Positions 1 to 61,445 of a stretch of 61,445 nt of DNA are shown here, one piece after another (within the stretch, counting starts at the first letter, position 1; each line of letters begins with the position of its first letter). Where the stretch lies: positions 1-61,445 of the forward strand of contig JAFZNG010000029.1 of NCBI GenBank assembly GCA_017551025.1, given 5' to 3'. This DNA is from Paludibacteraceae bacterium. Lineage in GTDB: Bacteria > Bacteroidota > Bacteroidia > Bacteroidales > Paludibacteraceae. The notes under the pieces were generated by a model. It was not told where the DNA came from. It saw only the letters and a program-made list of their open reading frames with translations, and ran no database searches. A program made the translations under genes and the position numbers.

Positions 1-372
1 GGTGATAACGTAGGTCTGCTGCTCCGTGGTATCGACAAGGACGAGGTTAAGCGTGGTATGGTATTGACTCACCCGGGTTGCGTTAAACCGTATAGTGAGT
101 TCAAGGCTTCCGTTTATATCTTGAAGAAAGAGGAAGGTGGCCGTCACACTCCGTTCCACAACCACTATCGTCCGCAGTTCTACATCCGTACGATGGACGT
201 TACCGGTGAGATTACTCTGCCGGAGGGAACTGAGATGGTAATGCCTGGTGATAACCTCGAGATTCAGGTTAAGCTGATCTATCCGGTAGCTTGCTCCGAG
301 GGTCTGCGTTTCGCAATCCGTGAGGGTGGCCGTACCGTAGGTTCGGGTCAGATCACCAAACTGATTGACTAA
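1..372 (+). CDS. tuf: Elongation factor Tu, C-terminal part (partial)
   Basis: This is the last 123 codons of EF-Tu; the 5' part lies outside the window. Frame 1 is open from base 1 to the TAA at 370-372. The visible protein covers the end of domain 2 and domain 3, including the conserved stretches [16 protein letters not shown] and [14 protein letters not shown]-Tu carries aminoacyl-tRNA to the ribosome as a GTP complex. The gene is followed by tRNA-Trp and secE, the arrangement usual in Bacteroidales, where this tuf copy heads the secE-nusG-rpl-rpo cluster. The family is certain; only the 5' end is missing. Confidence 0.97.
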
Positions 373-482
373 TACTCAATCAAACGGAAATCTTGTGCTA
401 GGCGAGTGAATGCTTGCATTCGCAACTCGCCGAAGCCAAGATTCACGGAAAAATGCACGAGGCATTGAGCCTCTGCATTTTT

Positions 483-553
483 ACGGAAGTCCTCCAATGG
501 TAGGAGAGCGGTCTCCAAAACCGTCAATGTGGGTTCGATTCCTGCCTTCCGTG
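483..553 (+). tRNA. tRNA-Trp (anticodon CCA)
   Basis: The acceptor stem ACGGAAG (483-489) pairs with CTTCCGT (546-552), with discriminator G at 553. The anticodon stem GCGGT/ACCGT closes a 7-nt loop CTCCAAA with anticodon CCA at 515-517. The T-arm GGGTTCGATTCC is present. No CCA end is encoded. The position between tuf and secE is the standard one for this tRNA in Bacteroidales. Confidence 0.96.
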
Positions 554-680
554 CAAATCCGGTCCGTTACAACCGGAGACGTATTAAAACATAGCTTCCG
601 ATTCGACTTTAGCACTTGCTGGAGCCGAATTGTGTCGCGGAATAAAGTAAATAAACGTAAATAAAGAAAAATCTACTAAT

Positions 681-869
681 ATGAGTTTTGTAGAAAACGT
701 CAAGGAATCGTACAACGAGTTGATTCACAAAGTAAGTTGGCCTACTCGTAATGAGTTGACACAGTCGGCAGTGATTGTATTGATCGCTTCCATTATTCTG
801 TCACTGATCGTCTGGTTGATGGACACCTGCTTTGAGTCGATCATGAAGTTTGTTTACAACCTGTTCTAA
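681..869 (+). CDS. secE: Preprotein translocase subunit SecE
   Basis: A 62-residue single-span membrane protein. The N-terminal amphipathic helix carries the SecE signature KVSWPTRNEL (residues 18-27), followed by one hydrophobic segment (about 29-47). SecE clamps SecY in the SecYEG translocon. The short one-helix form is the usual one outside enterobacteria. It lies between tRNA-Trp and nusG, as in most bacteria. Confidence 0.96.
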   Translation: MSFVENVKESYNELIHKVSWPTRNELTQSAVIVLIASIILSLIVWLMDTCFESIMKFVYNLF

Positions 870-900
870 TTCGTAATTTTTAATTTTTAATTTCGAATTT
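870..900. repeat. AT-rich phrase repeat in secE-nusG gap
   Basis: The gap between secE and nusG is almost entirely the near-tandem phrase TAATTTT(T). The same kind of short phrase filler occurs in many other gaps of this window. No promoter motif is visible in it. Confidence 0.6.
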
Positions 901-903
901 AAG

Positions 904-1455
904 ATGGCTGAGAACAATTACAAATGGTACGTGCTGCGCGCGATAAGCGGCAAGGAGAACAAGGTAAAGGAGTATATCGAGAGTGCCTTGGTCACCAGTT
1001 CGCTGTTTCGCGAGTATGTATCCCAGGTACTGATTCCGACCGAGAAAGTCGTAACCCTCAAGAATGGTAAGCGCACCATCAAGGAGCGCAACCTGCTGCC
1101 GGGTTACGTGCTCGTAGAGTGTAACCTCACTGATGAGTGCTACCCCCTGCTGCGTAATATCCCGAATGTGCTCGGTTTCCTGAGCGACATGAAGAATTCT
1201 CGCATCGCTGCCCCTGTATCCCAAGCCGAGATCAACAAGATCATGGGCTCGGTAGAGTCGGCAGAGGAAGAGTTGCAGGCCGAGGAGATGTATCTGGTAG
1301 GTGAGCGCGTGAAGGTAACCGACGGTCCGTTCAACGGATTCAGCGGTACTATTCAGGACGTACTGCAAGACAAGCACAAACTCCGCGTGGACGTAACGAT
1401 CTTTGATCGCCAAGTTCCGCTCGAGTTGGGCTACAACCAGGTAGAGAAAGAGTAG
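904..1455 (+). CDS. nusG: Transcription termination/antitermination factor NusG
   Basis: 183 residues with an N-terminal NGN domain beginning KWYVLRAISGKENKVKEYIE and a C-terminal KOW domain with VGERVKVTDGPFNGFSGTI (about residues 130-150). NusG binds the RNA polymerase clamp, raises processivity and links transcription to translation or Rho. The ATG at 904 directly follows the phrase-repeat spacer. Its length and its place between secE and rplK fit the family. Confidence 0.97.
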   Translation: MAENNYKWYVLRAISGKENKVKEYIESALVTSSLFREYVSQVLIPTEKVVTLKNGKRTIKERNLLPGYVLVECNLTDECYPLLRNIPNVLGFLSDMKNSRIAAPVSQAEINKIMGSVESAEEELQAEEMYLVGERVKVTDGPFNGFSGTIQDVLQDKHKLRVDVTIFDRQVPLELGYNQVEKE

Positions 1456-1564
1456 GAGGTCTTGTTACGGACCGTTAGTCACTACTCGGTAGTTTCAAAT
1501 TTATTAACCGACCGAGGGCGCTAAGCCCGCTTGTAGGTCAAAAACTATTAACAAAAGTAAAACT
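1456..1564 (+). promoter_or_regulatory. nusG-rplK spacer, possible ribosomal-protein leader
   Basis: This 109-nt spacer contains a G+C-rich stem-loop (GGGC-GCTAA-GCCC near 1515-1527) inside a longer imperfect pairing of GACC with GGTC. In many bacteria L1 represses its own rplKA mRNA from a leader here. The stem is visible; the L1 role is only an inference from position. Confidence 0.3.
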
Positions 1565-1987
1565 ATGGCTAAAGAAATTGCTGGTTTTATTAAGCTCCAA
1601 ATCAAGGGTGGCGCTGCCAATCCTGCACCTCCCGTAGGACCTGCTCTGGGTTCGAAGGGCGTGAACATCATGGAGTTTTGTAAACAATTTAACGCCAGAA
1701 CTCAGGACAAGGCAGGTAAGGTATTGCCTGTTGTAATCACTGTTTATGCTGACAAGTCGTTTGACTTTATCGTAAAGACTCCTCCTGTAGCAGTTCAACT
1801 GCTGGAGGCTGCCAAGACTAAGTCGGGTTCGGCAGAGCCTAACCGCTCGAAGGTGGCTACTATCACCGAGGAGCAGGCTCAGCAGATCGCTCAGGATAAG
1901 ATGCCTGACCTCAACTGCTTCACCGTAGAGTCCGCACTGAAAATGGTAAAGGGAACCGCTCGTAGCATGGGTATCATCGTTAAGTAA
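1565..1987 (+). CDS. rplK: 50S ribosomal protein L11
   Basis: 140 residues. It begins [16 protein letters not shown] and contains the L11 hallmark [21 protein letters not shown] (residues about 18-38). The C-terminal RNA-binding domain ends [12 protein letters not shown]11 forms the base of the L7/L12 stalk at the GTPase-associated centre of 23S rRNA. It is followed after 25 bp by rplA. Confidence 0.98.
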
Positions 1988-2012
1988 CTAACTTCAATCC
2001 ACATCAACAATT

Positions 2013-2702
2013 ATGGCAAAACTGACAAAAAAACAGAAGCTTGCTGCTGAGAAGATTGAAGCTGGCAAGCTCTACACCATCGCTGAGGCCGCTGCACTCG
2101 TTAAGGAGATCACGACCACAAAGTTTGATGCAAGTGTAGATATCGACGTACGTCTGGGTGTTGACCCCCGTAAGGCTAACCAAATGGTTCGCGGCGTCGT
2201 AGCACTCCCGAATGGTACAGGTAAAGTTGTTCGCGTTCTGGCCCTCTGTACGCCCGACCAGGAAGCTGCTGCCAAAGAGGCTGGCGCTGACTATGTAGGT
2301 CTGGACGAGTATATCGAGAAGATTAAGGGCGGCTGGACGGATATTGATGTCATCATCACCCAACCCCAAATCATGGGTAAAATCGGTGCACTGGGTCGCG
2401 TACTCGGTCCCCGTGGCTTGATGCCTAACCCCAAGAGCGGTACGGTAACTATGGACGTTGCTAAGGCTGTAAAAGAGGTTAAGGGCGGTAAGATCGACTT
2501 CAAGGTTGATAAGTTCGGTATCGTACACACTTCGATCGGTAAGGTAAGCTTCACGCCGGAGGCTATCGCTGAGAATGCGAATGCTTTCATCGAGACGATC
2601 AAGCACCTCAAACCCGCTGTATCGAAGGGTGAGTATATCAAGAGCGTTTATCTTTCCAGTACAATGAGTCAGGGTATCAAGATTGATACTAAAACGATCT
2701 AA
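2013..2702 (+). CDS. rplA: 50S ribosomal protein L1
   Basis: 229 residues, the normal length. It has the L1 signature around [20 protein letters not shown] (about 125-144). L1 binds 23S rRNA at the mobile L1 stalk and helps release deacylated tRNA; in many bacteria it also represses the rplKA mRNA. It lies between rplK and rplJ with short gaps. Confidence 0.98.
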
Positions 2703-2722
2703 TTAAATTACAGACAAACATT

Positions 2723-3250
2723 ATGAAGAAGGAAGATAAAAACCTGGTCATTGAGGCCTTGGGCGCACAAATCGGTGAGTACTCGCACTTCTACCTGACC
2801 AATATCGAAGGTCTGGACGCACAGAAGACGAGCGATCTCCGTCGCGCTTGCTTCAAGAAAGATATCAAACTTGTCGTAGCTAAGAACACCCTGCTCAAGA
2901 AGGCTCTGGAAAACAAGGGCCTGGATGCAGAAATCTTTGAGGCACTCAAGGGTAACACCGCCTTGATGCTGTGCAACACCGGTAACGTTCCCGCTAAGCT
3001 CATCAAGGAGCTCACCAAGGGCGACAAGACCGGCGAGGCTAAACCGCAACTCAAGGCTGCTTACGTAGAAGAGACTATCTACATGGGTAAGCAAAACCTG
3101 GATTTCCTCTGCGCTATCAAGTCCAAGAACGAACTCATCGCAGACATCGTGGCTCTGCTGCAATCGCCTGCTAAGAACGTGGTATCTGCCCTCCAGTCGG
3201 GTGGCAATACGATCCACGGTGTACTTAAGACACTCGAGGAGCGCGCTTAA
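2723..3250 (+). CDS. rplJ: 50S ribosomal protein L10
   Basis: 175 residues, start MKKEDKNLVIEALGAQIGEY. It has the typical N-terminal rRNA-binding fold (LRRACFKKDIKLVVAKNTLL) and a C-terminal helix that would bind L7/L12 dimers. L10 anchors the stalk. The gap from rplA is only 20 bp, so no long dedicated L10 leader is present. Confidence 0.97.
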   Translation: MKKEDKNLVIEALGAQIGEYSHFYLTNIEGLDAQKTSDLRRACFKKDIKLVVAKNTLLKKALENKGLDAEIFEALKGNTALMLCNTGNVPAKLIKELTKGDKTGEAKPQLKAAYVEETIYMGKQNLDFLCAIKSKNELIADIVALLQSPAKNVVSALQSGGNTIHGVLKTLEERA

Positions 3251-3310
3251 GTTTTGAAAAAAACAAAACCCAACAAAACTGAATTATTAACATTTTAAAT
3301 TTATACAAAA

Positions 3311-3691
3311 ATGGCAGATATTAAAGCTATCGCTGAAACCCTGGTTAACCTTACTGTTAAGGAAGTTAATGAACTCGCAACCGTCCTGAAAGAGGAGTAC
3401 GGTATTGAGCCCGCTGCTGCTGCAGTTGCAGTTGCTGCTGGTCCTGCAGCCGGTGCTGCTGCTGAGGCCGCTGAGGAGAAGACCTCGTTTGATGTAGTGC
3501 TCAAGAGCGCAGGTGCTCAGAAGCTCCAAGTCGTTAAGGCTGTTAAAGAGCAAACCGGTCTTGGCCTGAAAGAGGCTAAGGACATCGTAGACGCTGCTCC
3601 TTCGACCGTGAAGGAGGGTGTTGACAAAGCTACTGCTGAGGCTCTCAAGAAGGCCCTCGAAGAGGCAGGCGCTGAGGTTGAGCTCAAGTAA
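3311..3691 (+). CDS. rplL: 50S ribosomal protein L7/L12
   Basis: 126 residues. It has an N-terminal dimerisation domain, an alanine-rich hinge (about 33-58) and the C-terminal factor-binding domain with [19 protein letters not shown] and [16 protein letters not shown]7/L12 recruits and stimulates the translational GTPases. A 60-bp A+T-rich spacer separates it from rplJ, and a strong hairpin follows. Confidence 0.98.
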
Positions 3692-3713
3692 TAACCTACC
3701 ACATGGTGGTAAT

Positions 3714-3750
3714 AGGTTTAGATCCCCTTTCCGGGGGTCTAAACCTTTTT
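3714..3750 (+). terminator. Intrinsic terminator/attenuator between rplL and rpoB
   Basis: AGGTTTAGATCCCC (3714-3727) pairs with GGGGGTCTAAACCT (3733-3746), 14 bp with one G-U, followed by TTTTT. It separates ribosomal-protein from RNA-polymerase genes, where partial termination sets the RNAP/ribosome ratio in other bacteria. Confidence 0.88.
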
Positions 3751-3907
3751 CGCTGAAATAAGGGTAATAGTAAAGATAACTGAAAATTTGGTAATAAACT
3801 AGCGGTTTTAGTTAATAAAGATTAAATAACAAAACCATCGATTTAGCTCTAAATTATTCATTACCAACAGAATATCACTGTTATTATTAAAACCATACAT
3901 CAAATTT
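3751..3907 (+). other. A+T-rich rpoB leader
   Basis: These 157 nt between the hairpin and rpoB are A+T-rich with no ORF. I see no good TTTG-N20-TAnnTTTG promoter, so rpoBC expression probably depends on read-through or on a promoter of another type. Confidence 0.4.
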
Positions 3908-6900
3908 ATGGCTACAAACAATCAATCGCAAAGAGTCAACTTCTCTTCTATCCAGAAGCAGATACCTTATCGTGACTTTTTGGAGATTCAGTTGAAGTCG
4001 TTCAACGATTTCTTCCAGATGAATTCTACTCCGGAAGAGCGTCGTAAAGAGGGCTTGTACAAGGTGTTTATGGAGAACTTCCCTATCACCGACACCCGCA
4101 ACAGCTTCAACCTGGAATTTCTTGACTACTACATCGACCATCCTCGTTACTCCATCGAGGAGTGCATCAAGCGTGGTCTGACTTACTCAGTGCCCCTCAA
4201 GGCCAAACTGAAACTGTCGTGTTCGGATCCTGATCATGAGGATTTCGATACGGTGATTCAGGATGTCTTCCTGGGTACGATTCCCTACATGACGCCGAAA
4301 GGTACGTTCGTAATCAACGGTGCCGAGCGCGTTGTCGTTAGCCAGTTGCACCGTTCGCCGGGCGTATTCTTCGGCACGTCGGTTCACAGCAACGGTACCA
4401 AGCTCTATTCGGCTCGTATCATTCCGTTCCGCGGTTCGTGGATCGAGTTCGCAACGGACATCAACAAGGTGATGTACGCTTACATCGACCGTAAGAAGAA
4501 ATTGCCCGTAACGACACTGCTGCGTGCTATCGGTTTTGAGTCGGATAAGGATATCCTCGACTGCTTTGACCTGGCCGAAGAGGTGCGTTGCACCAAGGCT
4601 GAGCTGGAGCAGTACGTAGGACGCCGCCTGGCCGGTAACGTACTGAAGGCATGGTCGGAGGACTTCGTAGATGAGGACACCGGTGAGGTGGTTACCATCG
4701 AGCGTAACGAGGTCATCCTGGAGCGTGAGCAAGAACTCACTCCGGAGGCTATCGAGCGTATCCTGGAGTCGAACGTAAAGACCATCCTGCTCCACAAGGA
4801 GGAGGCTCGCGAGAACGACTTCTCCATCATCTTCAACACCCTGCAAAAGGACCCATCGCACTCCGAGAAAGAGGCCGTACTCTACATCTACCGTCAGTTG
4901 CGTAACGCCGAGCCGGCTGATGACGCTACGGCACGAGAGATGATCCAGAACCTCTTCTTCTCGCAGAAGCGTTACGACCTGGGTGAGGTAGGACGTTACC
5001 GTATCAACCGTAAGCTCAACATGTCGATTCCGGACGATGTACACGTACTGACCAAGGAGGACATGATTGAGATTATTAAGTACCTGGTAGAACTCATCAA
5101 CTCGAATGCTGACGTAGATGATATCGACCACCTCTCGAACCGTCGTGTTCGTACGGTAGGTGAGCAGCTCTTCAATCAGTTCGGCGTAGGTCTCAACCGT
5201 ATGGCTCGTACCATCCGTGAGCGCATGAATGTGCGTGACAACGAGGTATTTACCCCGACCGACCTGATCAATGCAAAGTCTGTATCGGCTATCATCAACT
5301 CGTATTTCGGTACCAACGCCCTGAGCCAGTTCATGGATCAGCAGAACCCGTTGGCCGAGATTACCCACAAGCGCCGTGTATCGGCTCTGGGTCCTGGTGG
5401 TCTGAGTCGTGACCGTGCCGGATTTGAGGTGCGTGACGTACACTACACCCACTACGGTCGTCTCTGTCCTATCGAGACACCGGAAGGCCCGAACATCGGT
5501 CTGATCTCTTCGCTCTGTATCTATGCCAAGATCAACGATCTCGGATTTATCGAGACCCCGTATCGTCAGGCTAAGGACGGCAAGGTAGATCTGGATAACG
5601 ATCATATCGTATTCCTCACCGCCGAGGACGAGGAGAATATGGTGGTAGCACAGGGTAACGCTCCGCTCCGCGAGGATGGTTCGTTTATCCGCACCAAGGT
5701 AAAATCGCGTTACGGTGCAGACTTCCCTGTCGTAGCACCGGGCGAGGTCAACCTCATGGACGTAGCTCCGTGCCAGATTGCTTCGGTGGCTGCTGCATTG
5801 ATCCCGTTCCTCGAGCACGATGATGCTCACCGTGCCCTCATGGGATCGAACATGATGCGCCAGGCTGTGCCGTTGATCACCTCCGAGGCTCCTATTGTAG
5901 GAACCGGTATCGAGGAGCAACTCGTCAAGGACAGCCGTACGCAAATCGAGGCTGAGGGTGACGGCGAGGTTATCTATGTAGATGCCGACATCATCCGCAT
6001 CCGTTACGACCGCTCGGAAGAGGAGGAGTTCATCTCCTTCGAACCGGCTGAGAAAGAGTATAAGATGCCTAAGTTCGAGAAGACCAACCAGAATACGACC
6101 ATCGACCTGCATCCTATCGTTCGTAAGGGCGACAAGGTGGTTAAGGGTCAGTTGCTCACCGAGGGTTATGCAACCCAGGGTGGTGAGTTGGCACTCGGTA
6201 AGAACCTCAAGGTAGCGTATATTCCTTGGAAGGGTTACAACTACGAGGATGCTATCGTGCTCTCTGAGCGCATCGTTCGCGAGGATATGTTTACCTCGGT
6301 TCACGTCGTAGAGCAGTTGCTCGAAGTACGTGAGACCAAGCGCGGTCTGGAGGAATTCACAGCCGACATTCCGAACGTATCGGAAGAGGCTACCAAGGAC
6401 CTCGACGAGAATGGTATCATTCGTATCGGTGCACACATCGAGCCGGGCGATATCATGATCGGTAAGACCACGCCTAAGGGTGAGACCGATCCGTCGCCTG
6501 AGGAGAAACTGCTGAAGGCTATCTTCGGTGACAAGGCCGGTGACGTGAAGGATGCTTCGCTCAAGGCCAGTCCGTCGCTCAGCGGTGTGATCATCGACAA
6601 GCGTCTCTACTCGCGTACCATTAAGGATCGCAAGCAGAAGATGGAGGACAAACTCAAGATGCAGGAGATGGATGCTGCTTATACCAAGCAGGCTGAGGAG
6701 CTCCGCGAACTGCTGATTGATAAACTGGCACATCTGTTGAAGAACAACCAGGCTCAGAAGGTAGAGGACCTCGTAGGTACCGTACTCATCGAGAAGGGTC
6801 AGCACTTCAGCAAGGAGCGTCTGCATACCATCGACTTCCAGACTGTCATGCTCGACGGCTGGACGGCAGATGAGCATAAGAACGACTTGATTCGTCGCTG

Positions 6901-7720
6901 CGTGATGAACTACTTGGACAAGCAGAAAGAAATGGATGCTAAGCTCAAGCGCGAGAAGTTCAACCTCACCATCGGTGACGAACTGCCCAACGGTATTATC
7001 CAGATGGCTAAGGTCTATGTCGGCAAGCGTCGTAAGATTCGCGTGGGTGACAAGATGGCCGGTCGTCACGGTAACAAGGGTATCGTCAGCAAGATCGTGC
7101 GCGTAGAAGATATGCCGTTCCTGGCAGACGGTACGCCGGTAGATATCGTATTGAACCCGATGGGTGTGCCTTCGCGTATGAATATCGGTCAGATCTTCGA
7201 GGCTGTGCTCGGTTGGGCCGGTCAGGAGTTGGGCGTGAAATTCGCTACGCCTATCTTCGACGGCTGCTCGCTGGAGCAACTCGACGAATGGACCGACAAG
7301 GCCGGTCTGCCGCGTGCCGGTAAGACGCAATTGTACGACGGCGAGTCGGGCGAACCGTTCGACCAGATGGCTACCGTAGGTGTGACCTACTTCATGAAGC
7401 TCGGCCACATGGTAGACGATAAGATGCACGCTCGTTCGATTGGTCCGTACAGCTTGATTACGCAACAGCCGCTTGGTGGTAAAGCACAATTCGGTGGTCA
7501 GCGTTTCGGTGAGATGGAGGTTTGGGCCCTCGAGGCTCACGGTGCCGCTCACACGCTGCAGGAGATCCTGACCGTGAAGTCGGATGACGTGACCGGTCGT
7601 GCTCGCACCTATGAGGCAATTGTCAAAGGAGAGCCCTTCCCGACGCCGGGTCTGCCCGAGTCGCTCAACGTGCTGCTGCACGAGCTCCAGGGTCTGGCTC
7701 TGAGAATTAATATGGAATAA
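3908..7720 (+). CDS. rpoB: DNA-directed RNA polymerase subunit beta
   Basis: 1270 residues, the usual Bacteroidota length. The rifampicin region reads [18 protein letters not shown] near residues 473-490, and the residues that contact rifampicin in E. coli (Gln513, Asp516, His526, Arg529, Ser531) are all conserved. The catalytic-region motif [15 protein letters not shown] is present in the C-terminal third. RpoB forms one pincer of the polymerase and most of the active-site wall. It is followed after 22 bp by rpoC. Confidence 0.99.
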
Positions 7721-7742
7721 AACATCTAATCACTCAAATAGT

Positions 7743-10700
7743 ATGGCTTTTAAACAAGATAATAAGAAAACGGGTTTCACCAAGATCACTATCGGTCTTG
7801 CTTCACCTGACGAAATTATGCAACTGTCGAGTGGTGAGGTGCTGAAACCGGAAACCATCAACTATCGTACCTACAAGCCCGAGCGTGACGGTCTCTTCTG
7901 CGAGCGCATCTTCGGTCCGACCAAGGACTATGAGTGCCATTGCGGTAAGTACAAACGTATCCGTTACAAGGGCATTGTCTGCGAGCGTTGTGGTGTGGAG
8001 GTTACCGAGAAGAAGGTGCGCCGTGAGCGTATGGGTCACATCAAACTCGTTGTGCCCGTAGCGCATATCTGGTACCTGCGTTCGCTGCCGTCTAAGATGT
8101 CGGCACTGCTGGGTATCCCCACCAAGAAACTGGATGCAATTGTATATTACGAGAAGTATGTAGTCATCAATGCGGGTGTACTCGCCGGTCAGGAACTGGG
8201 CGAAGAAATCGTAGCGAACAACATGCTGCTCGATGAGGACGAATACGCAGAACTCATGAGCCGTCTGCCGGCAGAGAACCAACTGCTCGAGGATAACGAC
8301 CCCGACAAGTTCATTGCTAAGATGGGTGCTGAGGCACTGTATGAGATGCTCTGCAATATCGACCTCGATAAACTCAGCTATGAGTTGCGCGACCTGGCCG
8401 ACAAGTCCAAGACTACTTCGGCTCAACGTCGTAACGATGCCCTGAAGCGTCTGCAAATCGTAGAGTCCTTCCGTGCTTCTAAGGGTCACAACCGTCCGGA
8501 ATGGATGATCCTGCAAGTAGTACCCGTGACGCCGCCTGAATTGCGTCCGTTGGTACCGCTGGATGGTGGACGTTTTGCTACGTCTGACCTCAACGACCTC
8601 TATCGTCGTGTCATCATCCGTAACAACCGTCTGAAACGACTCATCGAGATCAAGGCACCGGATGTAATTCTGCGTAACGAGAAGCGTATGCTCCAGGAGG
8701 CAGTGGACAGCCTCTTCGACAACAGCCGCAAGACAACGGCTATCAAGTCGGAGGCCAACCGCCCGCTGAAGTCTCTCTCGGATAGCCTCAAGGGTAAGCA
8801 AGGACGTTTCCGTCAGAACCTGCTCGGTAAACGTGTGGACTATTCCGCTCGTTCGGTTATCGTTGTAGGTCCTGAGTTGAACATGCACGAGTGCGGTCTG
8901 CCTAAGGAGATGGCTGCCGAGCTGTACAAGCCGTTTATCATCCGCAAGCTCATCGAGCGCGGCGTGGTAAAGACCGTCAAGTCGGCTAAGAAAATCATCG
9001 ACCGTCGTGATCCGGTGATCTACGAGATCCTGGAGCACGTCATGGAAGGACACCCCGTACTGCTCAACCGTGCTCCGACGCTGCACCGTCACGGTATTCT
9101 GGCATTCCAGCCGCGTATGATCGAGGGTAAGGCTATTCAGCTCCACCCGCTGGCATGCGCCGGATTCAACGCCGACTTCGACGGTGACCAGATGGCTGTG
9201 CACTTGCCGCTGAGCAACGAGGCTATCCTCGAGGCACAACTGCTGATGCTCGGTTCGCACAATATCCTTGACCCGGCCAATGGTAATCCTATTACCGTGC
9301 CTTCGCAGGATATGATCCTCGGTCTGTACTATATCACCAAACCCCGCAAGGGCGTCAAGGGTGAGGGCCTGACCTTCTACTCGATGGAGGAGAGCGAAGT
9401 AGCACTGAACGAAGGCAAGGTGGATATCCACGCACTGGTTAACGTACGTATCGACGATATCGTAGACGGTCAGCCCGTAACGCATATCATCGAGACTACG
9501 CCGGGTCGTGTGATGGTCAACCGCTTCGTACCGGCTGAGGTAGGCTACCAGAACGTAACCCTCAAGAAGGGTGCCGTAAAGGGCATTATCTCCAAGGTTA
9601 TCAAGACCTGCGGTGTAGCTCGTACGGCTAAGTTCCTGGACGATATCAAGAACCTGGGTTACTACATGGCCTTCCGTGGAGGTCTGTCGTTCAACCTGAA
9701 CGATATCCTCATTCCTGAGGAGAAAGCCGCCCTGATTGCTAAGGGTAACCAAGAGGTAGAGAACATCACCGAGCGTTACAACTTCGGTGAGATGTCCGAC
9801 GACGAGCGTTACAAGTCGGTAATCGATGCCTGGAATAAGGTGGACCAGGAGGTAACCGACGTGCTGATGAAGCACATGACCGAGGCCGATCAGGGATTCA
9901 ACTCCGTATACATGATGATGGATTCCGGTGCCCGTGGTAACAAGCAGCAGATTAAGCAGTTGGCCGGTGTGCGTGGTATGATGGCCAAGCCGCAGAAGGC
10001 TGGTTCTACCGACACACGTACGACGATCGAGAACCCTGTGCTCGCTAACTTCAAGGAGGGTATGTCGGTGCTCGAGTACTTTATCTCTACACACGGTGCG
10101 CGTAAGGGTCTTGCCGATACCGCTCTGAAGACAGCTGATGCCGGATACCTGACCCGTCGTTTGGTGGATGTATCCCACGACGTGATCATCAACGAGGAGG
10201 ACTGCGGTACACTGCGTGGTCTGACCGCTCGTGCTATCAAGCAGAACGACGTTGTTGTAGCTACGCTGACCCAGCGTATCCTCGGACGTGTATCCGTTCA
10301 CGATATTCTCGACAATGACGGTAAGCTCATCGTAGCTGCCGGCGAAGAGATTCGTGAGGATGCTTGCGAGGCTATCGAGGCAGCCGGTATCGAGGAAGTA
10401 GAAATCCGCTCGGTACTCACCTGCGAGTCCAAGCACGGCGTTTGCGCTAAGTGCTACGGCCGCAACCTCGCATCGCGTAAGATGGTACAGAAGGGTGAGG
10501 CTGTCGGCGTGATTGCCGCACAGGCCATCGGTGAGCCTGGTACTCAGCTGACGCTGCGTACCTTCCACTCCGGAGGTTTGGCAGGTAACGCCGCCACCGA
10601 GAATACCTACGCTATTCCGCGCGACGGTATTATTGATATTGAAGATCTGCGTACGATTACTACCGCCGAGGGCGATATCATCGTTGTAAGCCGTCTGAAC

Positions 10701-12035
10701 GAACTCCAGTTGAAGGACGAGAAGACAGGTGTCGTACTTACCAACTTCAATATCCCGTATGCTTCTAAGCTCTTCATTACGCCGGGCCAGAAGTATGAAA
10801 AGGGTACGGTAGTCTGCGAGTGGGATCCGTATAAGGCTTCGCTCGTTATCGAGCAAGACGGTATCCTGCGTTACGAGGACGTTATCGAGGGTGTGACCTG
10901 TCTTACGGAGGTGGATGACCAGACCGGTAAGAAGGAAGTTACTATCATCGATACCAAGGATAAGACCAAGATGCCTTCGGCACATATCGAGGACAAGGAC
11001 GGTAATATCCTGCGTACCTATAACCTGCCTGTTAAGGCCAGCCTGGTAAATGCCGACGGCGCTGAGGTGAAGATCGGTAGCCAACTGTTCACCGTAGCTC
11101 GTGCCTTCGGTTCGGCCGGTGATATTACGGGTGGTCTGCCGCGTGTAACCGAGCTCTTCGAGGCCCGTAACCCGTCTAACCCGGCTCTCGTAGCTGAGGT
11201 CGACGGTGAGGTTTCGTTCGGTAAGATCAAGCGTGGTAACCGCGAACTGTTCATCACGCCGAAGTTCGGCGAGAAGAAGACCTATCTCGTGCCGCTCAGC
11301 AAGCAGATCCTGGTTCAGGAGGGCGACTATGTACGTGCCGGTGTAGCGCTGTCTGACGGTGCTATCACCCCGGACGACATTCTGGCTATCCAGGGACCGA
11401 CCGCTGTTCAGGACTATATCGTCAACGAGGCACAATCGGTTTACCGTCTCCAGGGTGTAGAAATCAACGATAAGCACTTTGAGGTCATCGTACGTCAGAT
11501 GATGCGTAAGGTTGAGATCCTGGATGCCGGTGATACACGCTTCCTCGAGCACCAGATCGTGGATAAACTCGACTTCATGGAGGAGAACGATCATATCTGG
11601 GGCAAGAAGGTAGTCGTTGATGCCGGTGACAGCGAGTCGCTGCATGCAGGTCAGATTACTACCGCACGTCGTCTGCACGACGAGAACTCGTCGCTGCGTC
11701 GTCGCGATAAGAAACTGGTTACGGCTCGTGACGCTACGTGTGCTACGGCCAGTCAGGTGCTCCAGGGTATTACCCGTGCTGCACTCGGTACCAAGTCCTT
11801 CATGTCGGCTGCTTCGTTCCAGGAGACCACCAAGGTGCTCAACGAGGCTGCTATCCAGGGTCGTGTAGACATGCTGGAGGGCATGAAGGAGAACGTGATC
11901 TGCGGTAACCTGATTCCTGCCGGAACCGGATTCCGTGAGTTCAGCCGCGTATCGGTTCATAACGCAGAGGAGTATGCAGCTATGCAGGCTGCACGCGAGG
12001 CTGCGGAGAATGCACTCAACCGTTTCGAGGAGTAA
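7743..12035 (+). CDS. rpoC: DNA-directed RNA polymerase subunit beta'
   Basis: 1430 residues, full length for the group. It has the N-terminal zinc site [20 protein letters not shown], the catalytic Mg-binding loop [12 protein letters not shown] (about residues 476-487), and a second zinc site ([15 protein letters not shown]). The trigger-loop region and C-terminal jaw are intact. The 3' end overlaps a Shine-Dalgarno-like GAGGAG that serves the next gene, whose GTG starts 3 bp after the rpoC stop. Confidence 0.99.
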
Positions 12036-12038
12036 GCA

Positions 12039-12863
12039 GTGGCTAATCTGAAGTTATTATATCGCAGTAAGGCTGCCGGCGGCGTGGAAAGCGCCGCCGG
12101 CAAGACCTTGCAGCTCGGTCGCGAACGTGGCCTGCTGCTGGTCGTGAGCGAAGGGGTAGGCCAACAACCGAATGCCATTGCCCACCAACTGGCGATAGCT
12201 ACCGTTGAGCAGTGTTTCAAACCCGAGATACTGACCGACAAAATGCTTCAGAACCCGCTGCAACAACTCACGCGTACCCGTAAGTGCATCGCCGATGCTT
12301 TTCGTCAGTATCGTAAGGCGCAGCCTGCGATGCGTGACCTGGACGCCCATACGACAATGGTATGGATCAAGGATGGTGTGTACTACGTTGCGGGAGACCT
12401 GCGCGTAGTATGCTTCAATCCCGTACTCGGACTGCGTACGCTTACCGCCGAGACGAAGCCTGCTAAGATGACGATGTACGATGGCGACGTACTGCTGCTC
12501 TCTACGGCCGATCGCCTGGAGGCCATGGATGATGAGGCACTTACGACTGCTATGTCGGAAAATGCCGATAATCTCTCCGCATGCTACCGTGCTATCGGTG
12601 CTGCTAAGGCAACTATTATGGCGCTCGTAGTTAGTGGCGCCGCTACGCCGGAGAAACCTGCTGAACCGGAGCAACCTGCCGAACCGGCAGCACCCGAGAA
12701 AACGGCAGAGGACAACGAACCGCTCGTACCTGTACATACCAAACAGGGCCACTATGAGACCCACGATGATGCACCCGTCACGCCGATCCGTGGGGAGCGT
12801 TATTGGCTCATAGCAGCCGCGATATTGACGGTAGCTATTATCGTGCTATTCTGCTTCTTCTAA
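12039..12863 (+). CDS. Membrane-anchored, degenerate PP2C-like protein
   Basis: A 274-residue protein starting at GTG 12039, 3 bp after rpoC with GAGGAG in the rpoC end as its ribosome-binding site. Residues about 1-200 resemble the PPM/PP2C phosphatase fold: LLLVVSEGVG replaces the usual VaDGmGG, VAGDLRVV resembles the GDSR strand, DVLLLSTADRLE replaces the LLcSDGL motif, and ENADNLSA resembles DNiT. Several metal-binding aspartates are therefore replaced, so catalysis is doubtful. A Pro/Glu-rich linker (about 204-235) leads to a single C-terminal membrane helix (about 254-273). It is probably co-transcribed with rpoC. Fold assignment by eye only. Confidence 0.6.
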   Translation: MANLKLLYRSKAAGGVESAAGKTLQLGRERGLLLVVSEGVGQQPNAIAHQLAIATVEQCFKPEILTDKMLQNPLQQLTRTRKCIADAFRQYRKAQPAMRDLDAHTTMVWIKDGVYYVAGDLRVVCFNPVLGLRTLTAETKPAKMTMYDGDVLLLSTADRLEAMDDEALTTAMSENADNLSACYRAIGAAKATIMALVVSGAATPEKPAEPEQPAEPAAPEKTAEDNEPLVPVHTKQGHYETHDDAPVTPIRGERYWLIAAAILTVAIIVLFCFF

Positions 12864-12896
12864 CCGAAGTAGGCTTCGGAGCCGAAAACTAACGGC
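12864..12896. terminator. Stem-loops between convergent genes
   Basis: CCGAAG-TAGG-CTTCGG (12864-12879) and AGCCG...CGGCT (12881-12896) lie between the end of the PP2C-like gene and the end of tcdA. Neither has a long T-run, so termination strength is uncertain. Confidence 0.35.
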
Positions 12897-13560
12897 TGAT
12901 AGCATCTTGAATTACCAGCGATGCCAAGGTCATACCAAAGGTGCCGACTACGGGGGCTAAGGTGCCTTGATCGCCACTTAACTCCGGTGAATAGACACAC
13001 CGGAATTTTTTTTGCGGCATGAGGCCGCTTTTTTTCATTTTTGTACGTAATGCGCGTGCCAACGGACAACCGTTCACTTTCCAGAACTCGGCTACGCGTA
13101 TCTGCTGCGGGTCCAGTTTACGGCCTGCTCCCATCGAACTGAAGACGGTTGCCCGGGTCTTAGTGGCTTCATGCAGCAGGAGCATCTTGCAATCTGTCAT
13201 GTCGATTGCATCAATAATATAATCGTATTGCGATAGGTCGAATTGCGCAGCCGTCTCCATGTTGTATTGCCGATTGATGGCTACGATATCTGCATCGGGG
13301 ATGATGCTGAGCAGGCGCTGACGCATTTCCATGACTTTCGGCTGTCCGATATTCTGTGCTGTAGCTACGACTTGGCGGTTGAGATTAGTCTCATCTACGG
13401 CATCGAAATCTACGATGGTCAGGTGACGAATACCTGTGCGCACCAATGCTTCGGCGCACCAGCCACCCACACCACCGACGCCAAACAGAATGACGCGCTT
13501 CTGCTGTAAGCGCTCAAAGGCCTCCTGACCTATCAGTTGTATCGTTCGCTCAAATACCAT
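12889..13560 (-). CDS. tcdA: tRNA threonylcarbamoyladenosine dehydratase TcdA
   Basis: 223 residues of the ThiF/MoeB/E1-like superfamily. The ATP-binding loop is FGVGGVGGWCAEAL (about 26-39), followed by the strand and Arg/Asn motif VDFDAVDETNLNRQ. TcdA (also CsdL/YgdL) adenylates t6A37 of tRNA and cyclises it to ct6A. It is the third gene of the recA - FAD oxidoreductase - tcdA run on the minus strand, 17 bp after the preceding stop. A generic ThiF-family role is the alternative, but length and motif spacing favour TcdA. Confidence 0.87.
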   Translation of the reverse strand: MVFERTIQLIGQEAFERLQQKRVILFGVGGVGGWCAEALVRTGIRHLTIVDFDAVDETNLNRQVVATAQNIGQPKVMEMRQRLLSIIPDADIVAINRQYNMETAAQFDLSQYDYIIDAIDMTDCKMLLLHEATKTRATVFSSMGAGRKLDPQQIRVAEFWKVNGCPLARALRTKMKKSGLMPQKKFRCVYSPELSGDQGTLAPVVGTFGMTLASLVIQDAISR

Positions 13561-13562
13561 AA

Positions 13563-13592
13563 ATTACCAATCACCAATTACCAATTACCAAT
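13563..13592. repeat. Phrase repeat (ATTACCA)n between two CDSs
   Basis: The spacer between the FAD gene and tcdA consists of near-tandem copies of the 7-mer ATTACCA (ATTACCAATCACCAATTACCA...). It is one of the phrase-repeat fillers seen throughout the window. Confidence 0.6.
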
Positions 13593-15089
13593 CGCTGCCT
13601 TAGCAGCATTTATTCCGTCTAGTGCGGAGGACGTTATACCTCCGGCATAACCGGCTCCTTCGCCGCAGGGATAGAGTAGTGGGGTGGAGATCGACTGCAT
13701 CGTCTCTCTATCACGGGGGATACGTACCGCACTCGAACTGCGGCTCTCTACGCCCAGGATTACCGCTTCGTTGGTGAGGAAGCCCGGGTACTTGCGGTCG
13801 AAATCACGGAAACCTTGCTGCAGACGACGTCCGATATGCGCCGGAAGCCATTGGTCCAACCGACTGCTGACGATACCCGGCAGGTAACTACATTCCGGTA
13901 TAGTCTTACTCTCTTTACCTTCTACGAAATCCTTCAACCGTTGTGCCGGAGCAATGTTCGGTGTTTGTCCGTGTTCGAAGGCAAGGCGTTCTAATTCTTC
14001 TTGCATAGCCAGTCCCCTTAGCGGGTCGTTGCCGGGTATGTCTTCCGGATTGATTTGTACCACCATGCCGGAATTGGCATAAGGGGAGTTGCGATGACTG
14101 GCCGACATGCCGTTGACCACACAACCGTTTGGTTCGCTGCCTGCGGGTACGATATGTCCGCCGGGGCACATACAGAAGGAATATACACCGCGTCCATTGA
14201 CTTGCGTCACTAACGAATAGGAGGCGTTACCGACATAGTCGATGAGTCTTTCGTCTTTTGTCTTTCGACTTTCGTCTAAATGAAACATCAGCTGATTGAT
14301 CAGCGCTTGCGGATGTTCGCAGCGTACGCCCATCGCAAAACCTTTAGTCTCCAGTGCGACGCCTTCGTTGTATAGCATACGATAGGTGTCGTGCGCCGAG
14401 TGGCCTATCGCCAGAATAACAGGTGTATCTATTTTTAATTTATAATTTTGAATTTTTAATTCTTCGAGACTTGTCACACAAGTCTCAAAGTGGATTTCGC
14501 CGCCGTGTGCCAGGATGCATTCGCACATGCGGCGGATGATTCCGGGCAACTTGTCGCTTCCGATATGCGCATGGGCTTCGTAGAGCACCGTGTCGGGTGC
14601 ACCGAAGTAGTGGAATAGTTCCATGACGCGCTGCATGTCACCGCGTTTCTTGGAGCGTGAGAAGAGTTTGCCGTCGGAGAACGTACCGGCACCACCTTCG
14701 CCGAAGCAATAGTTCGACTCGGGGTTGAGTCCTTCGTTGCGGTTGAGCAGGGCGATGTCGCGTTTGCGTTCGCTGACTTCTTTGCCGCGCTCGTAGATGA
14801 TAGGTCGTACGCCGTGCTCGATACAGGTGAGTGCAGCAAACAGTCCGGCCGGTCCGGCACCGATGATGATGACCTCGTGCGAGGCGTTATGCACGTCCTG
14901 CCATTGCGGAGCAGGGTAGAGCGGGATCGCACTGTCGCGGGGGATATAACGCCCCTCATCATCGGTTAATAAGGTAAGATGCACCTTCAGCTCACGCTGA
15001 CGTGCATCTACCGAACGTTTTACGACGCGGAACTGTTGCGCCAGTTCGTACGCCTCCTTGGGAGATAGTATGAGTTGGACTTGATCCAC
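13578..15089 (-). CDS. FAD-dependent oxidoreductase (NAD(FAD)-utilizing dehydrogenase family)
   Basis: 503 residues from a GTG start at 15089, one base after the recA stop. A short N-terminal domain precedes the dinucleotide-binding motif IIIGAGPAGLFAAL (about 74-87). Further FAD contacts are ERGKEVSERKRDIALLN and the C-terminal GEGAGYAGGITSSALDG. The family is the widespread COG2509-type flavoprotein of unknown substrate. Two inserts encoded by phrase-type DNA lie in frame: 14245-14277 (residues SRKTKDERL) and 14430-14463 (residues ELKIQNYKLKI). They probably form surface loops. It is likely translated from the recA message. Confidence 0.85.
   Translation of the reverse strand: MDQVQLILSPKEAYELAQQFRVVKRSVDARQRELKVHLTLLTDDEGRYIPRDSAIPLYPAPQWQDVHNASHEVIIIGAGPAGLFAALTCIEHGVRPIIYERGKEVSERKRDIALLNRNEGLNPESNYCFGEGGAGTFSDGKLFSRSKKRGDMQRVMELFHYFGAPDTVLYEAHAHIGSDKLPGIIRRMCECILAHGGEIHFETCVTSLEELKIQNYKLKIDTPVILAIGHSAHDTYRMLYNEGVALETKGFAMGVRCEHPQALINQLMFHLDESRKTKDERLIDYVGNASYSLVTQVNGRGVYSFCMCPGGHIVPAGSEPNGCVVNGMSASHRNSPYANSGMVVQINPEDIPGNDPLRGLAMQEELERLAFEHGQTPNIAPAQRLKDFVEGKESKTIPECSYLPGIVSSRLDQWLPAHIGRRLQQGFRDFDRKYPGFLTNEAVILGVESRSSSAVRIPRDRETMQSISTPLLYPCGEGAGYAGGITSSALDGINAAKAAIGNW
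14245..14277. repeat. In-frame phrase repeat inside FAD oxidoreductase (1)
   Basis: AGTCTTTCGTCTTTTGTCTTTCGACTTTCGTCT is a near-tandem array of a roughly 8-nt phrase, read on the minus strand as ESRKTKDERL. It keeps the frame open. Confidence 0.6.
14430..14463. repeat. In-frame phrase repeat inside FAD oxidoreductase (2)
   Basis: A TTTTTAATT-type phrase array, much more A+T-rich than the surrounding gene. It is read in frame on the minus strand as ELKIQNYKLKID. The same phrase type fills the secE-nusG gap. Confidence 0.6.
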
Positions 15090-15090
15090 C

Positions 15091-16104
15091 TTACTCTGCC
15101 GGCTTGAGCGTAGCCATGATTTTCTCCTCGAGCTCTGCTTGCAGGTCGGGGTTGTCGCGCAGCACGTTCTTCACGGCGTCGCGGCCCTGAGCCAACTTGG
15201 TGTCGCCGTAGCTGTAGAAACTACCGGACTTCTTCAGTATGCCGTGCTCTACACCGAGGTCTACCAGTTCGCCTACCTTAGAAATACCCTCGTTGAACAT
15301 GAGGTCAAACTCGGCTTTCTTGAACGGAGGCGCTACTTTGTTTTTTACGACTTTTACACGAACCTGGTTACCGATCACTTCGTCGCCATTCTTGATCTGG
15401 CCGATCTTGCGGATGTCCAGACGCACGCTGGCGTAGAACTTCAGGGCGTTACCACCGGTTGTGGTCTCGGGGTTACCGAACATGACGCCGATCTTCTCGC
15501 GCAACTGGTTGATGAAGATGCAGGTGGTCTGGGTCTTGTTGATCGTGGCGGTCAGTTTACGCAGGGCTTGCGACATGAGGCGTGCCTGCAGACCTACCTT
15601 ATTGTCACCCATCTCGCCTTCAATCTCGGCTTTCGGAGTCAGAGCCGCTACCGAGTCGATGACTACGAGGTCTACGGCCGAACTGCGAATCAGCTCGTCA
15701 GCAATAGCCAGTGCTTGCTCGCCCGAGTCGGGTTGTGCGATAAGCAGGTTGTCGGTATCTACACCCAGTTTCTCAGCATAGAAGCGGTCGAAAGCGTGCT
15801 CTGCGTCAATGATGGCCGCAATGCCGCCCTGCTTCTGTACTTCTGCCATGGCGTGGATGGCCAGGGTAGTCTTACCGGACGATTCCGGACCGTATATCTC
15901 TACGACGCGTCCGCGGGGATAACCGCCCACACCGAGAGCCATATTGAGCGTCACGCTACCGGTCGAGATAACGGGAACATCTTCTATCTTGTCGTCTCCG
16001 AGTTTCATGATGGCGCCCTTACCGAAGTCCTTGTCGATCTTCTCCATCGCCAGTTTCAGGGCTTTCAGCTTGTCTGCTGAAGGCATTTTCTTGTCTTCTG
16101 CCAT
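15091..16104 (-). CDS. recA: Recombinase RecA
   Basis: 337 residues from the ATG at 16104 ([16 protein letters not shown]); the open frame runs further upstream but that part is not RecA-like and overlaps the promoter. The Walker A motif is [10 protein letters not shown], the Walker B region is [12 protein letters not shown], and loop L2 includes [16 protein letters not shown]. RecA forms the ATP-dependent strand-exchange filament on single-stranded DNA and, where a LexA system exists, triggers the SOS response. It heads a minus-strand operon with the FAD gene and tcdA. Confidence 0.98.
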
Positions 16105-16114
16105 AGTTGTATAG

Positions 16115-16144
16115 TAATTTACGATTTTACGATTTACGATTTTG
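16115..16144. repeat. Phrase repeat (TTTACGA)n in recA leader
   Basis: AATTTACGATTTTACGATTTACGATTTT lies between the recA promoter and its ATG and is a near-tandem 7-8 nt phrase. It forms most of the 5' untranslated region. Confidence 0.55.
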
Positions 16145-16162
16145 TTTATTTCAAATCTGCTG

Positions 16163-16194
16163 CAAAGGTACGAAAAAAAACGCACATATGCAAA
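16163..16194 (-). promoter_or_regulatory. recA promoter
   Basis: On the minus strand TTTG (16191-16194), 20 bp, TACCTTTG (16163-16170), with a preceding G and following C. This matches the Bacteroidota housekeeping promoter and lies about 60 bp upstream of the recA ATG. Confidence 0.85.
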
Positions 16195-16204
16195 TTTATG
16201 TGCG
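16181..16204. promoter_or_regulatory. Inverted repeat over the recA -33 element, candidate operator
   Basis: CGCACATA (16181-16188), 8 bp, TATGTGCG (16197-16204) is a perfect 8-bp inverted repeat. The -33 TTTG is in its centre. A repressor bound here would block sigma binding. An almost identical repeat, TGCACATA-N8-TATGTGCA, surrounds the -33 of the promoter at 28,813. It could also act as a hairpin on the plus strand, but no plus-strand gene ends here. Confidence 0.5.
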
Positions 16205-16425
16205 ATTTTTTTGTCGTTAGTCGTTTGTCATTGGCTGTTGGTCCATGCGAGGGTTGTCTTATGAGGCCCTTCAAAATTTCCTGTTTTTAAGATTCATTGG
16301 CCTTTGATTAGGCTCTTCTCGTAACATGATCCCGTGATGGTGATTTCCGATTATTAAGATTTGAAGGAAACGGGAATGACTCCGATTCGAGGGTGCTTCA
16401 TCTGCTTATATATAGAATTTGTTTG

Positions 16426-17022
16426 CTACAATGGAACAGAACTTTCAAAGACCTCGTCTATAATAGTTTTCATACTCTGGCGTTGTGACTCTTCGGCTAA
16501 TGACAAGAGCCATTCTGCAATCGGAGCGATTTGTTGCTGCATAGCAACGCTGTAATACCATCTAATATCTTCCGTTGTCATTCCGTTCTTATCTGGAATG
16601 TGACCATCTCCGTATTTTGCCGCTACAAGATCAGGCTGTATCATCATATAGAGTTCTCTTTCCGTAGCATCCAAAATTTTGTTTTTTAGCGTTGGATTGA
16701 TTTCTTTTTCACATCGTGCGGCAACCTTTTCTATCTTAGGAACTAATTGGTGCGCAATTTCGCGGCGTGCTTCATATTGAGCTTCAATAGATGGTGACAG
16801 GAGATCTTCTCTGGTAAACAACTTGTGCCGAACAATAATCTTGCTGTAACCGCCAATGCTTATTCCGGGAATATTCTCTGCTGCTTTCTCCAGACTGTCG
16901 ATATAGAAGATAGAAGCGGTGTCGCCATAATAAGGCTCGGGACGCTCTGTCTTTCGTACAGAACATCTCGTCAGTAGTATTCCGTTAAGAATAGTGATCG
17001 CTATTAATAGGAAGTTTCTCAT
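16426..17022 (-). CDS. Putative lipoprotein of unknown function
   Basis: 198 residues. The hydrophobic N-terminus (MRNFLLIAITILNGILL) is followed by TRCS, a poor lipobox because Arg precedes the Cys, so lipidation is uncertain; at minimum it looks membrane-directed. The rest is helical and charged, with no motif I recognise. A standard promoter lies 53 bp upstream. No similarity to other genes in the window. Confidence 0.65.
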   Translation of the reverse strand: MRNFLLIAITILNGILLTRCSVRKTERPEPYYGDTASIFYIDSLEKAAENIPGISIGGYSKIIVRHKLFTREDLLSPSIEAQYEARREIAHQLVPKIEKVAARCEKEINPTLKNKILDATERELYMMIQPDLVAAKYGDGHIPDKNGMTTEDIRWYYSVAMQQQIAPIAEWLLSLAEESQRQSMKTIIDEVFESSVPL

Positions 17023-17074
17023 TATTTGTTAATCTTCAGCACACCCTGTGGCGAGGGCTTTTGTTTTTTCGCTA

Positions 17075-17106
17075 CAAAATTACAACTTTTCTATAATGTA
17101 TGCAAA
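17075..17106 (-). promoter_or_regulatory. Promoter of the 16,426-17,022 gene
   Basis: Minus strand TTTG (17103-17106), 20 bp, TAATTTTG (17075-17082), preceded by G. Bases 17107-17334 upstream of it show no gene or clear signal. Confidence 0.8.
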
Positions 17107-17334
17107 CTTTTCTATCATTTTCAAAAAAATATGCAGAGCGGATGAGCAGATGTCTTCCTAAACTATACCCACTCGTACGCGCGGATGATGTGCATAGAAT
17201 CAACTGCTCATTATGGCGTGATCCCATGAGACTATATCAAAAATGGAGATAAGATTCAATGATCCAATACAAATGTCAGACATGTTGAATTGTTGTGCCA
17301 TACATCTCTGTTAACTAATTTTATTTTAATGGTA

Positions 17335-17469
17335 TCAGTCTATATCTTCCTTGTTGTTGCCCTCAATTACAGCTTCGACATAGGAATCTTCAAAAGCGTC
17401 TTGTGAATCTCGATACTCCGTTTCTTCTTGGTAGAATTCTTGAATTTCTTCTGATGATGGTGTTGCCAT
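17335..17469 (-). CDS. Small acidic ORF (44 aa)
   Basis: Reading from ATG 17469 to TGA 17335 gives MATPSSEEIQEFYQEETEYR followed by DSQDAFEDSYVEAVIEGNNKEDID. It is very acidic (about 16 Asp/Glu against 2 basic residues), has no membrane segment, and lies 48 bp downstream of the CsgG-like gene on the same strand, so it may be co-transcribed. No family recognised. Amino-acid composition is protein-like, but the length alone is weak evidence. Confidence 0.42.
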   Translation of the reverse strand: MATPSSEEIQEFYQEETEYRDSQDAFEDSYVEAVIEGNNKEDID

Positions 17470-17517
17470 AATTGTATGCGATTATCCTTATATATCGCGA
17501 GGTTTTTAGAAAAATTA

Positions 17518-18675
17518 TTATTTTACAAGACGAACAGATCGACCGCGGCAAAAAAGACAACTTTTCATGCCAAACCATGTATTACTGCAACATAGATACC
17601 ACGCTTTATCCGATTCGTCAAGTGTGGAAGACCAATAGTAACAATGATAAAAAACGTCATATGTTGTGCCATCACAATGGCTTCCGCCCTCAGCAGGCAA
17701 AAATATGGTCTCTCCGCTAGGACCTTTTACTTTGAAACCACTTTCTGTCTTAGTCCAAATGCAAGAATTCATCAACTCTTCCCACTGTTCTTTTGTTGGT
17801 AGACAATTTCCAAAATTCGCCATTGCCCGATCGTAGGTGTATAATCCACCTATTTCATTTTGGTCTTTCCATAAGCTTCTACTTGGAAGGCCTAAATCCA
17901 CATATCCAGCGGGGATTATTTCGCCTTTTCCTCTATCGGTTACTAAGCGCACGATGCCTACTTCTTTTTTACTCTCTGTAGTCATATAAGTACCATTACC
18001 TACTAAATTGTTAGCACGCATAAGAGTTAACTCTTCATTAGTAGGCAAACGCCATGTTCTATAACCATATTGCTGCGATTGATTCAAACGAGTGATAACT
18101 GTCTTTGGTTCTGCATCAAAAGTTCCTAAATCAGTTGGAAAGACCTTGAGGTAACCATAGATGACATAAGGTTCTGTGCGCTGATCTTGTTGCGTAGGCT
18201 GTGAGGAGTTTACGGTTTCTTCAGAAGTGATCGCAATCTGACTAGCTAATTTTTGCGCAAGATTCTGCATGGTTGTTCTATATGATGTGTCAACAAAAGT
18301 TGCCCCTTCAGTTGCTGCAATAGTTCCACTTTCTACATTAATAACACGAGCATCTACATTGTATTGTCCCATCACAATGTTTACATCTCCGACTACTATC
18401 TTAGAGACATTCAAAATTTGTCCTATACGAACCATTTGACTTTCTGTCATTTTTGAACGCTGAAATCCTTGCTCATCAATAGCTTTGTTTATTTGTGTTC
18501 GCTCCACCATTGTATAGCCGGCAGGACGGAAATACGTGATAAATATACCGGAAATACCATCTACATCAGCTTGAGAAATTCCAACACCTGCCTTAAATTC
18601 CAGTACAGCACAACGTTGTGCATTCATCGTTAGTGCTATCAAGCACAAAACAAGAAGAGTTACTAGTTTTTTCAT
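17518..18675 (-). CDS. Secreted CsgG-like / Fib_succ_major domain protein
   Basis: 385 residues with a signal peptide (MKKLVTLLVLCLIALTMNAQ, cut near 19). Residues about 20-145 resemble the CsgG/FlgT/TolB-type lipoprotein fold: AVLEFKAGVGISQADVDGIS, then VERTQINKAIDEQGFQ, QILNVSKIVVGDVN and DARVINVESGTI. Residues about 205-385 are a Fibrobacter succinogenes major paralogous domain, with LPTKEQWEELMNSC, FLPAEGG, YYWSSTLDESDKAWYL and RSVRLVK at the end. It probably acts in the periplasm or at the cell surface. The function of the pair of domains is unknown. Confidence 0.75.
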   Translation of the reverse strand: MKKLVTLLVLCLIALTMNAQRCAVLEFKAGVGISQADVDGISGIFITYFRPAGYTMVERTQINKAIDEQGFQRSKMTESQMVRIGQILNVSKIVVGDVNIVMGQYNVDARVINVESGTIAATEGATFVDTSYRTTMQNLAQKLASQIAITSEETVNSSQPTQQDQRTEPYVIYGYLKVFPTDLGTFDAEPKTVITRLNQSQQYGYRTWRLPTNEELTLMRANNLVGNGTYMTTESKKEVGIVRLVTDRGKGEIIPAGYVDLGLPSRSLWKDQNEIGGLYTYDRAMANFGNCLPTKEQWEELMNSCIWTKTESGFKVKGPSGETIFLPAEGGSHCDGTTYDVFYHCYYWSSTLDESDKAWYLCCSNTWFGMKSCLFCRGRSVRLVK

Positions 18676-18767
18676 TTAACTGTGATTTTGATTTTGCCTA
18701 CTCACTTGGCTTTTCGACATCCTCCATTTATATAATCGTTGATATGTACACAAAAAGCGTAGACCTC

Positions 18768-18899
18768 TTATTGCTTACTTACAATCAGAGGCCTTCGCAT
18801 TGCCTTATAACTCAAATAAACAATAGGAAACCTACGCCGATATGACAAATCGCCTTGGTGAGATACACCAAAGCAAGGGATAGTCATACCCATAGGCAT
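18768..18899 (-). CDS. Cryptic small ORF inside hairpin element (43 aa, doubtful)
   Basis: ATG 18899 to TAA 18768 encodes a Met-rich start, then IPCFGVSHQGDLSYRRRF and a basic tail ending RRPLIVSKQ. It lies almost wholly within the inverted-repeat element 18782-18952, so the ORF may be a by-product of that element. Confidence 0.2.
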   Translation of the reverse strand: MPMGMTIPCFGVSHQGDLSYRRRFPIVYLSYKAMRRPLIVSKQ

Positions 18900-18952
18900 C
18901 TATTGGTACTTTGTGCTGAGTTATAATCTGAAAGTTGCGAAGTTTCTGATCG
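18782..18952. repeat. 171-bp inverted-repeat element: structured RNA or MITE-like
   Basis: Outer arms: CAATCAGAGGCCTTCGCA (18782-18799) against TGCGAAGTTTCTGATCG (18936-18952), imperfect over about 17 bp with a perfect 7-bp core. Inner arms: TTATAACTCA (18805-18814) against TGAGTTATAA (18917-18926), perfect 10 bp. A small hairpin TTGGTG-AGATA-CACCAA sits in the centre. The whole would fold as a long stem on either strand. It fills most of the 400-bp gap 18676-19075; the rest (18953-19075) shows no gene or clear signal. Confidence 0.5.
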
Positions 18953-19075
18953 ATGCAACAAAGCGTCAATAAACGCTATTTTCAACATGTCACCGCTTTT
19001 TTACGCTGTCGGTGCCAGCGGCTCTCATTTGACGTCTAAGAGTTGACGCGCTTACAAACTCGCAAGCGAAAGGTG

Positions 19076-19585
19076 TTATGTTTTGTTGCCTACCATTTGT
19101 TCCGGCAAGTAGCCTACGATATCATGGAAGGCAGCAACTACTTCATCATAGTATGGGTTATCATTTCGCATAATTAACCCGGCATAGTATGCCACCGACT
19201 TATAAACAACAGACTCGCTATATAGACGAAAATGACAATTGTTGCTGTAATTTTCAAACCATTGTCTATATAAACGATTTCTGGCTGCTTGTCTATGGTC
19301 GCGTGGGTCACAAATATACAACATTACTAATGGGTCTTGTCGAAAGAACTCCTCGATAACAGCCATGACTGTTTGCAAGACTTTCGGGTCGTTTTGTGCA
19401 TGTTGTTTGTTGGCATTGCTTATGTAAAAATGATAAGCTTCAGGCATATTGAAAAGTCTGTCCTCGTAAAAGCCAATATCATAGCTAATTCCATAATCAG
19501 TCACGAAAGATACAGACAACTCATCGAGTGTCTTAACCTGATAAGGAGAAGTGCGATTGATGTTTTCAGCAGAGATTTGTATCAT
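19076..19585 (-). CDS. DUF6169-like protein
   Basis: 169 residues from ATG 19585 (MIQISAENINRTSPYQVKTL). This start is chosen because it overlaps the stop of the upstream small ORF as ATGA; the longer frame would run through that ORF. It resembles the Bacteroidota family DUF6169: SFVTDYGISYDIGFYED near the N-terminus, YHFYISNAN, then FFRQDPLVMLYICDPRDHRQAARNRLYRQWFE and a C-terminal part ending NPYYDEVVAAFHDIV. Function unknown. The tight coupling to a 43-residue partner resembles a toxin-antitoxin layout, but nothing in the sequence shows toxicity. Confidence 0.65.
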   Translation of the reverse strand: MIQISAENINRTSPYQVKTLDELSVSFVTDYGISYDIGFYEDRLFNMPEAYHFYISNANKQHAQNDPKVLQTVMAVIEEFFRQDPLVMLYICDPRDHRQAARNRLYRQWFENYSNNCHFRLYSESVVYKSVAYYAGLIMRNDNPYYDEVVAAFHDIVGYLPEQMVGNKT

Positions 19586-19713
19586 ACCATTTGCTTCTCT
19601 GCCTTCACCTGCCGAATATGCTCTTCCCATTCTTCGCGCAGATGGATCCATCTCTCAAATACCGCTGCACGTTCTTCAGGCGTCTTGTACTGTATAAAAA
19701 TTGGCTTACCCAT
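19582..19713 (-). CDS. Small partner protein of DUF6169 (43 aa)
   Basis: ATG 19713 to TGA 19582: MGKPIFIQYKTPEERAAVFE, then a strongly helical RWIHLREEWEEHIRQVKAEK. Its stop overlaps the DUF6169 start in an ATGA (19582-19585), so the two are probably translationally coupled. A standard promoter sits 36 bp upstream, so this is the first gene of a two-gene operon. No known family; the charged amphipathic helix suggests a binding partner. Confidence 0.7.
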   Translation of the reverse strand: MGKPIFIQYKTPEERAAVFERWIHLREEWEEHIRQVKAEKQMV

Positions 19714-19748
19714 AACTACTATATTATTGCCTTTGCAACTTCACGCTG

Positions 19749-19780
19749 CAAAGTTACACATTTTTTTTTATATGTGCAAA
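19749..19780 (-). promoter_or_regulatory. Promoter of the small-ORF/DUF6169 operon
   Basis: Minus strand TTTG (19777-19780), 20 bp, TAACTTTG (19749-19756), preceded by G and followed by CAGCG. Confidence 0.85.
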
Positions 19781-19833
19781 TGTTTTTTACAAAATGCGTG
19801 CAAATATACAAAAAAAGCAACCTCATGGTTGCC

Positions 19834-20469
19834 TTATTTCTGATTGAAATATCTGCAATAGGCTTGCAGGCCGCACTGGTCACATTTCGGGCGGCGGGCC
19901 TGGCAGATGTAACGACCGTGGAGCAAGAGCCAGTGATGGGCCTTGGGGATGATGTCTGCCGGGATATATTTGACGAGTTGTTTCTCCGTTTGCAGGGGAT
20001 TCTTGCTGTTGGTGGTCAGTCCCAGCCGTTCGCTCACGCGGAAGATATGCGTATCGACGGCCATGGTGGGTTGGTTCCAGATAACGGCACAAACGACATT
20101 CGCCGTCTTGCGTCCAACGCCTTGCAGGGTTTGCAGATCGTCGATATTATCCGGTACCTGACCGCCGTATACTTCTACCAGCCGTTGCGCCATCTGTACC
20201 AGGTGCTCGGCTTTGCTGCGGGGATAACTGACCGATTGAACGTACGCGAAGACATCGTCGCTGGTGGCGCGAGCCATGGCTTCAGCCGTAGGGTAGGCGG
20301 CAAAGAGCGCAGGCGTGACGAGATTGACGCGCTTGTCGGTGCATTGCGCCGAGAGCATGACGGCCACGAGCAGTTCGAAGGGGTTGCTGTAGTGCAACTC
20401 CGACTCGGCGACGGGCATGTTCTCTGCGAACCAAGCAAGTATATGTTTGAAGCGATCAGCCTTCAGCAT
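19834..20469 (-). CDS. nth: Endonuclease III
   Basis: 211 residues. The helix-hairpin-helix with the catalytic lysine is LQGVGRKTANVV, and the catalytic aspartate lies in AVDTHIFRVSERLGL. The C-terminal [4Fe-4S] cysteines have the Nth spacing C-x6-C-x2-C-x5-C (CQARRPKCDQCGLQAYC). It removes oxidised pyrimidines and cuts the abasic site by lyase action. It is the last gene of the minus-strand run beginning at tRNA-Gln/rplY. Confidence 0.97.
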   Translation of the reverse strand: MLKADRFKHILAWFAENMPVAESELHYSNPFELLVAVMLSAQCTDKRVNLVTPALFAAYPTAEAMARATSDDVFAYVQSVSYPRSKAEHLVQMAQRLVEVYGGQVPDNIDDLQTLQGVGRKTANVVCAVIWNQPTMAVDTHIFRVSERLGLTTNSKNPLQTEKQLVKYIPADIIPKAHHWLLLHGRYICQARRPKCDQCGLQAYCRYFNQK

Positions 20470-20476
20470 GCAGTTT

Positions 20477-20938
20477 TCAGTTTTCTTGTTTGCCGTCTTC
20501 GTAATAGGCGCGGCTGATGATCTGCAGCAGTTGGGTGGCTTGTTGCTGTACTTGACCCGTCTCGGGCGAGATCTCGCGTTTCTGCAGGCGCAGCATCATG
20601 ATCTGGTAGAGTAGCACGAGCGAGGCCTCGATATCAGACATCGTGGGGCGGTCGGTCTTCGACTTGAGGATGTTCAGGGCCGGTTGCAGGCGCATCACCA
20701 TAGCGCGGTACTGGGCGTTCTCGTCGAGCAGTTCTTGGTGGAGCTGCTCCATCTCGTCTAGTGCATTCAGCGCCAGGCGCAGGTGGCCTCCCTCGAGGAT
20801 GCCCTCGCGGTGCATCATCTCGTTTAGGTCGTGCAACTCTTGCGAGGCCTCCGCCTGCTGGGGGAAGGCACGCAGATAATCTTCAATCTGCCAGAGATAG
20901 AGGACGTATTCAGCAATATTTTCGCGCTTATTCTTCAT
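20477..20938 (-). CDS. DUF4924 family protein
   Basis: About 153 residues from ATG 20938 (MKNKRENIAEYVLYLWQIED); an in-frame ATG 12 bp upstream is also possible. It is mainly helical and matches DUF4924, a Bacteroidota-specific family of unknown function with the N-terminal ENIAEYVLYLWQIEDYLRA. The start overlaps the end of hslR, which suggests coupled translation, and nth follows after 7 bp. Confidence 0.85.
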   Translation of the reverse strand: MKNKRENIAEYVLYLWQIEDYLRAFPQQAEASQELHDLNEMMHREGILEGGHLRLALNALDEMEQLHQELLDENAQYRAMVMRLQPALNILKSKTDRPTMSDIEASLVLLYQIMMLRLQKREISPETGQVQQQATQLLQIISRAYYEDGKQEN

Positions 20939-21329
20939 CAAACTCATCAAAATAATTGTCGGACATAAAGGATTCGATATCGCGGCGGTCTTTCTTGGTG
21001 GGACGGCCTGTACCGCGGTCGCGACCGGACTGCGCCGCCATGCGGGCGAGTTCGAGCAGTTCGAGTTGGTCGGGCGGCGTGATGTCCTGCATATATTCCG
21101 GCACGAGTTTGGCGCCCAGGCGGTTCTCGGTGAGATTGAGGACGCGGTAGGTAAACGTGACCGGACCTTTGCGAACGGAGAAAGCGTCCCCTATATGAAA
21201 GGTGCGGCTGGGCTTGAGTTGCACGCCGTTCATGCTGATGCGTCCGTTTTTACACGCATCGGCAGCGATAGAGCGCGTCTTGTAGATCCGCATCGCCCAG
21301 AGATATTTGTCAACTCGAACTTCGGCCAT
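20928..21329 (-). CDS. hslR: S4-domain RNA-binding protein (Hsp15-like)
   Basis: 133 residues. The S4 domain begins VRVDKYLWAMRIYKTRSIA and continues CKNGRISMNGVQLKPSRTFHIGD. The C-terminal part is charged (GRPTKKDRRDIESFMSD). Hsp15/RqcP-type proteins bind 50S subunits carrying stalled peptidyl-tRNA. It abuts pth, whose protein rescues peptidyl-tRNA: the hslR start and pth stop are adjacent. The acidic tail DNYFDEFDEE overlaps the DUF4924 start. Confidence 0.85.
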   Translation of the reverse strand: MAEVRVDKYLWAMRIYKTRSIAADACKNGRISMNGVQLKPSRTFHIGDAFSVRKGPVTFTYRVLNLTENRLGAKLVPEYMQDITPPDQLELLELARMAAQSGRDRGTGRPTKKDRRDIESFMSDNYFDEFDEE

Positions 21330-21893
21330 TTACTTGTTGTTGAATAGGTTCATGGTACGGTCGATGCCTTGCAGGCAGAACGACGGGATAATCTCGGCGG
21401 CTGTCTTCAGTCGTTCGGGCAGGACGGCTTTCTCCTCGTCGGTCCATTCGCCCAGCACGAAATTGATCTGGCGACCACGTGTGTATTCATTGCCGATACC
21501 GAAGCGTACACGGGCATAAGCATCGGTGCCGAGCACCTGCTGGATATGTCCGAGTCCGTTATGACCGCCATTGCTGCCGGCCTTGCGGATACGTAGTTTG
21601 CCGAAGGGGATATTCAGGTCGTCCACCAGCACCAGCAGATTCTCGACGGGTATCTTCTCTGCCTGGAGCCAGTAGCGCACGGCATTGCCGCTGAGGTTCA
21701 TATAGGTGCTGGGTTTGAGCAGCACCAGTTGGGCGGACTTAACGCGACACTTGGCCACGAAGCCGTAGCGGCGGTCTTCCCACTGTGCGTTGACGCTCTC
21801 GGCAAAGGTGTTGATGATATCAAAACCGATATTATGGCGGGTATGTTGATACTCGTCGCCTATATTACCAAGTCCTACGATTAGATACTTCAT
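21330..21893 (-). CDS. pth: Peptidyl-tRNA hydrolase
   Basis: 187 residues from ATG 21893 ([20 protein letters not shown]); the open frame extends to 21968 but the extra residues are not Pth-like. The catalytic His is in [11 protein letters not shown], followed by [36 protein letters not shown] and VRFGIGN. Pth frees tRNA from prematurely released peptidyl-tRNA. It lies between rplY and hslR in a translation-quality operon. Confidence 0.97.
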
Positions 21894-21967
21894 CGGATCT
21901 TCTTGTTCTTTACGAATAACGGCAGGGAAAAGCCCTGCCGTTAGGTTGTGCAATAGTCTGCGCAGCA

Positions 21968-22525
21968 TTATGCTTGCTTGCTTTGGCGAGTAGCCTTAAC
22001 CTCAGCAACGCACATGTCAGCCGGGTTCATCAGTTTCAGACCCTCGAGCTGGATGTCGCTAACGGCGATCTTCTTGCCCAGGCCGAGCGAAGTAACGTCA
22101 ACTACTACGCGGTTAGGAATCTGGGTGTAGATACCGTTTACTTTGAGCTTGCGAGCCTGGAGTGCCAGTTTACCACCGGCCTTAACACCCTCTGCCAGAC
22201 CTTCCAACTTAACAGGAATCTCTACGGTAACGGGCTTCTTCTCGTTCACCTCGAGGAAATCGATGTGCATTACGCGACCGCTGATCGGGTGGAATTGGAA
22301 TTCCTTAACGACAGCCATCTTCTTTACGTCACCGATCGTCAGCTCAACGGCCATCGTGTCGGGAGTGTAGATGAGTTTGCGTACATCGTTCTCAGCAACG
22401 GTCAGGGTGATGTTCTCGCCCAGGCCATAGAGGTTGCAGGGAACCAGATTTTCTTGACGGAAAGCCTTAGCAGCCTTCTTGCCGTACTCGTTACGCGGAG
22501 TACCTACCAATTGAAATACGTTCAT
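21968..22525 (-). CDS. rplY: 50S ribosomal protein L25/Ctc
   Basis: 185 residues, the longer Ctc form: an N-terminal 5S rRNA-binding domain ([33 protein letters not shown]) and a C-terminal TL5-like beta domain ([18 protein letters not shown]... [12 protein letters not shown]). It probably shares the promoter of the upstream tRNA-Gln. The adjacent rplY-pth arrangement is common in many bacteria. Confidence 0.96.
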
Positions 22526-22574
22526 TTTTTTCTTTTTTTTGTGTTACTTAATACCGTGTATTCCATCACACGTC

Positions 22575-22610
22575 AGCTTTAGCCAATAACCTTTAGCCTT
22601 TAGCCGTTAA
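22575..22610. repeat. Phrase repeat (CTTTAGC)n between tRNA-Gln and rplY
   Basis: AGCTTTAGCCAATAACCTTTAGCCTTTAGCCGTT is a near-tandem 7-9 nt phrase in the spacer between the tRNA gene and rplY. Confidence 0.55.
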
Positions 22611-22633
22611 TAAAGGCCGCCGAAGCAGCCTTG

Positions 22634-22704
22634 TTGTCCACCGAGGAGTCGAACCTCGCTTCTCGGAACCAAAATCCGGTGTAATACCGATATACGAGTG
22701 GACA
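22634..22704 (-). tRNA. tRNA-Gln (anticodon TTG)
   Basis: On the minus strand TGTCCAC (22704 downward) pairs perfectly with GTGGACA at the 3' end, with discriminator A at 22634. The anticodon loop TTTTGGT carries TTG, and the T-arm is CGAGG-TTCGACT-CCTCG. The outermost anticodon-stem pair (27-43) is C-A, a small irregularity. No CCA is encoded. Confidence 0.93.
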
Positions 22705-22735
22705 CCGTAAATGCCTGTTCTGACGAAAAAGCGTG

Positions 22736-22767
22736 CAAAATTACTACAAAATTTTGATATACGCAAA
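22736..22767 (-). promoter_or_regulatory. Promoter of tRNA-Gln/rplY operon
   Basis: Minus strand TTTG (22764-22767), 20 bp, TAATTTTG (22736-22743), preceded by G and followed by CACGC, about 32 bp upstream of the tRNA. Confidence 0.85.
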
Positions 22768-22812
22768 TTTTATCGTTATTTTTTGTATTTTTTTTAGATT
22801 TTTCTATTTAGA

Positions 22813-22844
22813 TTTTTCATTTTCAATTATTTTTCGTACCTTTG
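22813..22844 (+). promoter_or_regulatory. murI promoter
   Basis: A clear -7 box TACCTTTG (22837-22844), preceded by G and followed by CAGCG. The -33 position 20 bp upstream is only TTTT. It is 23 bp before the murI ATG and divergent from the tRNA-Gln promoter. Confidence 0.75.
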
Positions 22845-22867
22845 CAGCGAATTTCAATCATGCGACT

Positions 22868-23695
22868 ATGCGAATCGGAGTATTTGATAGCGGTTACGGT
22901 GGACTGACGGTTCTGGAGAAGATCCGTTTGCAGTTGCCGGAGTATGACTATATCTATCTGGGCGATAATGCGCGCGCGCCATACGGTACGCGCTCGTACG
23001 AACTTATATATAATTATACATGGCAGGCGGTGCGTTATCTTTTCCAGCAGGGCTGCGCACTGGTTATCCTGGCCTGTAATACCGCTTCGGCGAAGGCCTT
23101 GCGCACGATTCAGCAGCAGGACCTGCCCAGTTTGCGCGAAGAGGGTCAGATCATCAATGCGCTGGGCGTCATCCGTCCTACGGCGGAGGTGGTCAGCCGC
23201 ATGACGACAACCGGGCATATCGGTGTGCTGGGTACGCCGGGTACGGTGCAGTCCGGAAGTTATCCTATCGAGTTTGCGCACCAGAACCCCGATCTCGTCA
23301 TCACCCAGCAGGCTTGTCCGCTATGGGTGCCGCTTATCGAGGCGGGCGAACATATGAGTCCGGGTGCCGACTATTTCGTGCGTCAGTATATCGACCAGCT
23401 CCTGGCGCAGGATGAGCAGATCGATACCATCGTGCTGGGATGTACCCATTATCCGCTCCTCATGCCTAAGATTCAGGAGGCGCTCCGTGGTCGGAATATC
23501 CGCGTCGTGGCGCAAGGTGATATCGTGGCTGCCAGTCTGGATGACTACCTGCATCGTCATGGTGAGATCAACGGTATCCTGACGCGTGGCGGTACGTGCC
23601 GGTTCTTCACGACCGAGTCAGCGGCTCGTTTTCGCGAGTCGGCGAATATCTTCCTGCGCCGCACGATATCGGTGCAGCATATCGATTTGCCGTAA
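22868..23695 (+). CDS. murI: Glutamate racemase
   Basis: 275 residues from ATG 22868 (MRIGVFDSGYGGLTVLEKI); the frame is open upstream but that stretch holds the promoter. Catalytic features: DSGYGGLTV, the first cysteine in LACNTASAKALR, and the second in VLGCTHYPLLMPKI. MurI makes D-glutamate for peptidoglycan precursors. It converges with uvrB, leaving 12 bp between the genes. Confidence 0.97.
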   Translation: MRIGVFDSGYGGLTVLEKIRLQLPEYDYIYLGDNARAPYGTRSYELIYNYTWQAVRYLFQQGCALVILACNTASAKALRTIQQQDLPSLREEGQIINALGVIRPTAEVVSRMTTTGHIGVLGTPGTVQSGSYPIEFAHQNPDLVITQQACPLWVPLIEAGEHMSPGADYFVRQYIDQLLAQDEQIDTIVLGCTHYPLLMPKIQEALRGRNIRVVAQGDIVAASLDDYLHRHGEINGILTRGGTCRFFTTESAARFRESANIFLRRTISVQHIDLP

Positions 23696-23707
23696 AAGTG
23701 CGTAGGT

Positions 23708-25726
23708 CTATCCGCCGATTGCTTCCAGGCGGTTCTTCATCTCGAGCATCTCGTCCCTGAGACGGGCGGCGGTGTCGAAGTCGAGGTTCTCGGCAGCGAT
23801 ACGCATGTTGCGTATCTTGAGATTGATGGCTTTCTGCAGTTGTTTCTGGTCCATCTGTTGCCAGTCGGCGGTCTGCCAGCCGGCGCGAATCTGTTGCTCC
23901 AGTTCTTTTTTCTTCTGCTCGGCATCTTTATAGAGGGCTGAGAGCGCTGATGTGTTGATATCCTTCCGGATAGCCTGCGGCGTGATATGATGGGCTTCGT
24001 TGTAGGCTTGTTGGGCACGGCGGCGATAGGCCGTCTGGTCGATACACTCCTGCATCGAGCGCGTGATGCGGTCGGCGTACATGATCACTTTGCCCTCTAC
24101 GTGACGGGCGGCACGACCGGCCGTCTGTATCATCGACCGCGTGTCGCGCAGGAAGCCTTCTTTATCCGCATCCAGGATCACGACCAGACTAACTTCCGGC
24201 AGGTCGAGTCCCTCGCGCAGCAGGTTGACGCCTACCAGCACGTCGAACATACCTTTGCGGAGTTGCTCCATGATCTGTACGCGTTCGATAGTATCGATAT
24301 CCGAGTGGATATATGCCGAACGAATACCGGCCTTGCGCAGGTAGTCGTCCAGTTCTTCGGCCATGCGCTTGGTCAGCGTGGTGATGAGCACGCGTTGGTT
24401 CTTGTGCACGCGTGTCTGGATCTCGTCGAGCAGGTCGTCAATTTGGTGTTTCTGCGGACGGACGTCTATCTCCGGGTCGAGTAGGCCGGTAGGACGGATC
24501 AGTTGCTCTACGACGATACCGCCGGAACGCTGCATCTCATAGTCGGCAGGCGTAGCGGATACGTAGATAGTCTGCGGCGTACGCTCTTCAAACTCGTCGA
24601 ACTTAAGCGGTCGGTTGTCGCGCGCAGCAGGCAGACGGAAGCCGTAGTTGACCAGGTTGTCCTTGCGGGCTTTGTCGCCACCGTACATACCGCGTATCTG
24701 GGGCACGGTGACGTGACTCTCGTCGATGACGAGCAGCATGTCCTTGGGGAAATAATCCAGCAGACAATAGGGTGGCGTACCTTCTTCGCGGCCGTCGAAA
24801 TAGCGGCTGTAGTTCTCTACGCCGGTGCAGTAGCCGAGTTCCTGGATCATCTCCAGGTCGTAGTTGACGCGTTCCTCGATACGCTTGGCATAGAGTTCTT
24901 CGCCCAGGTCCTCGAAGTAACGCACCTGTTTGGCCAGGTCTTCACGAATCTGGGTGACGGCGGTGGCTACGCGTTCGGGCGAGGTGTTGAAGATAGAGGC
25001 GGGCGAGAGGCTGTAGTGGGCAAACTGCTCCAGGGTCTGACCCGTCACGGGATCGACGGTGCTCAGAGCGTCTATCTCGTTGCCGAAGAACTCCACGCGC
25101 AGCAGGTAGTCGGCATAGGCGATGGCGATATCGACGGTGTCGCCCCGTACGCGGAACTTGCCGCGCTGCAGGTCCAGGTCGTTGCGCAGGTACTGTGCGG
25201 CAACAAGTTGCTGGAGCAGGCGTTCTTGGCTGATCTGTTGGCCGCACTCCAGGCGGATGCAGTTCTCCGAAAAGTCCACGGGACTGCCCATGCCGTAGAT
25301 ACAACTGACCGACGAGACGACGATCACGTCCTTGCGTCCGCTCAGCAGGGCTGCTGTAGCACGCAGACGGAGACGGTCGATCTCCTCGTTGATGCTGAGG
25401 TCCTTGTCGATATACGTGTCGGTCGAGGGGATGTAGGCTTCGGGCTGGTAGTAGTCGTAGTAGGAGACGAAGTACTCCACCGCATTGTGCGGGAAGAAGG
25501 TCTTCATCTCGGAGTAGAGTTGGGCGGCCAGGGTTTTGTTGTGGCTGAGGATGAGGGTTGGCCGGTTCAGCTGCGCAATGACGTTGGCTACGGTAAAGGT
25601 CTTACCGCTACCGGTCACGCCGAGCAGCACCTGTGCGGGTGCACCGGCTCGTAGTCCGTCTACCAGCTGCTCGATAGCCTGCGGCTGGTCGCCTGTAGGA
25701 CGATATGTCGACTCTAACTGAAACAT
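23708..25726 (-). CDS. uvrB: Excinuclease ABC subunit UvrB
   Basis: 672 residues from ATG 25726 (MFQLESTYRPTGDQPQAIEQ); the open frame extends upstream through the terminator but is not UvrB-like there. Walker A GVTGSGKT (about 36-43), beta-hairpin region YYDYYQPEAYIPSTDTYIDK, helicase motifs DESHVT and NLLREGLDLPEVSLV. The C-terminal UVR domain (LKIRNMRIAAENLDFDTAARL) binds UvrC. UvrB verifies damage in nucleotide excision repair. The promoter is not clear; an AT-rich stretch with ATATATA repeats lies upstream (25760-25800). Confidence 0.98.
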   Translation of the reverse strand: MFQLESTYRPTGDQPQAIEQLVDGLRAGAPAQVLLGVTGSGKTFTVANVIAQLNRPTLILSHNKTLAAQLYSEMKTFFPHNAVEYFVSYYDYYQPEAYIPSTDTYIDKDLSINEEIDRLRLRATAALLSGRKDVIVVSSVSCIYGMGSPVDFSENCIRLECGQQISQERLLQQLVAAQYLRNDLDLQRGKFRVRGDTVDIAIAYADYLLRVEFFGNEIDALSTVDPVTGQTLEQFAHYSLSPASIFNTSPERVATAVTQIREDLAKQVRYFEDLGEELYAKRIEERVNYDLEMIQELGYCTGVENYSRYFDGREEGTPPYCLLDYFPKDMLLVIDESHVTVPQIRGMYGGDKARKDNLVNYGFRLPAARDNRPLKFDEFEERTPQTIYVSATPADYEMQRSGGIVVEQLIRPTGLLDPEIDVRPQKHQIDDLLDEIQTRVHKNQRVLITTLTKRMAEELDDYLRKAGIRSAYIHSDIDTIERVQIMEQLRKGMFDVLVGVNLLREGLDLPEVSLVVILDADKEGFLRDTRSMIQTAGRAARHVEGKVIMYADRITRSMQECIDQTAYRRRAQQAYNEAHHITPQAIRKDINTSALSALYKDAEQKKKELEQQIRAGWQTADWQQMDQKQLQKAINLKIRNMRIAAENLDFDTAARLRDEMLEMKNRLEAIGG

Positions 25727-25835
25727 ACAAATAGCCCAAATTCTAAAATCACGGGATATATATACAGAGTATATATATAGGGTATGGTGGGATACGATAT
25801 ACCCACGATAAACCCTGTACCTTGCCTCGGAAATG

Positions 25836-25862
25836 AAAAAGGAGCCTCGGCGGCTCCTTTTT
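25836..25862 (-). terminator. Terminator after rplS
   Basis: AAAAAGGAGCC (25836-25846), short loop, GGCTCCTTTTT (25852-25862): perfect 11-bp stem. It lies just beyond the rplS stop on the minus strand and separates rplS from uvrB. The symmetric A/T ends would let it work in both directions. Confidence 0.9.
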
Positions 25863-25863
25863 A

Positions 25864-26217
25864 TCACTTAACTCGACGCTCTTGGATGCGAGCCTTCTTA
25901 CCTGTCAAGTTGCGCAGGTAATAGATCTTGCTGCGACGAACCTTACCGTACTTGTTGATCGTAATTTTCTCGATGAACGGGCTGTCCATAGGGAAGATAC
26001 GCTCTACGCCTACGTTACCACTCATCTTACGAACCGTGAAGCGCTTCTTGTCTTCCGAGCCGTGGATGCAGATAACATCACCGCGGAACTCCTGGATACG
26101 CTCCTTGTTACCCTCTTTAATACGATAAGCTACGGTGATTTGGTCACCGGCTTTGAATGCCGGAAACTCTTTCTTCTCACCGGCGAATGCCTGTTCGGCA
26201 ATCTTAATCAAATCCAT
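25864..26217 (-). CDS. rplS: 50S ribosomal protein L19
   Basis: 117 residues. L19 signature: GDQITVAYRIKEGNKERIQEF and VRKMSGNVGVERIFPMDSPF, ending KIYYLRNLTGKKARIQERRV. L19 sits at the 30S-50S interface. It has its own promoter at 26,339 and its own terminator, so it is a single-gene unit rather than part of the rpsP-rimM-trmD operon seen in many other bacteria. Confidence 0.97.
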   Translation of the reverse strand: MDLIKIAEQAFAGEKKEFPAFKAGDQITVAYRIKEGNKERIQEFRGDVICIHGSEDKKRFTVRKMSGNVGVERIFPMDSPFIEKITINKYGKVRRSKIYYLRNLTGKKARIQERRVK

Positions 26218-26338
26218 TTTTCTATTCCTTATATATATGGATTAATAAATCTCCAAGCTGAGCATTTACTACTATTCGGACGTACCTAATGCAATCGCCA
26301 GAGGCTCAACATGGCTGCCTTTTCAGCGAAAAAGCGTG

Positions 26339-26370
26339 CAAAATTACTGCTTTTTTCTGACATACGCAAG
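26339..26370 (-). promoter_or_regulatory. rplS promoter
   Basis: Minus strand CTTG (26367-26370), 20 bp, TAATTTTG (26339-26346), preceded by G and followed by CACGC. Divergent from the rpsO promoter. Confidence 0.8.
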
Positions 26371-26396
26371 AAAAATCGCAATTTTTTTGCAAATTA

Positions 26397-26428
26397 TTTG
26401 TGTAATTCAATTTTTTGTAGTAATTTTG
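26397..26428 (+). promoter_or_regulatory. rpsO promoter
   Basis: TTTG (26397-26400), 20 bp, TAATTTTG (26421-26428), preceded by G and followed by CACCC. The leader to rpsO is about 120 nt and ends in a phrase repeat (26510-26549). Confidence 0.85.
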
Positions 26429-26509
26429 CACCCGCTTTCGAAAAGAAGGCTCGTAAATGTGGCGAAGTTGCCATCCTTGTGATCCTGCTTCAGCCACCAT
26501 TGTTTAACC

Positions 26510-26549
26510 GACAGCTGACAGCTGAATGCTGAAAGCTGAAAAACTGAAA
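26510..26549. repeat. Phrase repeat (AGCTGA)n in rpsO leader
   Basis: GACAGCTGACAGCTGAATGCTGAAAGCTGAAAAACTGAAA is a near-tandem 7-8 nt array directly before the rpsO ATG. Confidence 0.6.
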
Positions 26550-26556
26550 TCAGTTT

Positions 26557-26826
26557 ATGTATTTAACATCTGAGAAGAAAGCTGAGCTCTTTGCTCAGTA
26601 TGGCAACGACGCCAAGAACACCGGTGCTGCAGAGAGCCAAATCGCTCTGTTCACCTTCCGTATCAACCACCTGACCGAGCACCTCAAGCAGAACCGCAAG
26701 GACTTCAACACCGAGCGTGCACTGACCAACCTGGTAGGTAAGCGTCGTCGTCTGCTGGATTACCTGAAGGCTAAGGACATTGAGCGTTACCGCGCAATCA
26801 TCAAGCAACTCGGTATCCGTAAGTAA
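26557..26826 (+). CDS. rpsO: 30S ribosomal protein S15
   Basis: 89 residues, full length. S15 signature ESQIALFTFRINHLTEHLK and LVGKRRRLLDYLKAKDIERYR. S15 binds 16S rRNA early in 30S assembly. It is a monocistronic unit with its own promoter and hairpin terminator. Confidence 0.98.
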   Translation: MYLTSEKKAELFAQYGNDAKNTGAAESQIALFTFRINHLTEHLKQNRKDFNTERALTNLVGKRRRLLDYLKAKDIERYRAIIKQLGIRK

Positions 26827-26854
26827 ACCAATTATCGGCTTCGGCCGGTATCCG

Positions 26855-26886
26855 AAGAGAGTCACCCCTGTGGGCGGCTCTCTTTT
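26855..26886 (+). terminator. Terminator after rpsO
   Basis: AAGAGAG (from 26855) pairs with CTCTCTT (ending about 26884) around a G+C-rich inner part (CACCCC/GGGCGG), followed by TTTT. Confidence 0.75.
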
Positions 26887-26902
26887 GGTAAAAAACGAAA
26901 TC

Positions 26903-26937
26903 ACAAATCTCAAATATCAAATGTCAAATCTCAAATA
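26903..26937. repeat. Phrase repeat (CTCAAAT)n spanning a start codon
   Basis: ACAAATCTCAAATATCAAATGTCAAATCTCAAAT: near-tandem 7-nt phrase. The ATG at 26921, start of the esterase lipoprotein, lies inside it, so residues MSNLKY derive from repeat sequence. Confidence 0.55.
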
Positions 26938-27841
26938 CTTCGCTCTTCTTTGTCTCGCTTTTGCGGCCTGTACGCGCCCGGAGAATCCTCCTGAGCCACT
27001 CGAGGATACAACCCCTGCACCGGCGCAGATTATCTATCATAGCCAGTTTGAGTCGCAGTACGTGCCCAAGCGTACGATTCGTGTGTGGGTACCGGAGGGG
27101 TATTCCGCGAAACGGCGTTACGACGTACTGTATATGCACGACGGCCGTAATCTCTATAATGCCGCTTCTACCGCCAACCACCAGGAGTGGGGAGTGGACG
27201 AGGCGATGGACAGCTTGATTCGTCGTGGCGATATACGTCCTACGATCGTGGTCGGTATTGACAACCAGACCAGTATGGCTGCTCGTGTGGCGGAGTACTG
27301 CCCGGACGATGTAGCGGCATTGCTGCCTGCGGGAAAACAACTGTACGATGGTCTGGGTACGCCCCATGGTAACGACTATCTACGGTTTATCGTGGAGGAA
27401 CTCAAGCCCTTTATCGATTCGGTTTATTCCACCTATCCCGACCGGGCACATACCTGGATGATGGGTAGCAGTTGTGGCGGACTGATTACGTCCTATGCGC
27501 TCTGTAAGTACCCGGAGGTGTTTGCCGGCGGGGCATGTCTGTCGACCCATAGCACCTTGGCGGCTGATCCGGCGCATCCCGATGAGGATGCCGTTACGGC
27601 ATATCGTACATACCTCGGTCAGCACCTTGCGCCGAATAGTTGTCTGCTCTATTTCGACCGGGGCGACCAAACCCTGGATGCCAATTATGCGGCGTCGCAG
27701 GATGCTATCAACCGGATGCTTTGGGATGCCGGCTGGGACGAGGCGCATTTTATGTATCGCTTCTTCCCCGGTGCAGCGCACGAGGAGAATAGTTGGCGTG
27801 CCCGCCTCGATATCCCCCTTCGCTTCCTGCTAAAGCCCTAA
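26921..27841 (+). CDS. Esterase-family lipoprotein (alpha/beta hydrolase)
   Basis: 306 residues. The N-terminus MSNLKYFALLCLAFAACTRP is a lipoprotein signal with Cys at about 17. The start ATG 26921 is chosen for this; the frame is open upstream into rpsO. The body is a putative-esterase fold: VLYMHDGRNLY (oxyanion side), nucleophile elbow MMGSSCGGLITS (Ser in GSSCG), and a C-terminal His in PGAAHEENSWRARL. The family includes enterochelin-, feruloyl- and acetylxylan-type esterases, so a polysaccharide- or siderophore-linked ester is likely but not provable here. A second esterase follows. Confidence 0.85.
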   Translation: MSNLKYFALLCLAFAACTRPENPPEPLEDTTPAPAQIIYHSQFESQYVPKRTIRVWVPEGYSAKRRYDVLYMHDGRNLYNAASTANHQEWGVDEAMDSLIRRGDIRPTIVVGIDNQTSMAARVAEYCPDDVAALLPAGKQLYDGLGTPHGNDYLRFIVEELKPFIDSVYSTYPDRAHTWMMGSSCGGLITSYALCKYPEVFAGGACLSTHSTLAADPAHPDEDAVTAYRTYLGQHLAPNSCLLYFDRGDQTLDANYAASQDAINRMLWDAGWDEAHFMYRFFPGAAHEENSWRARLDIPLRFLLKP

Positions 27842-27880
27842 CCCTACACCCTACACCATACACCCTACACCATACACCAA
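27841..27880. repeat. Phrase repeat (CCCTACACCATACA)n
   Basis: CCCTACACCCTACACCATACACCCTACACCATACACC fills the gap between the two esterase genes: alternating CCTACA/CCATACA units. Confidence 0.7.
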
Positions 27881-27884
27881 ACTC

Positions 27885-28754
27885 ATGCGTACTTTTGCTT
27901 TCATACTTGCGGTACTGACCGCATTGACTACTACGGCGGCGAAGCCCGTCGGAACGATTGTTCGGGATACCCTGCTGGGTGTGCCTTGTCGTGTATATCT
28001 GCCGTATCGCTACGAGCAGCGGACGCATGGGCGCCATGCGGAGGAGTTTCCTGTGCTCTATCTCCAGCACGGTATGTACGGTTCGGAGGACGACTGGACC
28101 GACCAAGGCCACTTGCTCCGTCATATGGACTCCTTGCTGCGCCGGGATGCGGTAAAGGAGATGGTGGTGGTGATGCCTGATAATTTCCTGGGTAGCATGC
28201 CGCCTGAGGCGCGCGACTCGCTGATGGCGGCGCCAAACGTGACGCCGGATGGTCAGCCTTTTGATACCTCGAATGGTTCGGCGCATTGGCGTAAGTTCAC
28301 CCGCGAACAGGAACGTGGCTATGAGATGTCCGGATACTGGGAAACTCATTTCCCGGAGTTCATGGCAGCGGTGGAGCAGCGTTATCGTGTGGCGCGTGAT
28401 CCGGAGCACCGTGCGTTAGCCGGTCTGTCGATGGGCGGATTCCATACGATGCATGTCTCGCATCATCTGCACGGGCAGTTCGCGTATATCGGTATGTTCT
28501 CTGCGCTGGTGGTCTCGCCCGAACGGAATCCGGTCTATGACCCCTGGCGGGACGAAGTGCGCCAACTGATGCAGTCGGCACGGCTCTACTGGATAGGTAT
28601 GGGACGTGAGGACTTCCTGTACGACCAGTTGCAGGACTATCGCCGCTGGCTGGAGGAAAACCACCTGGAATACACCTATTACGAGAGTCCGGGTGGCCAT
28701 ACCTGGCCCAACTGGCAGGATTATATCTGCCGTTTCTTGCAGAAGTTGTTCTGA
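27885..28754 (+). CDS. Secreted esterase (putative esterase family)
   Basis: 289 residues with a signal peptide (MRTFAFILAVLTALTTTAA, cut near 19). The alpha/beta-hydrolase core is VLYLQHGMYGSEDDW, VVVMPDNF, nucleophile motif ALAGLSMGGFHTM and C-terminal His in ESPGGHTWPNW. It belongs to the same broad family as the preceding lipoprotein but is only distantly similar, so this is not a recent duplication. Best guess: a feruloyl/acetylxylan-esterase-like enzyme exported to the periplasm. It is probably transcribed with the preceding gene. Confidence 0.85.
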   Translation: MRTFAFILAVLTALTTTAAKPVGTIVRDTLLGVPCRVYLPYRYEQRTHGRHAEEFPVLYLQHGMYGSEDDWTDQGHLLRHMDSLLRRDAVKEMVVVMPDNFLGSMPPEARDSLMAAPNVTPDGQPFDTSNGSAHWRKFTREQERGYEMSGYWETHFPEFMAAVEQRYRVARDPEHRALAGLSMGGFHTMHVSHHLHGQFAYIGMFSALVVSPERNPVYDPWRDEVRQLMQSARLYWIGMGREDFLYDQLQDYRRWLEENHLEYTYYESPGGHTWPNWQDYICRFLQKLF

Positions 28755-28802
28755 GCTTTTGCGTATCTTTTTGGTAGATTTTAGCCAAAATTTGTAAAAA
28801 AG

Positions 28803-28826
28803 TGCACATATATTTGCGTATGTGCA
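28803..28826. promoter_or_regulatory. Inverted repeat over -33, candidate operator
   Basis: TGCACATA-N8-TATGTGCA (28803-28826), with the -33 TTTG in its centre. Same geometry and almost the same sequence as the repeat over the recA -33. Confidence 0.5.
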
Positions 28827-28844
28827 TTTTTTTTTGTAACTTTG
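28813..28844 (+). promoter_or_regulatory. Promoter of microprotein 1 / surface protein A
   Basis: TTTG (28813-28816), 20 bp, TAACTTTG (28837-28844), preceded by G, 49 bp before the microprotein ATG. Confidence 0.85.
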
Positions 28845-28893
28845 CGCCGTTTTTGTAACAATCGACAATAAAATCTTAAATTAATACCTATAT

Positions 28894-29031
28894 ATGAAGA
28901 AATTCTATATTGTTCCTGATGTTGTTTTTACGCCTATTCAGGTAGGCCATTTGATGAACACCAGTGTCGGCGGAGGAGGTGATCACAGTACCTTCATCGC
29001 TCCCCAGCGTAGAAATGACGTCGTATTTTAA
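28894..29031 (+). CDS. Microprotein 1 upstream of surface protein A (45 aa)
   Basis: 45 residues: MKKFYIVPDVVFTPIQVG, HLMNTSVGGGGDHSTF, IAPQRRNDVVF. It is about 80% identical to the 45-residue ORF at 39,851, including the block VGHLMNTSVGGGGD, and this conservation shows that it is a real gene. There is no signal peptide. The N-terminal YIxPxV and a Gly-rich middle recur among small Bacteroidales proteins. It is the first gene after the promoter; the 2188-residue surface protein follows 29 bp later. Function unknown. Confidence 0.82.
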   Translation: MKKFYIVPDVVFTPIQVGHLMNTSVGGGGDHSTFIAPQRRNDVVF

Positions 29032-29060
29032 ACCAAAACCTAGAGAAAAACATAATTGAT

Positions 29061-32000
29061 ATGAGAAAACTATTTACTCTATTTATATTTGCACTAGGTT
29101 TCTGTAGTTTTACTTTTGCAAAAACGTACAACACCTATGATAACTCATCGAATGTGTCGGTGCTTGGCTCTCAGTATTTTACCTGCGGTGGCGGAGAGAA
29201 CCCGGAAAAACTACTGGATGGTAATATAAATACCAAATGGTGTAGCTGGTTAACGGGAGATCAAGTGGGGGCTGATCTATATGCGAATCGTACGTCGGAT
29301 GAGATTGTATGGAAGACGGCATCTCCCATTGTGGTGACGTCCTATACGTTAACTACCGCTAATGATACGAAAACTCACCCGCAGCGTCAATGGAAATCAT
29401 GGACTATCTATGGCGGAAACTTTGCTAATGATGATGCAGCGGGAGATGCGATTGGACCGAATACAGGCTGGACGGTTATCGATCAAGTAGAGAATGATGA
29501 TCTATTACCGATGGAGAACCACCAATCTGTTTCTTATAACTGCTCGTACCCGGCGGAATACCAATATTATCGTCTGGTGATCGATGCCGTTCATCAGGAA
29601 CATTCGGATCATTCGGATATTCAGCAGATGGCGGAATTGACGATGCACTATTTGTTGGCCTCTAAAGTCACTGCAGCTCCGACAGCCAAATCGCTTACCT
29701 ATAACGGTTCCGCCCAACAACTGGTGAATGCCGGTACAGCCAACGGCGGTACGATGTACTACAGATTATACAACGGCAATTGGAGCACGTCTATTCCTAC
29801 CGCTACGGAAGCCGGTACTTATACCGTATATTACAAGGTAGTGGGCGATGACACGCATATTGATTCGGGGGAGGGTTCGCTGAACGTAACTATCGGTTTG
29901 TCTTCGCAATATTCGGAAGGACCTTGGACGCCTACGGATCGCAAAACCGGTTACTATCATGCACTTAATAATAACGAGACGACAAATCCATCCATCTCAT
30001 GGAATAATCTGAATAATACATTGTGGGTCGGTATAGCTACAGTGTATAAAGACAATACCAACGGCATAGGTTCGCAGATACAGGCAACAACGCCAGATTG
30101 TTCTAAACAGGCTATCTACACCTTGTATACCGCAACGCAGACTATTCCGTCCTATTCAGAAATGGTTTGGAACTGGAGTTTTCGATTGAGTGGCCAGTAT
30201 ACGAATCTTGCCCAGCAAATAGGTCTATATGCCGGAACAGATCTCAATACACTCAAAGCAACGGCATTAGATTTTACGTACAACAATGAGACGCAAGCCG
30301 GTAGTGATATTTGTGTTGGATTATATAGTCACTCCGCCGGGCACCCGGGACCAAGTTTTTCTGCAGAAGCGAATCATGATATCCGATTGGACAACCGAAA
30401 CGGAAGTACAGATCTGGAGCAAACCGTCTATATGATTCAAACGCATATCATCTGTAGTTATGGAGATGCCAACGCTTTCGGCAATCAATGGATGGCCTTT
30501 AAGCACCTGAATAGTTCTTATACGTATAATTATTACAAATATATCACTTTCAACGCCAATGGTGGTTCGGGTTCGATGGCGCAACAAGAGATTGAGAACA
30601 GCGGCACGCTGACTGCCAATAGTTTTACTCGCGCTAATTGCGTCTTTACCGGCTGGAATACCAGTGCAGATGGTTCTGGCACAGCGTATTCCGACCAAGC
30701 AGCTATTACGGCAACAGCATCCAGCAAAGGCCCGGTAACGCTTTATGCGCAATGGACATTCGAGGGAAACGGAACAGTGAATGATCCTTACCTCATCCCT
30801 TCGACCGATGTGTGGAATCTGTTGTCCGAAAAAGTAGCAGCCGGCAATAACTACTCCGGCAAGTATTTCCGACAGACAGCAGACATTAGCGTGACAAGAA
30901 TGGTGGGCGAGTATAATAGCCATCCTTTCTGTGGAATCTACGATGGTAACGATCATACGCTAACGGTCAATTATACTAATAACTTTGCATACTATACAGC
31001 TCCATTCCGTTATGTCAATGGAGTATCCATTAAAAATCTGCGTACGACAGGTTCGATTACTACAAACAGAAAATATGCCGCAGGTTTTATTGGAATATCG
31101 GATGGTGACGTTACGCTCCTAAATTGCCGTTCCAGTGTGGAAATTCATAGTTCTGTTGACGGAGATGGCACGCATGGAGGTTTTGTTGGCATACTGAATT
31201 CTACTAACACCTCTGCCACTATTGAGGGGTGCTTGTTTGACGGCAAACTGCTTGGATCGAGCACAAATGGATGTGCTGGTTTTATAGGTTGGAGTAATCT
31301 AGAAGCAAACCTCTCTATTATACACTCGCTGTACGATCCGCAATACAATCAGCAAGATGCTTCGGTTAGTACGAACGATTGCAAGACTTTCGTTCGTGCT
31401 CATGACTATAAACTCAGTACCGTTACTAACACGAGTTATTATATCGCTACGTTGGGTGGGGCGCAAGGCAAGGCGGCTTGTTCGATCACCGGTGCTTCCG
31501 GTGTGACGGTGGCGAATGCCGGTACGCCAACGGTGTATAACGTCAGTGGAATTACCTCTTACGGCACGGGTATCCAATACAATAATGTGCTGTATGGAGG
31601 TAATGGGGATGCCATCAGTCTGACTCTTGGCGGTTCTTCTACCGGCTATCTTGTATCGGCTGGAACACTGAGCGAAAGTGGTAATCCGTACTCGCTCATG
31701 ATGGCTGATGCCGATACACAGATCTATCCATCGTTTGTGGGAAGCGGTACAGAAAACGACCCGTACATCATTGCTTCCACTAGTGATTGGGATAAACTGT
31801 GCATCAGTGTGAATAGTGGTAAGAATTATGCCGGTAAGTTCTTCCGTCAGACAGCAGACATCAGCGTAACGACGATGGCTGGAACAAGTGACGCCATACC
31901 GTTTAGCGGTACGTACGACGGCTACGGACACACACTCGACGTGACATACACATCCATCGGAACACAAACAGGACCGTTCCGTTTTGCTTGCGGCGCCACT

Positions 32001-35000
32001 ATCAAGAATTTGCATACTACCGGTTCTATTACCACCTCACATAAAGGTGCCGGTGGTATTATAGGACACGCCTATGATGAGAATACAATTATCAACTGCC
32101 GTTCCAGTGTTGAGATCAATAGTTCCATAAATGGTGATGGTACGCACGGTGGACTGATTGGTTCAATAGATGGCTCGTACGCCGATCCGAATAGGAATAT
32201 TATCATTGAAGGATGCGTCTTTGATGGTAAAATGTTAGGAAGTACTACGAATTGCTGGGGAGGTTTTGTCGGATGGTGTGCTGATAATAGCCATGTACGG
32301 TTGTATATAAGCAATAGTTTGTACGCACCACAAGAAGTGAATACCAGTACTGCATCAGGAAATTATGGAGACTGGACTTTCTCACGAGCCTCTAATCGTG
32401 ATCTCTTATCCATCACCAATTGCTACTATACGGTAACTCGAGGCGGATCGCAAGGTAAAGAACGCCATTCCATTACCGGTGCTTCCGGTATAACGGTAAC
32501 CCGCAGCGGTAGTGCTACTACCTATAACGTCAGCGGAATTACCTCATATGACACGGGTATCAAATATAATAATGTGCTCTATGGCGGTGAAGAAGATGTG
32601 ATCAGTTTGAACCTCATCGGTTCCTCCAACTATAAAGCATCAGCAGGAACGCTCAGTGGAAGCGGGAACTCCCGCACACTAACGATGCCGGCTTCCGATG
32701 TAACAATCTACGGTGCTGCTTCCATCTCGGCGACCCCGACCGATGCTGCTCATGTTTACTCAGGCACAGCACAAGAACTCGTTAACGCAGGCGTACCGGT
32801 AGGCGGTACAATGAAATACTCTACCGACAACAGCACATGGAGCGCCGAAATACCGACCGGTACGAATGTAGGCAATTATACCGTTTATTACATGGTAGAG
32901 GGTGACGCTACACATGCGGATTACCTTCCTTCGTCCAATAGTATTCAGGCAACCATCACGAAAGCCGCTTTGACCTGCCAAGCAGACAACAAGAGCATTG
33001 ATTACAATTCCAATCCTCCGACCTATACGGCAACCTATAGCGGTTGGAAAGGAAGCGACAATACTTCTGCGCTTAGCGGTACTTTATCGTTCGCTTGTTC
33101 ATACGCAAAGGGCAATAATGCCGGTTCATATACCATCACTCCAAGCGGTGTGACGGCAAGTAACTATACCATTACTTTCCAAACGGGCACTTTGACGGTG
33201 AACAAGATTGATCCGGTTGTTACAGCCCCGACTGCCAAATCGCTCACCTACAACGGTAGCGCACAGGTACTCGCTAACCCAGGTTCTACCACCGGCGGTA
33301 CATTGCAGTATTCGCTCAGCAGTGGTACCGGCTATGGCGATGTTATTCCTGCGCAGACAAACGCCGACACTTATACCGTTTATTACAAAGTGAACGGTAA
33401 TACGAACTATAATGCCGTTGCGGAGCAGTCCGTCAGTGTGACCATCAACAAGGCGGCATTAACTTGCACTGCTGACAACAAAAGCATTGATTACAATTCT
33501 AATCCACCAACATATACGGCAACCTACAGCGGTTGGAAAGGAAGCGACAACACTTCTGCGCTTAGCGGTACTTTATCGTTCGCTTGTTCGTATGCGAAGG
33601 GCAGTAATGCCGGCAGTTATACTATTACCCCAAGTGGCGTGACATCTAACAACTATACCATTACTTTCCAAACGGGCACTTTGACGGTGAACAAGATTGA
33701 TCCGATCGTGACACCACCTACTGCCAAATCGCTCACCTACAACGGTAGTGCACAGGTACTCGCTAACCTAGGTTCGACCACCGGCGGTACGATGCAGTAT
33801 TCGCTCAGCAGTGGTATAGGCTATGGCGATGCTATTCCTACGCAGACAAACGCAGGCACTTATACGGTTTATTACAAAGTGAACGGTAATACGAACTATA
33901 ACGCCGTTGCGGAGCAGTCCGTCAGTGTGACCATCAATAAAGCTGCATTAACTTGCACTGCTGACAACAAAAGCATCGATTACAATTCTAATCCGCCGAC
34001 ATATACGGCAACGTATAGTGGATGGAAAGGCAGCGACAATACTTCTGTCTTAGGTGGTTCGCTTTCGTTCGCTTGTTCGTATGAGAAAGGCAGTAATGCC
34101 GGTAGTTATACCATTACCCCAAGTGGCGTGACATCTAACAACTATACCATTACTTTCCAAACGGGCACCTTGACGGTGAACAAGATTGATCCGGTTGTTA
34201 CAGCCCCGACTGCCAAATCGCTCACCTACAACGGTAGTGCACAGGTACTCGCTAATGCAGGTTCTACCACTGGCGGTACGTTGCAGTATTCGCTCAGTAG
34301 CGGCACAGGCTATAGCAATGACATTCCTGCGCAGACAAACGCCGACACTTATACCGTCTATTACAAAGTGAACGGTAATACGAACTATAACGCCGTTGCG
34401 GAGCAGTCCGTCAGTGTGACCATCAATAAAGCTGCATTAACTTGCACTGCTGACAACAAGTCGGTGACGTACGGTGACGAAGCTCCTGCTTACACCGTGA
34501 CATATAGCGGTTGGGTGAATGGAGAAACATCGACAGAGTTAGGCGGCTCTCTGAATCTTGCATGTACATATGCTGCAGGCAGTAATGTGGGCGATTACAC
34601 GATTACGCCAAGCGGCTTAACGGCAGGCAATTATGAGATCTCCTTTGTGCCGGGCACGCTGACCGTTAACCAAGCTGATGCGGCTGTTGTTTCCGCACCG
34701 GCTGACTTGGCGAATGAGTTCAATGGCGCCGCGCAAACACTGATCAGTGCCGGTTCGGCAACAGGCGGCACGATGGAGTATAAGGTCGATGGCGGTGCAT
34801 GGAGTGCGGATCTGCCGACGGCGACAAATATCGGGAACTACACCATTTACTATAAAGTGGCGGGTGATGAGAACCATACCGATGTGGCTGAGGCTTCTAT
34901 CACGGCAACTATTGTAGCCGGTACAAGTTACGAGATCCCGGATGATGTAGATTATTCGGATGTATTAGCCGGTCTGAACGGTCAAACGCTTGATGTCACC

Positions 35001-35627
35001 ATCGCCCGTTCGCTGTCGCGTGACGGTAACTATAGCACACTCTGCTTGCCGTTCGATCTCGATGCTGCGGCTATCGCAGGCAGTCCGCTCAATGGTTTCG
35101 TTGTTTGCGAATTGACGGATATGTGGTCGGTGGGTAATGAGTTACGATTGCTCATGACGCGAACCAGTTCTATCGAGGCGGGCAAGCCGTATCTGGTACG
35201 CTATGCCGGCGAACCGACTTCTGCCATCAGCCCGCTTGTCTTCAACAGTGTGACGGTAAGTGCTTCGGCAGGAAGCAGCACCACAGCCAACGGTGCTACA
35301 ATGTACGGTATTCTGGAGCCGACACACTTGGTGGTGGATAATCAGAACTATCTCTTCTTGATGGCAAACAACGTGCTCACCTGGCCGAATGTAGATAATG
35401 CGATGAAAGCTTTCCGTGCGTACTTCATCTTAGGAGATTCCACTCCCAGCGGTGCGCCCATTCGTCGCGGCATGCCGGCTAAGATCGTCGAGCAGACTGA
35501 GACAACAACAGACATCACGAATGTACAAAGTGACAATGTACAAAGTATAAAGCTCATCCGTAATGGTCAATTGATCATTATCCGTGGAGACAAAGAGTTT
35601 AATGCACAAGGTCAAATCATTAAGTAA
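29061..35627 (+). CDS. Giant MBG/YDG-repeat surface protein A
   Basis: 2188 residues. Signal peptide about 1-20 (MRKLFTLFIFALGFCSFTFA). Then a discoidin/F5-8C-like region (about 25-190), an MBG domain (SLTYNGSAQQLVNAG), an unassigned roughly 200-residue module (about 285-490) shared with protein B, an InlB B-repeat (ITFNANGGSG to VTLYAQW), two GLUG-rich blocks (about 570-1220), then alternating MBG and YDG domains. Residues 1301-1789 are three exact-period 163-residue repeats. A C-terminal domain (about 1955-2150) and a short tail LIRNGQLIIIRGDKEFNAQG follow. Likely exported and cell-surface attached, for adhesion; the tail may be a sorting signal, but type IX secretion is not demonstrated. 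Confidence 0.88.
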   Translation: MRKLFTLFIFALGFCSFTFAKTYNTYDNSSNVSVLGSQYFTCGGGENPEKLLDGNINTKWCSWLTGDQVGADLYANRTSDEIVWKTASPIVVTSYTLTTANDTKTHPQRQWKSWTIYGGNFANDDAAGDAIGPNTGWTVIDQVENDDLLPMENHQSVSYNCSYPAEYQYYRLVIDAVHQEHSDHSDIQQMAELTMHYLLASKVTAAPTAKSLTYNGSAQQLVNAGTANGGTMYYRLYNGNWSTSIPTATEAGTYTVYYKVVGDDTHIDSGEGSLNVTIGLSSQYSEGPWTPTDRKTGYYHALNNNETTNPSISWNNLNNTLWVGIATVYKDNTNGIGSQIQATTPDCSKQAIYTLYTATQTIPSYSEMVWNWSFRLSGQYTNLAQQIGLYAGTDLNTLKATALDFTYNNETQAGSDICVGLYSHSAGHPGPSFSAEANHDIRLDNRNGSTDLEQTVYMIQTHIICSYGDANAFGNQWMAFKHLNSSYTYNYYKYITFNANGGSGSMAQQEIENSGTLTANSFTRANCVFTGWNTSADGSGTAYSDQAAITATASSKGPVTLYAQWTFEGNGTVNDPYLIPSTDVWNLLSEKVAAGNNYSGKYFRQTADISVTRMVGEYNSHPFCGIYDGNDHTLTVNYTNNFAYYTAPFRYVNGVSIKNLRTTGSITTNRKYAAGFIGISDGDVTLLNCRSSVEIHSSVDGDGTHGGFVGILNSTNTSATIEGCLFDGKLLGSSTNGCAGFIGWSNLEANLSIIHSLYDPQYNQQDASVSTNDCKTFVRAHDYKLSTVTNTSYYIATLGGAQGKAACSITGASGVTVANAGTPTVYNVSGITSYGTGIQYNNVLYGGNGDAISLTLGGSSTGYLVSAGTLSESGNPYSLMMADADTQIYPSFVGSGTENDPYIIASTSDWDKLCISVNSGKNYAGKFFRQTADISVTTMAGTSDAIPFSGTYDGYGHTLDVTYTSIGTQTGPFRFACGATIKNLHTTGSITTSHKGAGGIIGHAYDENTIINCRSSVEINSSINGDGTHGGLIGSIDGSYADPNRNIIIEGCVFDGKMLGSTTNCWGGFVGWCADNSHVRLYISNSLYAPQEVNTSTASGNYGDWTFSRASNRDLLSITNCYYTVTRGGSQGKERHSITGASGITVTRSGSATTYNVSGITSYDTGIKYNNVLYGGEEDVISLNLIGSSNYKASAGTLSGSGNSRTLTMPASDVTIYGAASISATPTDAAHVYSGTAQELVNAGVPVGGTMKYSTDNSTWSAEIPTGTNVGNYTVYYMVEGDATHADYLPSSNSIQATITKAALTCQADNKSIDYNSNPPTYTATYSGWKGSDNTSALSGTLSFACSYAKGNNAGSYTITPSGVTASNYTITFQTGTLTVNKIDPVVTAPTAKSLTYNGSAQVLANPGSTTGGTLQYSLSSGTGYGDVIPAQTNADTYTVYYKVNGNTNYNAVAEQSVSVTINKAALTCTADNKSIDYNSNPPTYTATYSGWKGSDNTSALSGTLSFACSYAKGSNAGSYTITPSGVTSNNYTITFQTGTLTVNKIDPIVTPPTAKSLTYNGSAQVLANLGSTTGGTMQYSLSSGIGYGDAIPTQTNAGTYTVYYKVNGNTNYNAVAEQSVSVTINKAALTCTADNKSIDYNSNPPTYTATYSGWKGSDNTSVLGGSLSFACSYEKGSNAGSYTITPSGVTSNNYTITFQTGTLTVNKIDPVVTAPTAKSLTYNGSAQVLANAGSTTGGTLQYSLSSGTGYSNDIPAQTNADTYTVYYKVNGNTNYNAVAEQSVSVTINKAALTCTADNKSVTYGDEAPAYTVTYSGWVNGETSTELGGSLNLACTYAAGSNVGDYTITPSGLTAGNYEISFVPGTLTVNQADAAVVSAPADLANEFNGAAQTLISAGSATGGTMEYKVDGGAWSADLPTATNIGNYTIYYKVAGDENHTDVAEASITATIVAGTSYEIPDDVDYSDVLAGLNGQTLDVTIARSLSRDGNYSTLCLPFDLDAAAIAGSPLNGFVVCELTDMWSVGNELRLLMTRTSSIEAGKPYLVRYAGEPTSAISPLVFNSVTVSASAGSSTTANGATMYGILEPTHLVVDNQNYLFLMANNVLTWPNVDNAMKAFRAYFILGDSTPSGAPIRRGMPAKIVEQTETTTDITNVQSDNVQSIKLIRNGQLIIIRGDKEFNAQGQIIK
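32961..34680 (+). repeat. 489-bp tandem repeats within surface protein A
   Basis: Equivalent lysine codons before the ALTC motif start at 32961, 33450, 33939 and 34428, spacing exactly 489 bp (163 codons). Three full units are followed by a diverged fourth. Units 2 and 3 are nearly identical at the DNA level. Each unit encodes one YDG-type and one MBG-type domain. Confidence 0.92.
35517..35553. repeat. Phrase repeat before the C-terminal tail of protein A
   Basis: ACGAATGTACAAAGTGACAATGTACAAAGTATAAAG: a 15-nt near-tandem phrase translated as TNVQSDNVQSIK. It is the linker between the C-terminal domain and the tail motif. Confidence 0.55.
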
Positions 35628-35640
35628 GGAGGACACAACT

Positions 35641-35763
35641 ATGACAAAGCAACAATACATTACTCCGAAAGTACAAATGAGCATGATGATTCACCCAGCG
35701 TCCATGCTCTGTGTAAGTATGCAGTATGATCCCAATGGTGGTGATCCCATCGGGGCCGTATAA
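35641..35763 (+). CDS. Microprotein 2 upstream of surface protein B (40 aa)
   Basis: 40 residues: MTKQQYITPKVQMSMMIHPA, SMLCVSMQYDPNGGDPIGAV. It has a strong ribosome-binding site, AAGGAGG, 8 nt before the ATG and 14 bp after the stop of protein A. The N-terminal YITPKV matches YIVPDV and YIIPEV of the two other microproteins, and it also ends in a Gly/Asp-rich region, but the middle differs. It is Met-rich (6 of 40). The next gene is surface protein B, 23 bp downstream, so the small-then-large order is repeated. Function unknown. Confidence 0.72.
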   Translation: MTKQQYITPKVQMSMMIHPASMLCVSMQYDPNGGDPIGAV

Positions 35764-35786
35764 ACAAGAATACAACAAACAACACA

Positions 35787-38700
35787 ATGAGAAAACTATT
35801 TACCATATTTGCAGCCGTGCTGATGTCCACAAGTCTGTGGGCATTGAATCAAGAAGGTGGCTATTACTTGATCGGTTCGGCACAAGATCTGAAGGACTTT
35901 GCGGCATTGGTCAATGATGGAAATACGACCGCCAACGGCAAACTCACGGCGAACATTGATCTTCAGGGGAGTTTATCCAACCAATGGACACCTATTGGAA
36001 ATAGTACGTACCCGTACAACGGCACTTTTGACGGACAAGGATACACGATTAGCAATTTGTACTATCACCAGGTTGTGTCTAGTGCAGGTTTGTTTTGTCA
36101 CGCAGGCAGTTCAGCGCGAATCAAGAATGTACGCGTAGTGGTGGATATAGACAACACCGGGCATGGTGCGACGGCTGCTAATGGAAGTACAGAAGCCGGT
36201 GGTATATTAGGTACGGGTGTCGAAGGAACACTCATCATCAACTGCTCTGTAGCCGGTTCGGTAATCTCGTTCTCGAACGTAGGCGGTATAGCAGGTCTCG
36301 GTTCCGTTACCATCGTCAATTGTTACAACGAAGCTACGGTTAAGTTCTACAATAATAATGGTCAAGTAGGAAGCGGTATCCATGGCTATTGGGGTAGCCC
36401 GACCATTATCAACTGCTATAATGTAGGGAAGGTCATTAACACCGCTCCCAGCGCAACCAGTCATATGGGAAACATCGCTGTTTCAGGCACAGCCACCAAT
36501 TGCTATTCGCTCGAGAATAGCTGCCAAAACGGAGCAAGCGCCGCGTGGAGCAATAAAGCCTCCAATGGTATCCCTGGCACAACGATGACGGCGGATGCCA
36601 TGCAAAACATCTCGTTCACGAATTTGCTATACGCCAATGCCTTGGACCTGCGGAGTACGTATCCTGATATTGATACATGGATGCAGGACCCTACAACCGG
36701 TCGACCCATCTTAAAGCAATCCTTCAAACCCACCGAAGGACCGTGGACACGCGCAGGAGAGATTACCGGTTGCTGTCAGATAAATTACAATGACGCGCCT
36801 TTAAATCCATCGATTGCATGGAAATTTCTGAATAACACCCAGTGGAGCGGAACGATATTTCCCTATAAGGACAATACGAATGGTTTGGGTTCGCAGATAC
36901 AGGCAACTACGACAGGCTATTCCAAACAAGCAATTTACACGTTATACACCGCAACGCAGACTGTTCCGTCCTATTCGACAATGGTTTGGAACTGGAGTTT
37001 TCGACTGAGTGGCCAGTATACCAATCTTGCCCAGCAAATAGGTCTATATGCTGGAACTGATCTAAACACACTCAAAGCAACGGCATTGGATTTTACGTAC
37101 AATAATGAGACGCAAGCCGGTAGTGACATTTGTGTTGGATTATATAGTCATAACGGCGGGCATCCGGGGCCAAGTTTTTCTCAAGACTCGAACCATGACA
37201 TACGATTGGACAACCGAAATGGCAGCACAGATTTGCAACAATCTGTCTATATGATTCAGACGCATATCATTTGGTGTAATGAAGTTGCCAATACATTCGG
37301 TACGCAATGGATGGCATTCAAGCATCTGAATAGTTCCTATACGTATTATTACTATAAAATTGTAACTTTTAATGCAAATGGCGGTTCCGGCGGGATGCCT
37401 CAGCAGCAGATTGAGAACAGCGGAGCGTTGAGTGCCAATACACTTACGCGTGACGGTTATGTTTTCGCGGGCTGGAACACCAATGCGGATGGTACGGGCT
37501 TAGCGTACACGGACCAAGACATCCTTACAGCTACAGCGGCTGACAAAGGTCCGGTGACGCTCTATGCGCAGTGGGTACCGGTTACTTATCGTTCTGCATT
37601 GAAAACGGGAACGGAAGATGCGGCTAACTGGTCTGTTCCGGCAGAATGGACCACAATGGGTACGGCAGTGAATGTAGCTTATTCCGGAGAGAATAAAGTG
37701 CTGACTGTGGCGGCAGTGCCTACCTCCACTTCGTGGTTGTATAGTTATACAGGGAATATTCAAAGCTTTACTGCTCCTTGTGCCGGTACATACGAACTGC
37801 GTGTCTGGGGTGCACAAGGAGGAAAGATGATTGCGGCAGGCGGTTTAGGCGGCTATGCTACATGTCGTACCACATTAGCGCAAGGCGAGACCATCTATAT
37901 CTATGTAGGCGGCAAAGGTGGTGACGGTGTAAGTCAGGCCGGAGGCGAGGGCGGCTGGAACGGCGGAGGCCATGGAGGTGGTGCAGTGTCAGGATTCAAC
38001 GGTAGTGCAGGCGGTGGCGGCGCTACGCATATATCCAAAGTGAACAATCAGGTTATTGGTAGCGGAAGTGGTCAATGTACTTCACTCGTTGGTACGAACT
38101 TTATTATCGTAGCCGGTGGCGGCGGCGGTGGTGGTGCTCATGGCTATACCTCTGCCGGTAATGGAGGAGGAGAGAACGGTGGTTTAGGTACGAGACATGA
38201 CGGAAGTGCTTATGATCATGCTGTTCAAGTCAATTATACGAGTCAGTATTACTATAGTACCGGTCGCTCTTATGGCGCTAACGGAGGTAATGGATATGGC
38301 GAATCTTGGGCTTGCGAAGGTGCCGGTGGCGGCGGCGGCGGTTACTACGGCGGTAATGCCAATGTAGCCAATAGTACGTTTACTACATCCTGTCAAGATG
38401 CCGGAGGTTGCGGTGGTAACAGTGCATACAACAGCAGTCTGGCCTCGAACTTCACCACTACAGCTGGAGTGCGTACATCGAATGGTCAGGCGCAGATAGT
38501 TTTCCTGGGTACGGCTGAGACTATACCGGTAACGAAGACATCCACCAACCATTATCGGTACGCGATGCCGAATTCGGATATAGAAGTACGAGTGACCTAT
38601 GTCACGGAATATGCTACTCTTACGGCACCAACCACGAAATCGCTCACCTATAACGGTTCGGAACAAGAACTCATCAATGCCGGCAGTACGAATGATGGAA

Positions 38701-39836
38701 CACTGCAATATTCGTTGGACGAAACCAATTGGAGTGCCAACATTCCTATAGCTACCAATGCTGGTAATTATACTGTTTATTACCGCGTGGTAGCGGATGA
38801 TAACCACTTAGACAACCCCGGTTCATCTGTCGCTGTTACTATTTCTCCGGCTCCGCTGAGCATCACTGCCGATAACAAGCAAGTTGTCTATCTCCAAGCC
38901 GCACCGACCTATACAGCGACCTACACTGGCTTTGTGAACTCAGAAACAGAGTCGGTACTGACCGGCACATTGGCTTATACCTGTACCTATGCTCCTGGGA
39001 ATGCATTAGGCGATTATGCCATAACCCCGAGCGGATTGTCGTCCGACAACTATGCCATAACGTTCTACGATGGTACGTTGCAAGTCGTTTCGCCCGCTGC
39101 CATCGTGCTGCCTGATAACGAAGACAAGACCTCTTTGCTTACGGCGCTGAACAATCAGACCCTCAACGTTACCATCGGCCGCACCATCTATGCCGGACCG
39201 TATAATACCTTCTGTCTGCCGTTCTCGATGAGTGCTGAGCAGATTGCAGCAAGTCCGCTTAATGGCGCGATACTCAAGGATTACAACGGCGCAGACGTAA
39301 CCGGCACGGGTGCGGAGCGCGATCTGAATATCCACCTGACGGATCTGACGCAGATTGAGGCCGGCAAGCCATTCTTGGTAAAGACCGAAACGAATATCGT
39401 AGACCCGACCTTCAATGGCGTGACAATTACCTATACCGGCGATGCAAATGGCCTGGGGCAAAACATCGTAGCCGACTATGTAGACTTCCAAGGCCTCTTG
39501 GCGCCGTTTGATCTCGCAGGTACCTACCAGAGCAGTCCCGACTACCTCGGCGTAGGTATGGACGGTCGTCTGTATTGGGCAGACGCCACGCTCTCAACGG
39601 CTAAGATGCGTGCCTTCCGTGCCTTCTTCCATGTCAAGGCAACCAGCATCCCGAACTCTCCCGTCCGCCGCGGCATGCATGCCCAGTTCGTTGAGGACGC
39701 CCCGCAAACGCCAACCGGCGTAGAACCCGTAACCGGTAACCCGTCACCCGTCACCGAGAAGATCCTCCGCAACGGCCAGGTAATCATCATCCGCAACGGA
39801 GTAGAATACACCGTCACCGGTCAAAAGTTAAAGTAA
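35787..39836 (+). CDS. Mosaic surface protein B (GLUG, glycine-rich, MBG/YDG)
   Basis: 1349 residues. Signal peptide MRKLFTIFAAVLMSTSLWA. GLUG-type repeats (about 20-300), the unassigned module shared with protein A (about 315-520), an InlB B-repeat (TFNANGGSGGMPQQ to VTLYAQW), a glycine-rich domain (about 640-915, VWGAQGGKMIAAGGLGGYAT, YIYVGGKGG), an MBG and a YDG domain (about 945-1105), then a C-terminal domain nearly identical to that of protein C and the tail ILRNGQVIIIRNGVEY. Probably exported and surface-exposed. Between this C-terminal domain and the tail lies a phrase-repeat linker. Role inferred as adhesion or matrix binding from domain types only. Confidence 0.87.
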   Translation: MRKLFTIFAAVLMSTSLWALNQEGGYYLIGSAQDLKDFAALVNDGNTTANGKLTANIDLQGSLSNQWTPIGNSTYPYNGTFDGQGYTISNLYYHQVVSSAGLFCHAGSSARIKNVRVVVDIDNTGHGATAANGSTEAGGILGTGVEGTLIINCSVAGSVISFSNVGGIAGLGSVTIVNCYNEATVKFYNNNGQVGSGIHGYWGSPTIINCYNVGKVINTAPSATSHMGNIAVSGTATNCYSLENSCQNGASAAWSNKASNGIPGTTMTADAMQNISFTNLLYANALDLRSTYPDIDTWMQDPTTGRPILKQSFKPTEGPWTRAGEITGCCQINYNDAPLNPSIAWKFLNNTQWSGTIFPYKDNTNGLGSQIQATTTGYSKQAIYTLYTATQTVPSYSTMVWNWSFRLSGQYTNLAQQIGLYAGTDLNTLKATALDFTYNNETQAGSDICVGLYSHNGGHPGPSFSQDSNHDIRLDNRNGSTDLQQSVYMIQTHIIWCNEVANTFGTQWMAFKHLNSSYTYYYYKIVTFNANGGSGGMPQQQIENSGALSANTLTRDGYVFAGWNTNADGTGLAYTDQDILTATAADKGPVTLYAQWVPVTYRSALKTGTEDAANWSVPAEWTTMGTAVNVAYSGENKVLTVAAVPTSTSWLYSYTGNIQSFTAPCAGTYELRVWGAQGGKMIAAGGLGGYATCRTTLAQGETIYIYVGGKGGDGVSQAGGEGGWNGGGHGGGAVSGFNGSAGGGGATHISKVNNQVIGSGSGQCTSLVGTNFIIVAGGGGGGGAHGYTSAGNGGGENGGLGTRHDGSAYDHAVQVNYTSQYYYSTGRSYGANGGNGYGESWACEGAGGGGGGYYGGNANVANSTFTTSCQDAGGCGGNSAYNSSLASNFTTTAGVRTSNGQAQIVFLGTAETIPVTKTSTNHYRYAMPNSDIEVRVTYVTEYATLTAPTTKSLTYNGSEQELINAGSTNDGTLQYSLDETNWSANIPIATNAGNYTVYYRVVADDNHLDNPGSSVAVTISPAPLSITADNKQVVYLQAAPTYTATYTGFVNSETESVLTGTLAYTCTYAPGNALGDYAITPSGLSSDNYAITFYDGTLQVVSPAAIVLPDNEDKTSLLTALNNQTLNVTIGRTIYAGPYNTFCLPFSMSAEQIAASPLNGAILKDYNGADVTGTGAERDLNIHLTDLTQIEAGKPFLVKTETNIVDPTFNGVTITYTGDANGLGQNIVADYVDFQGLLAPFDLAGTYQSSPDYLGVGMDGRLYWADATLSTAKMRAFRAFFHVKATSIPNSPVRRGMHAQFVEDAPQTPTGVEPVTGNPSPVTEKILRNGQVIIIRNGVEYTVTGQKLK
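39725..39757. repeat. Phrase repeat in linker of protein B
   Basis: AACCCGTAACCGGTAACCCGTCACCCGTCACCG: near-tandem CCCGTAAC/CCCGTCAC units, read as EPVTGNPSPVTE, just before the C-terminal tail. Protein C has the same linker at 45,345-45,377. Confidence 0.6.
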
Positions 39837-39850
39837 TTATATACACCAAA

Positions 39851-39988
39851 ATGAGAAAGTTATACATCATACCGGAAGTAGCATATACGCCTATCCAGGT
39901 AGGCCACCTGATGAACACCAGTGTCGGCGGAGGAGGTGATGCAAGTACCTTCATCGCGCCGCAACGCAGAAACGACGTCGTATTCTAA
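39851..39988 (+). CDS. Microprotein 3 (45 aa), paralogue of microprotein 1
   Basis: 45 residues: MRKLYIIPEVAYTPIQVG, HLMNTSVGGGGDASTF, IAPQRRNDVVF. The last two-thirds differs from microprotein 1 at only two positions. DNA differences fall mostly at third codon positions, which indicates selection on the protein. It follows surface protein B by 14 bp. Downstream comes a RhuM-family gene and then surface protein C. No signal peptide, and no modification enzyme nearby. Function unknown. Confidence 0.83.
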   Translation: MRKLYIIPEVAYTPIQVGHLMNTSVGGGGDASTFIAPQRRNDVVF

Positions 39989-40027
39989 ATACCGGAAAAT
40001 GTACCAAACACTTATTTTTTAGCACAA

Positions 40028-41074
40028 ATGCTTGCCGATAATATGGAATTAACACATGACAACATTGTTCTTTATCGCTCGGAAGATGGTAAAGTAAACG
40101 TTGATGTAATCTTGACAGACGAGACTGTATGGGTAACGCAGGATCAGATGTGTGTACTTTTTGGGAAAGCAAAATCTACTATTAGTGAGCACCTGAAGCA
40201 TATATTTGAGGAGCAAGAATTAGATCAAAATGTGGTTGTTCGGTTTTTCCGAACTACCACTCAGCATGGTGCATTAGAAGGAAAAGTACAGTCACATAAT
40301 GTAGCCTACTACAACCTTGATGTAATCATCTCTGTGGGTTATCGTGTTCATTCTGTGCAGGGTACGCGTTTCCGTCAGTGGGCGACCCAGCGCATACATG
40401 AATACATACTTAAGGGTTACACCTTAGACGATGAGCGCTTAAAGGGGAACGGTGGACGTTACTTCCGCGAGTTGCTGCAACGCATTCGCGACATTCGTAG
40501 TAGTGAACGTAACCTATACCAGCAAGTGACCGATATATACGCTACAGCCATCGATTACGATCCGAATGCCGAGATAACACGTCAGTTCTTTGCTACAGTG
40601 CAGAACAAAATGCACTATGCAGCGCACCAACACACGGCCGCCGAGGTGGTTTATGACCGTGTGGATAATGAGAAGCCGATGTTAGGGATGACGAATTTTA
40701 GCGGTAATTATATCACAAAAGACGATGTGATTATTGCGAAAAACTACTTGAACGAAGCAGAGTTGCAACGTTTGAATCTATTGGTGTCTTTGTTCCTTGA
40801 TTCGGCAGAATTGTATGCCATGGAGGAACATGCCATGACAATGCAAAACTGGATAGATGAATTAGATAGAATACTAACCTCCAATCGCCGTCCAATATTA
40901 ACCGGCAAAGGTGGTGTGTCTCACCAGCAAGCTATTGAAAAAGCCGAACACGAATATACCGTATATCGTGCACGCGAAATGCGAGAACTGGAATCAGACT
41001 ACGACAAAGCAATTCGCCAATTGTCGCTATTTAGTCAAAATCAATCCAATAGTACGGATAATGGAATACGATAA
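40028..41074 (+). CDS. rhuM: RhuM-family protein
   Basis: 348 residues; an internal ATG at 40043 (MELTHDNIVLYRSEDG) is an alternative start. RhuM features: LYRSEDGKVNVDVILTDETVW, VTQDQMCVLFGKAKSTISEH (a helix-turn-helix-like start), the central SHNVAYYNLDVIISVGYRV and FRQWATQRIHEYILKGYTLDDERL. The C-terminal half (about 190-330) is helical. RhuM was first described on a Salmonella pathogenicity island and is common on mobile DNA; its biochemical role is unknown. It sits between microprotein 3 and surface protein C and interrupts the microprotein-adhesin order seen twice upstream. Confidence 0.87.
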   Translation: MLADNMELTHDNIVLYRSEDGKVNVDVILTDETVWVTQDQMCVLFGKAKSTISEHLKHIFEEQELDQNVVVRFFRTTTQHGALEGKVQSHNVAYYNLDVIISVGYRVHSVQGTRFRQWATQRIHEYILKGYTLDDERLKGNGGRYFRELLQRIRDIRSSERNLYQQVTDIYATAIDYDPNAEITRQFFATVQNKMHYAAHQHTAAEVVYDRVDNEKPMLGMTNFSGNYITKDDVIIAKNYLNEAELQRLNLLVSLFLDSAELYAMEEHAMTMQNWIDELDRILTSNRRPILTGKGGVSHQQAIEKAEHEYTVYRAREMRELESDYDKAIRQLSLFSQNQSNSTDNGIR

Positions 41075-41086
41075 CTTACAATCAAT

Positions 41087-44000
41087 ATGAGAAAATTCTA
41101 TACCTTATTTGCAGCCGTGCTGATGTCCACCGGTATGTGGGCGCAAAGTATTACCGTTTCTATAGATACGGAGAGCAACTTCCAGCCGACCACGATTTCT
41201 AATGGTAGTTTCGACGATGAGCCGTGGATGGTATTTACGTTTGAAAATGAAACGTACTATTCGTGTCCGCATGATAGAAATCTTGACACCGCATCTGACT
41301 CAAAAGATAATGAAAGCGGATATGCTCAAAACGTAGTATTCAATGGCGTAGGTGGTGGTTGGAACACTACAGAACGCACTCTTTGGCGCAGTTCGCTGTT
41401 TGAAATTACCAATTCCACCGATGGTAAGCATAATTATCAGCACAATAGTTCTATTCCGCAAACGGATAAGTATGTTGAGATGAATAATTATCACTCCTGC
41501 ATGTTGTATCAGGATTTGCGGACGAACAGCCACGATGTGATTCGCTGGACGCTCAAGCATGCTGTGACCACAGCCGGAAATGAATACCAGCCCATTCGAG
41601 TGGAAATTGGTGCGCCGAACCGTGACAGCAACGGCAATATCGTCAATGCATCGGGGTGGGCGAATTCGCTCGATCCGCAGATTGTTTTGAGCACAAAGGC
41701 TATTTATCGTCACGATGGCGTTACCGACAAAGACGGTAAGACAAGCAAAATCGGTTTTGGTTCGGCAACGGATCTGCAATATCTTCGCTTGCATAATACT
41801 GACGGAGATCAGCGTAGCGGTTGGTGGACGGCACAAGGTGTATATGCTATTCCGGAAGGACAGACTGTCACGCGCTTTGGTTTTATCTCCGAGGCTGAGA
41901 AGAAGAATCAAGGAAACCTTTTGGATGCCATTACATTCTCCACTCTTATCGGTAACTTGTCGGCCCAACAGCTGGTGAACCACGATGTAGAAGTGAAGGG
42001 TTATTGGGGAGAGACAAACCCGACCAAGCGATTCAAAGTGGTTATCGATGGTGTGGTTCACGATATTGATATGTCATCGGTGGTGGGTAAGAACTTCCGT
42101 ATTATTATTCCAGCCTCTATAGTAGGCACAGCGACTTCTGTCGAGGCATATCACCAGGACTACCAAGTAGCCGAAAACACTATTGCTGTAACGCCGGTGT
42201 ATAGTTCTACGCTGCAATCCGGTACGGATGATGCTTCGCAATGGACTATTTCGCCGGCGGTAGCCGAAGCAGAAACGACGATTGACGTGACATATTCCGG
42301 TTTATTACGGCCTGCAACGGTGGCTACCACACCTATTGCTTCTACTTGGACGATGGAATATACCGGTACCATCCAAAGCTTCACGGCTCCTGCTACGGGC
42401 GTCTATGAACTGCAAGTATGGGGCGCGCAAGGAGGAACATACTCTGATTATAATGCCGGCGGCTTGGGAGGTTATGCTACTTGCCATGCGAACTTAACCC
42501 AAGGGGAGACCATTTATATCTATGTGGGCGGCCAAGGAGGAACAGGCACAAATGCCGGTGCCGGAACCGGAGGTTGGAATGGCGGCGGAACCGGAGGTAA
42601 AAGCTATAGTAGTTATTATCCTTCCGCTGGTGGAGGTGGCGGTGCTACGCATATCTCCAAAGTGAACAATCAGGTAATCGGTAGCGGTAGCGGCCAATGC
42701 GCTTCGCTCGTGGGTTCCAACTTTATCATCGTAGCCGGTGGCGGTGGCGGTGCTGGATGGGCAAAAACCACACCCGGAGTCGGTGGTGGAACACAAGCAA
42801 GTAAGGGTACTAAAATAGTATCAAGTGACAATTATTCTACTTATTCTACTTATTACTATTACAGCACCGATCGATCATACGGAGCAAACGGAGGAAACTC
42901 TGTTCAAGTATCTAACTGTGACGCTGAAGGCGCCGGTGGTGGCGGTGGCGGCTACTACGGAGGAAATGCGTATTGTGCTAATTCCAACTTCCCTTCCGGC
43001 ACAACATTCCAGAATGCTGCCGGTTGCGGTGGAGGTAGTGCCTATAATAGTTCTCTTGCTACAGACTATAGTGCTACTGCAGGCCTGCGTAGCGGAAACG
43101 GTAAGGCGGAGATACGCTTGCTTAGCGTGACCGGTGCTCCATCACTGACGGAGGCTACAAAGGTGGCTGACAACCACTGGCAATATACCGTACCGAACTA
43201 TAATGTGGAGGTACAGGTAGAGTATTATCCTGCTGCCTCAGTAACTACTTCCGGCAATGTTACCACCGAGTATCTTGATTTTGCATCAGCGCTTGCAGCA
43301 TGGGAGAGCAATAGTACGCTCAAATTGCTGATGGATGTAACAACGAATAGTACGATTACTGTGAATAGCCCAAAGACACTCGATCTTAACGGCTTTGGAA
43401 TCAAAGCAAACGGAGTGCGTGTAATGCATGTAGGAGCCGGAGGCAACCTCACTATCATGGATAGCAACACCGATAATCTGACGCATAGATTCTCGATAAG
43501 CTATCCGTACTCCTCCAATATCGTCTATGCAGGTCTGGCTACGTTGGATGAAGCAAACGGCGCGATCGTTATAGAAGGTGGTTATATTACCGGTGGAAAT
43601 GCGTCCAGTGGTACGTGGAGCCCCTATCACCAAGGCGGAGCCGGTATTAGGGTAGATGGCGGAACGGTGACCCTACAAGGCGGAACGATCATCGGAAACC
43701 ATGCTGAAAGTGGTTGGGGTGGCGGCGTGATGGTCACCAATGGCGGTACGTTTACGATGACTGGTGGCGCTATCTGTTACAATCGTGCTGAGTGGGGTAG
43801 TGGTGTTTCTATGTACGGTAACAATGATTTGCAGAGTTCTAATAAACATGGTACGCAGTTCGCTATGTCTGCCGGTTCTATTCATCATAACTATGCGAAC
43901 GGAGGCGATGCAGTGCATAATGTATCCAGAGACTACACGGTTACCTATTCCATGACCGGTGGTAGTATTCACAACAATTATGCCCAAGGCAATTACGACC

Positions 44001-45454
44001 GCGCCGGCTTGCATGTGGATGGTACACGATTCACATGCAACATATCCGGCAATCCGGTAATCATCCATAATTTGAACGGATCGAAAGAACGCGCGTCTAC
44101 GGTGGGTGATGCTATCATGACCATTACCGGGGATATGGACGGTGCGAACATCGGTGTTTGGAAGTCGACGACTGGTGCGTTTACCACGGGGTATAGCACC
44201 TATAATAATGTGCATCCAAGTATGTATTTCCATAGTGAGCATTCAAGCTATGTAGTCGGTTTGAATGCGTCCGGCGAAGCCTACCTGCATGTGCCTTATA
44301 CGGTTACTTTCTCCGGAAACGGCAACGATGGTGGTACTGTACCTTCCGATGCAAATACCTACGCAGGAAGAGGACTCGTAACTATTTCCTCAGCGGTTCC
44401 GACTAAAATCGGCCATTCCTTTGCTGGTTGGCTGAATAGTGTAGATGGTATAACATACGCGGCGGGTGCGAGCTTTATCATTACTGCGAACACTACATTA
44501 ACAGCTCAATGGTCCGTCAACCAATATACGATCACCTTCAATAGCAATGGTGGTTCGGCTGTAGATCCGATTACGCAGGATTACGGAACGGCTATCACGT
44601 CTCTGGCAGATCCGACGCGTACCTATTATGCCTTCGCCGGTTGGAGTCCGGAACTGCCCGCTACGATGCCGGCTGAGGATATCGAACTGACGGCGCAATG
44701 GATAGGAGCCGGAGTAACCCTCTCCGATGCGGATGAGAACTTGACGACTATTCTGACGGCGCTGAACGATGACGTTGCTCGTGATATCACCATCGGCCGT
44801 ACGATCTATGCCGGACCGTATAATACCTTCTGTCTGCCGTTCTCGATGACCGCTGAGCAGATTGCAGCAAGTCCGCTTAATGGCGCGATACTCAAGGATT
44901 ACAACGGCGCAGACGTAACCGGCACGGGTGCGGAGCGCGATCTGAATATCCACCTCACTGATCTCACGCAGATTGAGGCCGGCAAGCCGTTCTTGGTGAA
45001 GACCGAAACGAATATCGAGAACCCGACCTTCAATGGCGTAACGGTTACCTATACCGGCGATGTAAATGGCCTGGGACAAAACATCGTAGCCGACTATGTA
45101 GACTTCCAAGGTCTATTGGCTCCGTTTGATCTCGCCGGTACGTACCAGAGCAGTCCTGACTATCTTGGTGTAGGTATGGACGGTCGCTTGTATTGGGCAG
45201 ACGCCACCCTCTCGACGGCTAAGATGCGTGCCTTCCGTGCCTTCTTCCATGTCAAGGCAACCAGCATCCCGAACTCTCCTGTTCGCCGTGGCATGCATGC
45301 CCAGTTCGTAGAAGACGCCCCGCAAACGCCGACCGGCGTAGAACCCGTAACCGGTAACCCGTCACCCGTCACCGAGAAGCTCCTCCGCAACGGTATACTT
45401 TACATCCTCCGTGACGGCAAGACCTACAACGCTCAAGGCCAAGAATTGGAGTAA
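41087..45454 (+). CDS. Mosaic surface protein C (glycine-rich, beta-helix, InlB repeats)
   Basis: 1455 residues. Signal peptide MRKFYTLFAAVLMSTGMWAQ, nearly that of protein B. Unassigned N-terminal region (about 20-360), a glycine-rich domain (about 400-690) very like that of protein B, a parallel beta-helix-like region (about 780-1010; VTLQGGTIIGNHAESGWGGG, GTFTMTGGAICYNRAEWGSG), two InlB B-repeats (about 1085-1205), then the C-terminal domain nearly identical to protein B and the tail LLRNGILYILRDGKTYNAQG. No MBG domains are visible, unlike A and B. Likely a secreted surface protein. A strong terminator follows. Confidence 0.87.
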   Translation: MRKFYTLFAAVLMSTGMWAQSITVSIDTESNFQPTTISNGSFDDEPWMVFTFENETYYSCPHDRNLDTASDSKDNESGYAQNVVFNGVGGGWNTTERTLWRSSLFEITNSTDGKHNYQHNSSIPQTDKYVEMNNYHSCMLYQDLRTNSHDVIRWTLKHAVTTAGNEYQPIRVEIGAPNRDSNGNIVNASGWANSLDPQIVLSTKAIYRHDGVTDKDGKTSKIGFGSATDLQYLRLHNTDGDQRSGWWTAQGVYAIPEGQTVTRFGFISEAEKKNQGNLLDAITFSTLIGNLSAQQLVNHDVEVKGYWGETNPTKRFKVVIDGVVHDIDMSSVVGKNFRIIIPASIVGTATSVEAYHQDYQVAENTIAVTPVYSSTLQSGTDDASQWTISPAVAEAETTIDVTYSGLLRPATVATTPIASTWTMEYTGTIQSFTAPATGVYELQVWGAQGGTYSDYNAGGLGGYATCHANLTQGETIYIYVGGQGGTGTNAGAGTGGWNGGGTGGKSYSSYYPSAGGGGGATHISKVNNQVIGSGSGQCASLVGSNFIIVAGGGGGAGWAKTTPGVGGGTQASKGTKIVSSDNYSTYSTYYYYSTDRSYGANGGNSVQVSNCDAEGAGGGGGGYYGGNAYCANSNFPSGTTFQNAAGCGGGSAYNSSLATDYSATAGLRSGNGKAEIRLLSVTGAPSLTEATKVADNHWQYTVPNYNVEVQVEYYPAASVTTSGNVTTEYLDFASALAAWESNSTLKLLMDVTTNSTITVNSPKTLDLNGFGIKANGVRVMHVGAGGNLTIMDSNTDNLTHRFSISYPYSSNIVYAGLATLDEANGAIVIEGGYITGGNASSGTWSPYHQGGAGIRVDGGTVTLQGGTIIGNHAESGWGGGVMVTNGGTFTMTGGAICYNRAEWGSGVSMYGNNDLQSSNKHGTQFAMSAGSIHHNYANGGDAVHNVSRDYTVTYSMTGGSIHNNYAQGNYDRAGLHVDGTRFTCNISGNPVIIHNLNGSKERASTVGDAIMTITGDMDGANIGVWKSTTGAFTTGYSTYNNVHPSMYFHSEHSSYVVGLNASGEAYLHVPYTVTFSGNGNDGGTVPSDANTYAGRGLVTISSAVPTKIGHSFAGWLNSVDGITYAAGASFIITANTTLTAQWSVNQYTITFNSNGGSAVDPITQDYGTAITSLADPTRTYYAFAGWSPELPATMPAEDIELTAQWIGAGVTLSDADENLTTILTALNDDVARDITIGRTIYAGPYNTFCLPFSMTAEQIAASPLNGAILKDYNGADVTGTGAERDLNIHLTDLTQIEAGKPFLVKTETNIENPTFNGVTVTYTGDVNGLGQNIVADYVDFQGLLAPFDLAGTYQSSPDYLGVGMDGRLYWADATLSTAKMRAFRAFFHVKATSIPNSPVRRGMHAQFVEDAPQTPTGVEPVTGNPSPVTEKLLRNGILYILRDGKTYNAQGQELE
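45345..45377. repeat. Phrase repeat in linker of protein C
   Basis: Same CCCGTAAC/CCCGTCAC array as in protein B, encoding EPVTGNPSPVTE between the C-terminal domain and the tail. Confidence 0.6.
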
Positions 45455-45460
45455 AAGTGT

Positions 45461-45501
45461 AAACAAGAAAAATCGCTCGACTCGGGCGATTTTTCTTGTT
45501 T
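45461..45501 (+). terminator. Terminator after surface protein C
   Basis: A 15-bp perfect stem: AACAAGAAAAATCGC (45462-45476) with GCGATTTTTCTTGTT (45486-45500). It ends the surface-protein island. Confidence 0.85.
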
Positions 45502-45504
45502 TTA

Positions 45505-45536
45505 TTTGCATATATCAAAAAAAAGCAGTATCTTTG
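45505..45536 (+). promoter_or_regulatory. Promoter of the STAND-type ATPase
   Basis: TTTG (45505-45508), 20 bp, TATCTTTG (45529-45536), preceded by G and followed by CAGCG. Confidence 0.85.
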
Positions 45537-45548
45537 CAGCGAAATTTC

Positions 45549-45575
45549 CGTGACGAAAAATGCGTGACGAAAAAT
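45549..45575. repeat. 13-bp direct repeat in ATPase leader
   Basis: CGTGACGAAAAAT occurs at 45549-45561 and 45563-45575, period 14, between promoter and ATG. It is either a phrase repeat or a binding site for a regulator. Confidence 0.6.
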
Positions 45576-45609
45576 ACGTTATAAATAATAAGTTTAATAT
45601 CAGTATATT

Positions 45610-46743
45610 ATGAATGCAAGCACCGCATATTTTAACCCGTTCTCTATTACGTCTTATATAGGACCGGAGTATTTTTGCGACCGTATTAGCGAGACGCAAG
45701 AATTAGCGGATGCACTGCGCAATAGACGCAATGTGACCTTGATTAGTCCTCGCCGTGTAGGTAAGACCGGATTGATTCAGCATCTGTTTCATTCGCTTGA
45801 TTCCAATCAGGTACATTGTATCTATGTGGATCTATTCAGCACCTCTAATCTGCAGGAGTTTACAAAGGTCTTTGCGGAGGCCGTGTTGAGCGCGCGCATC
45901 ACTCCTTATTCAGAGCGCGTGTGGCAAGAGATAACGCAATTCTTTGGTTCCCTTCGTCCGGTCTTCACACCCGACCCGGTGAGCGGAATGACACAATGCA
46001 CGATTGATATTCAGCCGAAGCGAGAAGAATGGACGCTGCAACAGATTTTTGCCTATATGGAGAAATCGCCGCTACCTTGTTATGTCGCATTGGATGAGTT
46101 TCAAGTCATTGCCGAGTATCAAGACGTGAAGATGGAGGCATTGCTGCGGAGTTATATTCAGCAACTTACTAACGTGCAGTTTATCTTTGCCGGCAGCAAA
46201 AAACATATGATGACCGAGATGTTCGCTTCTGCCAAACGCCCCTTCTACCGCAGTGCGCAGATGATGAATATTGATGTCATAGATAGGCAGCAGTACTATC
46301 AGTTTGCAAGCAATCACCTTTCCGCAAACGGTCAGCAGATGGATGCCGACACATTTTATGAATTATATCAGTTGGTAGATGGCTATACATGGTATGTACA
46401 GGTACTGTTGAATCGACTCTATCAGAGCCGAGTACCGGAAATCGACTTCAACACCGTGCAGCAAACGCTTCGTCAGATCTTGCAGGAAGAAACGGCCTCG
46501 TATCAGATGTATTGTCGTTTAATCACGGATCGTCAATTGCGCGTCATGCGAGCTATCGCCAAAGAAGGGGCTGTAAAAGAACCGGGCAGCAATGCTTTTC
46601 TCCAGAAATACCAACTGGGTGCATATAGTACTGTTCGAGGGGCTATTCTAGCACTGGATGAAAAGGAATTGCTCTACCAAAAAGAGGATGGTAGTTATGT
46701 GGTGTATGACAAGTTCTTTGGACATTGGCTAAAGCAACAATAA
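45610..46743 (+). CDS. STAND-type ATPase (ATPase_2 family)
   Basis: 377 residues. It opens MNASTAYFNPFSITSYIGPE, with YFCDRISETQELADAL before the P-loop LISPRRVGKTGLIQHLF (Walker A near 48-55). Walker B-like region: LPCYVALDEFQVIAEY, with acidic residues in DEF. Sensor-like FIFAGSKKHMMTEMF follows. The C-terminal region is a winged-helix-like domain (RVMRAIAKEGAVKEPGSNAF). Such proteins are common on Bacteroidales genomes as single-gene units; roles are mostly unknown, and some relatives are thought to act in defence or signalling. It has its own promoter just after the surface-protein terminator. Confidence 0.83.
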   Translation: MNASTAYFNPFSITSYIGPEYFCDRISETQELADALRNRRNVTLISPRRVGKTGLIQHLFHSLDSNQVHCIYVDLFSTSNLQEFTKVFAEAVLSARITPYSERVWQEITQFFGSLRPVFTPDPVSGMTQCTIDIQPKREEWTLQQIFAYMEKSPLPCYVALDEFQVIAEYQDVKMEALLRSYIQQLTNVQFIFAGSKKHMMTEMFASAKRPFYRSAQMMNIDVIDRQQYYQFASNHLSANGQQMDADTFYELYQLVDGYTWYVQVLLNRLYQSRVPEIDFNTVQQTLRQILQEETASYQMYCRLITDRQLRVMRAIAKEGAVKEPGSNAFLQKYQLGAYSTVRGAILALDEKELLYQKEDGSYVVYDKFFGHWLKQQ

Positions 46744-46796
46744 ACACAATCGATATGAAACAATATCTATTGACTAAATAACAACCAATCTAACCC

Positions 46797-47687
46797 ATGG
46801 CAAAACGCGTAATAGGCATTGGCGAGACGGTACTGGACATCCTGTTTCGGGACGACCAGCCGCAGAAAGCCGTTCCAGGCGGTTCGACCTTCAATAGTAT
46901 CATATCGCTCGGACGAGCCGGTGTGCCCTGTATCATGGTGACCGAAGTGGGCGACGACCATATCGGCGATATGACCTGCCGCTTCCTGCGCGACAACGGC
47001 GTGTCGGACGAGTTCGTCTGTCGCCACCCGGGTACCAAGTCGCATATCACCCTCGCCTTCCTCGACGAGAACAACGATGCGCAGTATACGTTCTATAAGG
47101 ATCATGCCTCCGCCGCCCTGGATGGTAAGTTGCCGCTCATCACGGCCGACGATGTCGTGCTGTTCGGTTCGTTCTTTGCTATCAACCCTGCTATCCGTCC
47201 TGCCGTCAGTTCCCTGCTACGTAACGCCCGCGAGGCGGGAGCGTGGCTCTACTACGATATCAATTTCCGCAAGTCGCATATCCCCGATATCCCGCAGGTG
47301 ATCCGCCATATCGAGGAGAATATGCGCTTGGCGGATGTGGTGCGTGGATCGAAGGAAGATTTTCTGTACCTATACGGCCTGAGCGATGCGGATGCTATCT
47401 ATGAGCGGGTGCGTCTGTATTGCGAACGGTTTATCCTGACCGATGGTGCGCGCGAGATCCGTATCTATACGCCTGAGGGCTGCGCCCATTTCCCCGTGCA
47501 GTCGATTGAGACCGTCAGTACGGTCGGCGCGGGTGATAACTTCAATGCCGGCTATATCTACGCGATGCTGCGAGGATTCGACGCGCCCTCCGACCGCGTC
47601 CGTATGGCGCAGCGCTGGAGCCAGGATGTATGCCGCCAAATCGGCAATAATATCAGCGACGCCCTGGTAGCAGAACTAATCCGATAG
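46797..47687 (+). CDS. PfkB-family carbohydrate kinase
   Basis: 296 residues. It has the ribokinase/PfkB fold: VIGIGETVLDILF, PGGSTFNSIISLGRAG (sugar-binding region), and PfkB signature 2 STVGAGDNFNAGYIYA, where the Asp is the catalytic base. Likely a fructokinase- or ribokinase-type enzyme phosphorylating a free sugar; the specific substrate cannot be read from the sequence. No sugar transporter or hydrolase is adjacent. A hairpin terminator follows. Confidence 0.9.
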   Translation: MAKRVIGIGETVLDILFRDDQPQKAVPGGSTFNSIISLGRAGVPCIMVTEVGDDHIGDMTCRFLRDNGVSDEFVCRHPGTKSHITLAFLDENNDAQYTFYKDHASAALDGKLPLITADDVVLFGSFFAINPAIRPAVSSLLRNAREAGAWLYYDINFRKSHIPDIPQVIRHIEENMRLADVVRGSKEDFLYLYGLSDADAIYERVRLYCERFILTDGAREIRIYTPEGCAHFPVQSIETVSTVGAGDNFNAGYIYAMLRGFDAPSDRVRMAQRWSQDVCRQIGNNISDALVAELIR

Positions 47688-47692
47688 CCTAA

Positions 47693-47722
47693 AAAAATCT
47701 CGCCCCGAAGAGCGAGATTTTT
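47693..47722. terminator. Terminator after the PfkB kinase
   Basis: AAAAATCTCGC (47693-47703), loop, GCGAGATTTTT (47712-47722). It lies between converging genes; the A/T ends allow function in both directions. Confidence 0.88.
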
Positions 47723-47790
47723 CTTATATTAGCCATTACAAGTAATGTGCTAATTGTGCAGACAAAGTGGTTTTGTCTGTTTTTGTCTAA

Positions 47791-48204
47791 TTATAACTCC
47801 TCCGGCGTGATAACGATATCCACCTTCTCGTCGGAATCGGTGCTTACGAAGCGGTATATCAGGCTGTAGTTGGCTTCCTTGACCATCTCGATCAGTTCCT
47901 TGGTGTCCGACTCATCGCTCTTTAGCGACTCTACCATGGCTGTTTTCATAGCCGTCTGCACTTCCGGCATGGCGAAAGCGCTAACCGTGATGCCGGCACT
48001 GCCGTCGACCTCGCAGGTGTAAACCACGCTGCTGCCTTCGGTAGCAATACTCGTGATAGCCATGCCGCCACCCAGTTCCATCGGGCATTGTTTGTTAGCG
48101 GCTGCTACACCCATTTCCAACTTCGAGCCCGAACTGCAGGCGGTCAGAACCAGTGCACTAATCATCACACTGGCAAACATTAGTTTCTTTACAAGATTTT
48201 TCAT
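47791..48204 (-). CDS. Small lipoprotein of unknown function
   Basis: 137 residues from ATG 48204 (MKNLVKKLMFASVMISALVL); the longer upstream frame covers the promoter and is excluded. Lipobox LTAC with Cys at about 23, followed by SSGSKLEMG. The mature part (ANKQCPMELGGGMAITSIAT... FVSTDSDEKVDIVITPEEL) is acidic and probably beta-rich. It resembles small Bacteroidota lipoproteins, but I cannot name a family. Confidence 0.75.
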   Translation of the reverse strand: MKNLVKKLMFASVMISALVLTACSSGSKLEMGVAAANKQCPMELGGGMAITSIATEGSSVVYTCEVDGSAGITVSAFAMPEVQTAMKTAMVESLKSDESDTKELIEMVKEANYSLIYRFVSTDSDEKVDIVITPEEL

Positions 48205-48233
48205 AATACAGATTTTTTTTTGGTTATCCGGTG

Positions 48234-48265
48234 CAAAGGTACAACTTTTTTTCCAAATATGCAAA
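48234..48265 (-). promoter_or_regulatory. Promoter of the small lipoprotein
   Basis: Minus strand TTTG (48262-48265), 20 bp, TACCTTTG (48234-48241), preceded by G and followed by CACCG. Its -33 is only 4 bp from the -33 of the divergent DUF3791 promoter, so the two may compete. Confidence 0.85.
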
Positions 48266-48269
48266 AAAA

Positions 48270-48301
48270 TTTGCATTTATCAATCTTTTTTTGTAATTTT
48301 G
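48270..48301 (+). promoter_or_regulatory. Promoter of DUF3791 operon 1
   Basis: TTTG (48270-48273), 20 bp, TAATTTTG (48294-48301), preceded by G and followed by CAGCC. Confidence 0.85.
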
Positions 48302-48326
48302 CAGCCGAAAAGGAGAGGATAGTCTT

Positions 48327-48542
48327 ATGAGCAAGTATGAAATACCTTTTTTGACGGCTTGTATTCAGGCTTTTGGGAGACGGTATGCTATGACCAGACA
48401 GGCGGCATATCGCTACTTGCAGGCGTATAAAGGTCTTGCGTTCCTGATTGAGTTCTACGATGTAGAGCATCTGCAATCGATGGAAGAGACGCTGGACGAT
48501 TTGCTCATGGTTTGTCAACGAAACGGAGGGACATTAGCATGA
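48327..48542 (+). CDS. DUF3791 family protein (operon 1)
   Basis: 71 residues: MSKYEIPFLTACIQAFGRRY, AMTRQAAYRYLQAYKGLAFL, then a C-terminal FYDVEHLQSMEETLDDLLMV. It matches DUF3791, a small helical family usually encoded before a DUF3990 gene and suspected to be its antitoxin. The stop overlaps the next ATG as ATGA. It is a distant paralogue of the 58,648 gene (shared pattern YRYLQ-YGALALxExxYxxxHxxSxExxLxxL). Here the DUF3990 partner is missing; see the remnant at 48,539. Confidence 0.82.
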   Translation: MSKYEIPFLTACIQAFGRRYAMTRQAAYRYLQAYKGLAFLIEFYDVEHLQSMEETLDDLLMVCQRNGGTLA

Positions 48543-48556
48543 TACTCTATCTATGA
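48539..48556 (+). pseudogene. Five-codon remnant of a DUF3990 gene
   Basis: ATG ATA CTC TAT CTA TGA encodes MILYL. The complete DUF3990 gene at 58,866 starts MILYHGST in the same context. The remnant overlaps the DUF3791 stop (GCATGA) and the next gene start (CTATGA), exactly as the full gene does in operon 2. An in-frame deletion of the body is the simplest reading. Confidence 0.7.
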
Positions 48557-48783
48557 CGCAGCCGACGCATCATCAAATAGCAACTTATCTAACCAATTAC
48601 GTGCTGAGCGAGTTGGTGAGATACGTCATGGAGGATAGGGGAAGCACTTTGGAGCAGGCGATGGAAATCGTGTATAATTCGCCTATTATGCCGGCTTTGC
48701 AAGACGAAGAGAATGAATTGTACGTCCAGAGTCCTGCATATCTCTATGAGTTAATGAATACGTTGCAACCAAAAGTTGCTTAA
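48553..48783 (+). CDS. Third gene of DUF3791 operon 1, small helical protein
   Basis: 76 residues: MTQPTHHQIATYLTNYVLSE, then LVRYVMEDRGSTLEQAMEIV and YNSPIMPALQDEENELYVQS. It is homologous to the 72-residue gene at 59,333: both have the pattern LxxxLMEERGxTxxxAxxxVYNSxxxxxLxDxxxxLYxQSxxYxYxLL. It is thus the conserved third member of the DUF3791-DUF3990 operon type, and here it has lost its toxin-like neighbour. Function unknown; it may be an accessory or antitoxin component. Confidence 0.78.
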   Translation: MTQPTHHQIATYLTNYVLSELVRYVMEDRGSTLEQAMEIVYNSPIMPALQDEENELYVQSPAYLYELMNTLQPKVA

Positions 48784-48897
48784 CCCTCGCCGCAGGGTAT
48801 AACTGCGACCGTCGGATCTAAGACGTAGAATGGGGTCCGGGTCTGACTAACTACTTTGCAGCATGAAATAATCATAATCCCTTAAATTCTTTTTGTT

Positions 48898-49329
48898 ATG
48901 GCTGAAAACACCACTTCTCCCGTTGCTCCGGCAATGCAGCACCGCACCAATCGCGGATTGGCTAAGATCTTCTTCCTGGGTATCCTGACCCTGGGTATTT
49001 ATCCTCTCGTTGTGGAGTCGCACATCTCCGAGGAACTCAACGTCGTAGCGTCCAAGTATGATGGACGTCGTACGATGCATTATCTGCTGATTGTCTTCCT
49101 GTTCTCGTGGATGACGCTGAATATCGCTACCCTTGTTTGGTGGCATCGCACATCGGATCGTATGCATGGCGAGTTGGTCCGCCGCGGTATCGACTATAGC
49201 TTCGGTGCCAGCGATTTCTGGCTCTGGAACGTACTCGGCTCGCTCATCCTTGTCGGTCCGTTTATCTACATCCACAAACGCATGAAAGCCATGAACCTCA
49301 TCAATGCCGACTACAACCAGAAAGGTTAA
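48898..49329 (+). CDS. DUF4234 membrane protein
   Basis: 143 residues. It begins with a polar tail, then AKIFFLGILTLGIYPLVVES (first hydrophobic segment), YLLIVFLFSWMTLNIATLVW (second), and FWLWNVLGSLILVGPFIYIH (third). DUF4234 features include LGIYPLVVESHISEELN and the C-terminal KRMKAMNLINADYN. Predicted inner-membrane protein of unknown function. The 114-bp gap upstream (48784-48897) holds a small ACCCT/AGGGT hairpin and no standard promoter. Confidence 0.82.
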   Translation: MAENTTSPVAPAMQHRTNRGLAKIFFLGILTLGIYPLVVESHISEELNVVASKYDGRRTMHYLLIVFLFSWMTLNIATLVWWHRTSDRMHGELVRRGIDYSFGASDFWLWNVLGSLILVGPFIYIHKRMKAMNLINADYNQKG

Positions 49330-49357
49330 ACCGGCTGGTTGCCGATAGCTAAATACC

Positions 49358-49392
49358 AACAATCTCGCTCTTTCGGGCGAGATTGTTTTTTT
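49358..49392 (+). terminator. Terminator after DUF4234 gene
   Basis: AACAATCTCGC (49358-49368), loop, GCGAGATTGTT (49377-49387), then T-run to 49392. Confidence 0.92.
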
Positions 49393-49397
49393 ACCTA

Positions 49398-50300
49398 CTA
49401 TGGTATGCGGAGGAACCAAACGATGTCGCTGTAGGTAGTTGAGTACCTATAGTTATACCCGCTGACATCGTGTCCATAAACAGTATATTGCATATTGGCG
49501 ATTAGGTAGTACTTCCCGAGTATACTGTCATAGAGGTAGTATCCTTGATTATCGCGGTAGATAGTATACGTCTGGCTGTGCATGTATGTCACCGAGCCAT
49601 TGGCATTCTGGCTGAGACCTAGTGCCGTATAGTTGCCTACAAACACCTCCTGAGTACTGCTACTCGTCGTGCTCGGGGGCGTGGTTGCAGCATTGAGGCT
49701 GGCTGCGGAAGCCGGATTATTGATAAGCACGCTGGAGTTGTCGATATCAAAGGCGGCGTAGGAGTAGCCATTCACGGTCAGCGAACTGACCATGGGCGCA
49801 TTATTTGTCGTTGTTCGTGCCGAGATTTTGCGGTACACATACGTGATTTTCGGCGTGACAAACACCAGGGTGTTCCGGTCTTTTGAGACCAAGATCTTAT
49901 GGTACTTCATCGAGTTGTTGTCGATAAAGGTATTATTCATCATGTACGACTCCTGAACAGGCATTTCGTATGCTGCAAACTGTCCGGAAAAGCCCGACAG
50001 CGTCTCATCGCCCTTATAGGCGGCCTTGTTGCTCGAGCGGTAGAATGTCTTGGTGGCGTACATACCGCTGGTACTCTTATCGCCATGGATAAAGGAATTG
50101 CTCAGGTCTTTACCCGCGGGGTCGCAGATTTGCAGGGCATTGGCCGTAAGTTTTATCGAATACTCTTTTGCGTATCGCAATTTGCCGAAATCGTTGGCGT
50201 TCGATGCGTTGATGGTGCGATCGTAGGTGTAGTGAATCACTTGCGCATGGACACATACGGCCATGGTCATCAGCGTGAGAGCAAAGAAGAACTTTTTCAT
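49398..50300 (-). CDS. Secreted protein of unknown function
   Basis: 300 residues from ATG 50300 (MKKFFFALTLMTMAVCVHAQ, signal peptide cut near 20). The rest is polar with no recognised domain: a central region on KYHKILVSKDRNTLVFVTPK, a Ser/Thr/Asn-rich linker (about 195-215) and a Tyr-rich C-terminal region (YTIYRDNQGYYLYDSILGKY). Probably periplasmic or surface-associated. It has its own promoter; the stop lies 6 bp past the neighbouring terminator T-run. Confidence 0.72.
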   Translation of the reverse strand: MKKFFFALTLMTMAVCVHAQVIHYTYDRTINASNANDFGKLRYAKEYSIKLTANALQICDPAGKDLSNSFIHGDKSTSGMYATKTFYRSSNKAAYKGDETLSGFSGQFAAYEMPVQESYMMNNTFIDNNSMKYHKILVSKDRNTLVFVTPKITYVYRKISARTTTNNAPMVSSLTVNGYSYAAFDIDNSSVLINNPASAASLNAATTPPSTTSSSTQEVFVGNYTALGLSQNANGSVTYMHSQTYTIYRDNQGYYLYDSILGKYYLIANMQYTVYGHDVSGYNYRYSTTYSDIVWFLRIP

Positions 50301-50332
50301 AAGGCTATCGTGTTTTAGTTGTTTCGACGGTG

Positions 50333-50364
50333 CAAAGGTACGAAAAAAAATCCGAATGCACAAA
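50333..50364 (-). promoter_or_regulatory. Promoter of the 49,398-50,300 gene
   Basis: Minus strand TTTG (50361-50364), 20 bp, TACCTTTG (50333-50340), preceded by G and followed by CACCG. Confidence 0.85.
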
Positions 50365-50389
50365 TTTATTGCAAAAATCACGATTTATA

Positions 50390-50421
50390 TTTGCATAATT
50401 AGAAATATTTTTGTAATTTTG
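50390..50421 (+). promoter_or_regulatory. Promoter of the AbiE-like operon
   Basis: TTTG (50390-50393), 20 bp, TAATTTTG (50414-50421), preceded by G and followed by CAGCC. Confidence 0.85.
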
Positions 50422-50447
50422 CAGCCGAAAGATGCAAAGGTGAAGGA

Positions 50448-50774
50448 ATGAAATCCGTTCAGAAACATAGTTTGGAGCGAAAACAATTGCTCTTAAAGCA
50501 GTTGTGCGATGGCGGTTACTTATGGTCGTACAAGGCTGTAGGCGGCAATGCTATGCTTTCGGACGAAGAGTTGATCTTGAACGGCCTATCACATCTTGAG
50601 TTTGAGGATATGCCTATGTTGTTCTCAGCTTTCCCTTATCGCCAAATCAAGCAGGTATGGCAGCAACGCATGTTGCCATATCCCGAATACTACGGCGTCC
50701 TCAACTTGCTTTTGGCGGCGCTCTTCTTTCACATCAAAAGCCCCAAGAAATATATTGCAAACTATGTGGCGTAA
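50448..50774 (+). CDS. Putative antitoxin partner of AbiEii-like toxin
   Basis: 108 residues: MKSVQKHSLERKQLLLKQLC, then GGYLWSYKAVGGNAMLSDEE and a C-terminal helical part LLLAALFFHIKSPKKYIANY. It overlaps the start of the nucleotidyltransferase by 11 bp, the layout of a coupled toxin-antitoxin pair. I do not recognise an AbiEi winged helix, but small Bacteroidota proteins of this type regularly precede AbiEii-like genes. Antitoxin role inferred from position. Confidence 0.65.
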   Translation: MKSVQKHSLERKQLLLKQLCDGGYLWSYKAVGGNAMLSDEELILNGLSHLEFEDMPMLFSAFPYRQIKQVWQQRMLPYPEYYGVLNLLLAALFFHIKSPKKYIANYVA

Positions 50775-51420
50775 CGGACTTTGTGATAATACCTTGCGAG
50801 TCTTTGACCAGGTCTCTCGCTTGAATTGTATCAAAGACTTATATCTTTGTGGCGGAACAGGGATTTCGCTGTTGCTTCAGCATCGTCAGAGTGAAGACTT
50901 GGATTTCGAGTTGCTCAACTACCGAGGTGATATTAGGCAATTGGATATGTCTGGTATCAGTAATGAATTGGTTTCCGTTTTTCCGGATTGTAAGCGCGAG
51001 GTATTGGGTCCGCAACATATCCAGTTCTACGTTGGCGACCATGTCAAGTTGTCTTTTTTTGCACCTAAGAACCGTGTTCCGGCCTTGCATGTTGGTTTTA
51101 GCTATAACAATCTTAGGACGGTAGACGCGCAAGATGCGTTGGGCATGAAACTCTTTACGATTACCGTTAGGAGTCTGTATCGTGATTATTATGATATCTA
51201 TTCGCTGCTGCAGGCGGGGCTATCTTTTGAAGAAGGGTTGGCTTATGCTTTAAAGTTTACACGCCACCAGGTCCATTCCAAAGCGGTATTGTCGGCTTTA
51301 ATAACTCCAACTTTGTATCCCAAGCCTCAAAATTTTGATTTGATGCAACCCAAATACAATGTCTCGCCTGAAGAAATGGCTGACTATTTTATGGGAATAA
51401 TAGCCGCACGAAAGAAATAA
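50764..51420 (+). CDS. AbiEii/AbiGii-type nucleotidyltransferase toxin
   Basis: 218 residues from ATG 50764 (MWRNGLCDNTLRVFDQVSRL); the open frame extends upstream inside the previous gene. The nucleotidyltransferase motif is LYLCGGTGISLLLQHRQSED followed by LDFEL, the GG-(T/S)-x-D-x-D type. Further conserved: DALGMKLFTITVRSLYRDYY-DIYSLL. Related AbiEii and MenA-type toxins add nucleotides to tRNA or other targets and can abort phage infection. Forms a two-gene operon with the preceding ORF and its own promoter. Confidence 0.85.
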   Translation: MWRNGLCDNTLRVFDQVSRLNCIKDLYLCGGTGISLLLQHRQSEDLDFELLNYRGDIRQLDMSGISNELVSVFPDCKREVLGPQHIQFYVGDHVKLSFFAPKNRVPALHVGFSYNNLRTVDAQDALGMKLFTITVRSLYRDYYDIYSLLQAGLSFEEGLAYALKFTRHQVHSKAVLSALITPTLYPKPQNFDLMQPKYNVSPEEMADYFMGIIAARKK

Positions 51421-51432
51421 GTTATTTAGCCT

Positions 51433-51588
51433 ATGTCTTGCTTACGTGTGCTTTTGGCTATTATTTTTCCGCCGCTGGCTGTGGCAGACCAGGGTTGCGG
51501 GTCGTTTACGATCGTCTTCCTGCTTACCCTCTGCGGCTGGATCCCCGGCGTCATCGGCGCCCTGGTCATCCTGAATAAGAATGAATAA
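51433..51588 (+). CDS. YqaE/Pmp3 family membrane microprotein
   Basis: 51 residues, two membrane helices: LRVLLAIIFPPLAVA and a second FTIVFLLTLCGWIPGVIGAL. It has the family hallmarks PPLAV and GWIPGxIxALxxI. Pmp3/YqaE proteins are small hydrophobic inner-membrane proteins linked to salt or membrane stress. The variant lacks the charged loop of some relatives (ADQGCGS instead). It sits 12 bp after the toxin stop and 22 bp before the next gene. Confidence 0.85.
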   Translation: MSCLRVLLAIIFPPLAVADQGCGSFTIVFLLTLCGWIPGVIGALVILNKNE

Positions 51589-51610
51589 CCATTGAAAAAT
51601 AACAAAGAGT

Positions 51611-52072
51611 ATGAAACGTTTGGTATTTCTTTTTAGCGTAATGTGTGCGATTGCGATATCCGCAAGTGCGCAACGATTAACAGGTTCGGCTGATGCATGG
51701 TTGAAATTTCAGCGTGAGCAATGTGTCTTCAGGTTAACGGCGTATGGCTTGTATGAAGATGGTATTGAGAAAAACCGGATCGTTCCGCAAGGCAAAAATG
51801 CCAATGAGGGAATTGGTTTTGATAATGCGGACCATTTCTACCAGTTGAATACGCTTGACGGAAGCTTCATCTACGATTGCCGAATCAATGGACAATATCT
51901 ATACCTAACGAATCAAAAGCGAGTCTTAAACGGTCAACAAGTAGGCTTTGATCCGCAATATTACAATTGGATCAAACTGCTATGGTATGAGAATCATAAC
52001 GGCAAATTCATTCTCTTCACGGTAGATTCAATGAACACCTACCGATATTTTGAGTATGTAATTGCGCTGTAA
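51611..52072 (+). CDS. Secreted protein of unknown function
   Basis: 153 residues with signal peptide MKRLVFLFSVMCAIAISASA (cut near 20). The mature part is Tyr/Asn-rich, with LKFQREQCVFRLTAYGLYED and a C-terminal FTVDSMNTYRYFEYVIAL. No domain recognised. It is the first of the same-strand run leading into the TIR cluster, 56 bp before the TIR gene, and may belong to that operon. Confidence 0.7.
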   Translation: MKRLVFLFSVMCAIAISASAQRLTGSADAWLKFQREQCVFRLTAYGLYEDGIEKNRIVPQGKNANEGIGFDNADHFYQLNTLDGSFIYDCRINGQYLYLTNQKRVLNGQQVGFDPQYYNWIKLLWYENHNGKFILFTVDSMNTYRYFEYVIAL

Positions 52073-52128
52073 AATAAATTAAATCTATATATTACAAGAA
52101 GGACGACAATAATACCCCTGCAGAATAA

Positions 52129-53127
52129 ATGGAAAAATCATACGACGTCTTCATAAGTTATTCACGCGCGGACTACGTGGATGAAAACAAGCAGGTGATA
52201 CCCGGTAATGTGGTATCGCAAATCAAGGAATTGCTGAGCCGGGAGGGCATCAGTTTTTGGTTTGATGAGGAGGGTATCTATTCCGGGCAGAATTTCGTGA
52301 CGAAGATAGTTGCCGGTATCGAGGATTCAAAAGTGCTATTGTTTCTCTCTTCTGAGAACTCGAATAAGTCGCGTTGGACATGTAAGGAGATCGCAACGGC
52401 CGATGAATTGGGTATGCATATCATTCCGGTGCGTATCGACCAAACGCCATACAATCGTCAGGTGCTCTTTCGTATCGCCGATTTAGATTACGTGGAGTAT
52501 TACGTAGACCCTGAGCAGGCTATGCAGGACGTAGTGCATGCCATTAAGACCTATCTGCAGGAGTACAATGCTAAGAAGCAACGTGAGGCTGAGAAGAAAA
52601 AGCAAAAAGACGCAGCGGACGAGCTGCGCAGAAAGATAGAAGAGGAGCGCCGCCAATTGGAAGAAGAGCGTAAGCGCCTGGAAGAAGAACGCCGAGCAAT
52701 GGAGCAGGAGGCGCGTAAAGTAGCTGCTGCCAGAGAGGCCGAACGCAAACAACGCGAGGAGAAAGCTTCAGAGGCGGAGGAGATACGAAAGCGCAAAGAA
52801 GCCCAGGAAAGAAGAATAGCCGAAGCTGAGGCTAAACGCCAAGCAGAAGAACGCGCCATTCGCAAAGCCGAGGAAGAAGCTCGCCGTGCTGTGGTCGAAA
52901 AGGAACGACAGCATCGCGAGGAGGAACGTAAGTCAATCGAACAGACAAGTGGAATCCGTATCTGCTCTAAGTGTGGAAAACAGATTTCCGCAACAGCAGC
53001 GTTTTGTAAGTATTGTGGTGCCCGATTCATCAGTGTTAAAGTCTCAGATCGCAAATGCCCTAAATGCGGCTTTAGCGTGAGCGCAGAAGCGAGATTCTGT
53101 AAGAAATGTGGAACTAAAATCGTATAA
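52129..53127 (+). CDS. TIR - coiled coil - double zinc-ribbon protein
   Basis: 332 residues. The TIR domain covers about 1-135: YDVFISYSRADYVDE, FDEEGIYSGQNF, LLFLSSENSNKSRWTCKEIA with a Trp-x3-Glu (W83, E87) matching the catalytic glutamate of TIR NADases, and HIIPVRIDQTPY. Residues about 145-275 are a highly charged Arg/Glu/Lys-rich coiled coil. The C-terminus has two CxxC-x(n)-CxxC ribbons (CSKCGKQISATAAFCKYCG and CPKCGFSVSAEARFCKKCG). TIR domains in bacteria commonly cleave NAD+ or signal in defence. The next gene follows after 5 bp. Confidence 0.87.
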   Translation: MEKSYDVFISYSRADYVDENKQVIPGNVVSQIKELLSREGISFWFDEEGIYSGQNFVTKIVAGIEDSKVLLFLSSENSNKSRWTCKEIATADELGMHIIPVRIDQTPYNRQVLFRIADLDYVEYYVDPEQAMQDVVHAIKTYLQEYNAKKQREAEKKKQKDAADELRRKIEEERRQLEEERKRLEEERRAMEQEARKVAAAREAERKQREEKASEAEEIRKRKEAQERRIAEAEAKRQAEERAIRKAEEEARRAVVEKERQHREEERKSIEQTSGIRICSKCGKQISATAAFCKYCGARFISVKVSDRKCPKCGFSVSAEARFCKKCGTKIV

Positions 53128-53132
53128 AATTT

Positions 53133-53762
53133 ATGAAATGTCCAAATTGCGGCAAGGAAATTGCCAATGATAGTGTGTACTGTGAATTTTGCGGGGAAAA
53201 AGTAGTATTTCAAAGAAATACGAATCAAGAGACGGATCGCAATGCTGCCCTAATGTGGGGCGGCTTAGCTAGTATTGCTGTAGCAAGTATGTATAGCCTA
53301 TTTGTGTTGGGAAACGAAATTGATTGGTATCTGGGCTATAATCGCATTAGTATTTTAGGACGTTCGTTGATGGATTTATTTCTTCCTATATTGTTAATTT
53401 CGTTAGTCATAGTCGTTCTTTATAAATCGTGGAAGCTTAAAAACAAGTTCTTGCAAAATTCTTCAGTAACTACGAAATGGCTCTTGTGGGGGGTAGTTTG
53501 CGGTGCTATAAACATCTTAGTAGGAGTTGGACACTATACATGGATAATGTTGACAATGGAGGGGGCTAAATTCGAATATGTGGTATGGGATTTTATTTAT
53601 GAAGAGAGCGGAAATTTTTTGATAATTATCGGATTTGCTTGCCTTTTATTGTGGGGGTCCAAACAGCCGAGAGTTGAGACAACTATGGTAGATAAGTCCA
53701 TTAAGCCGTGGCATATACTAGTAATTGCATTAGTAATATCCATGATTATTGTATTAGTATAA
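53133..53762 (+). CDS. Zinc-ribbon membrane protein
   Basis: 209 residues. The N-terminal zinc ribbon CPNCGKEIANDSVYCEFCG (3-21) is almost the same as the ribbon of the 58,043 gene (CPKCGKVIANDSVYCEYCG). About four or five hydrophobic segments follow (starting near ALMWGGLASIAVASMYSLFV, LFLPILLISLVIVVLY, WLLWGVVCGAINILVGV, FLIIIGFACLLLWG, WHILVIALVISMIIVLV). The membrane part is not DUF805. Base composition is more A+T-rich than the neighbours. Likely operonic with the TIR gene. Confidence 0.8.
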   Translation: MKCPNCGKEIANDSVYCEFCGEKVVFQRNTNQETDRNAALMWGGLASIAVASMYSLFVLGNEIDWYLGYNRISILGRSLMDLFLPILLISLVIVVLYKSWKLKNKFLQNSSVTTKWLLWGVVCGAINILVGVGHYTWIMLTMEGAKFEYVVWDFIYEESGNFLIIIGFACLLLWGSKQPRVETTMVDKSIKPWHILVIALVISMIIVLV

Positions 53763-53804
53763 CTAATATGAGTGTCGTATAAAGGTATTAAACATTATTA
53801 TTTT

Positions 53805-53993
53805 ATGAAAAAAATATCCTATCTTTTATTTCTAATGCCGCTGTTGGCATTTACATCGTGTGTTCAATCCAACAATGTGAACAAAGCCGTCAACGGCGAC
53901 AACGATGAAGGACACAATTCGTACAAAAGTGTTCAAGTTGATTATGAGTCCAATGAAGTAAATGAATCCAATACGGAAACTAATTATAATTGA
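53805..53993 (+). CDS. Short lipoprotein, N-terminal paralogue of the next gene
   Basis: 62 residues from ATG 53805 (MKKISYLLFLMPLLAFTSCV): lipobox FTSC. After the Cys, QSNNVNKAVNGDNDEGHNSY parallels QITNENKAVNGSNSEGGNTY of the next gene, but the protein stops after an Asn/Glu-rich tail (SNEVNESNTETNYN). It is therefore either a stand-alone short lipoprotein or a duplicate that has lost the C-terminal domain. The next gene begins 1 bp after its stop. Confidence 0.75.
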   Translation: MKKISYLLFLMPLLAFTSCVQSNNVNKAVNGDNDEGHNSYKSVQVDYESNEVNESNTETNYN

Positions 53994-53994
53994 T

Positions 53995-54492
53995 ATGAAA
54001 TACTCTAAATTTTCTTTCGTTTTAATTGTGCTTTCTGCCTTGTCGTCATGCATTCAAATCACGAACGAAAACAAGGCTGTCAATGGTAGTAATTCCGAAG
54101 GTGGTAATACATATTCACAGGAGAGCTATGCCTATAAGAATAATGAATACTCGAGTTCGACAGTAGAGACTACATCCTCTCGTGAGAGTAATTCAGCCGC
54201 TCCTGCGTCTTTTTACATGACAGGAACTGCTGCGGGGGACCCTTGTTCTATACAATTTGATTTTAATACAGGTCGTGGGCAATATATCCAGCACCTTAAT
54301 AGTGGAAAAGAAACTAAACGTCAATTGCGTTTGAGTAGTTATGATGGCAGCAGACTCGTGTTGGATGCATATAATTCACGAGGAGAGCAAGTAAGCAGTT
54401 TTAAAGGAACTATGAGCAGTAATGGCAATAGATATTCCGGAAAGATAACCAATAATAAGGGAGGCTCTATCAACTTTGATGTGAGTCGATAA
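53995..54492 (+). CDS. Lipoprotein with C-terminal domain shared with the TIR-DUF805 protein
   Basis: 165 residues from ATG 53995 (MKYSKFSFVLIVLSALSSCI); lipobox LSSC. A Ser-rich linker (about 40-75) leads to a roughly 90-residue domain: FYMTGTAAGDPCSIQFDFNT, LRLSSYDGSRLVLDAY, YSGKITNNKGGSINFDVS. The same domain, with the pattern LxSYD-x-LxLxAY and YxGxxTNxxGGSIxFxxS, is the C-terminus of the 55,450 TIR protein. Predicted to be membrane-anchored in the cell envelope. Confidence 0.8.
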   Translation: MKYSKFSFVLIVLSALSSCIQITNENKAVNGSNSEGGNTYSQESYAYKNNEYSSSTVETTSSRESNSAAPASFYMTGTAAGDPCSIQFDFNTGRGQYIQHLNSGKETKRQLRLSSYDGSRLVLDAYNSRGEQVSSFKGTMSSNGNRYSGKITNNKGGSINFDVSR

Positions 54493-54555
54493 TTTTGCAA
54501 TGTTTTTAATCCATGAAATGTCCACATTAATTGATCACTTAATATCTATATACCT

Positions 54556-55407
54556 ATGAAAAAAATAGTACTCATTATTGCCGGTGTTGCAATGTCTTTG
54601 ATGATTTGTGCACAACCATCTGTGCAGTTTAAGAACGTTAAAAAATGTGCCTATTATATAGGAAAAGAAAAATATGAGGCCTATGGGGATGAGGGAAAAC
54701 TCTTGTATCCCTACCAAAAAAACGAAATCAATATCCATTGGCCGAAGAAAAAGGGCTTGTCCCCCACAACCGAGTTTGCTCTCAAGCGAGCAATCATAGA
54801 AACTATCTATAATTTAGGCGGATTGGATTATTCGATCGTGGAGGATACTGCGCTTATTATGAGCGGGAATGTATTTGACGTGCTGATCTCTGATTTCTTC
54901 GAAATCGAGGAAGATTGCGTACCGACCTCCTCGAAGCGTATTGCTAAAAAAGATGTAGAGACTTTCGGTGTAGAAGGTATTCTGGAATCACAAATCAAGT
55001 ATCAAAAACACGGAGTGCTCTCCCTGCAATATGATGCCTATTACATTGATCACGACCATATTAATCGAAATAGATGTGGCGCTATTAGTTTTGATGTGGA
55101 GCGGGGTGCTGCTCTTGAATTGGGTGATGTAATTCAAGTAGATTCGATCGACGAATTGATACAACTGGTCAACGAGGCCGTTTGGGCTTTTCAAAAAGAA
55201 AATGAGATAGAAGATTGGAATTCATATGTGGTTAGTTTGGAAGTGGAAGACATGTATGACTGGTATATAGTTGATGATACGTTGATGTTTGTTTTTCAAA
55301 AATATGATATAGCCCCCGGTGTATATGGCGTGGTAGAACTGGGTATTCCTGTTCGTGAACATAAATCTCTCTTCCGCCCAGACGCCCTTAAGTATTGGGG
55401 ATTATGA
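54556..55407 (+). CDS. Secreted DUF3298-like protein
   Basis: 283 residues with a signal peptide (MKKIVLIIAGVAMSLMICAQ). Residues about 130-265 match the DUF3298 (RsiV-like) fold: LSLQYDAYYIDHDHINRNRC, GAISFDVERGAALELGD and DDTLMFVFQKYDIAPGVYGV-VELGIPV. DUF3298 proteins are periplasmic; in RsiV the fold binds lysozyme. No sigma factor is adjacent here, so an anti-sigma role is not supported. It lies within the TIR cluster, 42 bp before the second TIR gene. Confidence 0.77.
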   Translation: MKKIVLIIAGVAMSLMICAQPSVQFKNVKKCAYYIGKEKYEAYGDEGKLLYPYQKNEINIHWPKKKGLSPTTEFALKRAIIETIYNLGGLDYSIVEDTALIMSGNVFDVLISDFFEIEEDCVPTSSKRIAKKDVETFGVEGILESQIKYQKHGVLSLQYDAYYIDHDHINRNRCGAISFDVERGAALELGDVIQVDSIDELIQLVNEAVWAFQKENEIEDWNSYVVSLEVEDMYDWYIVDDTLMFVFQKYDIAPGVYGVVELGIPVREHKSLFRPDALKYWGL

Positions 55408-55449
55408 TGGAATAATTAAGTCTCATATAGTCCGAATAAATAACATCGT

Positions 55450-56823
55450 ATGAATAGAATATTTATCTCTTATAAGCGCGCGGACAAAGATCTTGTCTTT
55501 CCGCTTAAGGACAAGATAGAAGCCGCTACCGGCGAACGGTGCTGGATCGACCTGGAGGGTATTGAGAGCGATGCTCAGTTTGTCAACATTATCATGCGGG
55601 CAATCGACCAGGCGGACTTGTTCCTCTTTATGTTCTCCCAAAATCACGCTCGGATCGAAAACTTCGAAACCGACTGGACTGTTCGTGAGATCAGTTATGC
55701 GCAGAAGAAGAAAAAACGCATCGTTATCGTCAATCTTGACCAGACGCCGATGAACGATTGGTTCGATTTTATGTTCGGCCTCAAGCAGCAGGTAGATGCT
55801 ACCTCTGAGCAGGCCGTAGAACGACTGACCCAGGACATCTGCCGCTGGCTTGATATCACTCCGCCCAAGCCAAAGCCCGAGAAAGAACCGGAGAAAATCA
55901 TAGAGAAAGTAGTGGAGCAGAAGGTAGTGTATGTTCCTGCAAACGATACCTACATGCCGCTTGGTGTGGCAGTCGTTCGCGGCCTGCGCAAATATAAAAC
56001 GTTCCGGGGACGCGCTACGCGTTCGGAGTTCTGGTGGTGGATACTGTTCCGCGAAGTAGTATTGCTGAATGTGATGGCGATCTTCCTGTGCTTCGGTCTT
56101 GGAACGTCGACATTCGATGATGTCTTCGGGTTGCTATGGATGCTTGTCTGGCTGCTACTACTACTGCCTACTGCTGCGGTATGGGTGCGCCGTTGCCACG
56201 ACCTGAATATGAGCGGCTGGTGGGCACTATGTCCGGTATATGACATAGTGCTTGCGCTCATGGATGGTCAGCGCGAGGCGAATACGTATGGCGAAGTGGA
56301 ACATGTCGATATACGAAACGAGAGTCCGCTATGGCAGAAAGCGCAGCGCTATTGGATTCCATTCGTGGTCGGTCTACTCAGCGTGCTTTGGCTGGTGCTG
56401 ATCATAGAGTATGGGACAAATGCAGAAGAAGTTGATGACGAGCAGACCGTAGAACAAGTGACGGATGATTCGCCCGCTGCAAACGTGCTGAACTATGATT
56501 TGTATCTCGAGGGAACGATGGTAGATCCGGCTGAATTGATCTATTCGGCATCCAAACGGGAAGGCAAATATTACGTAGATCGTAAAGGACGTCGCGTGAC
56601 GAGAGATGTGAGGCTATGGAGTTACGATGTACAAACGGGTGAACTCCTGTTGGAAGCATATGCGGATTCTGTCTATACCGGTCGATTTGTTGGAGAGTTG
56701 ACTATATCCGGCGACCATGCTATGTATACCGGTACGTTTACCAATACTTCCGGAGGTTCGATCCGTTTTAATCTAAGCGGTAGTGCTACTCAGGGAAATA
56801 ATTACGAAACCGAAGCGCTATAG
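55450..56823 (+). CDS. TIR - DUF805 - C-terminal domain membrane protein
   Basis: 457 residues. The TIR domain is about 1-135: IFISYKRADKDLVFPLKDKI, CWIDLEGIESDAQF, TDWTVREISYAQ with W76 and E80 in catalytic-site positions, and IVIVNLDQTPMND. A Pro/Glu-rich linker precedes a DUF805 domain (about 169-285; FRGRATRSEFWWWILF, RRCHDLNMSGWWALCPVYD) with several membrane helices. One more helix (about 327-345, WIPFVVGLLSVLWLVLIIEY) leads to a domain (about 365-450) shared with the 53,995 lipoprotein. The TIR half would be cytosolic and the shared domain probably on the far side of the membrane. Confidence 0.87.
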   Translation: MNRIFISYKRADKDLVFPLKDKIEAATGERCWIDLEGIESDAQFVNIIMRAIDQADLFLFMFSQNHARIENFETDWTVREISYAQKKKKRIVIVNLDQTPMNDWFDFMFGLKQQVDATSEQAVERLTQDICRWLDITPPKPKPEKEPEKIIEKVVEQKVVYVPANDTYMPLGVAVVRGLRKYKTFRGRATRSEFWWWILFREVVLLNVMAIFLCFGLGTSTFDDVFGLLWMLVWLLLLLPTAAVWVRRCHDLNMSGWWALCPVYDIVLALMDGQREANTYGEVEHVDIRNESPLWQKAQRYWIPFVVGLLSVLWLVLIIEYGTNAEEVDDEQTVEQVTDDSPAANVLNYDLYLEGTMVDPAELIYSASKREGKYYVDRKGRRVTRDVRLWSYDVQTGELLLEAYADSVYTGRFVGELTISGDHAMYTGTFTNTSGGSIRFNLSGSATQGNNYETEAL

Positions 56824-56870
56824 TACGCATGTCTCTTCGCTCATACATGTTGGTGAAAATTTTATATACC

Positions 56871-58028
56871 ATGAAACAACGATTTTTAACTCTTATCTTT
56901 CTTGCCTGCATGGCTGTCACCGGTACGGTGGCCAACGATGCCAGTTTCTGGGCTTCAGGCAACCAACTCGTGCCGCTGCGCGAGACCTCTATTCGTGTCA
57001 CTAAGGAAATTCTGTCGATCGATCTCCGTGACGACGGAATGGCATATGTAGATGTATATTATGAGTTTACTAATCCCGAATCGACCGCCAAGACCCTGCT
57101 TATGGGCTTTGAGGCCGATCCGCCTTATCCCGATGGCGGTCCTGACGGATGGTCGCTTACAAGCCATTCCGCCCATCCCTATATCGAGAACTTCACTGTC
57201 GAGATCAACGGTCAGCGTCAGACCTATCGCAATGCCATCAGCCATCCCGGTAAATTCCATCCGATGAAGGTGGAGGGAATGACTATCACGGATGGAGGAT
57301 TGGCTCCTATGGAGTATAACGAGGAAGGTGATTACTACACTACGGACGGACCGCAGGAGGCATTTGCCTTTGTCTATTACTTCAATGCTACCTTCCGCCC
57401 CGGCATTACCAAGGTGCATCATACCTATCGTTACAAGATGGGCTCGTCAGTCTATTCCTATTATTTCCTTGACTATAAGTTGACGCCTGCTACGCGTTGG
57501 GCAAATCATCAAATTGATGATTTTACGCTCATACTCAGTGCGAAGCAGACGGCGAAGCATTTCTATCTTAATCGTAATTGCGTGCCCGGTTTGAAACCTG
57601 TCGTGGCGAGCGGCAAGGCAAAGATGCGCAAAGCTCCCGAGCACTGGTCGTTTATGGACGAGCCGTATTGGGAGTTTTCGATCCGCAAGGGGGCGGTGAA
57701 ATTCCACGCCAAGAACTTCCGTCCGAAGAAAGAACTGTTTTTGCGCAGTGCCACGTTTTGTGACGGCGAACCGGTAGGCTATACTTACGACCGCGGTAGC
57801 ACATGGCCGCTCTGCTACCATGCCGAAGACATACCCGATCGTGCCCAAGCCATCCGTCTGATCCGCAACCTGCCGTATGCCAGTCGTGGACGCGTGTTCC
57901 GGGACAAGACGCTCCAGCGCTACTTCGAATCGCTCTGGTGGTATATGCCCAACCCCAATTATACGGACGACACCTCCGACTTCACCCCCGTAGATTGGAA
58001 CTATATCTATTTCAAATTCGACGAATAA
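56871..58028 (+). CDS. Secreted DUF4424-like protein with YARHG domain
   Basis: 385 residues from ATG 56871 (MKQRFLTLIFLACMAVTGTV, signal peptide). The large N-terminal part (about 20-290) has DUF4424-like features: KEILSIDLRDDGMAYVDVYY-EFTN, LLMGFEADPPY and HHTYRYKMGSSVYSYYFLDY. The C-terminal region (about 330-375) is a YARHG domain: IRLIRNLPYASRGRVFRDKT, LQRYFESLWWYMPNPNY. YARHG domains are extracellular and thought to bind cell-wall ligands. It is flanked by the TIR-DUF805 gene and a zinc-ribbon-DUF805 gene. Confidence 0.8.
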   Translation: MKQRFLTLIFLACMAVTGTVANDASFWASGNQLVPLRETSIRVTKEILSIDLRDDGMAYVDVYYEFTNPESTAKTLLMGFEADPPYPDGGPDGWSLTSHSAHPYIENFTVEINGQRQTYRNAISHPGKFHPMKVEGMTITDGGLAPMEYNEEGDYYTTDGPQEAFAFVYYFNATFRPGITKVHHTYRYKMGSSVYSYYFLDYKLTPATRWANHQIDDFTLILSAKQTAKHFYLNRNCVPGLKPVVASGKAKMRKAPEHWSFMDEPYWEFSIRKGAVKFHAKNFRPKKELFLRSATFCDGEPVGYTYDRGSTWPLCYHAEDIPDRAQAIRLIRNLPYASRGRVFRDKTLQRYFESLWWYMPNPNYTDDTSDFTPVDWNYIYFKFDE

Positions 58029-58042
58029 TAATTGATAAGCTT

Positions 58043-58489
58043 ATGTATTGTCCCAAATGTGGCAAAGTGATTGCCAATGACAGCGTGTACTGCGAGTACT
58101 GCGGAACGAAAGTCGACCAACCGGAAACATCTGCCCCTGCAGAGCGCCCTATGATGCCGTTCGGACAAGCTGTGAAGGTCTGTTTTCAGAAGTATGCTAC
58201 CTTCTCCGGTCGCGCTTCGCGTGCCGAGTACTGGTGGTTCTACCTGCTCTATTTTATTCTCTATATACTAGCCTTTGCAGTGGATTATGGACTTATCGGT
58301 ATGTATACCAGTGTGTTCACGCGTATTGTGGCGTTAGCATTTATGCTGCCGATGTTGGCTGCCGGTGTACGCCGTCTGCACGACACCAACCATAGCGGCT
58401 GGTGGATCCTCTGCCCGATATACAATATCGTGCTGCTGTGCTACGGTAGCGACCCTGGTGCAAATGATTACGGAACATTGGAGAATTAG
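58043..58489 (+). CDS. Zinc ribbon - DUF805 membrane protein
   Basis: 148 residues from ATG 58043, 14 bp after the previous stop. The zinc ribbon CPKCGKVIANDSVYCEYCG (3-21) nearly repeats that of the 53,133 gene. The DUF805 domain (about 38-140) has FSGRASRAEYWWFYLLYF and RRLHDTNHSGWWILCPIYN, the same motifs as the 55,450 protein. DUF805 proteins are inner-membrane proteins of unknown function. This is the last gene of the cluster; a terminator follows. Confidence 0.88.
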   Translation: MYCPKCGKVIANDSVYCEYCGTKVDQPETSAPAERPMMPFGQAVKVCFQKYATFSGRASRAEYWWFYLLYFILYILAFAVDYGLIGMYTSVFTRIVALAFMLPMLAAGVRRLHDTNHSGWWILCPIYNIVLLCYGSDPGANDYGTLEN

Positions 58490-58516
58490 CCCCAAAAACA
58501 TTCTCTCCTCTTCTTT

Positions 58517-58544
58517 ACGGCTCACTTCGGTGGGCCGTTTTTTT
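58517..58544 (+). terminator. Terminator after TIR cluster
   Basis: ACGGCTCAC-TTCG-GTGGGCCGT (58517-58538) followed by a T-run to 58544. An almost identical hairpin occurs at 59,645, so the two bracket DUF3791 operon 2. Confidence 0.92.
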
Positions 58545-58583
58545 GCCCATGACAATCCTTCTGCTCGAAAAATGCAAAGAATA

Positions 58584-58615
58584 TTTGCATATATCGCAAA
58601 AAAGTCGTACCTTTG
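58584..58615 (+). promoter_or_regulatory. Promoter of DUF3791 operon 2
   Basis: TTTG (58584-58587), 20 bp, TACCTTTG (58608-58615), preceded by G and followed by CAGCC. Confidence 0.87.
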
Positions 58616-58647
58616 CAGCCGAAAAGATTCAAAGATTTATAAGCAAC

Positions 58648-58869
58648 ATGGCAAAAACCATCATTGATAAGATTGAATACCTCGTGTTGTTGGTGGCAGA
58701 GTTCGCTCATTTGCATAAGATGTCTGAGGTGCAATCATACCGCTATCTTCAGCAGTATGGGGCGTTGGCTCTTTGCGAGAAACACTATAATATTATGCAC
58801 ACGCTCTCCGTAGAGGACAACTTGCATACCTTGCAAGAATACTGCAAGCGGAAAGGAGGTAATCTATGA
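58648..58869 (+). CDS. DUF3791 family protein (operon 2)
   Basis: 73 residues from ATG 58648 (MAKTIIDKIEYLVLLVAEFA); upstream in-frame codons overlap the promoter. DUF3791 features: SYRYLQQYGALALCEKHYNI and MHTLSVEDNLHTLQEYCKRK. Its stop overlaps the DUF3990 start as ATGA. First gene of a three-gene operon; probable antitoxin by position. Confidence 0.85.
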   Translation: MAKTIIDKIEYLVLLVAEFAHLHKMSEVQSYRYLQQYGALALCEKHYNIMHTLSVEDNLHTLQEYCKRKGGNL

Positions 58870-59336
58870 TTCTTTACCATGGTTCGACGGTAGATATTGA
58901 GCGTATCGACTTGGCAAAATCCAAACCCAATAAGGATTTTGGACGTGCATTCTATCTCTCTGCCGACTACGACCAAGCCTTAGAGATGGCGCAGTTCAAA
59001 GCTGAGTTCGCCGAATTACCTCCGGTTGTTAATGTATATCGCTTCGATGAAAAATTGCTGCAAGAGCTCAAGTACAAGCGCTTTGAGACATATTCGGAGG
59101 AATGGGCGCATTTTGTCTATAACCATCGTACCGACCCGCAAGGACGCACGCTGCACGACTACGATGTTGTGTTCGGACCGATTGCCAACGATACCATCGG
59201 CGCACAAATAACTCGTTTTAAGCAAGGTTACATATCGTTTGAGCAGTTCCTTCAACGCATTCAATATCCCAAAGGTATCACTTTCCAATATGCTTTTTGC
59301 ACGCAAAAGGCGATTGATAAACTGATGAAACAATGA
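58866..59336 (+). CDS. DUF3990 protein, ADP-ribosyltransferase-like toxin candidate
   Basis: 156 residues: MILYHGSTVDIERIDLAKSK, then DFGRAFYLSADYDQALEMAQ. The start LYHGST and the GRAFYLS strand resemble the first two conserved strands of ADP-ribosyltransferase folds (H-Y-E type), the fold I believe is assigned to this family. Further conserved: WAHFVYNHR and DYDVVFGPIANDTI. It overlaps both neighbours by ATGA (58866-58869 and 59333-59336), so three proteins are made in coupled fashion. A toxin role is inferred from family context, not shown. Confidence 0.83.
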   Translation: MILYHGSTVDIERIDLAKSKPNKDFGRAFYLSADYDQALEMAQFKAEFAELPPVVNVYRFDEKLLQELKYKRFETYSEEWAHFVYNHRTDPQGRTLHDYDVVFGPIANDTIGAQITRFKQGYISFEQFLQRIQYPKGITFQYAFCTQKAIDKLMKQ

Positions 59337-59551
59337 ACGTATCGCAAGCAGAATTTCAGAATATGAAAGAGGAGATAGTGAAAGACCTGATCTCTCGTCT
59401 CATGGAGGAACGCGGCTTAACGATGCAAGAAGCGTTCGACAGAGTGTATAATTCTCGTCTGTTTGAAAAACTCAACGACCCGAAAACAGGCTTGTATTTC
59501 CAGTCCTCCGGCTATGTGTATAGCTACCTCTTAGATGAAATTGATGCCTAA
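59333..59551 (+). CDS. Third gene of DUF3791 operon 2, small helical protein
   Basis: 72 residues: MNVSQAEFQNMKEEIVKDLI, SRLMEERGLTMQEAFDRVYN, and LYFQSSGYVYSYLLDEID. Homologue of the 48,553 gene. The conserved VYNS and LYxQSxxYxYxLL motifs and the fixed order mark it as part of the same module. Function unknown. Confidence 0.8.
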   Translation: MNVSQAEFQNMKEEIVKDLISRLMEERGLTMQEAFDRVYNSRLFEKLNDPKTGLYFQSSGYVYSYLLDEIDA

Positions 59552-59644
59552 TGCCCTATCAAAAAAATATAGTACTTTTGTACAGAAATGAATTTTAACA
59601 ACGGATAGTATACATATTCTCCGTAGCTAAAACTCTTCTCTTCT

Positions 59645-59672
59645 ACGGCTCACCTCGGTGGGCCGTTTTTTA
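59645..59672 (+). terminator. Terminator after DUF3791 operon 2
   Basis: ACGGCTCAC-CTCG-GTGGGCCGT (59645-59666), then TTTTT. One loop base differs from the hairpin at 58,517, and the preceding CTCTTCTCTTCT also resembles the sequence before that copy. Confidence 0.9.
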
Positions 59673-59710
59673 TGGGAATGCTTCTTTTTGCGCATTTTGT
59701 GGCAGATGGA

Positions 59711-59742
59711 TTTGCAGGGGTGAAAAAGAAGTAGTAATTTTG
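59711..59742 (+). promoter_or_regulatory. Promoter of the VapE-like operon
   Basis: TTTG (59711-59714), 20 bp, TAATTTTG (59735-59742), preceded by G and followed by CACCA. Between the previous terminator and this promoter nothing else is visible. Confidence 0.87.
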
Positions 59743-59760
59743 CACCACAATATTAAAACG

Positions 59761-59810
59761 CTGCCGGGCAGATGGATCCAATGACTGCCGCTGCAGCGGA
59801 CACCGGTGTC
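59761..59810. promoter_or_regulatory. Cluster of four palindromes in the VapE operon leader
   Basis: In 50 bp: CTGCCGGGCAG (59761-59771), TGGATCCA (59773-59780), CCGCTGCAGCGG (59788-59799) and GACACCGGTGTC (59799-59810), all perfect. They lie downstream of the promoter, within the presumed leader, so they could be repressor sites or RNA hairpins. Confidence 0.6.
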
Positions 59811-59844
59811 ATAATGTTGTAAACAAAAAAATAAAACATACATT

Positions 59845-60192
59845 ATGACAAAACCAAAAACAAGGCCTGCACGTCAGGCAGGTTGCGCAGAGAGGCGCAA
59901 CAAGTATCGTAGGCTCGCTATAGAGTACTACGCTAGGAATTCACAATCGGTAGTGGCTATCACGCGCCAGCATTGGCCGGATAGGGCATGTACATCGCAA
60001 CCCGAGTTGGCACGTCTGTTGACAGCCGAATTGGGCTGGGAGGTGAATTACCGTAGCCTATCCCGACAGTTGCGACGAGTACATCGTCTGAGTCACGTAG
60101 TTCGCGAACGTATCGACCAACTCATCTACGACTTGTCCTTGTACGAGCCGGATTTCACGTGGGACGATTTCTGTATCAACCAACTAAACTGA
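59845..60192 (+). CDS. Small basic protein upstream of VapE-like gene
   Basis: 115 residues: MTKPKTRPARQAGCAERRNK, then YRRLAIEYYARNSQSVVAIT and LTAELGWEVNYRSLSRQLRR. The N-terminal third is strongly basic and the rest helical. The region TSQPELARLLTAELGWEVNY-RSLSRQLRR could be a helix-turn-helix, so nucleic-acid binding is plausible. It precedes the VapE-like gene by 7 bp, an arrangement typical of Bacteroidales integrated elements. No named family recognised. Confidence 0.65.
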   Translation: MTKPKTRPARQAGCAERRNKYRRLAIEYYARNSQSVVAITRQHWPDRACTSQPELARLLTAELGWEVNYRSLSRQLRRVHRLSHVVRERIDQLIYDLSLYEPDFTWDDFCINQLN

Positions 60193-60199
60193 TGCAGCC

Positions 60200-61435
60200 A
60201 TGGATAAGAAGACGAGACAACAAGTAGTCTGTGACTACATCAGTGCCAACTATCTGGATTATGATCGTCTGCGCCATGACGTGATCTCGAACAAAGTGCA
60301 AATTATGGACGAAAGACGAACGGCTAATGGCGAACGTGCGATCTTCTGGCGCGACATCACCACTTCCGACATCAACGATATCGTGTGCGACTGTTCGATA
60401 GAGAGCGGACTGAACATCACCGCCAAAGAGGTACTGGCCATGCTGCAGTCCCATCGTCTGCCGGATGTGCACCCGCTACGCGAGTACGTCTATTCCTGCC
60501 GCGAATACACGCCGGATCAGGGAGACTGGATCGCTGATCTTGCCTCGCAAGTGACGGTAGAAGGAGGTGAACAGGAACAAACACTGTGGCGCAACTATTT
60601 CCACAAGTGGTTTGTGGCCATGGTGGCCTCGTGGTTGCGTGATGACGTTGTCAATCAGCAAGTGCTGGTACTTATCGGTCGCCAGGGTATCTTTAAGACT
60701 ACATGGCTCGAACACCTGTTACCTCCGGAACTACGTGCGTATGGTTGCAAGATGGCCAATAGTACGACGCTCAATAAGGACGAACGGCTACGTATCGCCG
60801 AGTACGGACTGATTGCCCTGGATGAGATTGACTCGATGGGTATTAAGGAACTCAACGTTATGAAATCGGTCATTACCGCAAGTGATGTCTCTGAGCGAGC
60901 TGCCTACGGTTACACCAAGGAACGCCGAATCCGTCTGGCCTCGTTCTGTGCCAGTGGTAACAAGCAGGAATTCCTGACCGACTTGACAGGCAACCGCAGA
61001 TGGCTGCCATTCCATGCCGAGAGGATCCAGAACCCGTTCTATACCTCGCTCCCGTACGAACGCCTGTACGCACAGGCGCTGTACGAAATCGAGAACGACT
61101 TCCAGTATTGGTTCGACCTGGACGACATTGATGCGCTTGAGGTGCACAACGATGACTTCCGTGCCCAGGAGAACGAGGAGCAGTTGCTCAGTATCTACTT
61201 CGACGTACCGGCTGAGGGACGCGGACAGTTTATGACGACCGCCGAGATCAGCGACAAACTCGTCACGCGTGGGTCTATCAAGAAGCCGATGCCAATCAAT
61301 CGTCTGGGAATGCTTCTCAAAAAGGCCGGTTATAAAGATGTGCGAAGAGGAGCACTGCGAGCACGTGGATGGCTTGTTTACGAGCGTACGCTCGAGGAAG
61401 TGGCTGCTAATCGGAATAGAAAGGACATAGACTAA
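60200..61435 (+). CDS. VapE-family NTPase (virulence-associated E-like)
   Basis: 411 residues. P-loop QVLVLIGRQGIFKTTWLEHL (about 150-169), Walker B with aspartate/glutamate YGLIALDEIDSMGIKELNVM, and an arginine-rich sensor region ASFCASGNKQEFLTDLTGNR-RW. The family is related to helicase-like NTPases encoded by phages, satellites and pathogenicity islands. The N-terminal region (about 1-110) lacks a visible primase domain. The C-terminal part (about 340-400; PMPINRLGMLLKKAGYKDVR) resembles the DUF3874-type tail found in Bacteroidales versions. It marks the start of a mobile element that continues past the window. Confidence 0.85.
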   Translation: MDKKTRQQVVCDYISANYLDYDRLRHDVISNKVQIMDERRTANGERAIFWRDITTSDINDIVCDCSIESGLNITAKEVLAMLQSHRLPDVHPLREYVYSCREYTPDQGDWIADLASQVTVEGGEQEQTLWRNYFHKWFVAMVASWLRDDVVNQQVLVLIGRQGIFKTTWLEHLLPPELRAYGCKMANSTTLNKDERLRIAEYGLIALDEIDSMGIKELNVMKSVITASDVSERAAYGYTKERRIRLASFCASGNKQEFLTDLTGNRRWLPFHAERIQNPFYTSLPYERLYAQALYEIENDFQYWFDLDDIDALEVHNDDFRAQENEEQLLSIYFDVPAEGRGQFMTTAEISDKLVTRGSIKKPMPINRLGMLLKKAGYKDVRRGALRARGWLVYERTLEEVAANRNRKDID

Positions 61436-61445
61436 TAGACCGGTA

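Follow-up and report, generated by a model that had tools for sequence, protein, structure and literature searches.

A same-strand cluster of TIR, zinc-ribbon, DUF805 and predicted envelope proteins in a Paludibacteraceae genome, a possible sensing set around a receptor-like TIR protein

We examined a window of 61,445 nucleotides, from contig JAFZNG010000029.1 of a Paludibacteraceae bacterium, in which positions 51611 to 58489 hold nine open reading frames, all on the + strand and separated by 1 to 63 bp (Table 1). The initial annotation had described this same-strand run correctly, with every reading frame present, but its nine-gene extent was incomplete, a tenth gene for a Pmp3-type protein having been overlooked. 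The Pmp3 gene lies between a promoter motif and an intrinsic terminator; the unit is larger than nine genes, and the AbiEii-type pair is probably carried on the same transcript as the cluster. The promoter motif is the sole full match on the + strand, from 48302 to 58583, to what we take to be the Bacteroidota promoter consensus (TTTG, a spacer and TAATTTTG). It is from the spacing of the genes and from these motifs that we infer a single transcript, and a second one could begin at a -7-like site at 54490. Searches of Pfam and NCBIfam gave no match for the small protein paired with the AbiEii-type nucleotidyltransferase. Furthermore, the GC3 values form a mosaic, being 0.34-0.40 in genes C-F and 0.56-0.60 in genes G-I, which suggests a recent assembly of the cluster.

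Table 1. Genes and signals of the cluster and of the region before it.
Feature	Positions	Strand	Basis
Promoter motif, Bacteroidota-type	50390..50421	+	motif scan with Bacteroidota consensus
Small AbiEii-paired protein, 108 aa; probable transcript head	50448..50774	+	ORF call
AbiEii-type nucleotidyltransferase	50764..51420	+	PF08843 8e-14 (read from 50596)
Pmp3/YqaE small membrane protein	51433..51588	+	PF01679 6e-12
Gene A: secreted, no family, hydrophobic N terminus	51611..52072	+	
Gene B: TIR, charged stretch, two zinc ribbons	52129..53127	+	Pfam
Gene C: zinc ribbon, four hydrophobic segments	53133..53762	+	Pfam zinc ribbon 1e-5
Gene D: short lipoprotein	53805..53993	+	lipobox judged by eye
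Gene E: lipoprotein with shared outer domain (about 54202-54489)	53995..54492	+	lipobox judged by eye
Gene F: secreted DUF3298 protein	54556..55407	+	PF11738 2e-9
Gene G: TIR, DUF805, hydrophobic segment, outer domain	55450..56823	+	Pfam
Gene H: secreted DUF4424-YARHG protein	56871..58028	+	DUF4424 1e-7, YARHG 6e-11 (Pfam)
Gene I: zinc ribbon, DUF805	58043..58489	+	zinc ribbon 8e-7, DUF805 3e-24 (Pfam)
Intrinsic terminator: 9-pair stem, then T run	58517..58538	+	

The two TIR domains named at the outset, of a type familiar from the immunity of plants and animals, were recovered as Pfam TIR_2 in genes B (4e-17) and G (2e-14), and both keep the W-x3-E motif (W83-E87 and W76-E80, respectively), with E87 of gene B aligning with the WTNYE stretch of AbTIR. 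The conserved glutamate would fit an NADase output; the W-x3-E motif occurs too in TIRs that serve mainly as scaffolds. In gene B, the TIR domain (residues 1-130) is followed by a long stretch charged with E, R and K (about 130-270) and two Pfam zinc ribbons, no transmembrane segment being called, and the protein is best read as a putative cytosolic TIR/zinc-ribbon partner of gene G. Within the phylum, 1/345 genomes carries a B-type TIR at E<=1e-14, namely its own, and a more distant one (43%) is found in genome G446. Gene G consists of a TIR (1-130), DUF805 (182-282; 3e-21), a hydrophobic segment (301-319) and an outer domain (about 350-450), with three hydrophobic segments called besides the TIR and the outer-type domain; its best reading is a membrane-spanning, receptor-like TIR protein of predicted topology. 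When gene G was compared with its UBA3742 orthologue, the TIR was 92% identical (dN 0.05, pS 0.71), whereas dN was 0.38 in DUF805, 0.34 in the outer domain and 0.28 and 0.63 in the linkers, so that by this measure the TIR module is the conserved part of the protein.

Several modules are used more than once in the run. The further domain reported to be common to genes E and G is borne out (31% over 105 residues, E 3e-7); it has no Pfam family at cut-off and no credible PDB match, and it occurs also in a G401 protein with a zinc ribbon and a transmembrane segment, both judged by eye, and in a secreted protein of G406. Gene D is short, related to the N-terminal part of gene E and conserved next to an E homologue in G427; both were rightly listed as lipoproteins. 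DUF805 is shared by genes G and I as claimed, and the zinc ribbons of genes C and I are both present, yet they are not near-identical, since 19/25 residues are common and synonymous sites are saturated. The genome has two DUF805 genes, both inside the cluster, and five TIR_2 genes, two of them inside. In 200,000 random placements, under a model that leaves tandem duplication outside, both DUF805 genes and two TIR genes never fell within an equal span (0/200,000), a gathering that exceeds chance. Overall, Pfam domains and sequence comparisons support the module sharing, the envelope theme and the cytosolic-type TIR parts of the initial annotation.

The secreted DUF3298 and DUF4424/YARHG proteins were likewise recovered, as genes F and H (Table 1). 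DUF3298 is described as one half of the RsiV lysozyme receptor part (PMC5014341, consulted in part). Gene F falls short of an RsiV-type receptor, as Pfam finds no DUF4163 in it and the cluster has no sigma factor; it scores 22.5 bits against the NCBIfam RsiV model, whose cut-off is 250, and has no PDB match. The YARHG part of gene H matches PDB 4g2a (E 6e-10). In the part of PMC3355149 used here, YARHG is proposed as a peptidoglycan binder located behind a zinc ribbon and a transmembrane segment; the zinc ribbon-YARHG proteins of that set are all Gram-positive, and in Gram-negatives the motif is weaker and may bind something else or nothing.

We propose that the genes form a lineage-specific set for envelope sensing around gene G and are probably transcribed together, a tentative reading to which we give a probability of roughly 0.4. 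It is supported by the domains, the gene order, the constraint on the TIR, the sharing of domains and the receptor-like TIR fusions that recur in the genus, and to these it adds a predicted topology, a putative ligand, TIR-TIR and ribbon contacts, an enzymatic output and a single transcript. Gene G would lie across the inner membrane, with a cytosolic TIR, with DUF805 and the further segment in the membrane and with the small domain outside. Lipoprotein E, with D, may share the ligand of G or compete for it, because E and G carry the same outer domain, and the secreted neighbours F and H, of families linked to lysozyme or cell-wall binding, may watch the cell wall. A signal from outside would bring the TIR domains of G together, gene B could be recruited by like-with-like contacts through its TIR and through its ribbons, which resemble those on C and I, and B might then relay or amplify the signal, either by cleaving NAD+ or by acting as a scaffold.

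A conserved association of the nine genes, whose absence had been set beforehand as a refuting test, was found in 0/177 other genus genomes; the nine genes do not form a conserved system, the exact set being found in one genome only. Its pieces recur singly or in small sets (the D-E pair, DUF805-Pmp3, a solo TIR-DUF805), several of them adjoining rpsO. As two first-look candidates were scored for each genome in the DNA searches of the genus, matches to single genes may be more numerous than these counts indicate. The TIR-DUF805 fusion was seen outside its own genome once, in UBA3742, where gene G is solitary; in 295 genomes of the order, only its own appeared among the matches listed. In three genomes, the stretches read held gene H but no other gene of the cluster, the AbiEii-type pair recurs in nine further genomes of the genus, its DNA 78-82% identical over roughly 1 kb, and the stretches read around Pmp3 in seven other genomes contained no DUF805, and rpsO in one. 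What does persist elsewhere is a weaker, positional association past rpsO, with the TIR-DUF805 gene directly after it in UBA3742 and the DUF805-Pmp3 pair in G281, and the same rpsO block lies in the window 24 kb before the cluster. The cargo of this flank differs among G343, G281 and, at 2-4 kb, G440 and G419. Together with the absent nine-gene set, the small sets found alone and the GC3 mosaic, this speaks for a possible, somewhat less probable alternative, in which unrelated genes gathered in an accessory hotspot past rpsO, their common modules reflect the abundance of such modules in the genus, and the functional units are just sub-sets (D-E, DUF805-Pmp3, the AbiE pair, gene G alone). Against such accretion, the domain-sharing chains E-G-I and G-B-C, both DUF805 genes and 2/5 TIR genes of the genome fall within one compact run.

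In bacteria, TIR proteins are known above all as phage-defence enzymes, and a defence link had been suggested for the cluster; PADLOC, NCBIfam, phage and viral-contig searches returned none. PADLOC gave partial TIR (best 1.5e-9) and coil matches in 2/9 proteins and a weak MkoB match for gene F (0.005), without a complete defence system among the nine proteins, and the NCBIfam TIR models, ThcB4 included, matched far under their cut-offs. We thus rejected filing the cluster as a known defence system, PADLOC, NCBIfam and Pfam having yielded domains only. An anti-phage system in which envelope damage by phage is sensed and a TIR NADase depletes NAD+ or makes a cell-stopping signal seems quite unlikely. 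The NADase glutamate, a gene B score of 24.9 bits where the Pfam ThsB_TIR cut-off is 21.2 (gene G had no match), the AbiEii-type genes at the head and the variable, hotspot-like placement speak for it; the PADLOC matches are, however, partial, PADLOC and Pfam found no ThsA effector, SLOG, macro or other ThsA-like receptor among the cluster proteins, gene G had no match in phages, and neither it nor the TIR of gene B had a relative in viral contigs. In PHROGs, the DUF805 regions of genes G (1e-10) and I (5e-14) hit phrog_12855, a family of 'moron' membrane proteins, which places DUF805 in phage genomes too although gene G itself has no phage match, and the TIR of gene B matches two families of unknown function. 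VapE, for its part, matches phage helicases and primases in PHROGs. Plasmids returned 53 records for gene G (the 15 of 53 listed all lie in the DUF805 part) and one distant TIR for gene B; with the viral contigs lacking relatives, mobile-element cargo was set aside as an explanation.

Upon examining the genus, we found related TIR proteins in 13/178 genomes, its own counted, fused to LRR, Sel1, WG, FGE, DUF805 or other C termini (Pfam, 20 proteins scanned, one being the genome's own contig-18 protein). Hydrophobic segments occur in 11/41 rows and no transmembrane segment was called in 30/41, so the receptor layout is not the rule; four relatives (L139, L135, L136, L149) have the order TIR-TM-LRR, and some relatives appear from their sequences to hold a changing family of receptor-like TIR proteins. 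Among 27 rows picked by hand from genus matches and earlier loci, leaving out divergent, truncated and repeated ones (including L133, L134, L143, L144, L148 and L151-L153), the glutamate is conserved in 27/27 and the tryptophan in 24/27; W-x3-E is absent in 10/41 rows, repeats counted, every one below 50% identity. The window has one B-type and one G-type TIR, as does contig 18, whose TIRs, 84% identical to that of B and 73% to that of G, flank a kinase-FHA-PP2C-FtsW/PBP cluster, one on each side. At E<=1e-40, 1/247 genomes of the order, its own, has the kinase, and the matches listed include one further genome of the genus, G281. The kinase cluster was rejected as the home of the TIRs, as the 20 kb read of G346 and of G406 includes its core but no TIR. 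That the TIRs are pure non-enzymatic adaptors in a cell-wall stress circuit tied to this cluster, as the close paralogues of both on contig 18 might suggest, is very improbable given those two genomes and the 27/27 catalytic glutamates.

A bolder, unlikely extension of the envelope-sensing reading is that the genus has diversifying bacterial Toll-like receptors, in which a near-invariant cytosolic TIR is joined to domain-swapped sensors, outside or cytosolic (LRR, FGE lectin fold, SH3-like, DUF805 with the new domain), and signals to shared B-type TIR partners that phage, lysozyme or rivals are attacking the envelope. A constant TIR with changing membrane and surface modules would, if true, parallel animal Toll receptors, and in such a lineage one could test directly whether TIRs of bacteria are able to signal what happens beyond the cell. 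E80 and E87 offer clear mutants. The outer domain of E and G would be a new shared domain, lacking here a Pfam family or credible PDB relative. The literature search found no paper pairing a TIR domain with DUF805, and, among the titles listed, none describing TIR with zinc ribbon proteins, TIR with BspA/Sel1-LRR, or bacterial TIR proteins with membrane and LRR parts.

Comparison with known systems reveals partial likenesses. Like Toll-like receptors, gene G would join a TIR, a membrane segment and a sensor predicted to lie outside in one chain, but its TIR is N-terminal, giving the reverse order, and its other parts are DUF805 and an outer domain that is new; the LRR of the TIR-TM-LRR relatives is BspA-type, and no descent is implied. 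The cluster resembles Thoeris (ThsB TIR and ThsA) in having a TIR_2 domain, possibly ThsB-like, with the NADase glutamate, whereas it lacks a ThsA-like partner and its TIRs are fused to membrane or zinc-ribbon parts. The DUF3298 of gene F is one of two outer domains of RsiV in the RsiV/sigma-V lysozyme receptor of Bacillus, yet the cluster has no DUF4163 or sigma factor and F looks secreted rather than membrane-bound. As in YARHG/DUF4424 proteins (lpg2210; zinc ribbon-TM-YARHG), gene H has DUF4424-YARHG, and C and I carry zinc ribbon and transmembrane heads; here, however, the ribbons are joined to DUF805 or to a different membrane protein, and H lacks them. Finally, compared with the TIR/FGE/caspase/trypsin conflict systems as covered in the part of PMC7159879 consulted, the cluster has no vWA, MoxR, STAND or peptidase parts, but in the genus, on contig 30 and in G281, a TIR-FGE gene adjoins CHAT-like and FHA-trypsin-like genes, assigned by eye like the SH3-like, FhaA-like, DUF3987-like and ADP-ribosylglycohydrolase-like names.

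By ORF reading and domain search we recovered all nine genes of the cluster (genes A to I, 51611-58489) as first described, with intergenic gaps of 1 to 63 bp. The cluster is real and unusual, and is known so far from one genome of 1.94 Mb, in which the window lies on contig 24. With its 6.9 kb of DNA as query, we observed matches somewhere in 21 of 178 genomes of the genus, its own included, every match in the 20 others being confined to one gene; the nine-gene set was absent from all 177 other genomes in this DNA search, which took two first-look candidates from each genome for scoring and overlooks highly divergent copies. The cluster is not a conserved system, and is best read as one local variant within a broader array of TIR fusions, some receptor-like and others soluble, that part of the genus carries.

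Pieces of the cluster occur separately in these genomes. The TIR-DUF805-outer domain gene (gene G in the window) is found without the rest in Bacteroidales bacterium UBA3742 (genome G343), DUF4424-YARHG on its own in G343, G281 and G362, the lipoprotein pair D-E in G427, with order kept and a promoter-like site of its own (by eye), and a DUF805-Pmp3 pair in G281. The upstream AbiEii pair has counterparts in nine other genomes, 78-82% identical at the DNA level across about 1 kb, the match stopping near the stop codon of the pair, and further genomes give shorter or weaker matches. GC3 also falls into blocks, 0.34-0.40 in genes C-F and 0.56-0.60 in genes G-I (mean over 17 larger ORFs of the window, 0.57). 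The cluster contains the genome's only two DUF805 genes together with two of the five TIR_2 genes, a concentration reproduced in 0 of 200,000 random-placement trials, which local duplication could equally yield. Calling the zinc ribbons near-identical was an overstatement, as 19 of 25 residues are the same and synonymous sites are saturated.

We compared gene G between the window and UBA3742. In this single gene pair the TIR is 92% identical (dN 0.05, pS 0.71), DUF805 55% (dN 0.38) and the outer domain 63% (dN 0.34), with linkers at dN 0.28 and 0.63. The outer domain, of about 95 residues, is also carried by lipoprotein E, by a G401 protein that by eye combines a zinc ribbon with a TM segment, and by a secreted G406 protein, with 12 invariant columns across the five sequences; all Pfam families fell below cut-off and PDB gave no credible match. 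The DUF805 parts (55990-56300, 58150-58480) match phrog_12855, a family of phage membrane proteins labelled 'moron', so phages too carry membrane modules of the DUF805 type.

The window (19.8-26.9 kb), G343 and G281 have in common an nth-to-rpsO block with uvrB, rplS and murI (names assigned by eye), whose named genes share 80-100% protein identity. Directly beyond rpsO, G343 and G281 share a DUF3987-like gene but differ in what precedes it: a TIR-DUF805 gene in G343, and in G281 genes for an ADP-ribosylglycohydrolase-like protein, DUF805, Pmp3 and a secreted protein, in that order. In the window, rpsO is followed by other genes over 24 kb, then by the cluster, and then by VapE at 60200. The distance to rpsO is 4 kb for a TIR-TM-LRR gene of G440 and 2.4 kb for Pmp3 in G419. 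The rpsO flank has the look of an accessory hotspot in which certain cargo recurs. The ADP-ribosylglycohydrolase-like gene (by eye; G281 locus L086, about 7957-9276) sits at the position of UBA3742's TIR-DUF805 gene.

A motif scan beyond 47000 with the Bacteroidota promoter consensus located four full + strand matches, at 48270, 50390, 58584 and 59711. Because the nearest full match is at 50390 and a strong-stem terminator was called (23 terminator-like sites in the region vs 11.6 expected), the cluster transcript likely also includes the AbiEii-type pair and the Pmp3 gene. Sites resembling the -7 element, lacking the second element, occur at 50842 and 54490, and a second transcript could start at the latter. 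A DUF4234 protein (48898-49329) is another small membrane-domain gene nearby, and both flanks (48327-48783, 58654-59551) hold repeated small-gene modules of DUF3791 and a short partner, toxin-antitoxin-like by eye, the right-hand one with DUF3990.

Features of the putative extended transcript
Feature	Coordinates	Strand	Evidence
AbiEii-type pair	50448-51420	+	PF08843, 8e-14
Pmp3 gene	51433-51588	+	6e-12
Terminator, strong stem	58517-58538	+	terminator scan

Counting the cluster's own genome, 13 of the 178 genomes of the genus hold related TIRs (E<=1e-10). Among 20 such proteins scanned, the further domains were BspA-type LRR (8), Sel1 (3), FGE (2), WG (1), Macro ahead of the TIR (1) and a weak, sub-cut-off Lcl_C (1), with four having TIR alone. 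A simple hydropathy rule, applied to 41 rows, placed a hydrophobic segment behind the TIR in 11 of them, including 4 of the 8 LRR proteins, and the remainder look soluble. Four loci (L139, L135, L136, L149) encode TIR-TM-LRR proteins with one such segment between TIR and BspA-type LRR, a layout like that of Toll receptors but in reversed order. Among the open-access titles listed in literature searches, none describes such receptor-like or soluble fusions, which may be undescribed. At L131 (339-1457) a Macro-TIR fusion adjoins TIR-WG and TIR-Sel1 genes; since macro domains bind ADP-ribose, it hints at NAD-derived signalling. A G-type TIR remnant (L104, 9323-9427; about 35 residues, about 82% identical) ahead of other TIR genes is a case of gene turnover.

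When 27 selected TIRs were placed in a tree, the 15 rows of the G-type clade (support 100/99) had mixed partners (LRR, Sel1, WG, SH3-like, DUF805), and the gene B TIR pairs with a TIR from contig 18 of the same genome (99/95); window and contig 18 each hold one B-type and one G-type TIR. The glutamate is kept in 27/27 of these rows and the tryptophan in 24/27, a motif that by itself is no proof of NADase activity. Gene B's TIR matches AbTIR (7uwg, E 0.0012), the CRISPR-associated TIR Cat1 (9mud, E 0.00028) and plant TIRs, its glutamate region aligning with those of AbTIR and Cat1; gene G matches Cat1 only weakly (E 0.053).

We propose that gene G would be a membrane receptor with its TIR on the inner side and an outer domain also displayed on lipoprotein E, and that B may bridge G (TIR-TIR) to C or I (zinc ribbon-zinc ribbon); the ligand and all protein contacts are inference. 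Proteins F and H would sit at the cell wall, given their families (DUF3298; DUF4424-YARHG). In the lysozyme receptor RsiV, DUF3298 makes up one half of the outer region, related structures being without nearby sigma factors (PMC5014341); YARHG, which occurs behind zinc ribbon and TM, was proposed to bind peptidoglycan, its authors doubting the same ligand in Gram-negatives (PMC3355149); and lpg2210 is a solved DUF4424-YARHG structure (PMC3848476). The TIR output could be either NAD+ cleavage or scaffolding, both being uses named in reviews (PMC8635717; PMC7075850), and prokaryotic TIR groups are described as diverse in architecture (PMC7075850). PMC7159879 describes conflict systems that include TIR, FGE-type, caspase and trypsin components.

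TIR-TM-FGE genes occur at L026 (own genome, contig 30) and L084-L085 (G281, contig 22), beside CHAT-like, FHA-trypsin-like and degenerate-kinase-like genes (by eye). A second cluster (L023-L025; contig 18, about 111000-139500, - strand) holds a zinc-ribbon protein kinase, FHA, FhaA-like (by eye) and PP2C proteins, a 1484-aa FtsW/RodA-transpeptidase fusion and zinc ribbon-TM proteins, with one TIR gene on each side. It resembles the actinobacterial fha-pstP-rodA-pbpA-pkn operon, and its core is also present in G346 and G406.
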